Shown here one piece after another: positions 1 to 32,114 of a DNA stretch of 32,114 nt. Both the position numbers and the translations under genes were made by a program. Numbering within the stretch: the stretch's first letter is position 1; every line of letters begins with the position of its first letter. The stretch lies in the IMG/VR virus record IMGVR_UViG_3300023179_000331, positions 1 through 32,114 of that record; one strand, given 5' to 3'. Source of the stretch: a virus. Under the pieces are notes generated by a model. That model saw only the letters and a list, made by a program, of their open reading frames with translations. It made no database searches and was not told the DNA's origin.

Positions 1-248
1 CCGCCCGCCGTGATGATCGATCCTGTCGTGGCTGACGTGGCATCAGTGACCAGCGTGGAGCTAATGCCCTGCGCGAAGGGGACGCGGGCCGTGGTCGTGG
101 TCTGCCCGTCCTTCGTGATCGCCGTGCTAAGGCCCGTGGCCAAGTCCGCCGTGAGCGCGTTGAACGCCGTGGATGAGATGACCGTGCCAGTGACGACTGG
201 CTGGCCTGCGCTGTTAATTACGAACGTGCCGGAACCGTTGTAGCTCAT
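1..248 (-). CDS. Probable tail fibre protein, N-terminal part (cut by window edge)
   Basis: Only the first 82 codons lie in the window; the reading frame stays open to base 1. The protein starts MSYNGSGTFVINSAGQPVV and continues with a Ser/Thr/Ala/Gly-rich segment containing STAFNALTADLATGLS and TKDGQTTTTARVPF. This kind of N-terminus is common at the virion-attachment end of podovirus tail fibres. The ATG overlaps the stop of the preceding 582-residue gene as ATGA, so it is the last visible gene of the morphogenesis operon, where tail fibres usually sit. The receptor-binding part is outside the window. Tail fibre is inferred from composition and position, not from a recognised catalytic or binding domain. 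Confidence 0.6.
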   Translation of the reverse strand, partial: MSYNGSGTFVINSAGQPVVTGTVISSTAFNALTADLATGLSTAITKDGQTTTTARVPFAQGISSTLVTDATSATTGSIITAG

Positions 249-1993
249 TTGAAGTCCTCATAGTTGGGGCGGGTGGCTTGCCCAGCAGCCAGTGTTGAAA
301 CATTAACCGCGTTTGCGTTGTTCTTAAGCAATTCAGCCAGCTTTGCCGCCTTGGAGGCGTCTAATGCCTTCCTGCCAACCCCGGCAGCCTTGCCAGCATA
401 ATATGCGCCTTCGCCAACCAGACGCGGTGACGCAAGGGCAAGACCAGCTAAAGTGGAAGGGGCCAAAAGAGCCGCCGCTCCGCCAAGGCCGCCCGTGACA
501 ATCCTTGCCATTCCACGCGGCAGTGGTGCGCTTAAAGACTGACCAGCCAGGGTGGGCAAAAGATTCTTAGCGCCATTATCAATGATATATTGAGCTAAAG
601 CAGGGCGAGCAGACTGATTACTGGATACGTTATTCCGCAAAATGGACTGCAATTTCCTTATGGCAGTATCAGAACTTGCTTTGTCGCCAAGCGAAAAAGT
701 CCTCTGAACATCGTTGTAAAGATCGTCAGCCTCCATAAAGTCTTTCATGACTTTGGCGTATTCTGGGTATTTATCGACAATTTGTTGTTTTACGGCATTA
801 TAAACATTAGCAACAATTTTTGACCCCGGAGAACCGGGCTTTGTCAGCGCGGACAAATCCTCCTCATAAGCAAGATTGCCAATCTTCTTTTTAAGTGCGT
901 CCAAACCTTCTGCGGTATGAAACTTACCTGGATCAGATTGACGCCAATCATCAACAACGCCTTGAATGGCTTCCTTTACCTTTTCAGCACTACCTGAAAT
1001 TGTCTTACCTTCAAAAGAGCCAACTTCAGAAGATTTTTTAATGGCTGAATCAATAGGGGCAAAATCAAGGGTTTCGGTTTTTCCGCCGATTGCTTTTGCA
1101 ATCCCGGCTTTATATTCAGCCGTTTTTGCCGCCCTAGCGTTGGCAAGGGCATCCTGTGCCAGATCAAGCGCATCGCGGGGGCTTGCACCGGTTTTGAAGT
1201 TAACCCTTAACTGGTCTTGAAATGCTTTGGCAGCGTCAGCGGCTTCTTCGCCCCCCACAAGCGACCCGTAACCAGCTTTGGCGGCTTCGCGGATAGACGG
1301 GGCTTCGGCACCAGTTGAAAACCCAAGGCCGTGAGAAACAACAGGTTCCGCCGCTTTGCGGCTAACAAACCCACCTGCTTTTCCAAGCAGCGCAGCAGTT
1401 TTCTGAGGCAATGTCACGGGATTGATAGCGCGGCCAGCCGTAGCGACCATTTCTCCAGCCCGACCCAATCTGCCAACCGTTCCCAACGCTGGGGCGACGA
1501 TTGAACCTACATCAAGCGCCATACCGCCTAGATCAGTAGCCATTGTATTCTTGATATTGCGATAATTGCCGTAACGGTCATACAAAGCGTTTTCAACGCC
1601 TTGGATGGCTGATGTGTCGTACGCCGGGGCGCTGCCGCGATACTGTTCAGGCGAAAGATTGCGGACCTGCTGAAACGCGCCAAGACCAATGTTTTTCACG
1701 CCTGATATAATGTTTTGAGCATTTTGTGCCCGTTGCCGACGCTCTTCATCGGTACGCATAAAATCAGGCTTCATAACTTCATAAGCAGCCCCAGGGATTG
1801 CTTTGGCAACCTCCACCGCAGCGCCAAGGGCTTGGCCTGGCAGTTTTTTCAAGCCAGCCATTGCTGACTCGCCAAGGGAGAGTTCTGGGTTTGGATCGCT
1901 AGGGACAGCTGATGGCGCGGGTGCGCTAGAAGCAGGCCCAAATTCGGCCCGCAATTGTTCCAGTTCGGCTCGTTCTGCTTGAGTTAATGCCAT
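245..1993 (-). CDS. Putative internal virion (DNA-ejection) protein, 582 aa
   Basis: This is a long alanine-rich protein. It has a charged N-terminal helix (AERAELEQLRAEFG), a central mostly helical region, and a hydrophobic stretch near the C-terminus (LGGAAALLAPSTLAGLALA) that could insert in a membrane. Large Ala-rich helical proteins just before the tail fibre gene are typically ejected internal virion proteins in short-tailed phages. It lies 11 bases downstream of another Ala/Gln-rich virion-type gene and overlaps the tail fibre start as ATGA. An AAGG sequence about 11 bases upstream is a modest ribosome binding site. No lytic transglycosylase motif is visible, so the ejection role is inferred from position and composition. 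Confidence 0.6.
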   Translation of the reverse strand: MALTQAERAELEQLRAEFGPASSAPAPSAVPSDPNPELSLGESAMAGLKKLPGQALGAAVEVAKAIPGAAYEVMKPDFMRTDEERRQRAQNAQNIISGVKNIGLGAFQQVRNLSPEQYRGSAPAYDTSAIQGVENALYDRYGNYRNIKNTMATDLGGMALDVGSIVAPALGTVGRLGRAGEMVATAGRAINPVTLPQKTAALLGKAGGFVSRKAAEPVVSHGLGFSTGAEAPSIREAAKAGYGSLVGGEEAADAAKAFQDQLRVNFKTGASPRDALDLAQDALANARAAKTAEYKAGIAKAIGGKTETLDFAPIDSAIKKSSEVGSFEGKTISGSAEKVKEAIQGVVDDWRQSDPGKFHTAEGLDALKKKIGNLAYEEDLSALTKPGSPGSKIVANVYNAVKQQIVDKYPEYAKVMKDFMEADDLYNDVQRTFSLGDKASSDTAIRKLQSILRNNVSSNQSARPALAQYIIDNGAKNLLPTLAGQSLSAPLPRGMARIVTGGLGGAAALLAPSTLAGLALASPRLVGEGAYYAGKAAGVGRKALDASKAAKLAELLKNNANAVNVSTLAAGQATRPNYEDFK

Positions 1994-2004
1994 TTTATAG
2001 TGCC

Positions 2005-3321
2005 TTATTTTTTAGCAGCCTTTAAAGCCCTAAGACGTTTTAGCTCTGCTTCATCAGTGTTATCGCTTTCGGCCATAGACCTGTAATTAGGCCCTGCGCT
2101 TCTCACCATGCCCCTAGTAACAATTTCACGTTCTTTGCGTTTTTGTTCTACAATTTCTGGGGGATTGCCGGGCTGCGGGAAATATTCTTTGTCCGCTTTT
2201 TGAAATTCGGAATCGCCAATCGTTGCGCCCGATTCTTGACGAAGTTTTGCGTTTGTAAATGACAAAATTGCTTGGTCTAATTTTTGTTTTGCCGCTGGAA
2301 CTATGTAATTTCCACCGGGCAATTTTGCGGCCCCCCTGATTATTGGATTTAGGGCGGCGGCAACTACATCTGGGTCTTCCAAGTATTTATTTGCAACCGT
2401 CATGCGGTCAGCAAACCCAGCGGAATTAGCTTGGAATTGGTTTTCTGGTTTCAACAATTGAGCATTTGCCAAATCATCCAAGTGCTGCTGCCGGGCAATT
2501 TTCCTTTGTTCAGCCGCCGTGTCTAGGGCATCACGCCGCGCCTGCATGGCGTCTGCATGGGCTTGCGCTGCCCTTGCGTTATCGCGGGCTGCTTCTTGCT
2601 GGGCAAACGTATCATTTTTCACATTACGCGCGTTTGTCAAAGCTTGCTGCGCCAGTCTGTCAGCTTCCTGCTTGTCCAAGCGGGTCTGCCCAGTTGCATA
2701 CCGCTGGTCTTCAACTTCATTTTGCATATTCTGCACATACATAGGCGCAAGTGCGGCCATGCTGGGATGCGCGGCCATAGCGGCCATGATGCGATTGGTC
2801 TTTTCTGACCTGCTAAGATGCTGACCAGGCGTGACCGTACCAGGGACATATGTCCCCATGTTAGTAGCCTCGCCTTCCGGCATGAAAGACGATGCACCGC
2901 GCGGCATACCGATAGGCATTGTTTTGCTAGGCTGTTCAGTGGGAAGATAATAGCCTTCAGTCTTAACGTCTGGACGGTCAGCCAGGCCCGCAAAGATGTC
3001 GCTAACGTCCTTGGCTTCCTTGGCCTTCGCAGTCGCCAAGTCCTCTTCGGCCTTACCGCCCATATACGCGCCCATGAACTGACTGAGCGCCCTGCCGAGG
3101 CCACCGGCAACGGACGGCTGGGCGGCGATGCCCTTGTAGCTCATAACTTCGGGCTGGGCTTGACCTTGTTGCATCAGCATTTCGGCCAGCTTCTGCCGCC
3201 TAGCAAGGGCTGCCGCTTGGGCCTCATAGGGCAAGCCAGACAGGTCCGAACCCTTGGTCAGGCTTGTGAAGGCGTTCTGGATCGGGTTGACAACTTGGTC
3301 AAGGAATGATTGGTCTGCCAT
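2005..3321 (-). CDS. Putative internal virion/ejection protein with coiled coil, 438 aa
   Basis: The N-terminal ~110 residues carry RRQKLAEMLMQQGQ, then SYKGIAAQPSVAGGLGRALS and a Gly-rich turn (GAYMGGKAE). The middle (about residues 200-290) is very rich in Gln, Ala, Asp and Arg and should form a long coiled coil. The C-terminal part includes RQESGATIGDSEFQKADKEY, a stretch seen in many podophage virion proteins. The N-terminal module resembles the 112-residue product of the next gene upstream, which points to duplication. The start is supported by an AGG six bases upstream. It lies between two other probable ejection genes. The role is inferred from context; no enzymatic motif is seen. Confidence 0.6.
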   Translation of the reverse strand: MADQSFLDQVVNPIQNAFTSLTKGSDLSGLPYEAQAAALARRQKLAEMLMQQGQAQPEVMSYKGIAAQPSVAGGLGRALSQFMGAYMGGKAEEDLATAKAKEAKDVSDIFAGLADRPDVKTEGYYLPTEQPSKTMPIGMPRGASSFMPEGEATNMGTYVPGTVTPGQHLSRSEKTNRIMAAMAAHPSMAALAPMYVQNMQNEVEDQRYATGQTRLDKQEADRLAQQALTNARNVKNDTFAQQEAARDNARAAQAHADAMQARRDALDTAAEQRKIARQQHLDDLANAQLLKPENQFQANSAGFADRMTVANKYLEDPDVVAAALNPIIRGAAKLPGGNYIVPAAKQKLDQAILSFTNAKLRQESGATIGDSEFQKADKEYFPQPGNPPEIVEQKRKEREIVTRGMVRSAGPNYRSMAESDNTDEAELKRLRALKAAKK

Positions 3322-3327
3322 TTTAAC

Positions 3328-3666
3328 CTACGCCATATTGGAATTAAGATTGCCGAGAAGCGCACTATTATTAGGAGCGGTAAGGGACGATTTTGCAGGT
3401 CCAAAAATGTCATCAAAACCAAAACCTTTACCGCCGCCAGCCTTATAGCCCGCAACGCCTTGTTGCAGCGCATTTCCAAAGCCAGCCGCTGCCGTAGGCA
3501 TGGCGTGAATGCCTTTATAAGCAGTCGTTTCCAAACCATTATCGCCCTGCGCTTGAAGCAAAGCGGCCAATTTCATAACCTTAGCTTGGTCTTCCGGCGT
3601 GGATGGGGCGGTCAGGGATGTCTTAATGCTTTCCCACCAAGGCTTTTCGCCCGTTTCATCAGCCAT
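3328..3666 (-). CDS. Small virion-type protein, paralogous to the N-terminus of the 438-aa protein
   Basis: The product has 112 residues and starts MADETGEKPWWESIKTSL. Its central block (KVMKLAALLQAQG, then TAYKGIHAMPTAAAGFGNAL and VAGYKAGGGK) aligns by eye with the N-terminal block of the neighbouring 438-residue protein: KLAxxLxxQG, YKGI, A-P, AGxGxAL and GxYxGG. It therefore looks like a stand-alone copy of the head module of that protein. The start lies eight bases inside the end of the PAPS-reductase-family gene, so the two are probably translationally coupled. It is probably a minor structural or ejection-complex component; no function is known. Confidence 0.6.
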   Translation of the reverse strand: MADETGEKPWWESIKTSLTAPSTPEDQAKVMKLAALLQAQGDNGLETTAYKGIHAMPTAAAGFGNALQQGVAGYKAGGGKGFGFDDIFGPAKSSLTAPNNSALLGNLNSNMA

Positions 3667-4354
3667 TGAAAGCCTCCAATATCTTCATGGATGGAGCCAA
3701 AGCCGTCTGCAAATCGGCCATTTTGGCTGCGTATTTAGCATAGAATTCAGGATATTTCTGCTTTGTCCACTCAATTCGGTCAGCCGAATGGCCCAAATAA
3801 GCGGTGCAGTCGTAGCAATCTAGGCTGGTGTGTTTGATGCCGTAATGGTCCGGCAGGGCGGCCCGGTGCTGGAGGATGAACGCGAAGACCTGTTCCTCCG
3901 TCCATGTTTCGATGGGCTGGACAAAGGTAATGCCATCGACAATTGAGCCGTCCACAGCAGTAGACTTATGGGCTTCGTCTAGCCTCTGGCCGCGCACCAG
4001 GCTGGTGATCCCACGGTCTTTAGCCGCCTTGAGCAGCGGAACAGCTATATTCTCATGGCAGCAGCTAAAATATGTCTGAATTTTGACCGGCTTAGGACTA
4101 GTCATGGTCATGCCAAACACCGTCCAATCGACGGGAACGACATCAGACGGGATGCCTGTACGCTCAATCTGGGCTTGCTGGTCAGACGGTATTTCAATGA
4201 ATTCCTTGGCTTCTGCCCTTATTTCGTTAACTATTGCAATGGTTTCTGGGTAAGCCTTGCCGGTATTGACCCACAGGACAACAGGCTGCTGCTCGCGGTA
4301 CATATACCAGCAAGCCAGCGAGTCCTTACCGCCTGAGAAAGCCAATCCTAGCAT
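3659..4354 (-). CDS. PAPS-reductase-family (PP-loop ATPase superfamily) protein
   Basis: The start, MLGLAFSGGKDSLACWYMY, carries the SGGKDS PP-loop (residues 7-12) that binds ATP or adenylyl groups in PAPS reductases, ATP sulfurylase CysD, DndC and related enzymes. NTGKAYPET follows as in CysH-like proteins, then a CC pair (TYFSCCHEN, about residue 98) and a C-x2-C motif (DCYDCTAY) near the C-terminus. These cysteines could hold a metal or Fe-S cluster or act in thiol chemistry. At 231 residues it is close to the usual CysH length. It sits between structural genes, overlapping the upstream stop by one base (TGATG). The substrate is unknown: sulfate assimilation, tRNA or nucleobase thiolation and a virion-related role are all possible. 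Confidence 0.82.
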   Translation of the reverse strand: MLGLAFSGGKDSLACWYMYREQQPVVLWVNTGKAYPETIAIVNEIRAEAKEFIEIPSDQQAQIERTGIPSDVVPVDWTVFGMTMTSPKPVKIQTYFSCCHENIAVPLLKAAKDRGITSLVRGQRLDEAHKSTAVDGSIVDGITFVQPIETWTEEQVFAFILQHRAALPDHYGIKHTSLDCYDCTAYLGHSADRIEWTKQKYPEFYAKYAAKMADLQTALAPSMKILEAFNG

Positions 4355-6342
4355 CAGAACGCCATACCTGCCGCACCGGCAACGCCGCCGAGCATACCCA
4401 TCATGCCCTGATTGTTAGCCGCCGCTTGATTAGCCTGGATACCGTATTGATCCATCGCGGCCTGACCCTGCTGTTGGACGCCTTGGAAGACGGGCGCAGC
4501 CTGAATGTTCTGGCCGGTGTATTGTTGAAACTGCGGGGCCTGAATTTGAGAACCCGACATTAGGGCGCTGATCTGGTTCAGGGGCTGGTTATACAAGCCA
4601 AGCTGTTGAGCAAGGGCTTGCTGCGCAGCCGTATTTCCGAACTGGGCTGCGTTAAGGTTCTGGTTGAATTGCTGTGCGGCAGCCTGATTATACAACCCAG
4701 CCGAAGCCCCGGCCTGACCATAATTCTGGCCCATAGCGGCATTGGCTTGGTTCTGGGATGTGACGCCTTGCCCGTAATTCTGGCCTATAGCCTGGTTCTG
4801 TAGCTGCTGGGAACTCATGCCCTGGCCGTAGTTTTGGGCAATGGCCTGATTGCCAGCCTGCTGGTTGGCAAGGTCCGATTGGAACTGGGATAGCTGGGCA
4901 GCATTGCCAAACTGAGCATTACCGGCAGCCTGACCATACCGCTGGGCCTGGGCCGCGTTCTGGGCTGCGTTGGACTGCATAGCTTGGCCGAAGTTCTGGC
5001 CGATAGCTTGATTACCAAGCTGCTGGGCCGTGACGCCCTGGCCGAAGTTCTGTCCAATTGCCGCGTTCTGGGCGGCATTTGCTGCCCCAATCTGACCGAA
5101 ATTCTGGCCGATAGCCTGATTAGCAAGCTGCTGGGCAGTGACGCCTTGGCCGAAGTTCTGGCCGATGGCCTGATTGCCCATCTGCTGCGCCTGAGCAGCC
5201 TGACCAAAGCCCTGACCCAAGGCGGCATTGTACATACCGGCCTGACCCATCGCCTGACCGTAGCCCTGCTGGTTGGCGCTCATGTCGAGGCCGATGCCCT
5301 GCAAGGCAGCTTGGCTCAGAAGGTCGTTCTGGCCCTGCTGCTGCTGGCGCATGGCGTTATTGTACGCCTCTGAGCCGGGCGTGATGCCCTGGTTGGCAAG
5401 CTGTTGGGCGGTAGCCGCAGACTGCTGGGCAAGCTGGGGCTGGAGGCGGTTCATGATCGCCTGCTGGCCTGTCATACCGGCATTGACCGGCATGGCCGCA
5501 ACGCCAGACATATCCGCGCCCGTCTTTAAGCCGCCAAACTGGCCCGCATTTACGCCCTGAGCCTGTCCATAGGCACCGGCATTGATACCGCCAGCCTGAC
5601 CAGCGTCGGAAGCCCCGTAACCCCGAGCCTGCCCATAGGCACCGGCATTAACGCCACCAGCCTGACCGTACTGGTCACCAGCCGGGGCGTTCTGAACATC
5701 GCCATAGCCGCCAATGCTGGTCTGTAGGTTTGGACCGGCAACGCCGCCCTGCGCGGTGCCATACTGACCAGCCCCAACGCTGCCAGCTTGGCCATAAGCC
5801 CCGGAAGGGACGCTGCCAGCCATGCCATACTGGCCCATAGCGGGGCCGTAGTTCATCGGCATCTGCGGGCCGAGAGAAGTCTGGATTTCAGGGCCGGTAT
5901 ATTTGAATGGCGTACCCATGACGTTCTGGGCAGTCGTAATGCCCTGCTGGCCTAGATCGGCAAGGCTGCGCTGAACGCGCTGCTGAGATTCAAGCGTTTT
6001 CTGCGCTTCAGGCGTCAGCGTCTGGGTGACGGTAGGCTGCATATCGCCAGCCGTGGTATAGCTGGCAATATCCGGGGCAGCGCCTTGAGAAGTGGGGTTG
6101 CCGTATTCGTCAGTCTGGCCCTGCTGGTTTTGATAGTTCTGCATGGCTTGGTCATAGCCAGCCTGATCTACCTTCTTAGACTGGTTATATGTAACCGTCT
6201 GATTTCCATACGGGCTGATGATATTGGGGTTGCTGAGAACTGCGGACTGGCGCGCGGCATCAACATTGGCCGCACCCTGAGCAGTAGCTGCTGCCGCATA
6301 ATTAGGCGCTGCGGGCGGCGGCGGTGCTGAACTTTTTCCCAT
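4354..6342 (-). CDS. Repeat-rich Gln/Ala/Gly virion protein, 662 aa
   Basis: The start MGKSSAPPPPAAPNYAAAA followed by NPNIISPYGNQTVTYNQ is typical of a large conserved podophage protein found near the ejection genes. The middle is made of two repeat families: short GQAGGVNAGAYGQA-like units (roughly residues 175-270) and 18-residue AIGQNFGQ units (roughly residues 390-550). There are almost no charged residues in the repeats, which suggests an extended, glutamine-rich, perhaps fibrous or disordered structure. The start lies 41 bases inside the GNAT gene, but the conserved N-terminus supports it. It probably belongs to the virion, as a tail-needle, ejection or internal protein. The exact role is not known. 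Confidence 0.65.
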   Translation of the reverse strand: MGKSSAPPPPAAPNYAAAATAQGAANVDAARQSAVLSNPNIISPYGNQTVTYNQSKKVDQAGYDQAMQNYQNQQGQTDEYGNPTSQGAAPDIASYTTAGDMQPTVTQTLTPEAQKTLESQQRVQRSLADLGQQGITTAQNVMGTPFKYTGPEIQTSLGPQMPMNYGPAMGQYGMAGSVPSGAYGQAGSVGAGQYGTAQGGVAGPNLQTSIGGYGDVQNAPAGDQYGQAGGVNAGAYGQARGYGASDAGQAGGINAGAYGQAQGVNAGQFGGLKTGADMSGVAAMPVNAGMTGQQAIMNRLQPQLAQQSAATAQQLANQGITPGSEAYNNAMRQQQQGQNDLLSQAALQGIGLDMSANQQGYGQAMGQAGMYNAALGQGFGQAAQAQQMGNQAIGQNFGQGVTAQQLANQAIGQNFGQIGAANAAQNAAIGQNFGQGVTAQQLGNQAIGQNFGQAMQSNAAQNAAQAQRYGQAAGNAQFGNAAQLSQFQSDLANQQAGNQAIAQNYGQGMSSQQLQNQAIGQNYGQGVTSQNQANAAMGQNYGQAGASAGLYNQAAAQQFNQNLNAAQFGNTAAQQALAQQLGLYNQPLNQISALMSGSQIQAPQFQQYTGQNIQAAPVFQGVQQQGQAAMDQYGIQANQAAANNQGMMGMLGGVAGAAGMAF
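4690..5169 (-). repeat. 54-bp (18-residue) in-frame tandem repeats
   Basis: Inside the 662-residue gene the unit AIGQNFGQ plus ten variable residues recurs. Four units begin at about 5169, 5115, 5061 and 5007 with exact 54-base spacing, seen as repeated GAAGTTCTGGCCGAT on the plus strand. More diverged AIAQNYGQ, AIGQNYGQ and AMGQNYGQ units follow to the left. Every second unit pairs more closely (GVTAQQLANQ with GVTAQQLGNQ), so the array probably grew by duplicating a 36-residue pair. Confidence 0.85.
5540..5830 (-). repeat. In-frame Gly/Ala/Tyr repeats (AGAYGQA type)
   Basis: This second, shorter-period repeat family in the same gene reads as YGQAGSVGAGQYGTA, YGQAGGVNAGAYGQA, GQAGGINAGAYGQAQ and similar. 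On the plus strand it appears as recurring GCATTxAxxCCxCCAGCCTGACC. It is distinct from the 18-residue AIGQNFGQ array downstream. Confidence 0.75.
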
Positions 6343-6745
6343 AACGATCTCCTAAAAACCTGCAATCCGCCTTCTTCAGCGTATAGATTACTATGTCACC
6401 TTCGGGGCTCGCGTCGGCTATTCTGCCTTCTTCCGCAAACCCCATGTTTTCAACCAGCTTTATGCTCTTTGCGTTTGTACTTCCGACTGGCAATATCACC
6501 TTATCGACATTGCAAACATTGTAGGCGTAGTCAAAAACCGCTCCAATAAAGGCTGGCGTTAAACGCCCTTCAATGCCCATGTGAGCCATGATTGATCGGC
6601 CATTCCAGTTTTCGTACAATACTCCCGCAATAATCTTGCCGTCTTTTACTAAGCCAATAGCGGTATCACCTTCGTGATAAACGCCCTTAATCTTGCCAGC
6701 CACCCATTTCCCAATGTGTGGCCCGCTAACTATACGCCCGCCCAT
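6302..6745 (-). CDS. GNAT-family N-acetyltransferase
   Basis: The protein has the phage GNAT pattern. A beta-strand segment (AIGLVKDGKIIAGVLYENWN) is followed by GIEGRLTPAFIGAVFDYAYN. The acetyl-CoA-side helix and C-terminal motif GSTNAKSIKLVENMGFAEEG come next. I chose the ATG that gives MGGRIVSGPHIGKW (147 residues, 16-base overlap with the tail-accessory gene); an upstream ATG (MGFDRCGVSN) would add 11 residues. The 3' end overlaps the repeat-rich virion gene by 41 bases. GNAT genes inside phage structural operons are known, but their substrates are generally not. Modification of a virion protein or host target is possible. Confidence 0.82.
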   Translation of the reverse strand: MGGRIVSGPHIGKWVAGKIKGVYHEGDTAIGLVKDGKIIAGVLYENWNGRSIMAHMGIEGRLTPAFIGAVFDYAYNVCNVDKVILPVGSTNAKSIKLVENMGFAEEGRIADASPEGDIVIYTLKKADCRFLGDRYGKKFSTAAARSA

Positions 6746-8286
6746 CCGGTTTGATACACCACATCTGTCGAAGCCCATTGTATCTGCAATCCGCTGCTGG
6801 CCGTTTTCATCTGAAGGCCGCCGCAGTAGCCAATGCCCGTAATGCCTAGCCATGTGTTCTGGATAGCAAGATCAGCGCCCCAAATGGCCGTGTCCCAAGT
6901 GCTAGTCGCCGCATCCCAGATGCCGTAGGACGAGCCGGTAAACGTCACTGGGGCCGTGGTGTCGGACGTATCAAAGTCGATATTCATGCCCACGCTGATG
7001 GTGGGATCGCCATTGCTGAAGATGCTAGGGCGGGCGCGGGTGAAGTATTTCTTGACGCCGCGAGCGCCTAAATAGTTGAACGCCTGGAGCGTGGTGGTTG
7101 TTATGTTGCTGGTGTCATCAGCATAGTTGTCGTCCCACGCATGGCCAACATAACCATCTGAACCAAAATAGGGATCGTCGTTGTAAAGTTCCCAGCAATA
7201 AGCCGCCCAGCCAGTGAACTGCGCCCAAGACTTTGTGATGGTGTTCATCACATATTGCTGCTGCTGGCCGTCAGCCACTGGGATGTTGATCCATACGGCA
7301 TTGTATTTAGCCGTATAAACGACCTGCCAGCCGACATCTGCATGATTGCCGCCATACTGGGTCGTGGCCGCTGTAATCGCGCCCTGTATCTTGTCTGACA
7401 GGGCCACACGGGGGTCTAGGCGGCTGGACTGAAGGGACGCGGCCATAGGCATAAGGCCGTCATAGGTCAGGATCAGCAGGTCGCCAGCCCATTTGAGCAT
7501 GGCGCGGGTGCTAATGGGCGAACCCAGCTTCCAGACGCCGATCAGGGACCAGGTTGCCGCGCTGGCAGGGTCCGTGCCGCGATAAACGATGACTTCGCCA
7601 GTGCTGGTAATGAAAGCAATGTTGTCATCGACGCCGTAGCCAGCGTCAATCGTCCAAGTGTCCAGATCGACCAAATGGCCGCCAAAGCGGCAGATCGAAC
7701 TCATGTCGATATACTGGGCCGCGCCGCCAATCGAGCTAGTCGGCAGATACCAAGCCTTCAGCGTGTTCTCTTCAATGAACCAAATGCGGTTCTTGAACAG
7801 CGTGATATTGGACAGATTATTGTCGGTAACGCCCGTAATGCTTGGAGTTGACCAAGTGGTGCCATTGTATAGCAAGGCGTCATCAACGCCATTTACGGCC
7901 ATAAGGTAGCTGCCGCCAGCGGTGGTGATGTTGATGTATTCCCAGATGCCGTTGGTCAAGCCTGACACAACAGCCGCGCCGACAGCCCCGGCAGTGGTCA
8001 CATCATAAAGATAGCCCGTGCTGGTCACGGCAAACATCTTTGACGTTGCGCCGCCATTGTAGACCATGATGGTCTGGGCTTTGCCGTTCAGGCCCGTGGC
8101 GTGCTTAGTATAGCCGCCCCGCATGGTCAGATTGCTAACCGTCGGGAACATATTGATGAGCGTTACCGCGTCAGTCGGTTCCATGTTGGCAAGGCTGTCA
8201 CGCGCGTTCCAGCCGCCCAACGGGGCGGGCAGCGACTGCACTTGAGCCGCATTACCCTGGACCATAGCGCGTGGGCTAATTGCCAT
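6730..8286 (-). CDS. Tail accessory/head-tail stabilisation protein, P22 gp10-like
   Basis: This 518-residue protein begins with the hallmark LPAPLGGWNARDSLANMEP segment, followed by INMFPTVSNLTMRGGYTKH. That start is seen in beta-propeller tail hub proteins that close the head of short-tailed phages (packaged-DNA stabilisation, P22 gp10 type). The body has regularly spaced short beta-strand motifs, for example TITKSWAQFTGWAAYCW, and many Trp, Gly and Asp residues, consistent with propeller blades. It overlaps the preceding probable adaptor gene by 11 bases. The gene pair parallels gp4/gp10 of P22. I am sure it is a podophage tail-complex protein; direct homology to gp10 is inferred. Confidence 0.72.
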   Translation of the reverse strand: MAISPRAMVQGNAAQVQSLPAPLGGWNARDSLANMEPTDAVTLINMFPTVSNLTMRGGYTKHATGLNGKAQTIMVYNGGATSKMFAVTSTGYLYDVTTAGAVGAAVVSGLTNGIWEYINITTAGGSYLMAVNGVDDALLYNGTTWSTPSITGVTDNNLSNITLFKNRIWFIEENTLKAWYLPTSSIGGAAQYIDMSSICRFGGHLVDLDTWTIDAGYGVDDNIAFITSTGEVIVYRGTDPASAATWSLIGVWKLGSPISTRAMLKWAGDLLILTYDGLMPMAASLQSSRLDPRVALSDKIQGAITAATTQYGGNHADVGWQVVYTAKYNAVWINIPVADGQQQQYVMNTITKSWAQFTGWAAYCWELYNDDPYFGSDGYVGHAWDDNYADDTSNITTTTLQAFNYLGARGVKKYFTRARPSIFSNGDPTISVGMNIDFDTSDTTAPVTFTGSSYGIWDAATSTWDTAIWGADLAIQNTWLGITGIGYCGGLQMKTASSGLQIQWASTDVVYQTGWAGV

Positions 8287-9184
8287 AGCCGCTATCCGGG
8301 ATGTTGTCCCAGCCGATCAGCACGGAGCCGGGGCGCGGTGCGAACGACAGATTGGCCGCCGACGTATCCTGACCAACGGAAGTCTCAAACTCAGTCAAAT
8401 AATCGCGGTAGATTGCCGTCGTGTCAAAACCCTTGGCCTGGAAGTACTTCAGTTTTGTGGACAAGACCATAAGGCGGTCAGGGTAGATGCAGGTATCTGT
8501 ATCAACCGTAAAGCTGTTCTTGACCGCGCCAGCGGCAGACAACGCCCAACCCTTGCTGCGGTACTCAAAGCCAAGGTTTTCGTTAGCCGAATAACCGGGC
8601 CAAATCTGGAAATATCCGCCTAGCAACCGCCAGCGGATACGCGGGCCTGTGCTAATAAAGCCACTAAGGAGCCATTCCCACTGCTGGGCGCTTTCCGGGC
8701 CTAGCATTTCCCAGTGCTTGCTCTTGTCCCACTGCGTCCTTGGCACGATGCTGTCATAGTCAGACGGCAGGGCGTACTTGACCTTCTGGAAATAGATCGT
8801 CCCAGCGGTCACGGCGCTCGTTGAGTAGGTAGAGATTGTGACCTGCGTAGAGGAATCCACACTGGTGATAAACGTGGCGTTTGGGATGCCCGTGCCTACC
8901 ACCATGTAGGTGGTGTCCAACCCGGTAGTGGACGGGATACCGGTGATGGTCAGGGCCGTAGTCGTGTATGTACCCGTCGTGGTCGTGTATTCCGTAAAGA
9001 AGCTGTAGGGCGTAGTTAATTCGCGCCAATCGGCCTTACGCAGAAGCTCGTAACCGCTGGCGTTCATAAGCGCCAGAATCTGCGTAACGTCTTGGTTCGT
9101 GTTACCCGCAACCGTTGTCGGTGTTGGAACGCCTAGTTCATTGGTGACCTGTTGCACCAACTGCAGCATCGTCGTACTGGACAT
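8276..9184 (-). CDS. Head-tail adaptor/tail accessory protein, 302 aa
   Basis: The N-terminus MLQLVQQVTNELGVPTP and the helix NQDVTQILALMNASGYELLR match head-tail adaptor proteins that bind under the portal. KVKYALPSDYDSIVPRTQWD and the conserved tail end (KYFQAKGFDTTAIYRDYL) support this. Between residues of about 75 and 130 lies a Thr-rich insertion (ITGIPSTTGLDTTYMVVGTG, then TSVDSSTQVTIS). It resembles a small beta-sandwich decoration domain found in many phage virion proteins. A GAGGA sequence supports the ATG used, although it lies 47 bases inside the previous gene. The gene is followed directly by the gp10-like gene. Confidence 0.7.
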   Translation of the reverse strand: MSSTTMLQLVQQVTNELGVPTPTTVAGNTNQDVTQILALMNASGYELLRKADWRELTTPYSFFTEYTTTTGTYTTTALTITGIPSTTGLDTTYMVVGTGIPNATFITSVDSSTQVTISTYSTSAVTAGTIYFQKVKYALPSDYDSIVPRTQWDKSKHWEMLGPESAQQWEWLLSGFISTGPRIRWRLLGGYFQIWPGYSANENLGFEYRSKGWALSAAGAVKNSFTVDTDTCIYPDRLMVLSTKLKYFQAKGFDTTAIYRDYLTEFETSVGQDTSAANLSFAPRPGSVLIGWDNIPDSGYGN

Positions 9185-9713
9185 CTACATCCTCTTTCCT
9201 TGGCCGACCCGGCTTGCGCTGGTTCATGAGAGAAGCCATCTGAGCCTTTAACTCGTCCAACTCGCTGCGGGTCTTAGCCAATTCGGAACTGCTTTCAGAC
9301 TGATTTCGCTGCGTCAGATAACCCCTAGCGCGTTCCCGAAGGCCAGCGGCACCCATGCCAATACGCTGCAACTGGGCGTCCGTGGCCGTCGCAACCTGCT
9401 CGACGGTCTGAAACTTCAAAATCTGCAATTCAGCCATTTGGTGTTCATTGAAATCTTCAGGCTTGTCCTTGTTCCACTGATCCAGCGCAGTGCCGATAAT
9501 CTGGCCGTTGCTGTTCTGGGACTGGAAGTGAAGCCACTGACGAATAAACCGCTCCTTGTGGTGTTCGCGGGCGGGCTGCTCAATGATGTTAGTCTTATCA
9601 CCCGGCACCATAATCCTCACAAAAGGCGTGTCCTTGTAAGGGGCCTTGTCAAACACATAGAATTCTACATGCAGGTGAGAATCGGCATTGGAGATATCGC
9701 TATCCAACGGCAT
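9138..9713 (-). CDS. Conserved phage head-region protein, 191 aa
   Basis: The N-terminal half contains HVEFYVFDKAPYKDTPFVRI and DKTNIIEQPAREHHKERFI, a conserved block seen in podophage head-completion regions. A helix follows (MAELQILKFQTVEQVATATD). The C-terminal end has a predicted coiled coil (ELAKTRSELDELKAQMASLM), then a basic KPGRPRK AT-hook-like sequence and an acidic tail. It has a strong AAGGAG ribosome binding site. Its position between a small Ala/Thr-rich head protein and the adaptor gene suggests a head-completion or minor capsid role. The KPGRPRK stretch could contact DNA. No specific function is recognised. Confidence 0.6.
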   Translation of the reverse strand: MPLDSDISNADSHLHVEFYVFDKAPYKDTPFVRIMVPGDKTNIIEQPAREHHKERFIRQWLHFQSQNSNGQIIGTALDQWNKDKPEDFNEHQMAELQILKFQTVEQVATATDAQLQRIGMGAAGLRERARGYLTQRNQSESSSELAKTRSELDELKAQMASLMNQRKPGRPRKEDVDVQYDDAAVGATGHQ

Positions 9714-9723
9714 AAATTACTCC

Positions 9724-10107
9724 TTACGTGGAAGTCAGGGCGCAGGTAACGGCCCAAGTGGTGGCGGAAGTGCCAAGGCAAATAGCAGTCTTCAGGGTGC
9801 CAAGCGCAACGCCAGTCGAACCGGCAACCGCCGCATTCATGGTCACGCCAGACGATTCGTTGGTGTAAATCTGCAGGGTCGAAGCGCCGCCATTATAGAC
9901 GTACACAACAGCACCAGCTTCGCACGGGGGCAGCTTGACGCCAGTGCTGGCGGCAGTGGTGCCGATAGCGTTGACAACAGCCGAAAGCTGCAGGGCAGTG
10001 GCCTGTGTGGTGCCGGTAGCGGTCAGGGCAGTCGCGCCGTCGCCGCAGATGGAAATGGTCGCCAGCGGGGAATTACCGGAGGCGAGGACTCTGGAAGGAA
10101 TGGGCAT
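9724..10107 (-). CDS. Small Ala/Thr-rich head protein, 127 aa
   Basis: The product is rich in Ala, Thr and Gly and almost free of charge after the first residues, for example ALQLSAVVNAIGTTAASTG and VVYVYNGGASTLQIYTNES. This suggests a compact beta-structured structural protein, possibly an outer-capsid decoration or head-fibre element. It has a GGATCT ribosome binding site and lies 11 bases after the DUF115-methyltransferase gene. Family-level function is unknown. The call as a virion protein rests on composition and its place in the operon. Confidence 0.5.
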   Translation of the reverse strand: MPIPSRVLASGNSPLATISICGDGATALTATGTTQATALQLSAVVNAIGTTAASTGVKLPPCEAGAVVYVYNGGASTLQIYTNESSGVTMNAAVAGSTGVALGTLKTAICLGTSATTWAVTCALTST

Positions 10108-10118
10108 AATTAGATCCT

Positions 10119-11465
10119 TTATTTAGGGTTTTGAACGTACAACGTGGCATACGGACAGGCATCGCCATGATCTGTATGCTGGTACTTGATGTCATATTCA
10201 GAGAATTTGCTCTGCCACCATTCGCTAGGAAACACGGATAGATGAAGCGGGTGACCGATCAGCTTTCCCATACTATCGTCAAATAGGGCTATTTTGAAAT
10301 AGCAACTATCGACGCAATCCATGATATTTCTAATAACGTCAGGCACATCCTCCGGGGGGATATGCTCCATAACGTCCGTGCAGTAGCCAATATTGCCGCT
10401 GATGCCGATTGGCTTGGTCAGGTCGGCTACGGTAAAAGGCAGGTCATTGCCTTCGTCGCGGCAATTGTCAGCAAAATCAACGAGTTGCACTTCACAGCGG
10501 GTCAATTCGGCAATCTTCTTGCCACCCCGGCCCGTGCCGCAACCGAAGTCCACAATGACATCGGTTAGCTTGGGATCGGCAATCTGGACAAAATGCTCCG
10601 CAAATGACTCGCCGGGGGCAACTTCCCGGTACAGCGGGGTCTTCCACATAGCTTCGTATTTCTGGACTTCCGACATGGGCGGCGGCGGCTCAGACATGGC
10701 CTTGGCAATAGCCGGGAGGAGGCCGTGCCCGTGGACCTGAATGATCGTGTCTTCTTCAGCAAGCTGCTGGGCGGCGGTCTGAAATTCCATAGCCTGCCGG
10801 GCCATCCAGGGGGCGGCAATATACTCCTTGCCGCTGACCCAGTAGCCTTCGCGGGGGTCTTCGGCGTTGGCCGTTTGGGCGTAGGCGTGGCCTTCGCCAG
10901 CCAAGGAATAGCTGGAATCAAAACCGTACAGGTGGATATGCCGGTAGCCCATGCAGAAGGCGATGCTCATGGCCTGAAGGCCCACAGTTGTCCCGCCGCC
11001 AATCAGGGCGCATAAACGGTCCCCGATATAGTCTTGAATGCCGGGATAAGCCGGGTGCCATAAAGTAACGTCATGGCCTTCCAGAGCCTCAAAGACGCCC
11101 GTGGAACACTGGGACGCAATGAGGTACTTGGTAGCCTTATTGGGGTGAACAAAGCCCTGATTGTGCGCCCTGGCGTCCAGAAGCACGAAATAGTCAGGGG
11201 TTACGTCAACGCTGGCTAGGGACGGAATAGTGCCATTTACGGCAAAAATAGCCTGACCAGCGCCTTTATGGGCGGCAATCATGGGGAGCAGCGGCTTCAT
11301 AGAAGGGCCGCCCCCCACAATCACAGCTACCCCGTCATGTGGCTCAGAAAGCTGCAACCACGGAAGATCACGAGCAACGGCAGCAGTTATGTTGCCGAAA
11401 ATCTCGTGATCCTCCGTGTTGCACACGATAGGAATCGTATCATCTAGGTTAGATGGTACGATCAT
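10119..11465 (-). CDS. DUF115 (MptE/Maf-like) domain fused to a SAM-dependent methyltransferase
   Basis: The N-terminal ~260 residues look like the DUF115 fold. They show VIVGGGPSM (about 48-56), FAVNGTIPSL, DYFVLLDAR (about 91-99), LIGGGTTVGLQAMSIAF and HLYGFDSSYS (about 178-187). This family includes archaeal 6-hydroxymethylpterin pyrophosphokinase and bacterial Maf flagellin-glycosylation factors. After a Pro-rich linker (SEPPPPMSEVQ) the C-terminal part is a class I methyltransferase with VIVDFGCGTGRGGKKI (motif I, about 303-318) and YCTDVMEHIPPEDV. It sits among capsid and tail genes and overlaps the decoration gene stop by one base (TAATG). It may modify a virion or surface glycan; the substrate is unknown. 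Confidence 0.75.
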   Translation of the reverse strand: MIVPSNLDDTIPIVCNTEDHEIFGNITAAVARDLPWLQLSEPHDGVAVIVGGGPSMKPLLPMIAAHKGAGQAIFAVNGTIPSLASVDVTPDYFVLLDARAHNQGFVHPNKATKYLIASQCSTGVFEALEGHDVTLWHPAYPGIQDYIGDRLCALIGGGTTVGLQAMSIAFCMGYRHIHLYGFDSSYSLAGEGHAYAQTANAEDPREGYWVSGKEYIAAPWMARQAMEFQTAAQQLAEEDTIIQVHGHGLLPAIAKAMSEPPPPMSEVQKYEAMWKTPLYREVAPGESFAEHFVQIADPKLTDVIVDFGCGTGRGGKKIAELTRCEVQLVDFADNCRDEGNDLPFTVADLTKPIGISGNIGYCTDVMEHIPPEDVPDVIRNIMDCVDSCYFKIALFDDSMGKLIGHPLHLSVFPSEWWQSKFSEYDIKYQHTDHGDACPYATLYVQNPK

Positions 11466-12001
11466 TAGGTAACGGCACCCTGCAGATGCGGACGATTGAT
11501 CGACACGATAACGGTCGAAACAGTCGAGGCAACAGTGGCAAGGTTGGCCGAACGAGCGCCAAGAATCTGCTTGCCAGACGCAGCGGTGGCCATAATACGG
11601 CCAGCGGTAGCGGACTGGTAAACAGCAACCTGGGCATTGGTCGCAACGGCAGTCTTCTTGACAACCGCGAGGCCGCCAATCTGATACCAGCCGAAGAGGC
11701 CAGCGGTGTTGGCCGCCATTGCAACGGCCACCGGAGTCGCCTGATTGGCCGTATTGGCCGACAGGGTGGTCTGGTAGGTCGTGGCATTGTAGGTCACCAG
11801 CGAGCCAACCACGGTGCTGGCAACGCCCAGCAGCATGATGAACTCACCTTCGCCGTAAGTCGGGTCGAACGCGCGGCAAACCTGGCCGAGCGTGTTTGGC
11901 GGCGTGGGAATGGCAGAAGTGCCATTCGCCATCGTGACGCCAGAGTCAGTGTTCGCAATCTGAAGCTGTCCAGCGCGATTTTCAGTGAATGAATAAGCCA
12001 T
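11465..12001 (-). CDS. Probable capsid decoration/stabilisation protein, 178 aa
   Basis: The gene comes directly after the major capsid gene, 12 bases downstream. The protein is Ala, Thr and Gly rich, with few charges: MAYSFTENRAGQLQIANTDS, then FDPTYGEGEFIMLLGVA, FGWYQIGGLAVVKKTA and SANLATVASTVSTVIVSIN. This layout resembles capsid-associated proteins encoded next to the major capsid protein in podophages. Its stop overlaps the next start as TAATG. The decoration role is an inference from position and composition. Confidence 0.6.
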   Translation of the reverse strand: MAYSFTENRAGQLQIANTDSGVTMANGTSAIPTPPNTLGQVCRAFDPTYGEGEFIMLLGVASTVVGSLVTYNATTYQTTLSANTANQATPVAVAMAANTAGLFGWYQIGGLAVVKKTAVATNAQVAVYQSATAGRIMATAASGKQILGARSANLATVASTVSTVIVSINRPHLQGAVT

Positions 12002-12013
12002 GTTGTGTTTTCC

Positions 12014-13015
12014 TTAAGCGATGAGGACACCCTGAAACTGCGAACCGGAGCAGGTCAGATTGCCCGCCCAGCCGATCAGCTTCACGATAGCGTCCTGATT
12101 GACCGACTGGCGTTCGCCACCAATCGGAACAAAGTTGCGGTCCACATGAGGCCGGAACATCAGATACTTGGTGTTCAGGAAGAACATGTGGTTAGCGGTA
12201 GCGGCAGCGCCGATACCACCGTCAAGCACAACATCCGACGCCATACCGGCACCGTAGTACTTCAGCGAGGCAAAGCCAGCGCCAGCCATCGACGAACCGG
12301 AGTCCGAGATGCGCTGGATTGACTGCAACGACTGCAAGTACAGGCGATAGTAGTTGTTGTCGGCAACGATCAGGTCAGGCTTGTCCGTACCACGGATAAG
12401 CTGCACAGCCAGGGCATCCATGTACTGCTGGATGTTCGAGGCAGTAACAGCGGAACCGCCGTTGGTCACGCCAGAATAGGCAACCGACTGCCAGAACGAG
12501 AACGACGCGCGGTTGATGCCGCCATACGTTCCGCTGGTGGGCGCGTCAGGAACAGCGGCTCCGAGGCCGGTGATGTTCTTGCCGCTGTTGCCGGTACCGT
12601 CCAGATAGATGTCGCCGCCGATGCGGTTAGCCAACTGGGCTTCCGCAACATTCATACGGCCATCCAACAGGTCGATAATCGCTTCCTTACCGGAGTTCTG
12701 GATCATTTCCAGGCCGGAGATGGTGATTGCCGAGGCGTACTGGGTGATGGAGAACTGAGCAGCCGAAATGGGGCTGTTCTGCGACACGTTCAGCACTTCA
12801 TAGCCAGAATAGCTGTTGGTGTTGTTCGTGGTGCTGTCATTGTACATGATTTCCTGCAGAATGACGTTACCGCCGCTGAAGGTCTTCACGTTGCCCCGGT
12901 CCTTCAGACGACGAAGGAGGGCATTGTTGTTAGTCACGTTGTCGGCCAGTTCACCGCTGCGGCTCTGAATATTGGTCGCAATGATGTCACTGATCGAACT
13001 ATTGGCGAAAGCCAT
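12014..13015 (-). CDS. Major capsid protein
   Basis: The 333-residue product begins MAFANSSISDIIATNIQSRS and contains the conserved capsid-like blocks NNALLRRLKDRGNVKTFSGG, NVSQNSPISAAQFSITQYAS and LEMIQNSGKEAIIDLLDGRM. A DLIVADNNYYRLYLQSLQSI segment follows and the end is hydrophobic. The length and order (after a scaffold, before a decoration gene) match HK97-fold capsid proteins of alphaproteobacterial and other podophages. A strong AAAGGACT ribosome binding site precedes the ATG, fitting high expression. No N-terminal processing domain is evident, consistent with a separate scaffold gene upstream. Confidence 0.88.
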   Translation of the reverse strand: MAFANSSISDIIATNIQSRSGELADNVTNNNALLRRLKDRGNVKTFSGGNVILQEIMYNDSTTNNTNSYSGYEVLNVSQNSPISAAQFSITQYASAITISGLEMIQNSGKEAIIDLLDGRMNVAEAQLANRIGGDIYLDGTGNSGKNITGLGAAVPDAPTSGTYGGINRASFSFWQSVAYSGVTNGGSAVTASNIQQYMDALAVQLIRGTDKPDLIVADNNYYRLYLQSLQSIQRISDSGSSMAGAGFASLKYYGAGMASDVVLDGGIGAAATANHMFFLNTKYLMFRPHVDRNFVPIGGERQSVNQDAIVKLIGWAGNLTCSGSQFQGVLIA

Positions 13016-13036
13016 TGGGTAGTCCTTTCAAGTTTA

Positions 13037-14014
13037 TCAAAAACGCTCGTTCACACTGTCGAATTGTTCGAGCAGCATAGAGCGTCTATCTTGCGCTTTG
13101 GTCGTAGTCTTGGTGCCGGGTGTGGAACTTTTGACACTAACCGCTGCCGCCTTCGCCGCTTTCGCAGCCCGATTGGCCGATGACGATTTTTGAGCCGCAG
13201 CTTCTGCCTGTGAGCGTTGCTGCGTCTGCGTAAAAATATCATCGTTAAGGCGAATAGCCTTTTCATAGGCTTCTTCTAACGTGCCCGCGATTCCGCTCTG
13301 TAGGAGTTGGATCATGGCCGGACGCGCTTCTTCAAAGTACTCTGCCTTACCGGCAAAGTTATTGATTTCACCCAGCAGAGATTGGTTTTCGGCCTGTTCC
13401 TGCTGCTGTTTAAAACCATTAATTTCCCCGCGAACGCTGTTTAGTTCGTTCTGCAAGGCATAATAATTGGGATCGACTGGTCCGACTTGTTGGTACGGAT
13501 CGACTTCACCCAAATTAATTCCATAAGACTGGGCCAGGCTGGCAAGGTATGCCCGCTTCTGGTCCGGTGGGCTATTACGCAGCACATGGTCGGCTTCCAT
13601 AAGCGCCTTTACGGCGCGGGGAGCATCAATACCAAGGCCCTGAATGGTGTTCATATAAGGCTGGATAGCCTCATTCATCTGGTCGGCAAACTGGGCTTTT
13701 GAGCGCAAAGGCTCAATACCAGCCCGCATTTCTTCCTCACGCTTGTAGGCGTATTCCTGCAAGCGGGGGTCGGCGGTTTGCCAGACTTCGTGATAGTCGC
13801 GCTTCCAAGAGGACGGCGGGCGCTTCCAGACGGGTTCCTCAACGGGAGCGTCTTCCGCAGCGTCATTAGCCACAAACTTGCCGTTGGGGGCGCGTGGGGC
13901 TGGTTCTTTGGTTTCTGGCTGGCTGGTTTCAACGTCGTCAAATTGCTGGGCAAGCAGTTCTTTACGATCTACGCCCTTGTCGTCTTCTGGAATGATCTCA
14001 GCTTGGGTGTCCAA
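13037..14014 (-). CDS. Putative capsid scaffolding protein (TTG start)
   Basis: This acidic, Gln-rich protein has helical segments: EIIPEDDKGVDRKELLAQQF, then WKRPPSSWKRDYHEVWQTAD, GINLGEVDPYQQVGPVDPNY and a Gln/Glu coiled coil. Its basic, low-complexity C-terminus (ANRAAKAAKAAAVSVKSS) is typical of scaffolds that bind capsid protein through a charged tail. I prefer a TTG start two codons after the previous stop because a GGAG lies eight bases upstream. A GTG at 14062 would give 341 residues and overlap the previous gene by 47 bases. The gene directly precedes the major capsid gene, the usual scaffold position. Confidence 0.78.
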   Translation of the reverse strand: MDTQAEIIPEDDKGVDRKELLAQQFDDVETSQPETKEPAPRAPNGKFVANDAAEDAPVEEPVWKRPPSSWKRDYHEVWQTADPRLQEYAYKREEEMRAGIEPLRSKAQFADQMNEAIQPYMNTIQGLGIDAPRAVKALMEADHVLRNSPPDQKRAYLASLAQSYGINLGEVDPYQQVGPVDPNYYALQNELNSVRGEINGFKQQQEQAENQSLLGEINNFAGKAEYFEEARPAMIQLLQSGIAGTLEEAYEKAIRLNDDIFTQTQQRSQAEAAAQKSSSANRAAKAAKAAAVSVKSSTPGTKTTTKAQDRRSMLLEQFDSVNERF

Positions 14015-14015
14015 G

Positions 14016-14363
14016 TCAATTTCTCCGTAGTTGTGCCAGTATTTGATTAGCCTGGCGGTCACTCATATCGCCCAACCGCCTGTGCAACATCTCGCGGCGA
14101 TTGGTCGGTATCGGCGGCGGGGTGTTCTGCATTGTCTCGTTTCCGATCTCAATGCAGTTATGCTGGCGTAAATGTTCTCTATGCTTGGAACGCGAAGTAA
14201 TCATACTTCCGTCAACCATGCTCTTATAGGGTTGAATGTCAAGCATAATCTGGTGGCCAGACTTTGTATGTTTGTCGAGTTCTTCACGAACCCATACTAG
14301 CTCGTCATCCTGATACTCAGCCAGCAAGCCTTTGCGGTCATATACAGCGCGGTATCTGCTCAT
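14016..14363 (-). CDS. Conserved phage protein between portal and scaffold, 115 aa
   Basis: The central block DIQPYKSMVDGSMITSRSKH followed by REHLRQHNCIEIGNE is a strongly conserved signature of a small protein found beside scaffold genes in many podophages. The rest is charged and helical. It overlaps the preceding repeat protein gene as ATGA. The function is not established. Its constant position near the portal and scaffold suggests a head-assembly role. Confidence 0.65.
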   Translation of the reverse strand: MSRYRAVYDRKGLLAEYQDDELVWVREELDKHTKSGHQIMLDIQPYKSMVDGSMITSRSKHREHLRQHNCIEIGNETMQNTPPPIPTNRREMLHRRLGDMSDRQANQILAQLRRN

Positions 14364-15097
14364 AAAAGTACCATCAAGTCTTCATCTTCCATTTCCAAGT
14401 ATTCGTTCCAAAGCCGTTCAGTGCGGTCCAAGTCATTGATTAGCTTATCAAAGTCTATACTAGGTAATGACTTGTCAGCCTTTTTGTTAGACTTGACCTT
14501 TACTTCAAACCCAGCCGTGAGTTCTTTAGCTAGGGCTGGCTTGCCTTCAACAATACGCTCATACGCCGCGATAACATCGTCGCGGTTGCGCTTAAGCCGT
14601 TGATTTTCCTTGTCAAACCGCTTCTTTAGCTTCTTGTGATAGTCGCCGTCATGGGTGTCATCGACAATGATGATCGGGGCTGGGACGTAGATTACGTTGC
14701 CAACCGTGCCGGTAGCTTCCACGCCGGTCAGTTCAAACGATACGCCGCCGTGGCTGACAGTCCCGACCTGGCCGGTGGCCTGAACGCCGGTCAGGGCAAT
14801 GGTAATGCCGTCGCCTTCGGTGCCAACCTGGCCCGTAGCTTGGACGCCAGTCAGGGCTATTGTGGTGCTGGGTGTAACGCTCCCTGCGGCCCCTGTAGCG
14901 GCATTTCCGGTCAGGGCGGTGTCTTCGGACGGGGTTTGCGTACCAACGGCCCCAGTGGCCTGTACGCCCGTCAGGGCAACGGTACGCGCACCTACGCCTA
15001 CGCTGCCGGGTGATCCCGTAGCAGCGTTGCCCGTAATTGGGAGGCTATCCCAAAGGGCGCTATCCCATGTGCCTGTGTCCCACGGACCCTGCGCCAT
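14360..15097 (-). CDS. Structural protein with LTG-x-x-ATG beta repeats, 245 aa
   Basis: The N-terminal ~135 residues begin MAQGPWDTGTWDSALWDSL. They then repeat a unit built around ALTGVQATGQVGT about six times (also ITGNAATGSPGSV, ALTGNAATGAAGSV and ELTGVEATGTVGN). The C-terminal ~110 residues are completely different: charged and helical, with DDTHDGDYHKKLKKRFDKEN and a Leu/Asp/Glu-rich end. Such repeats with Val/Ala/Thr/Gly-rich strands occur in phage-encoded virion surface proteins. The product could therefore be a head fibre anchored by its helical C-terminus. This is inferred; no characterised homologue is recalled. Confidence 0.6.
   Translation of the reverse strand: MAQGPWDTGTWDSALWDSLPITGNAATGSPGSVGVGARTVALTGVQATGAVGTQTPSEDTALTGNAATGAAGSVTPSTTIALTGVQATGQVGTEGDGITIALTGVQATGQVGTVSHGGVSFELTGVEATGTVGNVIYVPAPIIIVDDTHDGDYHKKLKKRFDKENQRLKRNRDDVIAAYERIVEGKPALAKELTAGFEVKVKSNKKADKSLPSIDFDKLINDLDRTERLWNEYLEMEDEDLMVLL
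14700..15050 (-). repeat. In-frame LTG-x-x-ATG coding repeats
   Basis: On the plus strand the segment GTAGCxTGGACGCCxGTCAGGGC and its variants recur about every 60-75 bases. They code for ALTGVQATGQVGT-like units on the minus strand. Two successive units (IALTGVQATGQVGT) are identical in protein, which points to recent duplication. Alternate units carry GNAATG instead of GVQATG. Confidence 0.8.
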
Positions 15098-15102
15098 GAG
15101 TA

Positions 15103-15558
15103 TTAGGCAATGCGGATAAGAGCATTGGTCGCGTCACTGGTCGGCATGGTCAGCGTGAATGTCCCGGCGGTCACGGTCTGCGAGCCAAACGTATGAGCCG
15201 AAATGGCCTTGTTGCTCTGGGTCGAGTTGTAAATCAGGACGCAATCAAAGGCTGTGGTCAGCGTGACAGTCGTGTAGGTCAGGCTGGCTGAAGGCGTCCA
15301 ATAGCCAGTCGTGCCGCTGGTTGTGGGGGCCGTGGCATTGGTGACAGTGACGCCGCCCGCCGAGTAGCCCGTGCCAGACACTTCGCCGGTCACGGTGTAG
15401 GCCGTAGTGGCCGCATTGATTGTGGCCGAGGCTAGGTACAGCGCGGCCTTGAGCGTGTCCGCCCCGGTGCCAGCCCGGATGACAGTCGTACCAAGGGCGT
15501 GGATGCCAGACAGGATCTCGCCCTTAAAGGACGTTGCCATTGCTTGTGTGTTGCTCAC
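15103..15558 (-). CDS. Conserved phage head-region protein, 151 aa
   Basis: The product shows SFKGEILSGIHALGTTVIRA, DTLKAALYLASATINAATTA and YTVTGEVSGTGYSAGGVTVT, a beta-rich Thr/Ala/Gly pattern seen in a conserved podophage protein near the portal. It ends with MPTSDATNALIRIA. The start MSNTQAMATS overlaps the previous stop by four bases; an internal ATG (MATSFKGEIL) is also possible. It is probably a minor virion component. No function is known. Confidence 0.6.
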   Translation of the reverse strand: MSNTQAMATSFKGEILSGIHALGTTVIRAGTGADTLKAALYLASATINAATTAYTVTGEVSGTGYSAGGVTVTNATAPTTSGTTGYWTPSASLTYTTVTLTTAFDCVLIYNSTQSNKAISAHTFGSQTVTAGTFTLTMPTSDATNALIRIA

Positions 15559-15743
15559 GAAAAGCCTCCAATTTCAGATGTGGAAATCATGGGTTTCTTC
15601 AGATGGACATGGACCGAGCGGTGGACCATTTCATCGCCATCCCAGTATTCAACCCATGCGGTTGATTCATTGTCGTCTTCAAACTGGCCTTCGCGCTTTT
15701 CAAGCAACGCTTCGTCCATGTTGCCTTTAGTCGTTGTAATCAT
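15555..15743 (-). CDS. Small acidic protein downstream of portal, 62 aa
   Basis: This is a short, acidic product (for example REGQFEDDNESTAWVEYWDG) with no recognised domain. Its ATG overlaps the portal stop by four bases, and its own stop overlaps the next start by four bases. This tight coupling on both sides, plus coding in the only open frame there, supports it as a real gene. Function unknown. Confidence 0.6.
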   Translation of the reverse strand: MITTTKGNMDEALLEKREGQFEDDNESTAWVEYWDGDEMVHRSVHVHLKKPMISTSEIGGFS

Positions 15744-18046
15744 TGCATCATTCCCGGTAATTGCGGCGGGACAGGCTCAACGCCCATCGCCCTGCCATCT
15801 GGGCCGCGCACGATCCGCTTGGGCGCACTGGCAGCCTGAAGGACATCATGGAGCTTCTGCATAGACTCGCCGTGCATGTTGGCCATGTTGTTGTGGGCTT
15901 CGGTCATCTGGTCCATCGCCATGCGGACGTTATCGCCAAGTTCCTTGGTGATAGTCTCAGACGCCGCCTGCTGTGCCTCAATCATGGGTAGGTCCATGCC
16001 GGGGTTGGCGGCGATGCGGGCAACCATGATCTTGGTGGCCGCGTCCAATTCGGACTTCCAACGGTCAAACTGCTCCTTGGCCGCAAGCTCCTGCATCTTA
16101 AGCTGGGCTTCATGCTGTTGGCGCTGCCCTTCAAGCTGAGATTCCATCTGCAGCTTCATCTGCTCGATCTGCATATCAGCCTGGGCGCGAGCCTGCTGGG
16201 ACTGGGTATCGGCCTGAACCTTCATTTGCGTGGCTTGCTGGTCAGCCTGTAGCTTCTTGTCTTCCGCGCTGGGCTGCGGGTTCTGAGCTTTCTTGGCATT
16301 GGCTTCAATCATGTTCTGCAACGCGGCATCAATGGCACCTTCCATAACAGCGCCCTGTTTAAATCCGCCGAGGCCAAACTTCATCATGTCCATCAACATT
16401 GGCACCATCTCAGGCGATGCCTGACCGGCTGGCACAGCTTCACGCAGGAAGTTGCTGAACGCATTCATAAATTCCATGCGGTCTTGCTTGTTCTGGTTTT
16501 CGTCAAGCTGTACCAGACTGTCGGCGGCGACCTGAATGCGGAACGAACGTAAGGGACTATCCTTCATCAGTTGCAAGGCTTGCGGGATCATCTGCTGATC
16601 TGCAAGCGACATTTGTTCAGCCGCAGCTAGATGAAGGATAGTTTCAGGTTGGAACTTGGTGCAGATAATCTGCGCTTTTAGCCTTAGTAGTTCGCTGGCA
16701 AATAGCGCAACGCTCTCCTGCATAGCTCGCAGCCGCAATCCTGCATATTGTCCCTTAAGCTGCTGGGCCGTCGCCGACTCAGAAGCCGCACCAGCGCCGC
16801 GCAGAATGTCTGAAATACCTGTGATTTCATAAATCTGCCCTTTGATGTTGGCCTGTGCCTGGTAACAGTTGATGAGCGCGGAGGCCAACGTCTCGATGGG
16901 CAGAAGGTCGATAGAACCCTTCAGGCCACCTTTCTCGCTGAAGGCCATCCATTTATCGACAGGGATCAACGTATTGTTGTCCCCTTCCGTCAACAAACGC
17001 TGCAGTGCTGGCTGAGAAGCATCATACACACCACGGACGCGCAGGGATTTGACCAGACCGTCAATGCGGTCAGTCAGGATGTCTAGTTCGTTGGCTTGGT
17101 CCTGATACAGGATAAAGTCCGGCACTGGTATGAGGCTATCGCTGGTCGTCGTGGCGTACAGCGGCTTGGCGCACGGAAAGAAGCATTCCAGACCAAGCGG
17201 GTCGTCGCGCTCATCCAGAAGCTCCGCATAGTTCTCCATGAACCAATAAACCTTAGCGGTTTCCTTGTCCCACAGTTCGCAGACCTTAGCTTTGTCGTTT
17301 GTCTTTTCCTTCTGACCGTACTTGGTCAGACCGTCCGGGCTGCTGTTAAACGAAATCTTTTTGGCTAGCTTCTTGCCAAAGCGTTCCGTAAACGCATCCT
17401 TGGACATATAAACCCAGCGCCAGACCTGCGTTACTTCTTCCCAAGTACGAGCGCAAGAATGGCCGAAATCACGCCAGTGAACGTAATCGGTAGGGGCGCA
17501 CTCATAGTCAATTTCTTCAGGGGGGCCATCGTTTCCGGCGGTTTGATTGTGGATGTCGCCTTCGGCTTCTTTGGACTCGCCTTCTTCAATGTCTTCGGTG
17601 ATTTGGTAGCCATCTTCGGGTACGTCCTGCTGTTTGATATGCGGGTCATAGCGCACCCACGACACGCCGCGCCCGCCAAGGAAGCGGTCTTCCACCGCAT
17701 GACGCATGGCTGAACGGAAATCAGGATAATGCTCAATTTCGTAATCAAGCGCCCGTTCAATCAGCAAAGACGCAACGCGGCCAACGGGGTCATTATCACC
17801 AAAACGCCGCGATACGTCGGCCTTGGGCAGACGAGCATACACAGCAGGAACTAGTGTCTGGACATTGGACCAAAGGATGTTGAACCGCGCAGCCTCGTTC
17901 GCCATGCCGGTGCCAGTACCTTGGTCATCCCGGTAACGACGAATGATCTTTGTCGTCCGCGCTTCCCACTTCTTGTACTCGCCATTGTACGCATGGACGC
18001 TGCTCAAGAGCTTATTGACGGTAGAATCTACTTTTTCCAATGCCAT
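15740..18046 (-). CDS. Portal protein, podovirus (P22-like) type
   Basis: At 768 residues this is close to the P22 portal length (about 725). The N-terminus has ARTTKIIRRYRDDQGTGTG and RFNILWSNVQTLVPAVYARL, a well-known portal signature. LIERALDYEIEHYPDFRSAM and GRGVSWVRYDP follow. The crown and stem region contains ILYQDQANELDILTDRIDGL and ITGISDILRGAGAASESATA. The last ~200 residues are a Gln/Ala/Met coiled coil (barrel-like extension), ending in VPPQLPGMMQ. The portal forms the dodecameric DNA gate at the head vertex and binds the terminase. It lies downstream of the terminase genes and upstream of scaffold and capsid, the standard order. Confidence 0.92.
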   Translation of the reverse strand: MALEKVDSTVNKLLSSVHAYNGEYKKWEARTTKIIRRYRDDQGTGTGMANEAARFNILWSNVQTLVPAVYARLPKADVSRRFGDNDPVGRVASLLIERALDYEIEHYPDFRSAMRHAVEDRFLGGRGVSWVRYDPHIKQQDVPEDGYQITEDIEEGESKEAEGDIHNQTAGNDGPPEEIDYECAPTDYVHWRDFGHSCARTWEEVTQVWRWVYMSKDAFTERFGKKLAKKISFNSSPDGLTKYGQKEKTNDKAKVCELWDKETAKVYWFMENYAELLDERDDPLGLECFFPCAKPLYATTTSDSLIPVPDFILYQDQANELDILTDRIDGLVKSLRVRGVYDASQPALQRLLTEGDNNTLIPVDKWMAFSEKGGLKGSIDLLPIETLASALINCYQAQANIKGQIYEITGISDILRGAGAASESATAQQLKGQYAGLRLRAMQESVALFASELLRLKAQIICTKFQPETILHLAAAEQMSLADQQMIPQALQLMKDSPLRSFRIQVAADSLVQLDENQNKQDRMEFMNAFSNFLREAVPAGQASPEMVPMLMDMMKFGLGGFKQGAVMEGAIDAALQNMIEANAKKAQNPQPSAEDKKLQADQQATQMKVQADTQSQQARAQADMQIEQMKLQMESQLEGQRQQHEAQLKMQELAAKEQFDRWKSELDAATKIMVARIAANPGMDLPMIEAQQAASETITKELGDNVRMAMDQMTEAHNNMANMHGESMQKLHDVLQAASAPKRIVRGPDGRAMGVEPVPPQLPGMMQ

Positions 18047-18068
18047 CGTCTAATTCCTTAATGTCGTA

Positions 18069-18371
18069 TTAACGCGGCGGCATTCCGCCCGGAGGCATCA
18101 TGGGACGCGGAGCCATGCCGGGAGGCGGGCCGCCGGGACCGCCCATCGGAGGCGGGCCGCCCTGCGGCTGGGGCGTCATCACGCCCTGTATCTGCATTGG
18201 GATGCCGGGGGGGGGGCCGCCAGCGCCGGGTGGCGGACCGCCCTGCGGAGGCATACCGGGCGGGGGACCGCCCTGCGGGGCCATACCCGGAGGCGGGCCA
18301 CCGGCTCCGCCCGGCTGGGCCAACTGCATACGCTGCATGATCTGCGCTAGGCGCTGTGGGTCGATGGGCAT
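18069..18371 (-). CDS. Pro/Gly-rich low-complexity protein, 100 aa
   Basis: The product starts MPIDPQRLAQIMQRMQLAQP. It continues as GGPPPGM-type repeats (GGPPPGMAPQ, GGPPPGMPPQ, GGPPPGAGGPPPG), ending MMPPGGMPPR. An AAGGAAC ribosome binding site supports this ATG rather than one 114 bases upstream. The coding strand has a run of ten C residues (plus-strand 18207-18216) within one GGPPPG unit. It lies just ahead of the portal gene. The function is unknown; the composition suggests a disordered adaptor or scaffold-associated peptide. Confidence 0.6.
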   Translation of the reverse strand: MPIDPQRLAQIMQRMQLAQPGGAGGPPPGMAPQGGPPPGMPPQGGPPPGAGGPPPGIPMQIQGVMTPQPQGGPPPMGGPGGPPPGMAPRPMMPPGGMPPR

Positions 18372-18381
18372 GTGATGTTCC

Positions 18382-18669
18382 TTATTTGTTACGACTAGAA
18401 ATTGCTGCGGCCTTGGACTTGGCATCTGCCTTGCTGGACGCGCCCCAGGCCCGTAATGCCAGCGCCAAGCGGGTAGGCTTGCCATCCTTCTCCATCGGCC
18501 CCGGCATACCGCCCATACGGGCCAAGAATGACGCGCGGCGTGGATTGTCGCCAGCCTTGACCGGCGGCTTCAGCGTCCCGCCTGTCTGGGCATGATAAGA
18601 CGCGCGGCCCTTGGCGTTTAAACCGCCCGCCTTGTTCTTACCTTCGCTGCGCGTCCATGCTGCGGTCAT
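18382..18669 (-). CDS. DUF6321-like conserved phage protein, 95 aa
   Basis: The signature AWTRSEGKNKAGGLNAKGRA, then GGTLKPPV, NPRRASFLARMGGMPGPM and LALALRAW matches a small basic protein (the DUF6321 type, as I recall it) widespread in phages next to packaging genes. The high Lys/Arg content suggests contact with DNA or an acidic capsid protein. It overlaps the upstream gene as ATGA. The function is not established. Confidence 0.75.
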   Translation of the reverse strand: MTAAWTRSEGKNKAGGLNAKGRASYHAQTGGTLKPPVKAGDNPRRASFLARMGGMPGPMEKDGKPTRLALALRAWGASSKADAKSKAAAISSRNK

Positions 18670-18830
18670 TTGCTGTCCTTCTTAGCGCCCTTGGCAGTCT
18701 TGGCAGACTCCTTGAACGCGCTTGCAGTCGGCGCACCAGGATCGCCCGGCTTACGCATCTTCTCGCCCGACCCCGCCTTGATCCGCTCCTGCTTCGCAAG
18801 GATATTGGCGTATAGCCCAGCTTTACGCAC
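18666..18830 (-). CDS. Small basic phage protein (KAGLYANILAK type), 54 aa, GTG start
   Basis: The product begins with a GTG and reads KAGLYANILAKQERIKAGSG, then EKMRKPGDPGAPTASAFKES. This is a widely conserved phage mini-protein that usually accompanies the DUF6321-like protein, exactly as here. The GTG overlaps the end of the upstream gene and the stop overlaps the next ATG as ATGA. It is too short for most ORF cut-offs. It is strongly basic; the function is unknown, probably linked to the head or packaging region. Confidence 0.78.
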   Translation of the reverse strand: MRKAGLYANILAKQERIKAGSGEKMRKPGDPGAPTASAFKESAKTAKGAKKDSK

Positions 18831-19146
18831 TGAAGATGCCGACAGCCATGACTTCTACGCCAGCGCCAGTCGTGATCTTCCACGCGCCGTTGGCCGACAC
18901 GGCATTGAATTCAATGTTGTACACGCCGGGGATTACAGACGCGCTGGCCGGAAGGACAGTATGCGTGAGAATGCCCGTACCCGTGCCATCGACAATCACA
19001 ACATTGCCAGTCGCGCCAGTCGTGACCGTGCAAATCAAACGATGCAGGTAGTCGCCTACTGCGCCAGTCGTGCCAAGAACCTGCGCGGACTGGGATGCCG
19101 CCACATGCTCATAAAAATACCGATATGGGTTGTTTACGCCGCTCAT
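18823..19146 (-). CDS. Conserved phage protein downstream of terminase, 107 aa
   Basis: The product starts MSGVNNPYRYFYEHVAAS. It continues with beta-rich, Thr/Gly/Val segments (DYLHRLICTVTTGATGNVVI, then IPGVYNIEFNAVSANGAWKI) and ends in a hydrophobic VMAVGIFSA. It resembles a small beta-sandwich virion protein. The ATG overlaps the terminase large-subunit stop as ATGA. No function is known; a decoration or head-vertex role is possible. Confidence 0.6.
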   Translation of the reverse strand: MSGVNNPYRYFYEHVAASQSAQVLGTTGAVGDYLHRLICTVTTGATGNVVIVDGTGTGILTHTVLPASASVIPGVYNIEFNAVSANGAWKITTGAGVEVMAVGIFSA

Positions 19147-20480
19147 AGTCTAGCCCTTCTCTTTGTCTTCTGTGATGCCCACATATCATTCAATGTGGCC
19201 GTATTGGTCCTGCCCACAATTAGCGGGCGCTCGCTCGCCATGACCTTCGGGAGCGCTTCGCCCCGCCAAGCAACAGCCAGCATTCTAAATGCATCTGCCG
19301 GATGGCTGCACCAATTGTGTTTGGGAGCCGATCGGAACGCCTTCTTGTCTTCATCGTACTCGCGTTCATACTGGCGCAATGCCTCAATGCCTTCAGCGCA
19401 TTTGCGTTCGTCGAAATAGCACTTGGGCAGCGTCATACGCACAGCCTGAATGCCGTCTTGTACGCCCAGGTCAGGCACAACATTGATATTTGCTAGACCA
19501 AGGTGTTCAGCCAGTTGCTCAATGATTGACTTACCTTGAGCTGCCAGAGTCTTAGCTCGCGCATCATGCGGCAAGTAATGCTTGCCGTAATGGTAAGGCT
19601 TATTGACAACAACTTCAGCAATATCAGAAATACTAGCGCCGGAAACAGCGTAATAATCGATAACATGGATTTCATTGCGGGCCACCTGATACCACCAGAT
19701 TGCTGTGTCATCACGAAAGCCCAAGTCCCAAGCCGTGTAAGTTGGCAAGCTGGGATCATAGGCAACTTCTCTAATGCGGCCCTGATCCTGAGCCTCGCGC
19801 ATCTCGACACCATAGAACGCGCCTAGAATTGCAGCTTCAAAGCTGCATTCATATTCCTGCATGTACTGGTCGGGCGTGATCTGCGCCTTGACGGCTTCAA
19901 GTTCGTACCGGGGCAACAGACCGCTATCCGTAGCCGTCAGCCTGAGAAGAAACCAATCTTTAGGGTTTTTCTTGGCGTCTGAGTAAATGTCCCAGAATTG
20001 GTTCTTTCCTTTGGGCGTACCAGCAAAAACCGCCCAGCCCTGCTTGTCAGACAGCGTGGGACGAATGACATGGCCCCATACAGAAGGCCGAAAATCGCCA
20101 TATTCGTCCATAAAGATGCCGTCAAAGCCAAGACCACGCATGGCATCAGCGTTATCAGCGCCAAAGAGCCGAATACGTCCGCCAGTGACCAAATCAATTT
20201 GCAATTCGGCTTCATTGGACGCCTTGGTGATCGGTGCGCTAAACCGCTTGAGATAATCCCAAGCTACAGACTTAGCCTGACTGCGGAACGGCGCTATGTA
20301 CGCAAACTGCGGGCTGACCGACTTACAAGTGATCGCCGCCCGTATGATGTCGTTAATGGCTGCCACAGTCTTGCCCGCCCGGCGGTGCGCCACAAGGCAA
20401 GCCCACCGCTGGGTGCGGTCATGGAAGGGCATGAACGCAGAACGCGGTTCGTAGCCAATGCTGATTTCCTTAACCGCCAT
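19143..20480 (-). CDS. terL: Terminase large subunit
   Basis: This 445-residue packaging motor has an N-terminal ATPase and a C-terminal nuclease. It shows Walker A HRRAGKT (residues 32-38), Walker B GIFMDEY (about 121-127) and motif III AGTPKGKN (about 153-160). The RNase H-like nuclease starts at TAWDLGFRDDTAIW (catalytic Asp about 252), with HYLPHDARAKT and SHPADAFRMLAVAWR further on. The length is typical of podophage large terminases. The gene starts six bases after the small-subunit gene. It would cut and pump DNA into the prohead through the portal encoded downstream. Confidence 0.95.
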   Translation of the reverse strand: MAVKEISIGYEPRSAFMPFHDRTQRWACLVAHRRAGKTVAAINDIIRAAITCKSVSPQFAYIAPFRSQAKSVAWDYLKRFSAPITKASNEAELQIDLVTGGRIRLFGADNADAMRGLGFDGIFMDEYGDFRPSVWGHVIRPTLSDKQGWAVFAGTPKGKNQFWDIYSDAKKNPKDWFLLRLTATDSGLLPRYELEAVKAQITPDQYMQEYECSFEAAILGAFYGVEMREAQDQGRIREVAYDPSLPTYTAWDLGFRDDTAIWWYQVARNEIHVIDYYAVSGASISDIAEVVVNKPYHYGKHYLPHDARAKTLAAQGKSIIEQLAEHLGLANINVVPDLGVQDGIQAVRMTLPKCYFDERKCAEGIEALRQYEREYDEDKKAFRSAPKHNWCSHPADAFRMLAVAWRGEALPKVMASERPLIVGRTNTATLNDMWASQKTKRRARL

Positions 20481-20486
20481 CCGATT

Positions 20487-20789
20487 TTACTTTTTAGCGT
20501 CAAGCCACTTCACAACCAGTTCAACCGGGCCTTCGTCCTTGCCCGTCATCTCATGGCGGGCCAGCTTTGGCACATGGTACTCAATAAGGTCCGAGAAGCA
20601 CTTGATCGCAGCCAGAGGGCCGTCGCGGTCATGGACTTCATCCAGCCACTCCTGGAGCCTGTCAGCGTTACCATCAACAAAACGGGCAATCGCCTCACGG
20701 GCGTTCTGGGTCGATTTGTTCTTAACGCCCTTGCGACGGCCAGGGTTGCCTTTTTTGAACTGAGCGTGTTTGGGAGGAGGCGCGGCCAT
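20487..20789 (-). CDS. terS: Terminase small subunit
   Basis: This 100-residue basic protein begins MAAPPPKHAQFKKGNPGRRK, then GVKNKSTQNAREAIARF. The F-x-KGNPG-R-KG-x-NK pattern (DUF5681-like) is common in small terminases. A helix (DRLQEWLDEVHDRDGPLAAI) and a C-terminal EGPVELVVKWLD follow, the latter resembling the large-terminase contact region. It sits immediately ahead of the large subunit and overlaps the upstream mini-gene by one base (TAATG). The role is to recognise phage DNA and regulate the large subunit. The family call depends partly on position. Confidence 0.83.
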   Translation of the reverse strand: MAAPPPKHAQFKKGNPGRRKGVKNKSTQNAREAIARFVDGNADRLQEWLDEVHDRDGPLAAIKCFSDLIEYHVPKLARHEMTGKDEGPVELVVKWLDAKK

Positions 20790-20959
20790 TAGATGTCGTC
20801 CCTTTTCATGGTTTTCATAGCGCGGGCCAGCTTTGGACCTTTGTCCGCCTGGTTGAACTCTTTGGCGACTTTGACCGGAATGCCAGCTTTCTTGGCAATT
20901 TTCGGGTCATGTGCCGCCGCAGCCATGAATCGACGCTGTTTGTTCGATGTCGAAGGCAT
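20789..20959 (-). CDS. Small basic phage protein (KQRRFMAAAAHDP type), 56 aa
   Basis: The product begins MPSTSNKQRRFMAAAAHDP, continues IAKKAGIPVKVAKEFNQADK and ends MKRDDI. This is a very widespread phage mini-protein (S-x-KQ-x-RFM, HDP, AKEF-x-ADKG), often beside terminase or head genes. It is the first gene of the morphogenesis operon, about 30 bases downstream of the -10 element of the promoter. Its stop shares a base with the terminase small-subunit start (TAATG). The function is unknown; it may bind nucleic acid. Confidence 0.8.
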   Translation of the reverse strand: MPSTSNKQRRFMAAAAHDPKIAKKAGIPVKVAKEFNQADKGPKLARAMKTMKRDDI

Positions 20960-20989
20960 ATCGCACCAGATTTAGGTGAATCCAGCAAG

Positions 20990-21018
20990 AAAATACGCTT
21001 GATGCAGATTACAGTCAA
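20990..21018 (-). promoter_or_regulatory. Sigma70-type promoter for the morphogenesis operon
   Basis: Read on the minus strand: TTGACT (21018-21013), a 17-base spacer, then TATTTT (20995-20990). Five of six -35 bases and four to five of six -10 bases match the consensus, at ideal spacing. Transcription would begin near 20983, some 24 bases ahead of the first ATG. A GAATC site at 20978-20982 lies just past the expected start. Confidence 0.65.
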
Positions 21019-21160
21019 TATATGGGGGCGGACATGAGAAAAAGTCATAATATGGTAGGGTGAAAATATTTGTACGGGGGGTTGATAGCAATCGCGGACC
21101 CACCCCGTCGAAGAATTTTTTGAGAACCAATCTCAAATCCCATGCTACCGGGCACCATTC

Positions 21161-21178
21161 CAATGATATCAATGGGTT
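21161..21178 (+). promoter_or_regulatory. Operator-like 18-bp element, copy 1
   Basis: The sequence CAATGATATCAATGGGTT matches the copy at 21711 at 15 of 18 positions. Its GATATC core makes it close to palindromic. It lies upstream of the leftward promoter, in a place where a repressor or activator could act. Confidence 0.5.
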
Positions 21179-21188
21179 AGCATACCTA

Positions 21189-21203
21189 TGTTGCAATGCA
21201 ACA
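21189..21203. repeat. Perfect 15-bp odd palindrome TGTTGCA-A-TGCAACA
   Basis: Seven-base arms surround one central base. A related element with six-base arms, GCTGCA-T-TGCAGC, lies at 21673-21685. Both could be protein-binding half-site pairs. Confidence 0.55.
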
Positions 21204-21243
21204 CGATTTCCCATAATAGACGTTATACGCAGATCGTTGAAAT

Positions 21244-21261
21244 AACCCAATGAATACAATG
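21244..21261 (-). promoter_or_regulatory. Operator-like 18-bp element, copy 2 (reverse orientation)
   Basis: On the minus strand it reads CATTGTATTCATTGGGTT, matching the copy at 21711 at 16 of 18 positions. It shares the CATTGGGTT end seen in copy 3. Confidence 0.5.
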
Positions 21262-21422
21262 AACTGACCTATTCGGTCACGCCGTCAATTGAGGCAATTG
21301 CAACCGCAAGGTGCATTAACCCCGATCGGGGCGAGGCAATCGGGGCAGGGGTAACGCCAGCCGCCTGGGCTATGGGTATGCGGGCGGGGTAACGATTGCC
21401 GCTGGGCAAGGCTGCCAGCCCC

Positions 21423-21448
21423 GCAGAATAACAAGCTGGTTATTCTGC
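21423..21448. other. Hairpin with 10-bp perfect stem
   Basis: GCAGAATAAC pairs with GTTATTCTGC across a six-base AAGCTG loop. A competing pairing, CCAGC upstream with GCTGG spanning the loop, would exclude this stem. No U-rich tail follows, so it is not a standard terminator. It lies directly before the CCGGACAT repeat cluster. Confidence 0.6.
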
Positions 21449-21500
21449 TCCCTTCTCAGCCAGGACGAGACGGACATTTAGAACCGGACATCCGGACAAG

Positions 21501-21524
21501 ACACCGTACCTATAGGTACGGTGT
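21501..21524. repeat. Perfect 24-bp palindrome within the iteron cluster
   Basis: The left half ACACCGTACCTA is followed immediately by its exact reverse complement TAGGTACGGTGT, with no spacer. Symmetry extends outward with a small internal loop and one bulge: CCGGACA on the left (21492-21498) and TGTCCCGG on the right (21529-21536). It could be a dimer-binding operator or a cruciform/hairpin origin element. Confidence 0.85.
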
Positions 21525-21710
21525 GCGTGTCCCGGCTAGATGCGATGCCTTGTCCTACCGGACATCACGGTAGTATTTGGCGGTCAAAACCGGACATTTA
21601 GCCCGGTTTTAGGACATCCACGTATTTCCTTGCGAACCGTTATCAAATGTCCGGTTTTGGACCCAAATGACCGCTGCATTGCAGCATGGTTCGTAAAAAT
21701 AGGTGCAATC

Positions 21711-21728
21711 CATTGAAATCATTGGGTT
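21711..21728 (+). promoter_or_regulatory. Operator-like 18-bp element, copy 3
   Basis: CATTGAAATCATTGGGTT lies between the last two CCGGACAT repeats, upstream of the rightward early genes. It shares 15 of 18 bases with copy 1 and 16 of 18 with copy 2. Confidence 0.5.
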
Positions 21729-21846
21729 TTTAGGGGTTGGTTCCGGCAGAAAGTCATGATAATCGCAGATGTCCGGTCATTCGCCTCTTTCTGCTCTCTC
21801 CAGCCGCCAAAAATAATATCCCTCTGCCCCTTGCGCCTCCCGTAAT

Positions 21847-21863
21847 CATGAGTTTTACTCATG
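21847..21863 (+). other. Short hairpin/palindrome upstream of the first early gene
   Basis: CATGAGT and ACTCATG pair across a TTT loop (7 bp). It ends about 24 bases before the GAAAGGA ribosome binding site of the first rightward gene, so it could be an operator or an mRNA leader structure. Confidence 0.45.
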
Positions 21864-21900
21864 GCACACCGAATCAACGGTGCATCGAAAGGACCGCCAC

Positions 21901-22068
21901 ATGGTTTTCATGCTCGAATACGCCCAAAACTACAATCGCCGGTTTTCTGGCTGGGTCATTGCTGACACGTTCGCAACAGAGGCCCTTGCTCGCGATGCGG
22001 CGCAGCACATTCGCGGCGTGGAAGGCGATGACTGGCAAATTACGCCGATCAGCGAGGACGAACTCTAG
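21901..22068 (+). CDS. Small early-type protein, 55 aa
   Basis: This is the first gene of the rightward operon. It reads MVFMLEYAQNYNRRFSGWVI, with AARDAAQ-like helical and acidic C-terminal parts (DDWQITPISEDEL). I chose this ATG because GAAAGGA lies seven bases upstream; the in-frame upstream ATG has no such site. Small acidic proteins at the start of early operons are often host-takeover factors, but no function can be assigned here. Confidence 0.6.
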   Translation: MVFMLEYAQNYNRRFSGWVIADTFATEALARDAAQHIRGVEGDDWQITPISEDEL

Positions 22069-22079
22069 CCACACCAGGC

Positions 22080-22095
22080 GGGGGCTTCGGCCCCC
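22080..22095 (+). other. GGGGGC-UUCG-GCCCCC hairpin between early genes
   Basis: Six GC pairs close a UUCG tetraloop in its most stable C(UUCG)G setting. It lies in the 51-base gap after the first early gene, ahead of the next ribosome binding site (GAAAGGA). No U-rich tail follows, so it is more likely a pause, mRNA-stability or partial-termination element than a strong terminator. Confidence 0.6.
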
Positions 22096-22119
22096 AGCCC
22101 CCCTGAAAGGACCGCAATT

Positions 22120-22296
22120 ATGCAAAATTTTCCCGACGATTTCCGCCTTGTTTGGTTGCCAGAATACGCTGGTTTGACCGGCGAATACGAACTGCAGTGG
22201 CTTAATCAGGATGGAGATTACGAAACTGTAAAGTTTTCCCATGACCCGGAAGCCCTTGTTGCGCTGGCGCTTGAATTACGGGGGCCGCTAACATGA
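22120..22296 (+). CDS. Small acidic early-type protein, 58 aa
   Basis: The product starts MQNFPDDFRLVWLPEYAGL and contains GEYELQWLNQDGDYETVKFS, ending ALALELRGPLT. It has the same GAAAGGACCGC leader as the first early gene (GAAAGGA about eight bases before the ATG). Its stop overlaps the next ATG as ATGA. It is acidic and compact with no known domain. Confidence 0.65.
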   Translation: MQNFPDDFRLVWLPEYAGLTGEYELQWLNQDGDYETVKFSHDPEALVALALELRGPLT

Positions 22297-22436
22297 CCTG
22301 CTACATCCCCCCGCCCCTACGCCCCAGCTCAATCCGCCGTATTGCGGGATTGGCGGCGGGCATACTGGCTATGTCCGCCATGTTTGGCGCTATCGCCATG
22401 ATTATGTTCATCATTTCCGCAATGTTGGAGAACTGA
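22293..22436 (+). CDS. Small single-pass membrane protein, 47 aa
   Basis: The product has a short Pro/Arg N-terminus (PPPLRPSSIRR) followed by one hydrophobic helix (IAGLAAGILAMSAM, then GAIAMIMFIISAM). The positive-inside pattern predicts a cytoplasmic N-terminus. It is coupled to the previous gene by ATGA overlap and ends one base before the next ATG. Early phage membrane peptides can act in superinfection exclusion or lysis timing, but there is no direct evidence here. It is too short for usual ORF cut-offs. Confidence 0.65.
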   Translation: MTCYIPPPLRPSSIRRIAGLAAGILAMSAMFGAIAMIMFIISAMLEN

Positions 22437-22437
22437 C

Positions 22438-22686
22438 ATGACCTGGTATTTCGTCTGCCTGCCAGACGGTCAAGTTTGCAATCGTTTCAATAACTTACAC
22501 GATCTGACGGACTTTATTCGCGATTACGACGTCACGGGGGCTGACTTTTACCGCGCTGAAGACGGCAAATGGACCCAGATCAACGGGCTGGTCGATGACT
22601 GCTTGGAGGAGGCTAGGCTAGAGGCTCACTACGATGACAATCATTTTGAGTGGGTTAGTTCGCCAGAGAAGATTGGTCGAACATGA
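22438..22686 (+). CDS. Acidic early-type protein, 82 aa
   Basis: The product starts MTWYFVCLPDGQVCNRFNNL and is rich in Asp and Glu (for example NGLVDDCLEEARLEAHYDDN). It looks like a small alpha/beta fold of unknown family. It lies one base after the membrane peptide stop and overlaps the next gene as ATGA. The strong acidity suggests either a DNA mimic or a protein-binding factor; this is only a suggestion. Confidence 0.6.
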   Translation: MTWYFVCLPDGQVCNRFNNLHDLTDFIRDYDVTGADFYRAEDGKWTQINGLVDDCLEEARLEAHYDDNHFEWVSSPEKIGRT

Positions 22687-23294
22687 CCGATTATCGCGTC
22701 ACCGTGACGGTAAAAAACGCCCGTATCTTGCGGGCAATGGAAAAGGCCGGGTTTGATAGTGTGGCAGCTTTGGCTAGGGCTATGGACATCAGTACCACTA
22801 CTTTGCACACGTTGCTGTCTCTGAGGCGCTCGCCTCTTTCACGCGGGCGCGGACCGAAAGGCAACGACAGCAATAGGCCATTGCGTTGGATTCCTACAGT
22901 TGAAAAGCTGTCTTTGATACTCAAAGTACCCGTTGAGGAGCTATTCAGCCCGGCACAGCGCAACCCGTCTGGGTCTTTGAATCGTAAGAGCATTGACGTA
23001 TCGGAAACAGATGTGCGGGCTTACATTGCAAGTGCGTCATACACTGCTCCCGCGCTTGAAGACGGATTAATCAAAAAAGACACGCTTAGAAAAATTATCA
23101 TTGAGGCAAAGTTAGACGCCCGCGAAGATGAAATTATTGCGGGTACGTTTTTTGAAGATAAATACGCCCCAGATTTTGCGGAAAAGTTTGGCATTTCAAG
23201 AACTCGGTCTGACCAAATAAGAAATAGGGCGCTGCGGAAGCTGAAGGCTGCGGCTGATAGGCTAAATGTTGGCAGCGCGGGGTTGTTCATATGA
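22683..23294 (+). CDS. XRE-like HTH fused to sigma70 region-4-like domain (regulator)
   Basis: Residues about 10-85 read like an XRE/Cro-type DNA-binding domain: ILRAMEKAGFDSVAALARAM, DISTTTLHTLLSLRRSPLS and VEKLSLILKVPVEELFSP. Residues about 145-195 resemble sigma70 region 4: AREDEIIAGTFFEDKYAPDF, then AEKFGISRTRSDQIRNRALR and KLKA. The second matches the F-G-I-S-R-x-R-x-x-Q-I-x-x-x-A-L-R-K-L pattern that recognises -35 elements. At 203 residues the regions 2 and 3 of a real sigma factor are absent, so it is more likely a transcription regulator than a full sigma. It is coupled by ATGA to both neighbours. It could bind one of the operator-like elements upstream. Confidence 0.78.
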   Translation: MTDYRVTVTVKNARILRAMEKAGFDSVAALARAMDISTTTLHTLLSLRRSPLSRGRGPKGNDSNRPLRWIPTVEKLSLILKVPVEELFSPAQRNPSGSLNRKSIDVSETDVRAYIASASYTAPALEDGLIKKDTLRKIIIEAKLDAREDEIIAGTFFEDKYAPDFAEKFGISRTRSDQIRNRALRKLKAAADRLNVGSAGLFI

Positions 23295-23476
23295 CACCCA
23301 AATCCCGCAAACAACATTACCGCAAGACGCCTGGCCGTTGCCAGGCTTGCGGGTCGCGGCTGGTCACAGGTGACTGGCACCGCCCAGGCTCAGGCGGGAG
23401 CATACAGTGCGCCCATTGCCGCCCTAAGTTTGTAAATAACCTTGAAAATGTTGATATTGATATGGAGACACCATGA
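23291..23476 (+). CDS. Small zinc-ribbon-like protein, 61 aa
   Basis: Two CxxC knuckles (RCQACGSRL and QCAHCRPKF) are spaced about 21 residues apart, a treble-clef or zinc-ribbon arrangement. The rest is basic at the N-terminus and acidic at the C-terminus. It is coupled by ATGA overlaps on both sides. It directly follows the XRE/sigma-like regulator and may act with it. Function unknown. Confidence 0.65.
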   Translation: MTPKSRKQHYRKTPGRCQACGSRLVTGDWHRPGSGGSIQCAHCRPKFVNNLENVDIDMETP

Positions 23477-23655
23477 CCGAATCATCAGCCCGCATTGCGC
23501 TGGCCGAATTGGCCCAGGGCCGCACCCAGGACGAGTACATTGCGCTGGTATGGGCGCAGCGTTACCCTAATTCCAGTTCCGCTGCGTCGCCTGGCTGGCC
23601 GTTTAAACATAGCGAAGGCGTCGAACAGCCCAGCAAATTAAGGAAAGTCAAATGA
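23473..23655 (+). CDS. Small hypothetical protein, 60 aa
   Basis: The product starts MTESSARIALAELAQGRTQD and has a short helix followed by a Ser/Pro-rich segment (YPNSSSAASPGWPF) and a basic end. No family is recognised. The evidence for coding is the ATGA overlaps with both neighbours. Confidence 0.5.
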   Translation: MTESSARIALAELAQGRTQDEYIALVWAQRYPNSSSAASPGWPFKHSEGVEQPSKLRKVK

Positions 23656-23912
23656 AAGCCGCCGACTTCCTGTCACAGGTTGCCCTTATCGTGCGCGAGC
23701 GCGGCGAAGTGTATGGCGACCCACGGGCGAACCTTGGCGACACGGCAGCCCGCTGGTCAGCTACGCTAGGCCACAAGGTCACGCCAGCGCAGGTCTGCCT
23801 TTGTATGGTGGATTTGAAGATGTCGCGGCTGAAGGCCAGCCCGCGGCACCTAGATTCATTGCAAGACATTTGTGGTTACATCAGCCTTTTGGCTGAAATT
23901 GTGACCGACTAA
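23652..23912 (+). CDS. DUF6378-like phage protein, 86 aa
   Basis: The motifs IVRERGEVYGDPRANLGDTA, RWSATLGHKVTPAQVCLCMV and DLKMSRLKASPRHLDSLQDI, followed by CGYISLLAEI, match a widespread small phage family (DUF6378, as I recall it). Its ERG-x-x-YGDP start and D-x-x-GY end are reminiscent of all-alpha nucleotide pyrophosphohydrolase-like folds. The metal-binding E-x-x-E motifs of MazG are not obvious, so activity is uncertain. It is the last gene of the first rightward block, followed by hairpins. Confidence 0.72.
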   Translation: MKAADFLSQVALIVRERGEVYGDPRANLGDTAARWSATLGHKVTPAQVCLCMVDLKMSRLKASPRHLDSLQDICGYISLLAEIVTD

Positions 23913-23916
23913 GCAT

Positions 23917-23940
23917 CTGCCGACTTCCCACAGACGGCAG
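23917..23940 (+). other. Short hairpin after the early gene block
   Basis: CTGCCG pairs with CGGCAG across a 12-base loop just downstream of the 86-residue gene's stop. It is weak alone but lies next to a stronger terminator-like hairpin. Confidence 0.4.
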
Positions 23941-23946
23941 GAGCGG

Positions 23947-23986
23947 TTATTCCCCCGGTAAACTTGGCGGTTCGCCGGGGGGATAA
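23947..23986. terminator. Bidirectional terminator-like hairpin between convergent genes
   Basis: TTATTCCCCCGG pairs with CCGGGGGGATAA (12 pairs including one G-T) across a 16-base loop. Its outer pairs are A/T-rich. It sits exactly between the rightward block and the leftward primase-helicase, whose stop codon follows immediately. On both strands the stem ends in an AU-rich stretch, consistent with bidirectional intrinsic termination, although the U-tract is short. Confidence 0.65.
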
Positions 23987-25930
23987 TTATCGCTCGATCA
24001 CCCACACATCTGGCGATTTCTCGTATATCTTCTTGGCTGCCTTCAGCTTGTTCAACACTCTGTTGATGGCGCGGCGCACGTTGTCTGGGTTGTCGCCGCC
24101 TAGCGGCTTGGCTTCTGTCCGCATCTCATGTGTTGTGACTGGCTCGCCTGAATCCAACATCCGCAAGATCATGCTGCTGTACTTGCCTGACTTCAGGTTT
24201 TCGGCAGCTTCGCGGGCCTTGTCAGAGAAGTTGGCGACTAGGCTCGTCTGGCGTTCACCATGCTCGTTTACGCCAAGGTCAACGCTTTCCATATCAAAGT
24301 AATATGGCTGCTCTGGGCGTTCGCCGTCCTTCATCTTGGCCACAATCATTTTGCATGACAGGGCTTCTGGATCTGAGCGTTGGACTGAGAGCATGGCGTC
24401 CAGGTTGGCTGCGATGGCTGAAGACCCGCGTGGCCTGTTGGCTGCGTCCACGTTGTAGCCTGTGTGGTGAATTATCATGACGGTGCAATTGAAGGGCGCT
24501 CGTAAGTGTTGGTTGACCGCCCGAAAGAAGTCGCTGATCTTTGTGGCGTCATTCTCATCACCGCCGCCAAACATCTGGGATAGCGTGTCCAGCACGATCA
24601 AGGTGGGCGGGACGGGCATTTCGGCAATGTCCATGCGTAAGCTGGTCATTTCCTCTTGGACGGTCAGATTCAATGGGGTAATGCAAATGTTAAACCCCGG
24701 CACAAACTCTTGATTCAAATGTGTCTTTGCCCATGCGTGAGCGCGTCGATAGATACCGCCGCCGCCTTCTGCGGCGCAATATACGACTGGGCCTTGCTTG
24801 GTCCGCAGCCCCATCCATTCCAGGCCAGAGCAAATGTGCAGCGCAGCCGATAGGGCCACAAATGACTTGAATGTTTGGCTGGCCCCGAACAGGCACATCA
24901 TTGCGTCTTGTGGGATGACCCCATTGACCACCCAGTCCACGTTGGCCGTGCGCTCCTTTAGCTGCTCCATTGACATGACCAACTTGGGGAACGGGTTGGG
25001 CGCTGGCTTGTCCTCTGGGGCAAACTTGCCGGCAGATTCAACCATGCGGACCAGATCAGGCCCAATGCGGACCAGCCAGCGGTCCATATCAGGCCCAGCA
25101 ACGGGCGGCTTGCTTGCCATCATGATTGACCGCAAGTGATTTACTACAGCCCCACGGTGCATCCCAGAGGCCACCATAGACGCGCTGATCTTCAGCAGAG
25201 CGTCATGGTATGACCGCTGGGACAGGTCTGGGTTGATGATGTCTTTGTATAGCTGGGCGGCGTCTCCTGTACCGGCCTTGATGTCTTCTTGGGCTTTGGC
25301 TTTACCTACAGCAGCCCGGAGATCTTCCAGCTTGATGCCAAAGACTGCGGCTGCGTCCGCCAGGCTGTAGACATCGCGGAAGTCGCACTTCAACATCTTG
25401 GTGGTGAAGATGCCGTCTGGTCTAGCCTTAGTGTTTGACCCCACCGGTAGCCGTGCGTAGCGGACTGGATTGTTGCCGTTGTTGTCGGCAGAGATCAGCT
25501 TGTCGTCTGCCATCTTCTGCAAGACGGCTTTGATGAGCGGTAAATTTTGGGTATCTTTGTCCTCTGGGTCCAGCAGCATACCAATCTGGACGCTATTCGG
25601 ACTGGTTTGGAGCTTATAGGACACCTTGCCCAGTACGGCGTCTGGGTCTGCGTCGTCGGCCACCAGGACGGCTAGGCGCCCAAATGTCTCGTTGGACCGG
25701 CGCTTTGTACCGTCGCGGCTGTAGAGGACAGATACGCAGAAATATGTATTATCTTCTTGACGTTGATCGAGAACAGCCTTTTCATTGTCGGTTCCCCCGT
25801 AAGCGTTACCGCTCCAAACTCCGGGCAGCGCCTTATTGGGGTCTGATGCAAATGCCGTAGTCCAACCAAAGTCGTAGTCTGCCCGCAGCTTGCCATAGAC
25901 GGCAGCCAGGAACTCAGAATTACGCAGCAT
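23987..25930 (-). CDS. Replicative primase-helicase (RepB-like primase plus RepA-like ATPase)
   Basis: This 647-residue protein has two parts. The N-terminal ~200 residues look like a RepB-type archaeo-eukaryotic primase: FGRLAVLVADDADPDAVLGK (acidic pair about 92-93), PNSVQIGMLLDPED and YARLPVGSNTKARP. From about residue 330 a RecA-fold hexameric helicase follows. It has Walker A GASQTFKS (349-356), Walker B LIVLDTLSQM (about 444-453), IIHHTGY (about 486-492) and RGSSAIAANLDA. The C-terminus is a winged-helix-like tail. It should unwind DNA and prime synthesis at the phage origin. It is on the opposite strand to its neighbours. A GAGG lies seven bases upstream of the ATG. Confidence 0.88.
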   Translation of the reverse strand: MLRNSEFLAAVYGKLRADYDFGWTTAFASDPNKALPGVWSGNAYGGTDNEKAVLDQRQEDNTYFCVSVLYSRDGTKRRSNETFGRLAVLVADDADPDAVLGKVSYKLQTSPNSVQIGMLLDPEDKDTQNLPLIKAVLQKMADDKLISADNNGNNPVRYARLPVGSNTKARPDGIFTTKMLKCDFRDVYSLADAAAVFGIKLEDLRAAVGKAKAQEDIKAGTGDAAQLYKDIINPDLSQRSYHDALLKISASMVASGMHRGAVVNHLRSIMMASKPPVAGPDMDRWLVRIGPDLVRMVESAGKFAPEDKPAPNPFPKLVMSMEQLKERTANVDWVVNGVIPQDAMMCLFGASQTFKSFVALSAALHICSGLEWMGLRTKQGPVVYCAAEGGGGIYRRAHAWAKTHLNQEFVPGFNICITPLNLTVQEEMTSLRMDIAEMPVPPTLIVLDTLSQMFGGGDENDATKISDFFRAVNQHLRAPFNCTVMIIHHTGYNVDAANRPRGSSAIAANLDAMLSVQRSDPEALSCKMIVAKMKDGERPEQPYYFDMESVDLGVNEHGERQTSLVANFSDKAREAAENLKSGKYSSMILRMLDSGEPVTTHEMRTEAKPLGGDNPDNVRRAINRVLNKLKAAKKIYEKSPDVWVIER

Positions 25931-25942
25931 TGAAGCCTCGTT

Positions 25943-26170
25943 TTAGATGCCGGAAAGCATTTTGATTGTGATTTTGATTTTGTGCTTGTCTGCGTACTTC
26001 AGGATTTTGGGCCAGTATTTCTGCGGGACGCGCCCACTCGTACCGCGCTCAACTAGCCACAGCGAAACACCTGATTGTGTTAGACCCACGAGCTTGGCGG
26101 TCTTCGTAACCCCGCCCAGCATCGTACAGATTGTGAAGGCCGGTTCACACCGACCCTTGATCGTTGCCAT
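25943..26170 (-). CDS. Small helix-turn-helix protein, candidate repressor, 75 aa
   Basis: I chose the ATG giving MATIKGRCEPAFTICTMLGG, which precedes the HTH segment VTKTAKLVGLTQSGVSLWLV. After this comes ERGTSGRVPQKYWPKILKYA and a basic C-terminus. TAKLVGLTQSGVSLW has the spacing of a YdaS/Cro-type recognition helix. A longer frame starting 144 bases upstream runs through the divergent promoter region and is less likely. It is the first gene of the leftward primase operon, 12 bases ahead of the primase-helicase. The 18-bp palindrome upstream could be its operator. Confidence 0.68.
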   Translation of the reverse strand: MATIKGRCEPAFTICTMLGGVTKTAKLVGLTQSGVSLWLVERGTSGRVPQKYWPKILKYADKHKIKITIKMLSGI

Positions 26171-26250
26171 TGCTAAAACCTTTTGAGACGGCGCGGACCA
26201 TGAGGTGCTTTGCAGAGGATGACAAGACCAAAAAATAACTAAAACCCATA

Positions 26251-26280
26251 TTGATTTTAAATTGTAACCTAGACTACAAC
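26251..26280 (+). promoter_or_regulatory. Candidate promoter for the recombination operon
   Basis: TTGATT (26251-26256) and TACAAC (26275-26280) are 18 bases apart, in the gap ahead of the Sak4-like gene. The -10 match is only four of six. A GATTC (GANTC) site lies at 26293-26297. Confidence 0.4.
26262..26279. promoter_or_regulatory. Operator-like 18-bp imperfect palindrome
   Basis: TTGTAACCTAGACTACAA is symmetric at 14 of 18 positions, with arms TTGTA/TACAA and a CTAG centre. It overlaps the spacer and -10 of the candidate rightward promoter and lies about 90 bases upstream of the divergent HTH gene. Confidence 0.55.
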
Positions 26281-26313
26281 CGTTCCCGAAATGATTCGAT
26301 AGGAGGCTGATCA

Positions 26314-27042
26314 ATGGCGTTTGACTTGAAATCTATTCGTAAGAATGAGGCTATCTCTAGCCCGCGTATCCTGTGCTATGGGGTTCCAGGGATTGGGAAA
26401 TCCACGTTTGGTGCATCTGCACCCAACCCCATATTTATCTGCACGGAAGACGGCCTTGGCTCGCTGAAAGTCGATAGCTTTCCGCTGGCCCAAACGTCAG
26501 ATGATGTACTGGCAGCCATTGCTTCGCTGTATTCCAGTAAACATGAGTTCAGAACTGTGGTCATTGATTCGGTAGACTGGCTTGAGGCCATGATTGCCAA
26601 GGAAATTGAGACTAAGTATGACGCCAAGGACTTGGCCTATGGCCGTGCTGCCGTGTACGCCGTTGGACGTATGCGGGAGATACTGGACGGCCTGAACGCC
26701 CTGCGTAACGACAAGGGCATGATCGTCATTCTGATTGCCCACTGCCAGATACGCCGCTTTGATAGCCCAGAAGTTGAACCATACGACAGATACATGCCCA
26801 AGTTGCAGGACAAGGCTAACGCTGTTGTCCGCGAGTGGGCTGATGCCGTGCTGTTCTGCAACTATAAAACCGTTGTGAAGAAAGACGATGTTGGGTTCAA
26901 TCAGACCAACAATCGCGGCATCAGCACTGGCGAGCGTCTGCTGTTCACCAGTGAGAAGCCCGCATACATGGCTAAGAACCGCTATTCCATGCCTGAATCC
27001 ATCCCGCTGTCTTGGGATGACTTTGCCGCTGCAATTAATTAA
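26314..27042 (+). CDS. Sak4-like RecA-fold ATPase (AAA_24), phage recombinase
   Basis: The product shows RILCYGVPGIGKSTFGASAP with Walker A GVPGIGKST (23-31), Walker B RTVVIDSVDWLE (about 79-90), DKGMIVILIAHCQIRRFDSP (motif near sensor 1) and PKLQDKANAVVREWADAVLF. These features belong to phage nucleotide-binding proteins related to Sak4, a minimal RecA/Rad51-type single-strand annealing recombinase. At 242 residues the length is typical. A consensus AGGAGG lies seven bases before the ATG, implying strong expression. It is followed by a DUF669 putative ssDNA-binding gene and a Cas4-like nuclease, the usual partners of Sak4. Confidence 0.85.
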   Translation: MAFDLKSIRKNEAISSPRILCYGVPGIGKSTFGASAPNPIFICTEDGLGSLKVDSFPLAQTSDDVLAAIASLYSSKHEFRTVVIDSVDWLEAMIAKEIETKYDAKDLAYGRAAVYAVGRMREILDGLNALRNDKGMIVILIAHCQIRRFDSPEVEPYDRYMPKLQDKANAVVREWADAVLFCNYKTVVKKDDVGFNQTNNRGISTGERLLFTSEKPAYMAKNRYSMPESIPLSWDDFAAAIN

Positions 27043-27059
27043 CCGAGGAGAACTGCACT

Positions 27060-27527
27060 ATGCCTATCATCGACTTTGACGCTGTTGAACTCACTGAATT
27101 TGCACCGCGTACTTTTGAAGCCCTACCGCGCGGCGACTACACTGCCATGATTACCGATAGCGTACTGAAGGACACTAAGTCTGGCCTGGGCCAGTACATC
27201 GCGCTGACGATCGAGATTATCGACGGTTCGTATTCTGGCCGCAAGATTTGGGACAACCTTAACGTCAAGAACCCTAATCCTACCGCTGAGAACATCGCTA
27301 AAGCTGGCCTTACCCGCTATTTCCAATCGTGCGGTCAGGACTTGGAGAAGGGCGCTGACACCACTGCGCTGTACAACATCCCGTTTAAGCTGACGCTGGG
27401 CATTGATCGCAATGATGCAACCCGCAACACCGTGACTGGTTCTGGCCCGCTTGGCTCTGCCAAGAAGCCCAAGCCCACAGTTGACCGCGAGGCTGTTGCC
27501 TCTGGCAAGAAGCCCTGGGAGCGGTGA
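27060..27527 (+). CDS. DUF669 family protein, probable ssDNA-binding partner
   Basis: The product reads EALPRGDYTAMITDSVLKDT, then LGQYIALTIEIIDGSYSGRK and IWDNLNVKNPNPTAENIAKA. This is the DUF669 pattern (P-x-G-x-Y, K-x-x-x-G, G-R-x-(IV)-W-x-x-x-(NV)). DUF669 proteins are OB-fold-like and usually sit beside phage recombinases, acting probably as ssDNA-binding proteins. The end is basic and Pro-rich (KKPWER). A GAGGAGA precedes the ATG by eight bases, and the gene lies 17 bases after the Sak4-like gene. Confidence 0.82.
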   Translation: MPIIDFDAVELTEFAPRTFEALPRGDYTAMITDSVLKDTKSGLGQYIALTIEIIDGSYSGRKIWDNLNVKNPNPTAENIAKAGLTRYFQSCGQDLEKGADTTALYNIPFKLTLGIDRNDATRNTVTGSGPLGSAKKPKPTVDREAVASGKKPWER

Positions 27528-27534
27528 TTTTGTA

Positions 27535-27963
27535 ATGGCAATCAACGCCAAAGAAATCAGTCAGTTTAAAAAACTGATGATGATGACAACATCAGACAAT
27601 GATCCTGAAGCGTTGATTGCTATTCGCAAGGCAAATACCATTTTAAAAAACAATAAAGTAAATTGGGACGAACTTTTCAAACAAGTTAATTTCAATAGTT
27701 TAAGCGTTAAGAATACTCATGGTTTTAGAGATAGTTATAAAAGTTACAGTCCTAAATATCCATCTGAGCCTAAGACATCATCAAACAGGACCACTAGCTC
27801 GGACATATTAAAACCCTTGCAATTTGCAATGGACCGCTGCGAAGGCAGTTTTTATGATTTTTTAGAGAGTTTAAAATATCAATTTCAAAACAAGGGTTGG
27901 TTGTCCGAAGCCCAGGTTGCGGCAATCATGAAAAGCGCAGTGCGTAGTGGCTGGCGCGGTTAA
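27535..27963 (+). CDS. DUF2786-like protein, 142 aa, AT-rich gene
   Basis: The N-terminal ~50 residues (KEISQFKKLMMMTTSDNDPE, then ALIAIRKANTILKNNKVNWD) fit the DUF2786-like pattern in which a helix with DP-x-E-A-x-x-A precedes a second helix. The middle is Ser/Lys/Tyr-rich and probably disordered. The end (AMDRCEGSFYDFLESLKYQF, then WLSEAQVAAIMKSAVRSGWR) is helical. The gene is visibly richer in A and T than its neighbours, which suggests separate acquisition. It sits between the DUF669 and nuclease genes. The ATG is seven bases after the previous stop. Confidence 0.65.
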   Translation: MAINAKEISQFKKLMMMTTSDNDPEALIAIRKANTILKNNKVNWDELFKQVNFNSLSVKNTHGFRDSYKSYSPKYPSEPKTSSNRTTSSDILKPLQFAMDRCEGSFYDFLESLKYQFQNKGWLSEAQVAAIMKSAVRSGWRG

Positions 27964-27976
27964 AAAAGGGTAAAAA

Positions 27977-29002
27977 ATGACAATTATACCGGAGCCGATT
28001 AACACAACAGCAAGTAAAATTTACGATTGGTATGAATCCAAGCGTGAAGGACACCGCGAACACTTGGGCGCGTCCTTGATTGGGCATGAGTGTGATCGGT
28101 TTCTGTGGCTGACGTTTCGCTGGGCTGCGTCCCCCGTTTTCGGGGGGCGCGTCTTGCGTCTATTTGGAACTGGTAAGCGGGAGGAGCAGCGTGTTTACGA
28201 AGAGTTACAGGCCATTGGGGTTGAACTACACACCGAGCAAGACGGCAAGCAAATCGAGTGCCGTGACCGTCGTGGTCATTTCGGTGGTAGTGTTGACGGC
28301 ATTGGCCGGGGCTTTCCTGAAGGCCCGGAGACTTGGGCTGTTCTAGAGATCAAGACGGCCAACTTCTCAGCGTCCAAGAAGCTAAAGGACGCTGGCGTTG
28401 AGAAGGCCAAGCCACAGCATTACGCCCAAATGATGATCTATATGGGTATGCTAAAGCTGGACCGGGCGCTTTACCTGAACGTCAACAAGAACACGGACGA
28501 CATCTACACCGAATGGGTGCCATTTGATGAAGGCACATTTAACGACCTTATGCGCCGCGCTGACCGTATCATTGGCGCAACTGAGCCTGGTCCCAAGGTT
28601 GCCGATAGCGCGTCAAAGATGCCCTGTAAGTTTTGCGACTTTGCGCCGTTCTGCCATGACACGCAGCCCGCTGAGTTTAACTGCCGTACCTGTTGCCACT
28701 CTACGCCCAGGGACGGCGGTAAATGGCAATGCCATGAGCATGACAAGGAGTTGTCGGTTGAAGACCAGCGCAAGGGCTGTGATAGCCACCTGTTCATCCC
28801 GGCCTTGGTACACGGAACAGCTATTGATGCTGATGTGGGATTCGTCGAGTATTTTGTTGAAAGCACGGGCGAGACATTTAAGAACGGCCCCGCCCACACG
28901 CCCAGCAAGGAAGTTGTCAAGCGCGGGCGCAAGAAGAAGGCCGTTGTTGATCTAGGCCCAGAGATTTCATTGGATGATTTAAATGACGACATACCCTTTT
29001 AG
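27977..29002 (+). CDS. Cas4-like PD-(D/E)XK nuclease with Fe-S cysteines
   Basis: The catalytic core shows GHFGGSVDGIG (Asp107), AVLEIKTANF (Glu124 and Lys126) and KPQHYAQMMIYMGML (Gln147, Tyr149). This is the RecB/Cas4-type PD-(D/E)XK arrangement. One cysteine near the start (SLIGHECDRFLW, Cys39) and three after the core (MPCKFCDFAPFC, Cys217, 220 and 226) match the 4Fe-4S pattern of Cas4/AddB nucleases. A further cysteine cluster (NCRTCCHS, WQCHEHD, KGCDSHLF) forms an extra zinc-like module. It probably resects DNA ends for the Sak4-like recombinase. It lies 13 bases after the DUF2786-like gene. No cas1 or cas2 is nearby, so a CRISPR role is unlikely. Confidence 0.85.
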   Translation: MTIIPEPINTTASKIYDWYESKREGHREHLGASLIGHECDRFLWLTFRWAASPVFGGRVLRLFGTGKREEQRVYEELQAIGVELHTEQDGKQIECRDRRGHFGGSVDGIGRGFPEGPETWAVLEIKTANFSASKKLKDAGVEKAKPQHYAQMMIYMGMLKLDRALYLNVNKNTDDIYTEWVPFDEGTFNDLMRRADRIIGATEPGPKVADSASKMPCKFCDFAPFCHDTQPAEFNCRTCCHSTPRDGGKWQCHEHDKELSVEDQRKGCDSHLFIPALVHGTAIDADVGFVEYFVESTGETFKNGPAHTPSKEVVKRGRKKKAVVDLGPEISLDDLNDDIPF

Positions 29003-29009
29003 GCATCAC

Positions 29010-29219
29010 ATGCTAGTCAGCCAGCGCGAGAGCGCGTTACACGCCTTGATCTTGGAACGGCAAGCCCGCAATGAGGATACGCTATATCTGAATCATCACG
29101 CCAAATCAGTTGAGCTAATCCAGTACAATGCAAGCCGGGGCATGAGCCGTAAGGCAATGGCAAAAATATGGCCGTACAGGCTGCTAACATTGGTATTAGG
29201 GCATGAGGAGGCGAAATGA
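29010..29219 (+). CDS. Small helical protein, 69 aa
   Basis: The product reads MLVSQRESALHALILERQAR, contains YLNHHAKSVELIQYNASRGM and ends with a basic stretch (RKAMAKIWPYRLLTLVLGHE). I prefer this ATG, seven bases after the nuclease stop. A start 27 bases upstream would overlap the nuclease gene. The stop overlaps the next ATG as ATGA. The SRGMSRKAMAKIW segment resembles a short HTH-like helix pair. No family is recognised. Confidence 0.55.
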   Translation: MLVSQRESALHALILERQARNEDTLYLNHHAKSVELIQYNASRGMSRKAMAKIWPYRLLTLVLGHEEAK

Positions 29220-29506
29220 CTGACATGATCAAACGGGTGGCGACGGCGCTTCGGCAATCGGACTACACTGATTGTGAACCGGAGAATGTTATGATCCCCA
29301 TTTGGTGCTATTTTGACCAAGCCCGCGCTGCCATCGCCGCCATGCGGGAGCCTACGGGTGCCATGTATATGGCCGGGGGGATTGTCTCCCCATCTGCCCA
29401 TTTGGCTGACAAGGACTACAAGCCGTGTGGGACAAGAACCATTGGCGACATGGCGGCAAAGGCCGCGTGGGAAAAAATGATCGACGCCGCGCTGGAGGAA
29501 ATGTGA
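29216..29506 (+). CDS. Conserved alphaproteobacterial-phage small protein, 96 aa (paralogue A)
   Basis: The product starts MTDMIKRVATALRQSDYTD and contains ARAAIAAMREPTGAMYMAGG and MAAKAAWEKMIDAALEEM. It resembles small proteins common in alphaproteobacteria and their phages. It shares the same layout as the next gene: N-terminal helix, ARAAIAAMR, a short middle, and a C-terminal W-x-x-M-x-DAAL. The two genes are joined by a one-base overlap (TGATG). Function unknown. Confidence 0.6.
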   Translation: MTDMIKRVATALRQSDYTDCEPENVMIPIWCYFDQARAAIAAMREPTGAMYMAGGIVSPSAHLADKDYKPCGTRTIGDMAAKAAWEKMIDAALEEM

Positions 29507-29784
29507 TGGACATGATCGAGCAAGTAGAGCGAGCCGTTTACGCATCGCTTAAGGTCGAAGGGTTTTCGCATCAGGATTTTGATTTGTTGAATACATTTCA
29601 AAAAACGCAGGTCAATAAAATGGCCCGCGCCGCCATTGCCGCCATGCGTAACTGCACCCCGGCAATGCTAGACGCCGGATCCGCCGCACACCCGGCTGGT
29701 GGTTACGTTCGCGGTACACTTTTGACGGATATTATAGAGGCTGAGTGGGTGGCGATGTGTGACGCGGCGTTGGGGGAGAAATGA
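29506..29784 (+). CDS. Conserved small protein, 92 aa (paralogue B)
   Basis: The product starts MDMIEQVERAVYASLKVEGF and contains RAAIAAMRNCTPAMLDAGSA and WVAMCDAALGEK. It is a tandem paralogue of the preceding gene: MI-x-x-V-x-x-A, ARAAIAAMR, AM-x-x-AG and W-x-x-M-x-DAAL are shared. The ATG lies at the stop of the first copy and its own stop overlaps the RuvC-like start as ATGA. Function unknown. Confidence 0.6.
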   Translation: MDMIEQVERAVYASLKVEGFSHQDFDLLNTFQKTQVNKMARAAIAAMRNCTPAMLDAGSAAHPAGGYVRGTLLTDIIEAEWVAMCDAALGEK

Positions 29785-30260
29785 TTATTTTAGGCATAGA
29801 CCCCGGCCTGTCGGGCGCGTTGGCGTTCCTTGACACCAAGACAGGCATGATCGCGGTGGAGGATATGCCAGTCGTGACCGTCATGCGAAACCGCAAGGAA
29901 AAGCGGGAAGTCAGCGCCCAGTTGGTCGCGGCTATAGTGGTTAAACGGCATGTCGAGGCGGCCTTTCTAGAGAAGGTCAACGCAATGGCCGGTCAGGGCG
30001 TGTCGTCAGTCTTTAGCTTTGGACGCTCTGCGGGCATTATAGAAGGCGTCCTGGCGGCGTTCGACATCCCAACCACGCTGGTCACGCCACAGGCTTGGCA
30101 GAAGGCTATGGCCGTCAGGGACGGCAAGGACGGCAGCCGGGAGCGGGCTATGCAGCTATTCCCGGCCAGCGCGGAGCTATTCCAGCGAAAGAAGGACGAT
30201 GGTAGAAGCGATGCCGCGTTAATTGCCAAATATGGCGCAACACAAAAGGAAAGCCTATGA
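29781..30260 (+). CDS. RuvC-like Holliday junction resolvase
   Basis: This 159-residue RNase H-fold endonuclease shows the start ILGIDPGLSGALAFLD (Asp7), FLEKVNAMAGQGVSSVFSFG (Glu64) and DDGRSDAALIAKYG (Asp140/Asp144). SFGRSAGIIEGVLAAF lies between, as in bacterial RuvC. The length and acidic residues fit the phage/RuvC group. It would cut branched DNA before packaging or after recombination. Starts and stops overlap both neighbours as ATGA, and it ends the recombination module. Confidence 0.85.
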   Translation: MIILGIDPGLSGALAFLDTKTGMIAVEDMPVVTVMRNRKEKREVSAQLVAAIVVKRHVEAAFLEKVNAMAGQGVSSVFSFGRSAGIIEGVLAAFDIPTTLVTPQAWQKAMAVRDGKDGSRERAMQLFPASAELFQRKKDDGRSDAALIAKYGATQKESL

Positions 30261-30799
30261 ACCGATACCTGCTCACCGCTGCCGTATTGTGCGTTGCAGC
30301 CCCCGCCTATGCTGCGCCCAAGCTGGGCATTTGCCACGGCGAATATGCCCTATGTGCCGCCTCCAGCACGGAGGCCACCGGCCAGACTATGGTTGTCGGC
30401 GGCAAGACCTTCATGCAGGGCCATGCCGTCTGCCCCGTCCTGAAGGGCGAGAGCATTGCCGATCTTCACCTGACCGGCTCCTGTAAGGCCCCGTCAGTCC
30501 CCGGCGGCGTCTGGAGCCTGTTCAGCACGGCCACCAGCTACCCACAGGCCCCAAGCTGGGCTGTGGTCCCGGCTGTTCCCAGGACGTTTACCACTGCCCT
30601 GGGCCGTGGCTTGGGCATGTCCAACATGTGGTCATACCCCTGCGTCAAGCGTCCGCAGCCCGTCAACGGCGCTGTCTTGGCCGACTGCATTGGGCCGATT
30701 AATGAGTCCCCTTGGGACGGCGGCCATGTCCCGCCGGGTTCGTCTAACGTGACCGCTGCCCCTGTTGGCGCGTCTGATCCCGTGGGCGGCAATTACTGA
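30257..30799 (+). CDS. Secreted cysteine-rich protein, 180 aa
   Basis: The N-terminus MNRYLLTAAVLCVAAPAYA is a clear Sec signal peptide with an AYA|AP cleavage site. The mature part has six cysteines (GICHG, ALCAA, AVCPV, GSCKA, YPCVK, ADCIG), enough for three disulfides in the periplasm. It ends in a Pro/Gly-rich, probably disordered tail. It lies between the resolvase and the small 51-residue gene with ATGA and TGATG junctions. No domain is recognised. Exported phage proteins here could act on the envelope, in exclusion or in lysis. Confidence 0.65.
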   Translation: MNRYLLTAAVLCVAAPAYAAPKLGICHGEYALCAASSTEATGQTMVVGGKTFMQGHAVCPVLKGESIADLHLTGSCKAPSVPGGVWSLFSTATSYPQAPSWAVVPAVPRTFTTALGRGLGMSNMWSYPCVKRPQPVNGAVLADCIGPINESPWDGGHVPPGSSNVTAAPVGASDPVGGNY

Positions 30800-30954
30800 T
30801 GAAGTCCATCCGCGTCTCCATCGATTTTGACGTTGAGTATGACGATACCGAGCTGGGGGCTTTTGCCTACGCTATGGCGGTTGTCGATGAATTACTGAGC
30901 CTTGAGATTGATGGGGACGGGGTTAAAGTCGTGCAAACTAGGAGCCATTCGTGA
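30799..30954 (+). CDS. Small acidic protein, 51 aa
   Basis: The product reads MKSIRVSIDFDVEYDDTEL, then GAFAYAMAVVDELLSLEIDG, and ends KVVQTRSHS. It is short, acidic and beta/alpha in pattern. Its ATG overlaps the previous stop as TGATG and its stop overlaps the next GTG start. It is below usual ORF length cut-offs, but coupling on both sides supports it. Function unknown. Confidence 0.6.
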   Translation: MKSIRVSIDFDVEYDDTELGAFAYAMAVVDELLSLEIDGDGVKVVQTRSHS

Positions 30955-31427
30955 TCTGGGGCGAGAAAGACTGCGCCAGGCTGGCCGCTCTGGTAGCCAC
31001 CGGCATCAGCTACACGCTGATTGGCCGGAAAATGCACATCACCAAGAACGCGGCCATTGGCAAAGCGCGGCGTTTAAACTTGCAGAAGTCACCGGCCTCG
31101 TCCACGCCTATCAAATACAAGAAGTCCGTATATACGCCCAAGCCGCCCAAGCCCGCCAAACGCAAGATCATACAGACCAAGGCCATCCCGCCGACGCCGC
31201 CACCTGTGCCTGTCTCAGTACCCGAGATGCGGCTGGTCACGATGATGCAGCTAACAAGCCAGCATTGCCGCTATCCAATTGATACGCCTACAGAAATGCT
31301 ATTTTGTGGCCGCATACCGGACGGCCAGCCGCCCTATTGCAAGGCCCACGCCAAGCTGTGCTATATGCCGCCCCGCGAGCCTAACCGTTCCGAGAGAACT
31401 CTTTCGATTCAAGTTCAACTTCGCTGA
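30951..31427 (+). CDS. GcrA-like cell-cycle regulator (phage-encoded)
   Basis: The 158-residue product has the GcrA layout. The N-terminal HTH begins VIWGEKDCARLAALVATGIS and continues YTLIGRKMHITKNAAIGKAR, matching the W-x-x-x-x-x-x-L, G-x-S-x-x-x-I and RNA-x-IGK-x-x-R-L pattern. A long basic, Pro-rich linker follows. The C-terminal domain is LTSQHCRYPIDTPTEMLFCG, then PPYCKAHAKLCYMP, with Cys106, Cys119, Cys130 and His133. GcrA in alphaproteobacteria binds sigma70 and CcrM-methylated GANTC sites. The start is GTG. The 3' end overlaps the convergent endolysin gene by 47 bases. It probably redirects host or phage transcription. Confidence 0.85.
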   Translation: MIWGEKDCARLAALVATGISYTLIGRKMHITKNAAIGKARRLNLQKSPASSTPIKYKKSVYTPKPPKPAKRKIIQTKAIPPTPPPVPVSVPEMRLVTMMQLTSQHCRYPIDTPTEMLFCGRIPDGQPPYCKAHAKLCYMPPREPNRSERTLSIQVQLR

Positions 31428-31899
31428 CCCGCTTGCCCCAGCCTTTGCCAAATGTCGGCCATGTCGGCAGGGATTTAAGGAAATCCAAGCGGCGCTGGCT
31501 GTAGTCCTCAATAAACTCGACAGGATCGGCCTCTTGTATGGCCGCTAGGGTCTTGGGGCCAAGGCTGCCATCAACCTTCTGGTGCAGGACATACTGAGCC
31601 AGTTTAACTGCCCTGCCGGGGCCGGAATTGACCGCGCAATCGAACAAGCAATAATCCACCCCATGCGGCAGGTCATCCCCGTGGATAGTGTCCCAATAGC
31701 GGACCTTATAGACAGGCTGGACGGCCTCCTGCGTCAAGGCGCGCATATCCGCCTCCGACGCTGACTTGCCCGTGTGGGCGTCCCAGACGGCCTTTGTAAC
31801 GCCGCAGCAAGTCATGCCGCCGGGGTCGCTGGGGTGGTTCACAAAGCCGCCTTCGTGGCGCATCAGGAGCCGCATGGCGAAGTCAAAGGTCGGTTTCAT
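31381..31899 (-). CDS. Endolysin, GH108-type N-acetylmuramidase
   Basis: The product starts MKPTFDFAMRLLMRHEGGF, with the HEGGF-x-NHPSDPGG motif of the glycoside hydrolase 108 family (catalytic Glu in EGG). GVTKAVWDAHTG and YCLFDCAVNSGPGRAV follow, with a C-terminal DGSLGPKTLAAIQEADP segment that looks like a peptidoglycan-binding repeat. At 172 residues the length is typical. No signal peptide is visible, so a holin would be needed for export. The ATG overlaps the stop of the lipoprotein gene as ATGA; an upstream start (MPEGPMKP) is less likely. Confidence 0.87.
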   Translation of the reverse strand: MKPTFDFAMRLLMRHEGGFVNHPSDPGGMTCCGVTKAVWDAHTGKSASEADMRALTQEAVQPVYKVRYWDTIHGDDLPHGVDYCLFDCAVNSGPGRAVKLAQYVLHQKVDGSLGPKTLAAIQEADPVEFIEDYSQRRLDFLKSLPTWPTFGKGWGKRVSEVELESKEFSRNG

Positions 31900-32114
31900 G
31901 GGGCCTTCGGGCAAAGGGTGTGATAGACCGCGTTATGCTCTTTCACGGCGGCAATAGTCTCCAGCGTGTCGTTCAGCCGGGAAAACTGGATAACCTTCGC
32001 AACTGCACAAAACTCAGTCCCGGCTATCGGGGTCTGCGGCCCGCAACACGCTTGGATCAGCGGCAATAGCAGCACGAACAGCGTCCCTAGCCTGATTTGC
32101 CTTCTGTATGTCAT
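31896..32114 (-). CDS. Small Rz1-like lipoprotein (spanin candidate), 72 aa
   Basis: The product has a short basic N-terminus, a hydrophobic stretch and a lipobox (FVLLLPLIQAC), predicting lipidation at the first Cys. The rest (GTEFCAVAKVIQFSRLNDTL, then KEHNAVYHTLCPKAP) matches a small lysis-cassette lipoprotein common in proteobacterial phages, marked by FC-x-x-AK, KEHN and a final LC. It lies directly upstream of the endolysin with ATGA overlap. The ATG falls exactly at the window edge, so a longer N-terminus outside cannot be excluded. Confidence 0.65.
   Translation of the reverse strand: MTYRRQIRLGTLFVLLLPLIQACCGPQTPIAGTEFCAVAKVIQFSRLNDTLETIAAVKEHNAVYHTLCPKAP

Follow-up and report, generated by a model that had tools for sequence, protein, structure and literature searches.

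Short iterons around a covarying hairpin as a candidate replication origin in an uncultured aquatic phage

The control region of the phage described here contains a cluster of short repeats (iterons) around a hairpin, and this cluster is probably its origin of replication. The window, i.e. the whole stretch of DNA analysed, comprises 32,114 bp of an IMG/VR virus record. As proposed here, the winged helix at the C-terminus of the primase-helicase that the phage encodes would bind the iterons, the RepA-like helicase module would open the DNA at the origin, and the hairpin (21501-21524), which lies between inverted iterons, would be the single-strand initiation site for the AEP primase, modelled on the use of ssiA and ssiB by RepB' in RSF1010. 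We infer binding, melting, hairpin priming and origin use from observations at sequence level: the cluster itself, the covarying hairpin, a layout that is conserved while the iterons are swapped, the domain make-up of the primase-helicase, and a statistical association of iteron with winged helix. In parallel, these sites could be used as operators or for autoregulation of transcription.

The cluster is situated in a stretch of about 940 bp that has no credible gene, with leftward terS and terL on one side and rightward early genes on the other. Its features are as follows.

20960-21901, no strand: intergenic region holding the proposed origin, between divergent operons (leftward gene at 20789-20959; rightward genes beginning near 21902; conserved stretches in six aligned sequences)
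21470-21477, plus strand: degenerate iteron ACGGACAT (one-mismatch scan)
21484-21491, plus strand: iteron CCGGACAT (exact count; conserved in A4)
21492-21498, plus strand: iteron CCGGACA, forming the hairpin's outer left arm (relatives' cluster, alignment, folding)
21501-21524, no strand: perfect palindrome or hairpin ACACCGTACC-TATA-GGTACGGTGT, candidate ssi-like priming site (palindrome search; folding z -4.4; covariation)
21528-21535, minus strand: inverted iteron TGTCCCGG, forming the hairpin's outer right arm (alignment, covariation, layout count)
21558-21565, plus strand: iteron CCGGACAT (exact count)
21590-21597, plus strand: iteron CCGGACAT, in the left half (21585-21599) of a distal 15-bp inverted pair (exact count, inverted-repeat search)
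21647-21654, minus strand: iteron in the right half (21645-21659) of the distal 15-bp inverted pair (exact count, inverted-repeat search)
21769-21776, minus strand: outlying inverted iteron (exact count; conserved in the close-relative alignment)

A sequence-only reading of this DNA had reported five exact copies of an 8-bp motif in both orientations between 21470 and 21776, too many for chance recurrence, in otherwise non-coding DNA, and these points held. With both strands counted, the whole window contains five exact copies of CCGGACAT, all within 21484-21776, three on the plus strand (21484, 21558, 21590) and two on the minus strand (21647, 21769), and the rest of the window has none. In 100 dinucleotide shuffles the count averaged 1.15 and never rose above four. 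The perfect 15-bp inverted pair was likewise recovered, at 21585-21599 and 21645-21659. The near copies fared less uniformly: two one-mismatch copies, at 21470 (ACGGACAT) and 21492 (CCGGACAA), do lie inside the cluster, but the window as a whole has no excess of them (27 against 26.5 expected). Several short repeats clustered in non-coding DNA, the hallmark of an iteron origin, are present. A simple promoter and terminator scan gave results at chance level.

Other conserved elements were noted in the same region. An ATGAG-TTTTA-CTCAT dyad just ahead of the first early gene (21847-21862) is invariant in the close-relative alignment, a AAAAAGTCATAATATGG block near 21040 is strongly conserved there, and a 26-bp dyad (GCAGAATAAC...GTTATTCTGC) at 21423-21448 is shared, with altered centre, by three relatives (L010, L011, L018).

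The core feature of the cluster, overlooked in the earlier reading, is a perfect palindrome of 24 bp (21501-21524) with CCGGACA to its left and inverted TGTCC to its right. Its folding energy as single-stranded DNA is -16 kcal/mol (z -4.4). Among seven close sequences, of which six are distinct, 90 of 90 stem cells stay paired, and five pairs have changes on both sides; no shuffle out of 500 equalled this by any of the measures, and scores were far lower when the stem was slid. In one of four further contigs from a pattern scan (L179), the loop TATG breaks the perfect dyad and leaves the hairpin intact. The comparison was extended to 27 hairpins, hand-chosen as one per distinct form, with near-duplicates (L008-L011, L022, L042, L077, L104, L131, L133, L039), the distant L156-L159 group and a second element in L046 excluded. 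Their 315 stem cells comprise 303 Watson-Crick pairs, five G-T pairs and seven others; the right (3') arm has one to three extra bases in 26 of the 27, the exception (L037) being readable either way, and the loops differ (TATA in the window, TGTA, AAGT).

A hairpin ssi near iterons is a trait of IncQ/RSF1010-type origins, and its structure is present here; its use by the primase would follow by inference. One tight hairpin is conserved and the distal inverted pair is present but looser, where RSF1010-type origins have two ssi, one per strand; the GTG start motif of RSF1010 ssiA, judged by eye, varies at the 3' side of the hairpin. A protelomerase-type telomere, raised by the perfect palindrome, was dropped because the loops of relatives are asymmetric and the families scanned gave no protelomerase gene.

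Two other roles for the hairpin were weighed. It could act in RNA as a terminator or attenuator, the repeats being incidental, as its stable stem would allow; this is extremely improbable, since no U tract follows the stem, an Rfam scan gave no match, and G-T pairs are few (5 of 315 stem cells, in a set itself chosen by Watson-Crick stems). The relatives also call to mind a double-strand origin of the rolling-circle type, at which an HUH Rep would nick: several loops have TACTACG, as in the pMV158-family nick sequence TACTACGAC, and the loop with its downstream direct repeats resembles pMV158-type origins (PMC3387028). This is nevertheless very unlikely, given that loops vary and that the window has TATA rather than TACTACG; TACTACGAC itself was not found in the loop, the relatives having CTACG followed by T or C, and a cognate Rep_OBD initiator (PF01719, that HUH family alone) had matches at E<=10 in none of 11 records, most of them fragments.

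The reading as a replication origin would have had to yield if close relatives lacked the cluster. A primase-helicase search gave 12 contigs of 83-97% identity, and the cluster is held by all five that reach the control region (L008-L012), the other seven ending short of it; blocks of invariant bases appear in the control region when close relatives are aligned. Cumulative GC skew, another suggested check, was mixed in five longer relatives: one (G001) has a V-shape at the element and another (G002) has none, the measure being confounded by gene direction.

Wider relatives, i.e. other IMG/VR phages with the same primase-helicase, were sampled by a terminase scan and a primase-alignment scan (80 loci each, some in common with earlier scans). 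Many distant control regions are without CCGGACAT and have the identical layout built from another repeat, in the order iteron, hairpin (one to three extra bases in the 3' arm), inverted iteron, and then direct iterons, frequently spaced by about 10 bp. The alternative iterons, among which is also GCTCACTT, were assigned as follows.

Iteron CCCGACA: L029, L034, L100, L110
Iteron CCGTAACG: L019, L101; degenerate in L020
Iteron GGCTTACA: L030, L036
Iteron GCTCACTTA: L045
Iteron GCTTCACT: L043, L091
Iteron GTCCCATA: L072, L073
Iteron ACGGACAT: L127
Iteron of CGGTCA type: L041, L112

Of the 27 chosen loci, 25 have a direct copy left of the hairpin, 21 have an inverted copy close by on its right, and 26 have a direct copy farther to the right; the corresponding figures at random centres within these loci were 6%, 4.5% and 17%, a control that is partial because the iterons were picked next to hairpins, the positions themselves being unpicked. 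Many loci have direct copies at about +39 to +80 from the hairpin centre in 10-bp steps and then at about +102 to +107, and many have an inverted copy at about +114 to +135; positions past +170 in L030 are an end-of-sequence artefact. At least three copies of one of ten iteron patterns were found in 26 of 33 loci with at least 4 kb past a complete primase gene, a count that is a description rather than a test because the patterns were drawn from those same loci, which include same-contig pairs (L012/L022, L036/L108, L046/L104, L072/L131, L073/L133, L023/L121). By this motif count the other seven are without the element (L023, L105, L110, L111, L113, L121, L126), though in L110 it is present by inspection. 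In the control region of L046, two complete elements resembling the origin, one with CCGGACA and one with CCCGACA iterons, lie about 420 bp from each other.

Ten loci in bacterial genome contigs (L185-L194) were also checked, and arrays beside hairpins were found in four: L191 (Rubrivivax bin), L189 and the near-identical L192/L193 have arrays of CGGGACA (x13), CCCTGAC (x7) and ACGGCAC (x6), with hairpins, close to genes for RepA-like helicases.

The iteron sequence apparently changes together with the DNA-binding end of the primase-helicase. For 17 primases with assigned iterons, iteron similarity correlates at 0.55 with winged-helix identity and at 0.43 with the rest of the protein; the partial correlation with the winged helix given the rest is 0.38 (p 0.0045), and it is 0.36 (p 0.0195) in 15 dereplicated primases and 0.45 (p 0.010) without two far ones, the reverse partials being near zero or negative. 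These permutation tests ignore shared ancestry, and the iterons were picked by eye beside hairpins. Individual pairs illustrate the trend. L117, L102 (same contig as L037) and L040 have the iteron CCGGACA and L019 has CCGTAACG, with identities to L019 of 0.77-0.81 in the primase and 0.91-0.93 in the helicase and of 0.56-0.57 in the winged helix; for L117, the winged-helix type was seen before the iteron was sought. L036 and L100 (GGCTTACA versus CCCGACA) have identities of 0.71 (primase), 0.76 (helicase) and 0.35 (winged helix). A counterexample is L045 versus L091, with a nearly identical winged helix and visibly different iterons of only partly shared sequence.

A packaging site (pac or cos), read by the small terminase encoded next to it, can be set against the same data. 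The cluster is located roughly 0.7 kb upstream of the terS gene, and TerS identity is 90-100% across the closest phages that bear it. However, in 12 phages with terS the partial correlation of the iteron with the winged helix is 0.49 given TerS (p 0.0005) and 0.52 given TerL, whereas TerS adds nothing given the winged helix (-0.17, p 0.78); furthermore, of the listed loci that have a 71-73% identical terL and are without such a primase, only L049 and L054 scored just above the cut. A packaging site is therefore highly improbable.

The repeats might instead be operators through which a phage regulator would switch the divergent early and late promoters, with the hairpin as a dyad operator. They do lie between divergent operons, and a suitable regulator, a 203-aa protein with a Cro-like HTH joined to a sigma-70 region 4-like C-terminus, is encoded nearby (22683-23294, plus strand). 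L008, L010 and L012, however, lack that regulator at the corresponding position and retain the iterons; stem bases vary while pairing persists, and the TATG loop of L179 spoils the dyad and not the hairpin. Operators are thus unlikely, and the candidate replication origin of the sequence-only reading is favoured over them because the other iterons of distant relatives keep the layout and track the winged helix of the primase. When used as a query for relatives, the HTH protein gave none that could be confirmed.

The proposed initiator has the following parts, all on the minus strand.

23987-25930, minus strand: primase-helicase with AEP primase, RepA-like helicase and winged helix; proposed initiator (profile, structure and secondary-structure comparisons)
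25022-25930, minus strand: AEP primase domain, residues 1-303 (RepB' 3h20 E 1.3e-8; 3h25 Z 13.2; 6zp9 Z 14.0)
24194-24994, minus strand: RepA-like hexameric helicase domain, residues 313-579 (1g8y E 2.4e-10; 1olo Z 23.6)
23990-24184, minus strand: C-terminal winged helix, residues 583-647, proposed iteron reader, with its third helix at 615-631 (secondary structure; covariation with iterons)

The RepB/RepA-type primase-helicase named in the earlier reading was thereby borne out. The best Foldseek match to the model of residues 1-303 is RSF1010 RepB' (3h20), and VIA-align matched it to the S-2L PrimPol (Z 14.0; 3.4 A over 169) and to RepB' with initiator DNA (3h25; 3.0 A over 174). D92, D93 and D149 are invariant in 30 primase sequences and have the spacing of the catalytic aspartates of RepB', D77, D78 and D134 (PMC4434180); RepB' fold and the acidic residues of motifs I and III together mark the domain as a RepB'-like AEP primase. 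Pfam RepB_primase (PF16793) matches 15 of 30 relatives (best E 2.5e-6) and leaves the window protein itself unmatched. For the helicase domain, RSF1010 RepA (1g8y) is the sole PDB profile match, and the top VIA match (1olo) extends over 227 residues at 3.2 A; plasmid and phage collections gave distant helicase matches only. The C-terminus has the element order of a winged helix by secondary structure (whole-model pLDDT 77.7, pTM 0.44). One chain seems to combine three RSF1010 replication functions, the winged helix being, by analogy, the presumed equivalent of RepC.

The terminase is 41-44% identical to those of Rhodoferax phage P26218 and HTVC010P-type pelagiphages, and the right part of the window (20000-32114) had no megablast match among phages. 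An alphaproteobacterial host is suggested because the window encodes a homologue of the GcrA cell-cycle regulator (30951-31427, plus strand; PF07750, E 9e-22) and because 45-48% identical primases were found in two Phenylobacterium bins and one Caulobacteraceae bin. A PAPS reductase-domain gene (3659-4354, minus strand) is located amid structural genes.

A likely origin is located here in a group of uncultured aquatic phages related to HTVC010P. The site, the natural iteron/winged-helix pairs, and the comparison of L019 with L117, L102 and L040, which differ mainly in the winged helix, make its specificity testable by exchange. More tentatively, the locus may represent a distinct and widespread class of phage origin, in which inverted iterons frame a bulged hairpin and the sequence of these iterons is respecified with every change in the winged helix of a fused initiator of RepB'-RepA type. 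If so, related aquatic phages would fall into incompatibility groups like those of plasmids, and L046, with two origins of different iterons, would show a transition.

Fused initiators are known from other systems. ORF904 of pRN1 likewise combines an AEP primase, a helicase and a C-terminal winged helix in a single chain, and the pRN1 origin is also a stem-loop of low sequence and high structural conservation; replication of pRN1 and of phage BIP-1 is proposed to start at stem-loops. pRN1 differs by an SF3 helicase and a 100-nt stem-loop just 3' of the gene, and is without iterons in that account (PMC4234260). The P4 alpha protein similarly unites primase, helicase and an iteron-binding winged helix, but its primase is of the bacterial Toprim type and, in the same account, there is no hairpin (PMC4234260). 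The PrimQH family of the PrimPol-PV1 supergroup shares primase, ATPase (RepA-type in some) and C-terminal winged helix, which its authors suggested to read the origin (PMC5862659). The window protein has the RepA-type ATPase, the winged helix and a glutamine, Q115, that is invariant in 30 sequences, in motif II as assigned by eye (PrimQH denotes Gln/His in AEP motif II); the likeness is one of domain make-up, not tree placement, and no origin is described in the available part of that source. Origin reading by the winged helix of AEP-helicase fusions has already been suggested in print (PMC5862659); the literature consulted gave no binding site for this arrangement.

In RSF1010, RepC binds the iterons, RepA unwinds, and RepB' primes at the ssiA and ssiB hairpins (PMC4234260, PMC6925257, PMC4434180), and the IncQ-3 oriV contains iterons and two palindromes (PMC7557826). 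The phage locus resembles these origins in its iterons and short hairpin, RepB'-fold AEP primase and RepA-type helicase (PMC4434180, PMC7557826, PMC6925257). In contrast to RSF1010, where RepA, RepB' and RepC are separate, primase, helicase and winged helix are fused here; the iterons are 7-8 bp instead of about 20 bp and turn over between relatives, a single tight hairpin is nested between inverted iterons, and the present system is a phage, known here from sequence. With its fused initiator, and with short iterons that change fast around a tight and bulged hairpin, the locus is a variant rather than an IncQ origin.

Follow-up and report, generated by a model that had tools for sequence, protein, structure and literature searches.

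The window, by which we mean the whole 32,114-base stretch of DNA analysed here, is an IMG/VR record of a viral contig, and no end repeats were found in it. It comes from a podovirus related to Mx8, with a late block on the minus strand that encodes terminase, portal, capsid, tail and amidase. An early operon on the plus strand runs in the order Sak4, SSB, Cas4-exonuclease, RuvC, a conserved hypothetical protein, a 51-codon ORF and, as its last gene, a homologue of gcrA (Table 1). In bacteria, GcrA assists RNA polymerase in starting transcription of genes that carry DNA methylation marks. The endolysin gene is convergent with gcrA, and the 3′ ends of the two genes overlap by 47 bases. Mx8-type podoviruses (Myxococcus phage Mx8, Stenotrophomonas phage BUCT555 and Bradyrhizobium phage ppBjS10J-1) share the portal of the window at 34-38% and its major capsid protein at 52-53%, and their records gave no GcrA match in a tblastn search with the window protein.

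Table 1. Features of the window discussed in the text, numbered from its first base
Feature	Position	Strand	Details
PAPS reductase domain gene	3659-4354	-	in late block; PF01507 E=9.4e-15
MptE-like + methyltransferase-like protein	10119-11465	-	in capsid block; PF01973 E=2.2e-19
Late operon start: 56-codon ORF, small terminase-like ORF, large terminase	19143..20959	-	Terminase_6N/6C
Palindrome CACCTAAATCTGGTG	20961-20980	-	between late promoter and first late gene
Putative late promoter	20961..21018	-	TTGACT-17-TATTTT (21018-20990), GATTC 7 bases after second hexamer, then palindrome
Cro/C1-type HTH joined to sigma70 region-4-like C terminus	22683-23294	+	PF04545 E=6.8e-6
Early/replication operon: Sak4-like annealing protein, SSB (DUF669), Cas4-domain exonuclease	26314..29002	+	ahead of gcrA
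RuvC-like Holliday junction resolvase	29781..30260	+	phrog_1770 E=4.5e-41; same operon as gcrA
Conserved hypothetical, 180 aa	30257..30799	+	upstream of 51-codon ORF; 85-96% identical where present
51-codon ORF (MKSIRVSIDFDVEYDDTE...)	30799..30954	+	conserved; directly upstream of gcrA, GTGA overlap
gcrA homologue	30951-31427	+	GTG start, 158 aa
HTH DNA-binding domain, N-terminal	30951..31085	+	residues 1-45, helices 5-17, 21-28, 32-41; AlphaFold2 and 5yiu_A profile match
Sigma-interacting-type domain, C-terminal	31233..31379	+	residues 95-143; 5yix_B match by sequence and fold
Endolysin (GH108)	31381..31914	-	PF05838 E=2.9e-28; phrog_315

Some other genes of the window differ in how widely they occur. 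The 180-aa hypothetical protein, of unknown function, has a signal-peptide-like start and is missing at the same place in other relatives. The PAPS reductase domain gene is unmatched in the compared relatives, and the MptE-like protein is 79-92% identical in relatives. The latter has the sole methyltransferase-like domain among the ORFs scanned, in which no phage-encoded CcrM was seen.

The coordinates of gcrA proved exact. Its start codon is well supported because the conserved 51-codon ORF overlaps it and because nearly all gcrA copies in relatives have a GTG or ATG at or next to the same place after that ORF. This overlap suggests that the two are co-translated from the early operon. The 51-codon ORF is itself 69-82% identical in relatives, and 94% identical in one truncated copy.

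A Pfam-A search with the 158-aa protein returned one family, PF07750 (GcrA), at E=9.3e-22; the match covers positions 1-152 of the 155 in the profile and scores 78.5 bits, against a curated cut-off of 26.9. Searched against the PDB with phmmer, the window protein matched Caulobacter crescentus GcrA (7ye1_G, E=2.5e-12) and its sigma-interacting domain, or SID (5yix_B, E=1.4e-6). A profile of the phage clade matched 7ye1_G at 2.1e-23, the SID 5yix_B at 4.1e-9 and the DNA-binding domain (DBD) 5yiu_A at 6.3e-8, with GcrA as its sole significant PDB match. The first-pass annotation had called a phage-encoded GcrA homologue, and the full-length family match together with these PDB matches bears it out.

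We built an AlphaFold2 model from eleven phage sequences. In it, a three-helix HTH (pLDDT about 90-94) is joined by a linker of low confidence to a hairpin-helix domain at the C terminus. The overall pTM of 0.32 is low, as expected for two domains joined by a flexible linker. Foldseek against the PDB gave GcrA structures as all of the top three matches, and the C-terminal part matched 5yix_B, the GcrA SID bound to sigma70 domain 2, with prob 1.00 and a TMt of 0.73. No PDB entries other than the C. crescentus GcrA chains (7ye1, 5yix) are convincing relatives, whether judged by sequence or by predicted fold. Like C. crescentus GcrA (PF07750; PDB 5yiu-5yix, 7ye1, 7ye2), the window protein has an N-terminal HTH, a disordered basic linker rich in Pro and Lys, and a SID with a C-C-C-H set. 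It differs in length (158 versus 173 aa), and its gene lies in a phage operon, whereas C. crescentus gcrA lies in a cell-cycle locus.

Fifteen residues are invariant in the eleven-sequence phage alignment (W3, L11, I24, N33, A34, G37, K38, R41, C106, P109, F118, C119, G120, C130 and H133), and the same fifteen also show high conservation across a set of 61 cellular or Caulobacter sequences. They spell out an HTH signature, NA..GK..R, from N33 to R41, and a SID signature, C..P..FCG..YC..H, from C106 to H133. An intact HTH and C-terminal Cys/His set had been claimed for this protein, and both are there: the HTH is predicted, C106, C119, C130 and H133 never vary, and the C-terminal fold matches 5yix_B.

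Of the 37 positions with at least 85% conservation in those 61 sequences, 23 have the conserved residue in the window protein. The cellular set is not a random sample: its members are the best-scoring sequences (30 against Pfam and 30 against the phage alignment), and among them are those sampled cellular proteins that lie closest to the phage GcrAs. Four residues that vary little or not at all among cellular GcrA proteins are replaced across the phage clade (Caulobacter numbering): W15 by A, V, C or T, H41 mostly by R, R48 mostly by S or A, and W120 always by Y. The window protein has V15, R40, S47 and Y108 at these places, and so lacks the residues that mark a cellular orthologue. Because of these replacements, the DNA specificity or sigma affinity of the phage-clade proteins may differ from that of cellular GcrA. 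The phage-specific substitutions also point out candidate residues for exchange with the Caulobacter protein.

We then considered how the gene is distributed among related phages. A RuvC search gave 62 viral loci, and 16 contigs, the window included, show both RuvC and endolysin. In 13 of the 16, gcrA lies between the 51-codon ORF and the endolysin gene as the last gene of the early/replication operon; three of these (L002, L003 and L004) have identical gcrA. The gene is missing from the other three (L121/L035, L122 and L125/G010), and in G010 and L122 the 51-codon ORF is intact and has its own stop where gcrA would begin. Because of these three relatives, gcrA is accessory: preferred but dispensable in this phage group. 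The contrast between related podoviruses with and without gcrA makes the role of a phage GcrA testable. No gcrA was seen in cousins with TerL near 72% identity, many of whose records are fragments.

Between relatives whose RuvC is 87-97% identical, gcrA is 34-77% identical. The idea that gcrA is an exceptionally fast gene was rejected, as SSB (46-51%) and helicase (48-50%) diverge equally in comparisons with most relatives. Pairwise dN/dS between phage gcrA copies is 0.16-0.48, which shows purifying selection on the protein. The eleven distinct syntenic copies group together as a single phage clade (support 99/98), which a long branch separates from all sampled cellular GcrA. For phage GcrAs overall, the tree requires more than one origin, with long branches and unsure deep placement. 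Distant GcrA-like genes also occur at other places in related phage contigs (L090, L030, L034, L080 and L103), which suggests repeated acquisition.

The composition of the window bears on the host. GANTC occurs 47 times, against about 85 expected from trinucleotide composition (ratio 0.55), which is the lowest of the 16 XYNZW palindromes. Loci with TerL at least about 73% identical, with or without visible gcrA, have GANTC ratios of 0.22-0.64 and mostly rank 1 or 2; in the cousins at TerL ~72% the ratios are mostly 0.6-1.1, with middle ranks. Since such depletion is expected of phages that replicate in CcrM-type hosts, it fits group-wide replication in these hosts and not an effect of gcrA itself. 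Upstream of genes, we found 0 GANTC in the window against 1.5 expected, a count in which the crude gene caller hid the late-promoter site. Enrichment upstream of genes was dropped as a candidate, there being none in the window. Across relatives, intergenic GANTC is slightly above an expectation calculated without control for base composition.

An alphaproteobacterial host had been proposed from the gene, and from the sequence comparisons it remains likely: GANTC depletion and the commoner occurrence of capsid relatives in Alphaproteobacteria speak for it, but the closest capsid match, in a Lysobacterales MAG, speaks against it. Strong capsid matches were present in 8 of 385 sampled Alphaproteobacteria genomes, this set being the class of a GcrA-bearing genome and taken to be Alphaproteobacteria, versus 2 of 369 Gammaproteobacteria. 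The closest match in a cellular bin is a phage contig in the Lysobacterales MAG with a 92% identical capsid protein. This contig may be misbinned. No GcrA was found in that MAG, and a TerL search of the genome collection gave only two matches, one of them the same contig. By itself gcrA is no proof of an alphaproteobacterial host, because 127 of the 398 Pseudomonadota sampled gave GcrA-family proteins and the PF07750 model also matches in the Sulfolobus acidocaldarius control.

To examine the late promoter, we compared the upstream regions of 25 homologous loci anchored on the 56-codon ORF. TTGAC lies at about the same place in 23 of them and is followed by GATTC in 9. A promoter scanner matches such hexamers at chance rate, and the evidence here is the conservation, not the match. 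Because the late operon begins at a conserved promoter of sigma70 type, the phage appears to use the host sigma70 polymerase. The palindrome that follows the promoter, perhaps an operator or an RNA hairpin, recurs slightly altered in most of these loci; it has a single copy in the window, so no regulon of an operator family was found. A possible second regulator linked to sigma is also encoded in the window: a protein with a Cro/C1-type HTH and a sigma70 region-4-like C terminus, for which the compared relatives gave no match.

These data lead us to regard the gcrA product as, probably, an accessory GcrA-family cofactor of sigma70 that is adapted to the phage and retargets the host polymerase. 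It would be expressed from the early operon and dock, through its C-terminal domain, on domain 2 of the housekeeping sigma factor of the host. Its N-terminal HTH would keep the holoenzyme at a promoter subset, probably with (methylated) GANTC near the start, and open-complex formation would be speeded at those promoters. Sigma binding, DNA binding and methyl-dependence are attributed to the phage protein by analogy with C. crescentus GcrA, the mechanism of which is summarised in PMC7403470. Among possible targets, the phage late promoter is slightly less likely than host replication and S-phase genes.

The late promoter is nevertheless at the centre of an alternative that we hold to be possible but less credible. 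The first-pass annotation had suggested that the protein could take over host cell-cycle transcription or drive late phage genes; in the second case it would be made early and act upstream of the terminase genes, where GATTC lies at about +2 to +6. The place of gcrA as the last gene of the early operon recalls lambda Q, which sits at the end of an early operon and turns on late genes. GATTC is found at the same place in nine loci despite the genome-wide depletion of GANTC, inside the -40 to +40 zone that defines direct GcrA promoters (PMC7987155). However, these nine sites are homologous and hence not independent, and GGATTCA misfits YGAKTCK, the extended motif put forward for C. crescentus (PMC7987155). 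Three relatives manage without gcrA, and GATTC does not track the gene: it is present in G010 (L025), which lacks gcrA, and absent in G001 (L026), which has it. Given this mismatch, GATTC is probably not a dedicated target of phage GcrA, an idea that survives only as part of this alternative; host GcrA could also use the site. What stands of the earlier suggestion is the GATTC at the start of late transcription, and what tells against it is the poor agreement between site and gene and the loss of gcrA from some relatives.

We think it unlikely that the phage proteins are a clade-specific GcrA subfamily whose altered DNA-recognition and sigma-contact residues would send host sigma70 polymerase to a different promoter set. 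On this reading, the promoters would have other bases around GANTC, or sites that are unmethylated or hemimethylated, and the protein would act as an epigenetic clock that ties the late phage genes to replication of the phage DNA. It is also quite improbable that the protein competes with host GcrA, occupying sigma70 domain 2 or GANTC promoters without activation and so shutting down cell-cycle transcription. Retention of the Cys/His set alongside changes at W15, H41 and R48 of the DBD is what one would expect of a protein that still docks on sigma but uses DNA differently. However, W120, which is in the SID, is changed too, and DNA binding is probably retained, given the well-formed HTH, the strict conservation of N33, A34, G37, K38 and R41, and the purifying selection on the protein. 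That gcrA is a passenger gene (moron), unimportant in infection and recently picked up from a host, is very improbable: it is missing from three relatives, two with the neighbouring ORF intact, but the syntenic copies are one clade on a long branch from sampled cellular GcrA, evolve under purifying selection and are kept in 13 of 16 contigs.

The preferred reading, a phage-adapted sigma70 cofactor, concerns a family already known from phages. In the literature we found, phage GcrA is mostly an annotation in scattered phages. Gp222 of phiCbK and its homologues in other Dolichocephalovirinae are likewise phage-encoded PF07750 proteins, proposed to alter the host replication state, with the idea of a raised host replication capacity (PMC3556154). 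Their carriers differ in being giant Caulobacter siphophages, and in the tree they are on another branch (PH_L223); GcrA of this type was not detected at E 0.01 when the window protein served as tblastn query. GcrA also occurs in other phages of Alphaproteobacteria, namely Agrobacterium phage Atu_ph08 (PMC6630229), brucellaphage Y17 (PMC11836647) and Rhizobium phage RHph_X2_24. In the tblastn search with the window protein none of the three came out as a near relative, and that of RHph_X2_24 is very distant in the tree. Further published cases are phiLM21-like prophages (PMC12429752) and a coral-associated phage (PMC11309003), and one study of Alphaproteobacteria phages saw no positional asymmetry of GcrA sites in their genomes (PMC9437464). 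Next to these, the window copy is a strongly diverged, well-preserved and lineage-conserved GcrA in a separate phage clade. What is new is that gcrA has one fixed place in a phage group, coupled to the 51-codon ORF and convergent with the endolysin gene. GcrA homologues are also annotated in phages labelled Synechococcus (PP438432.1, OM868079.1); these host labels may be wrong, or the gene may cross phyla.
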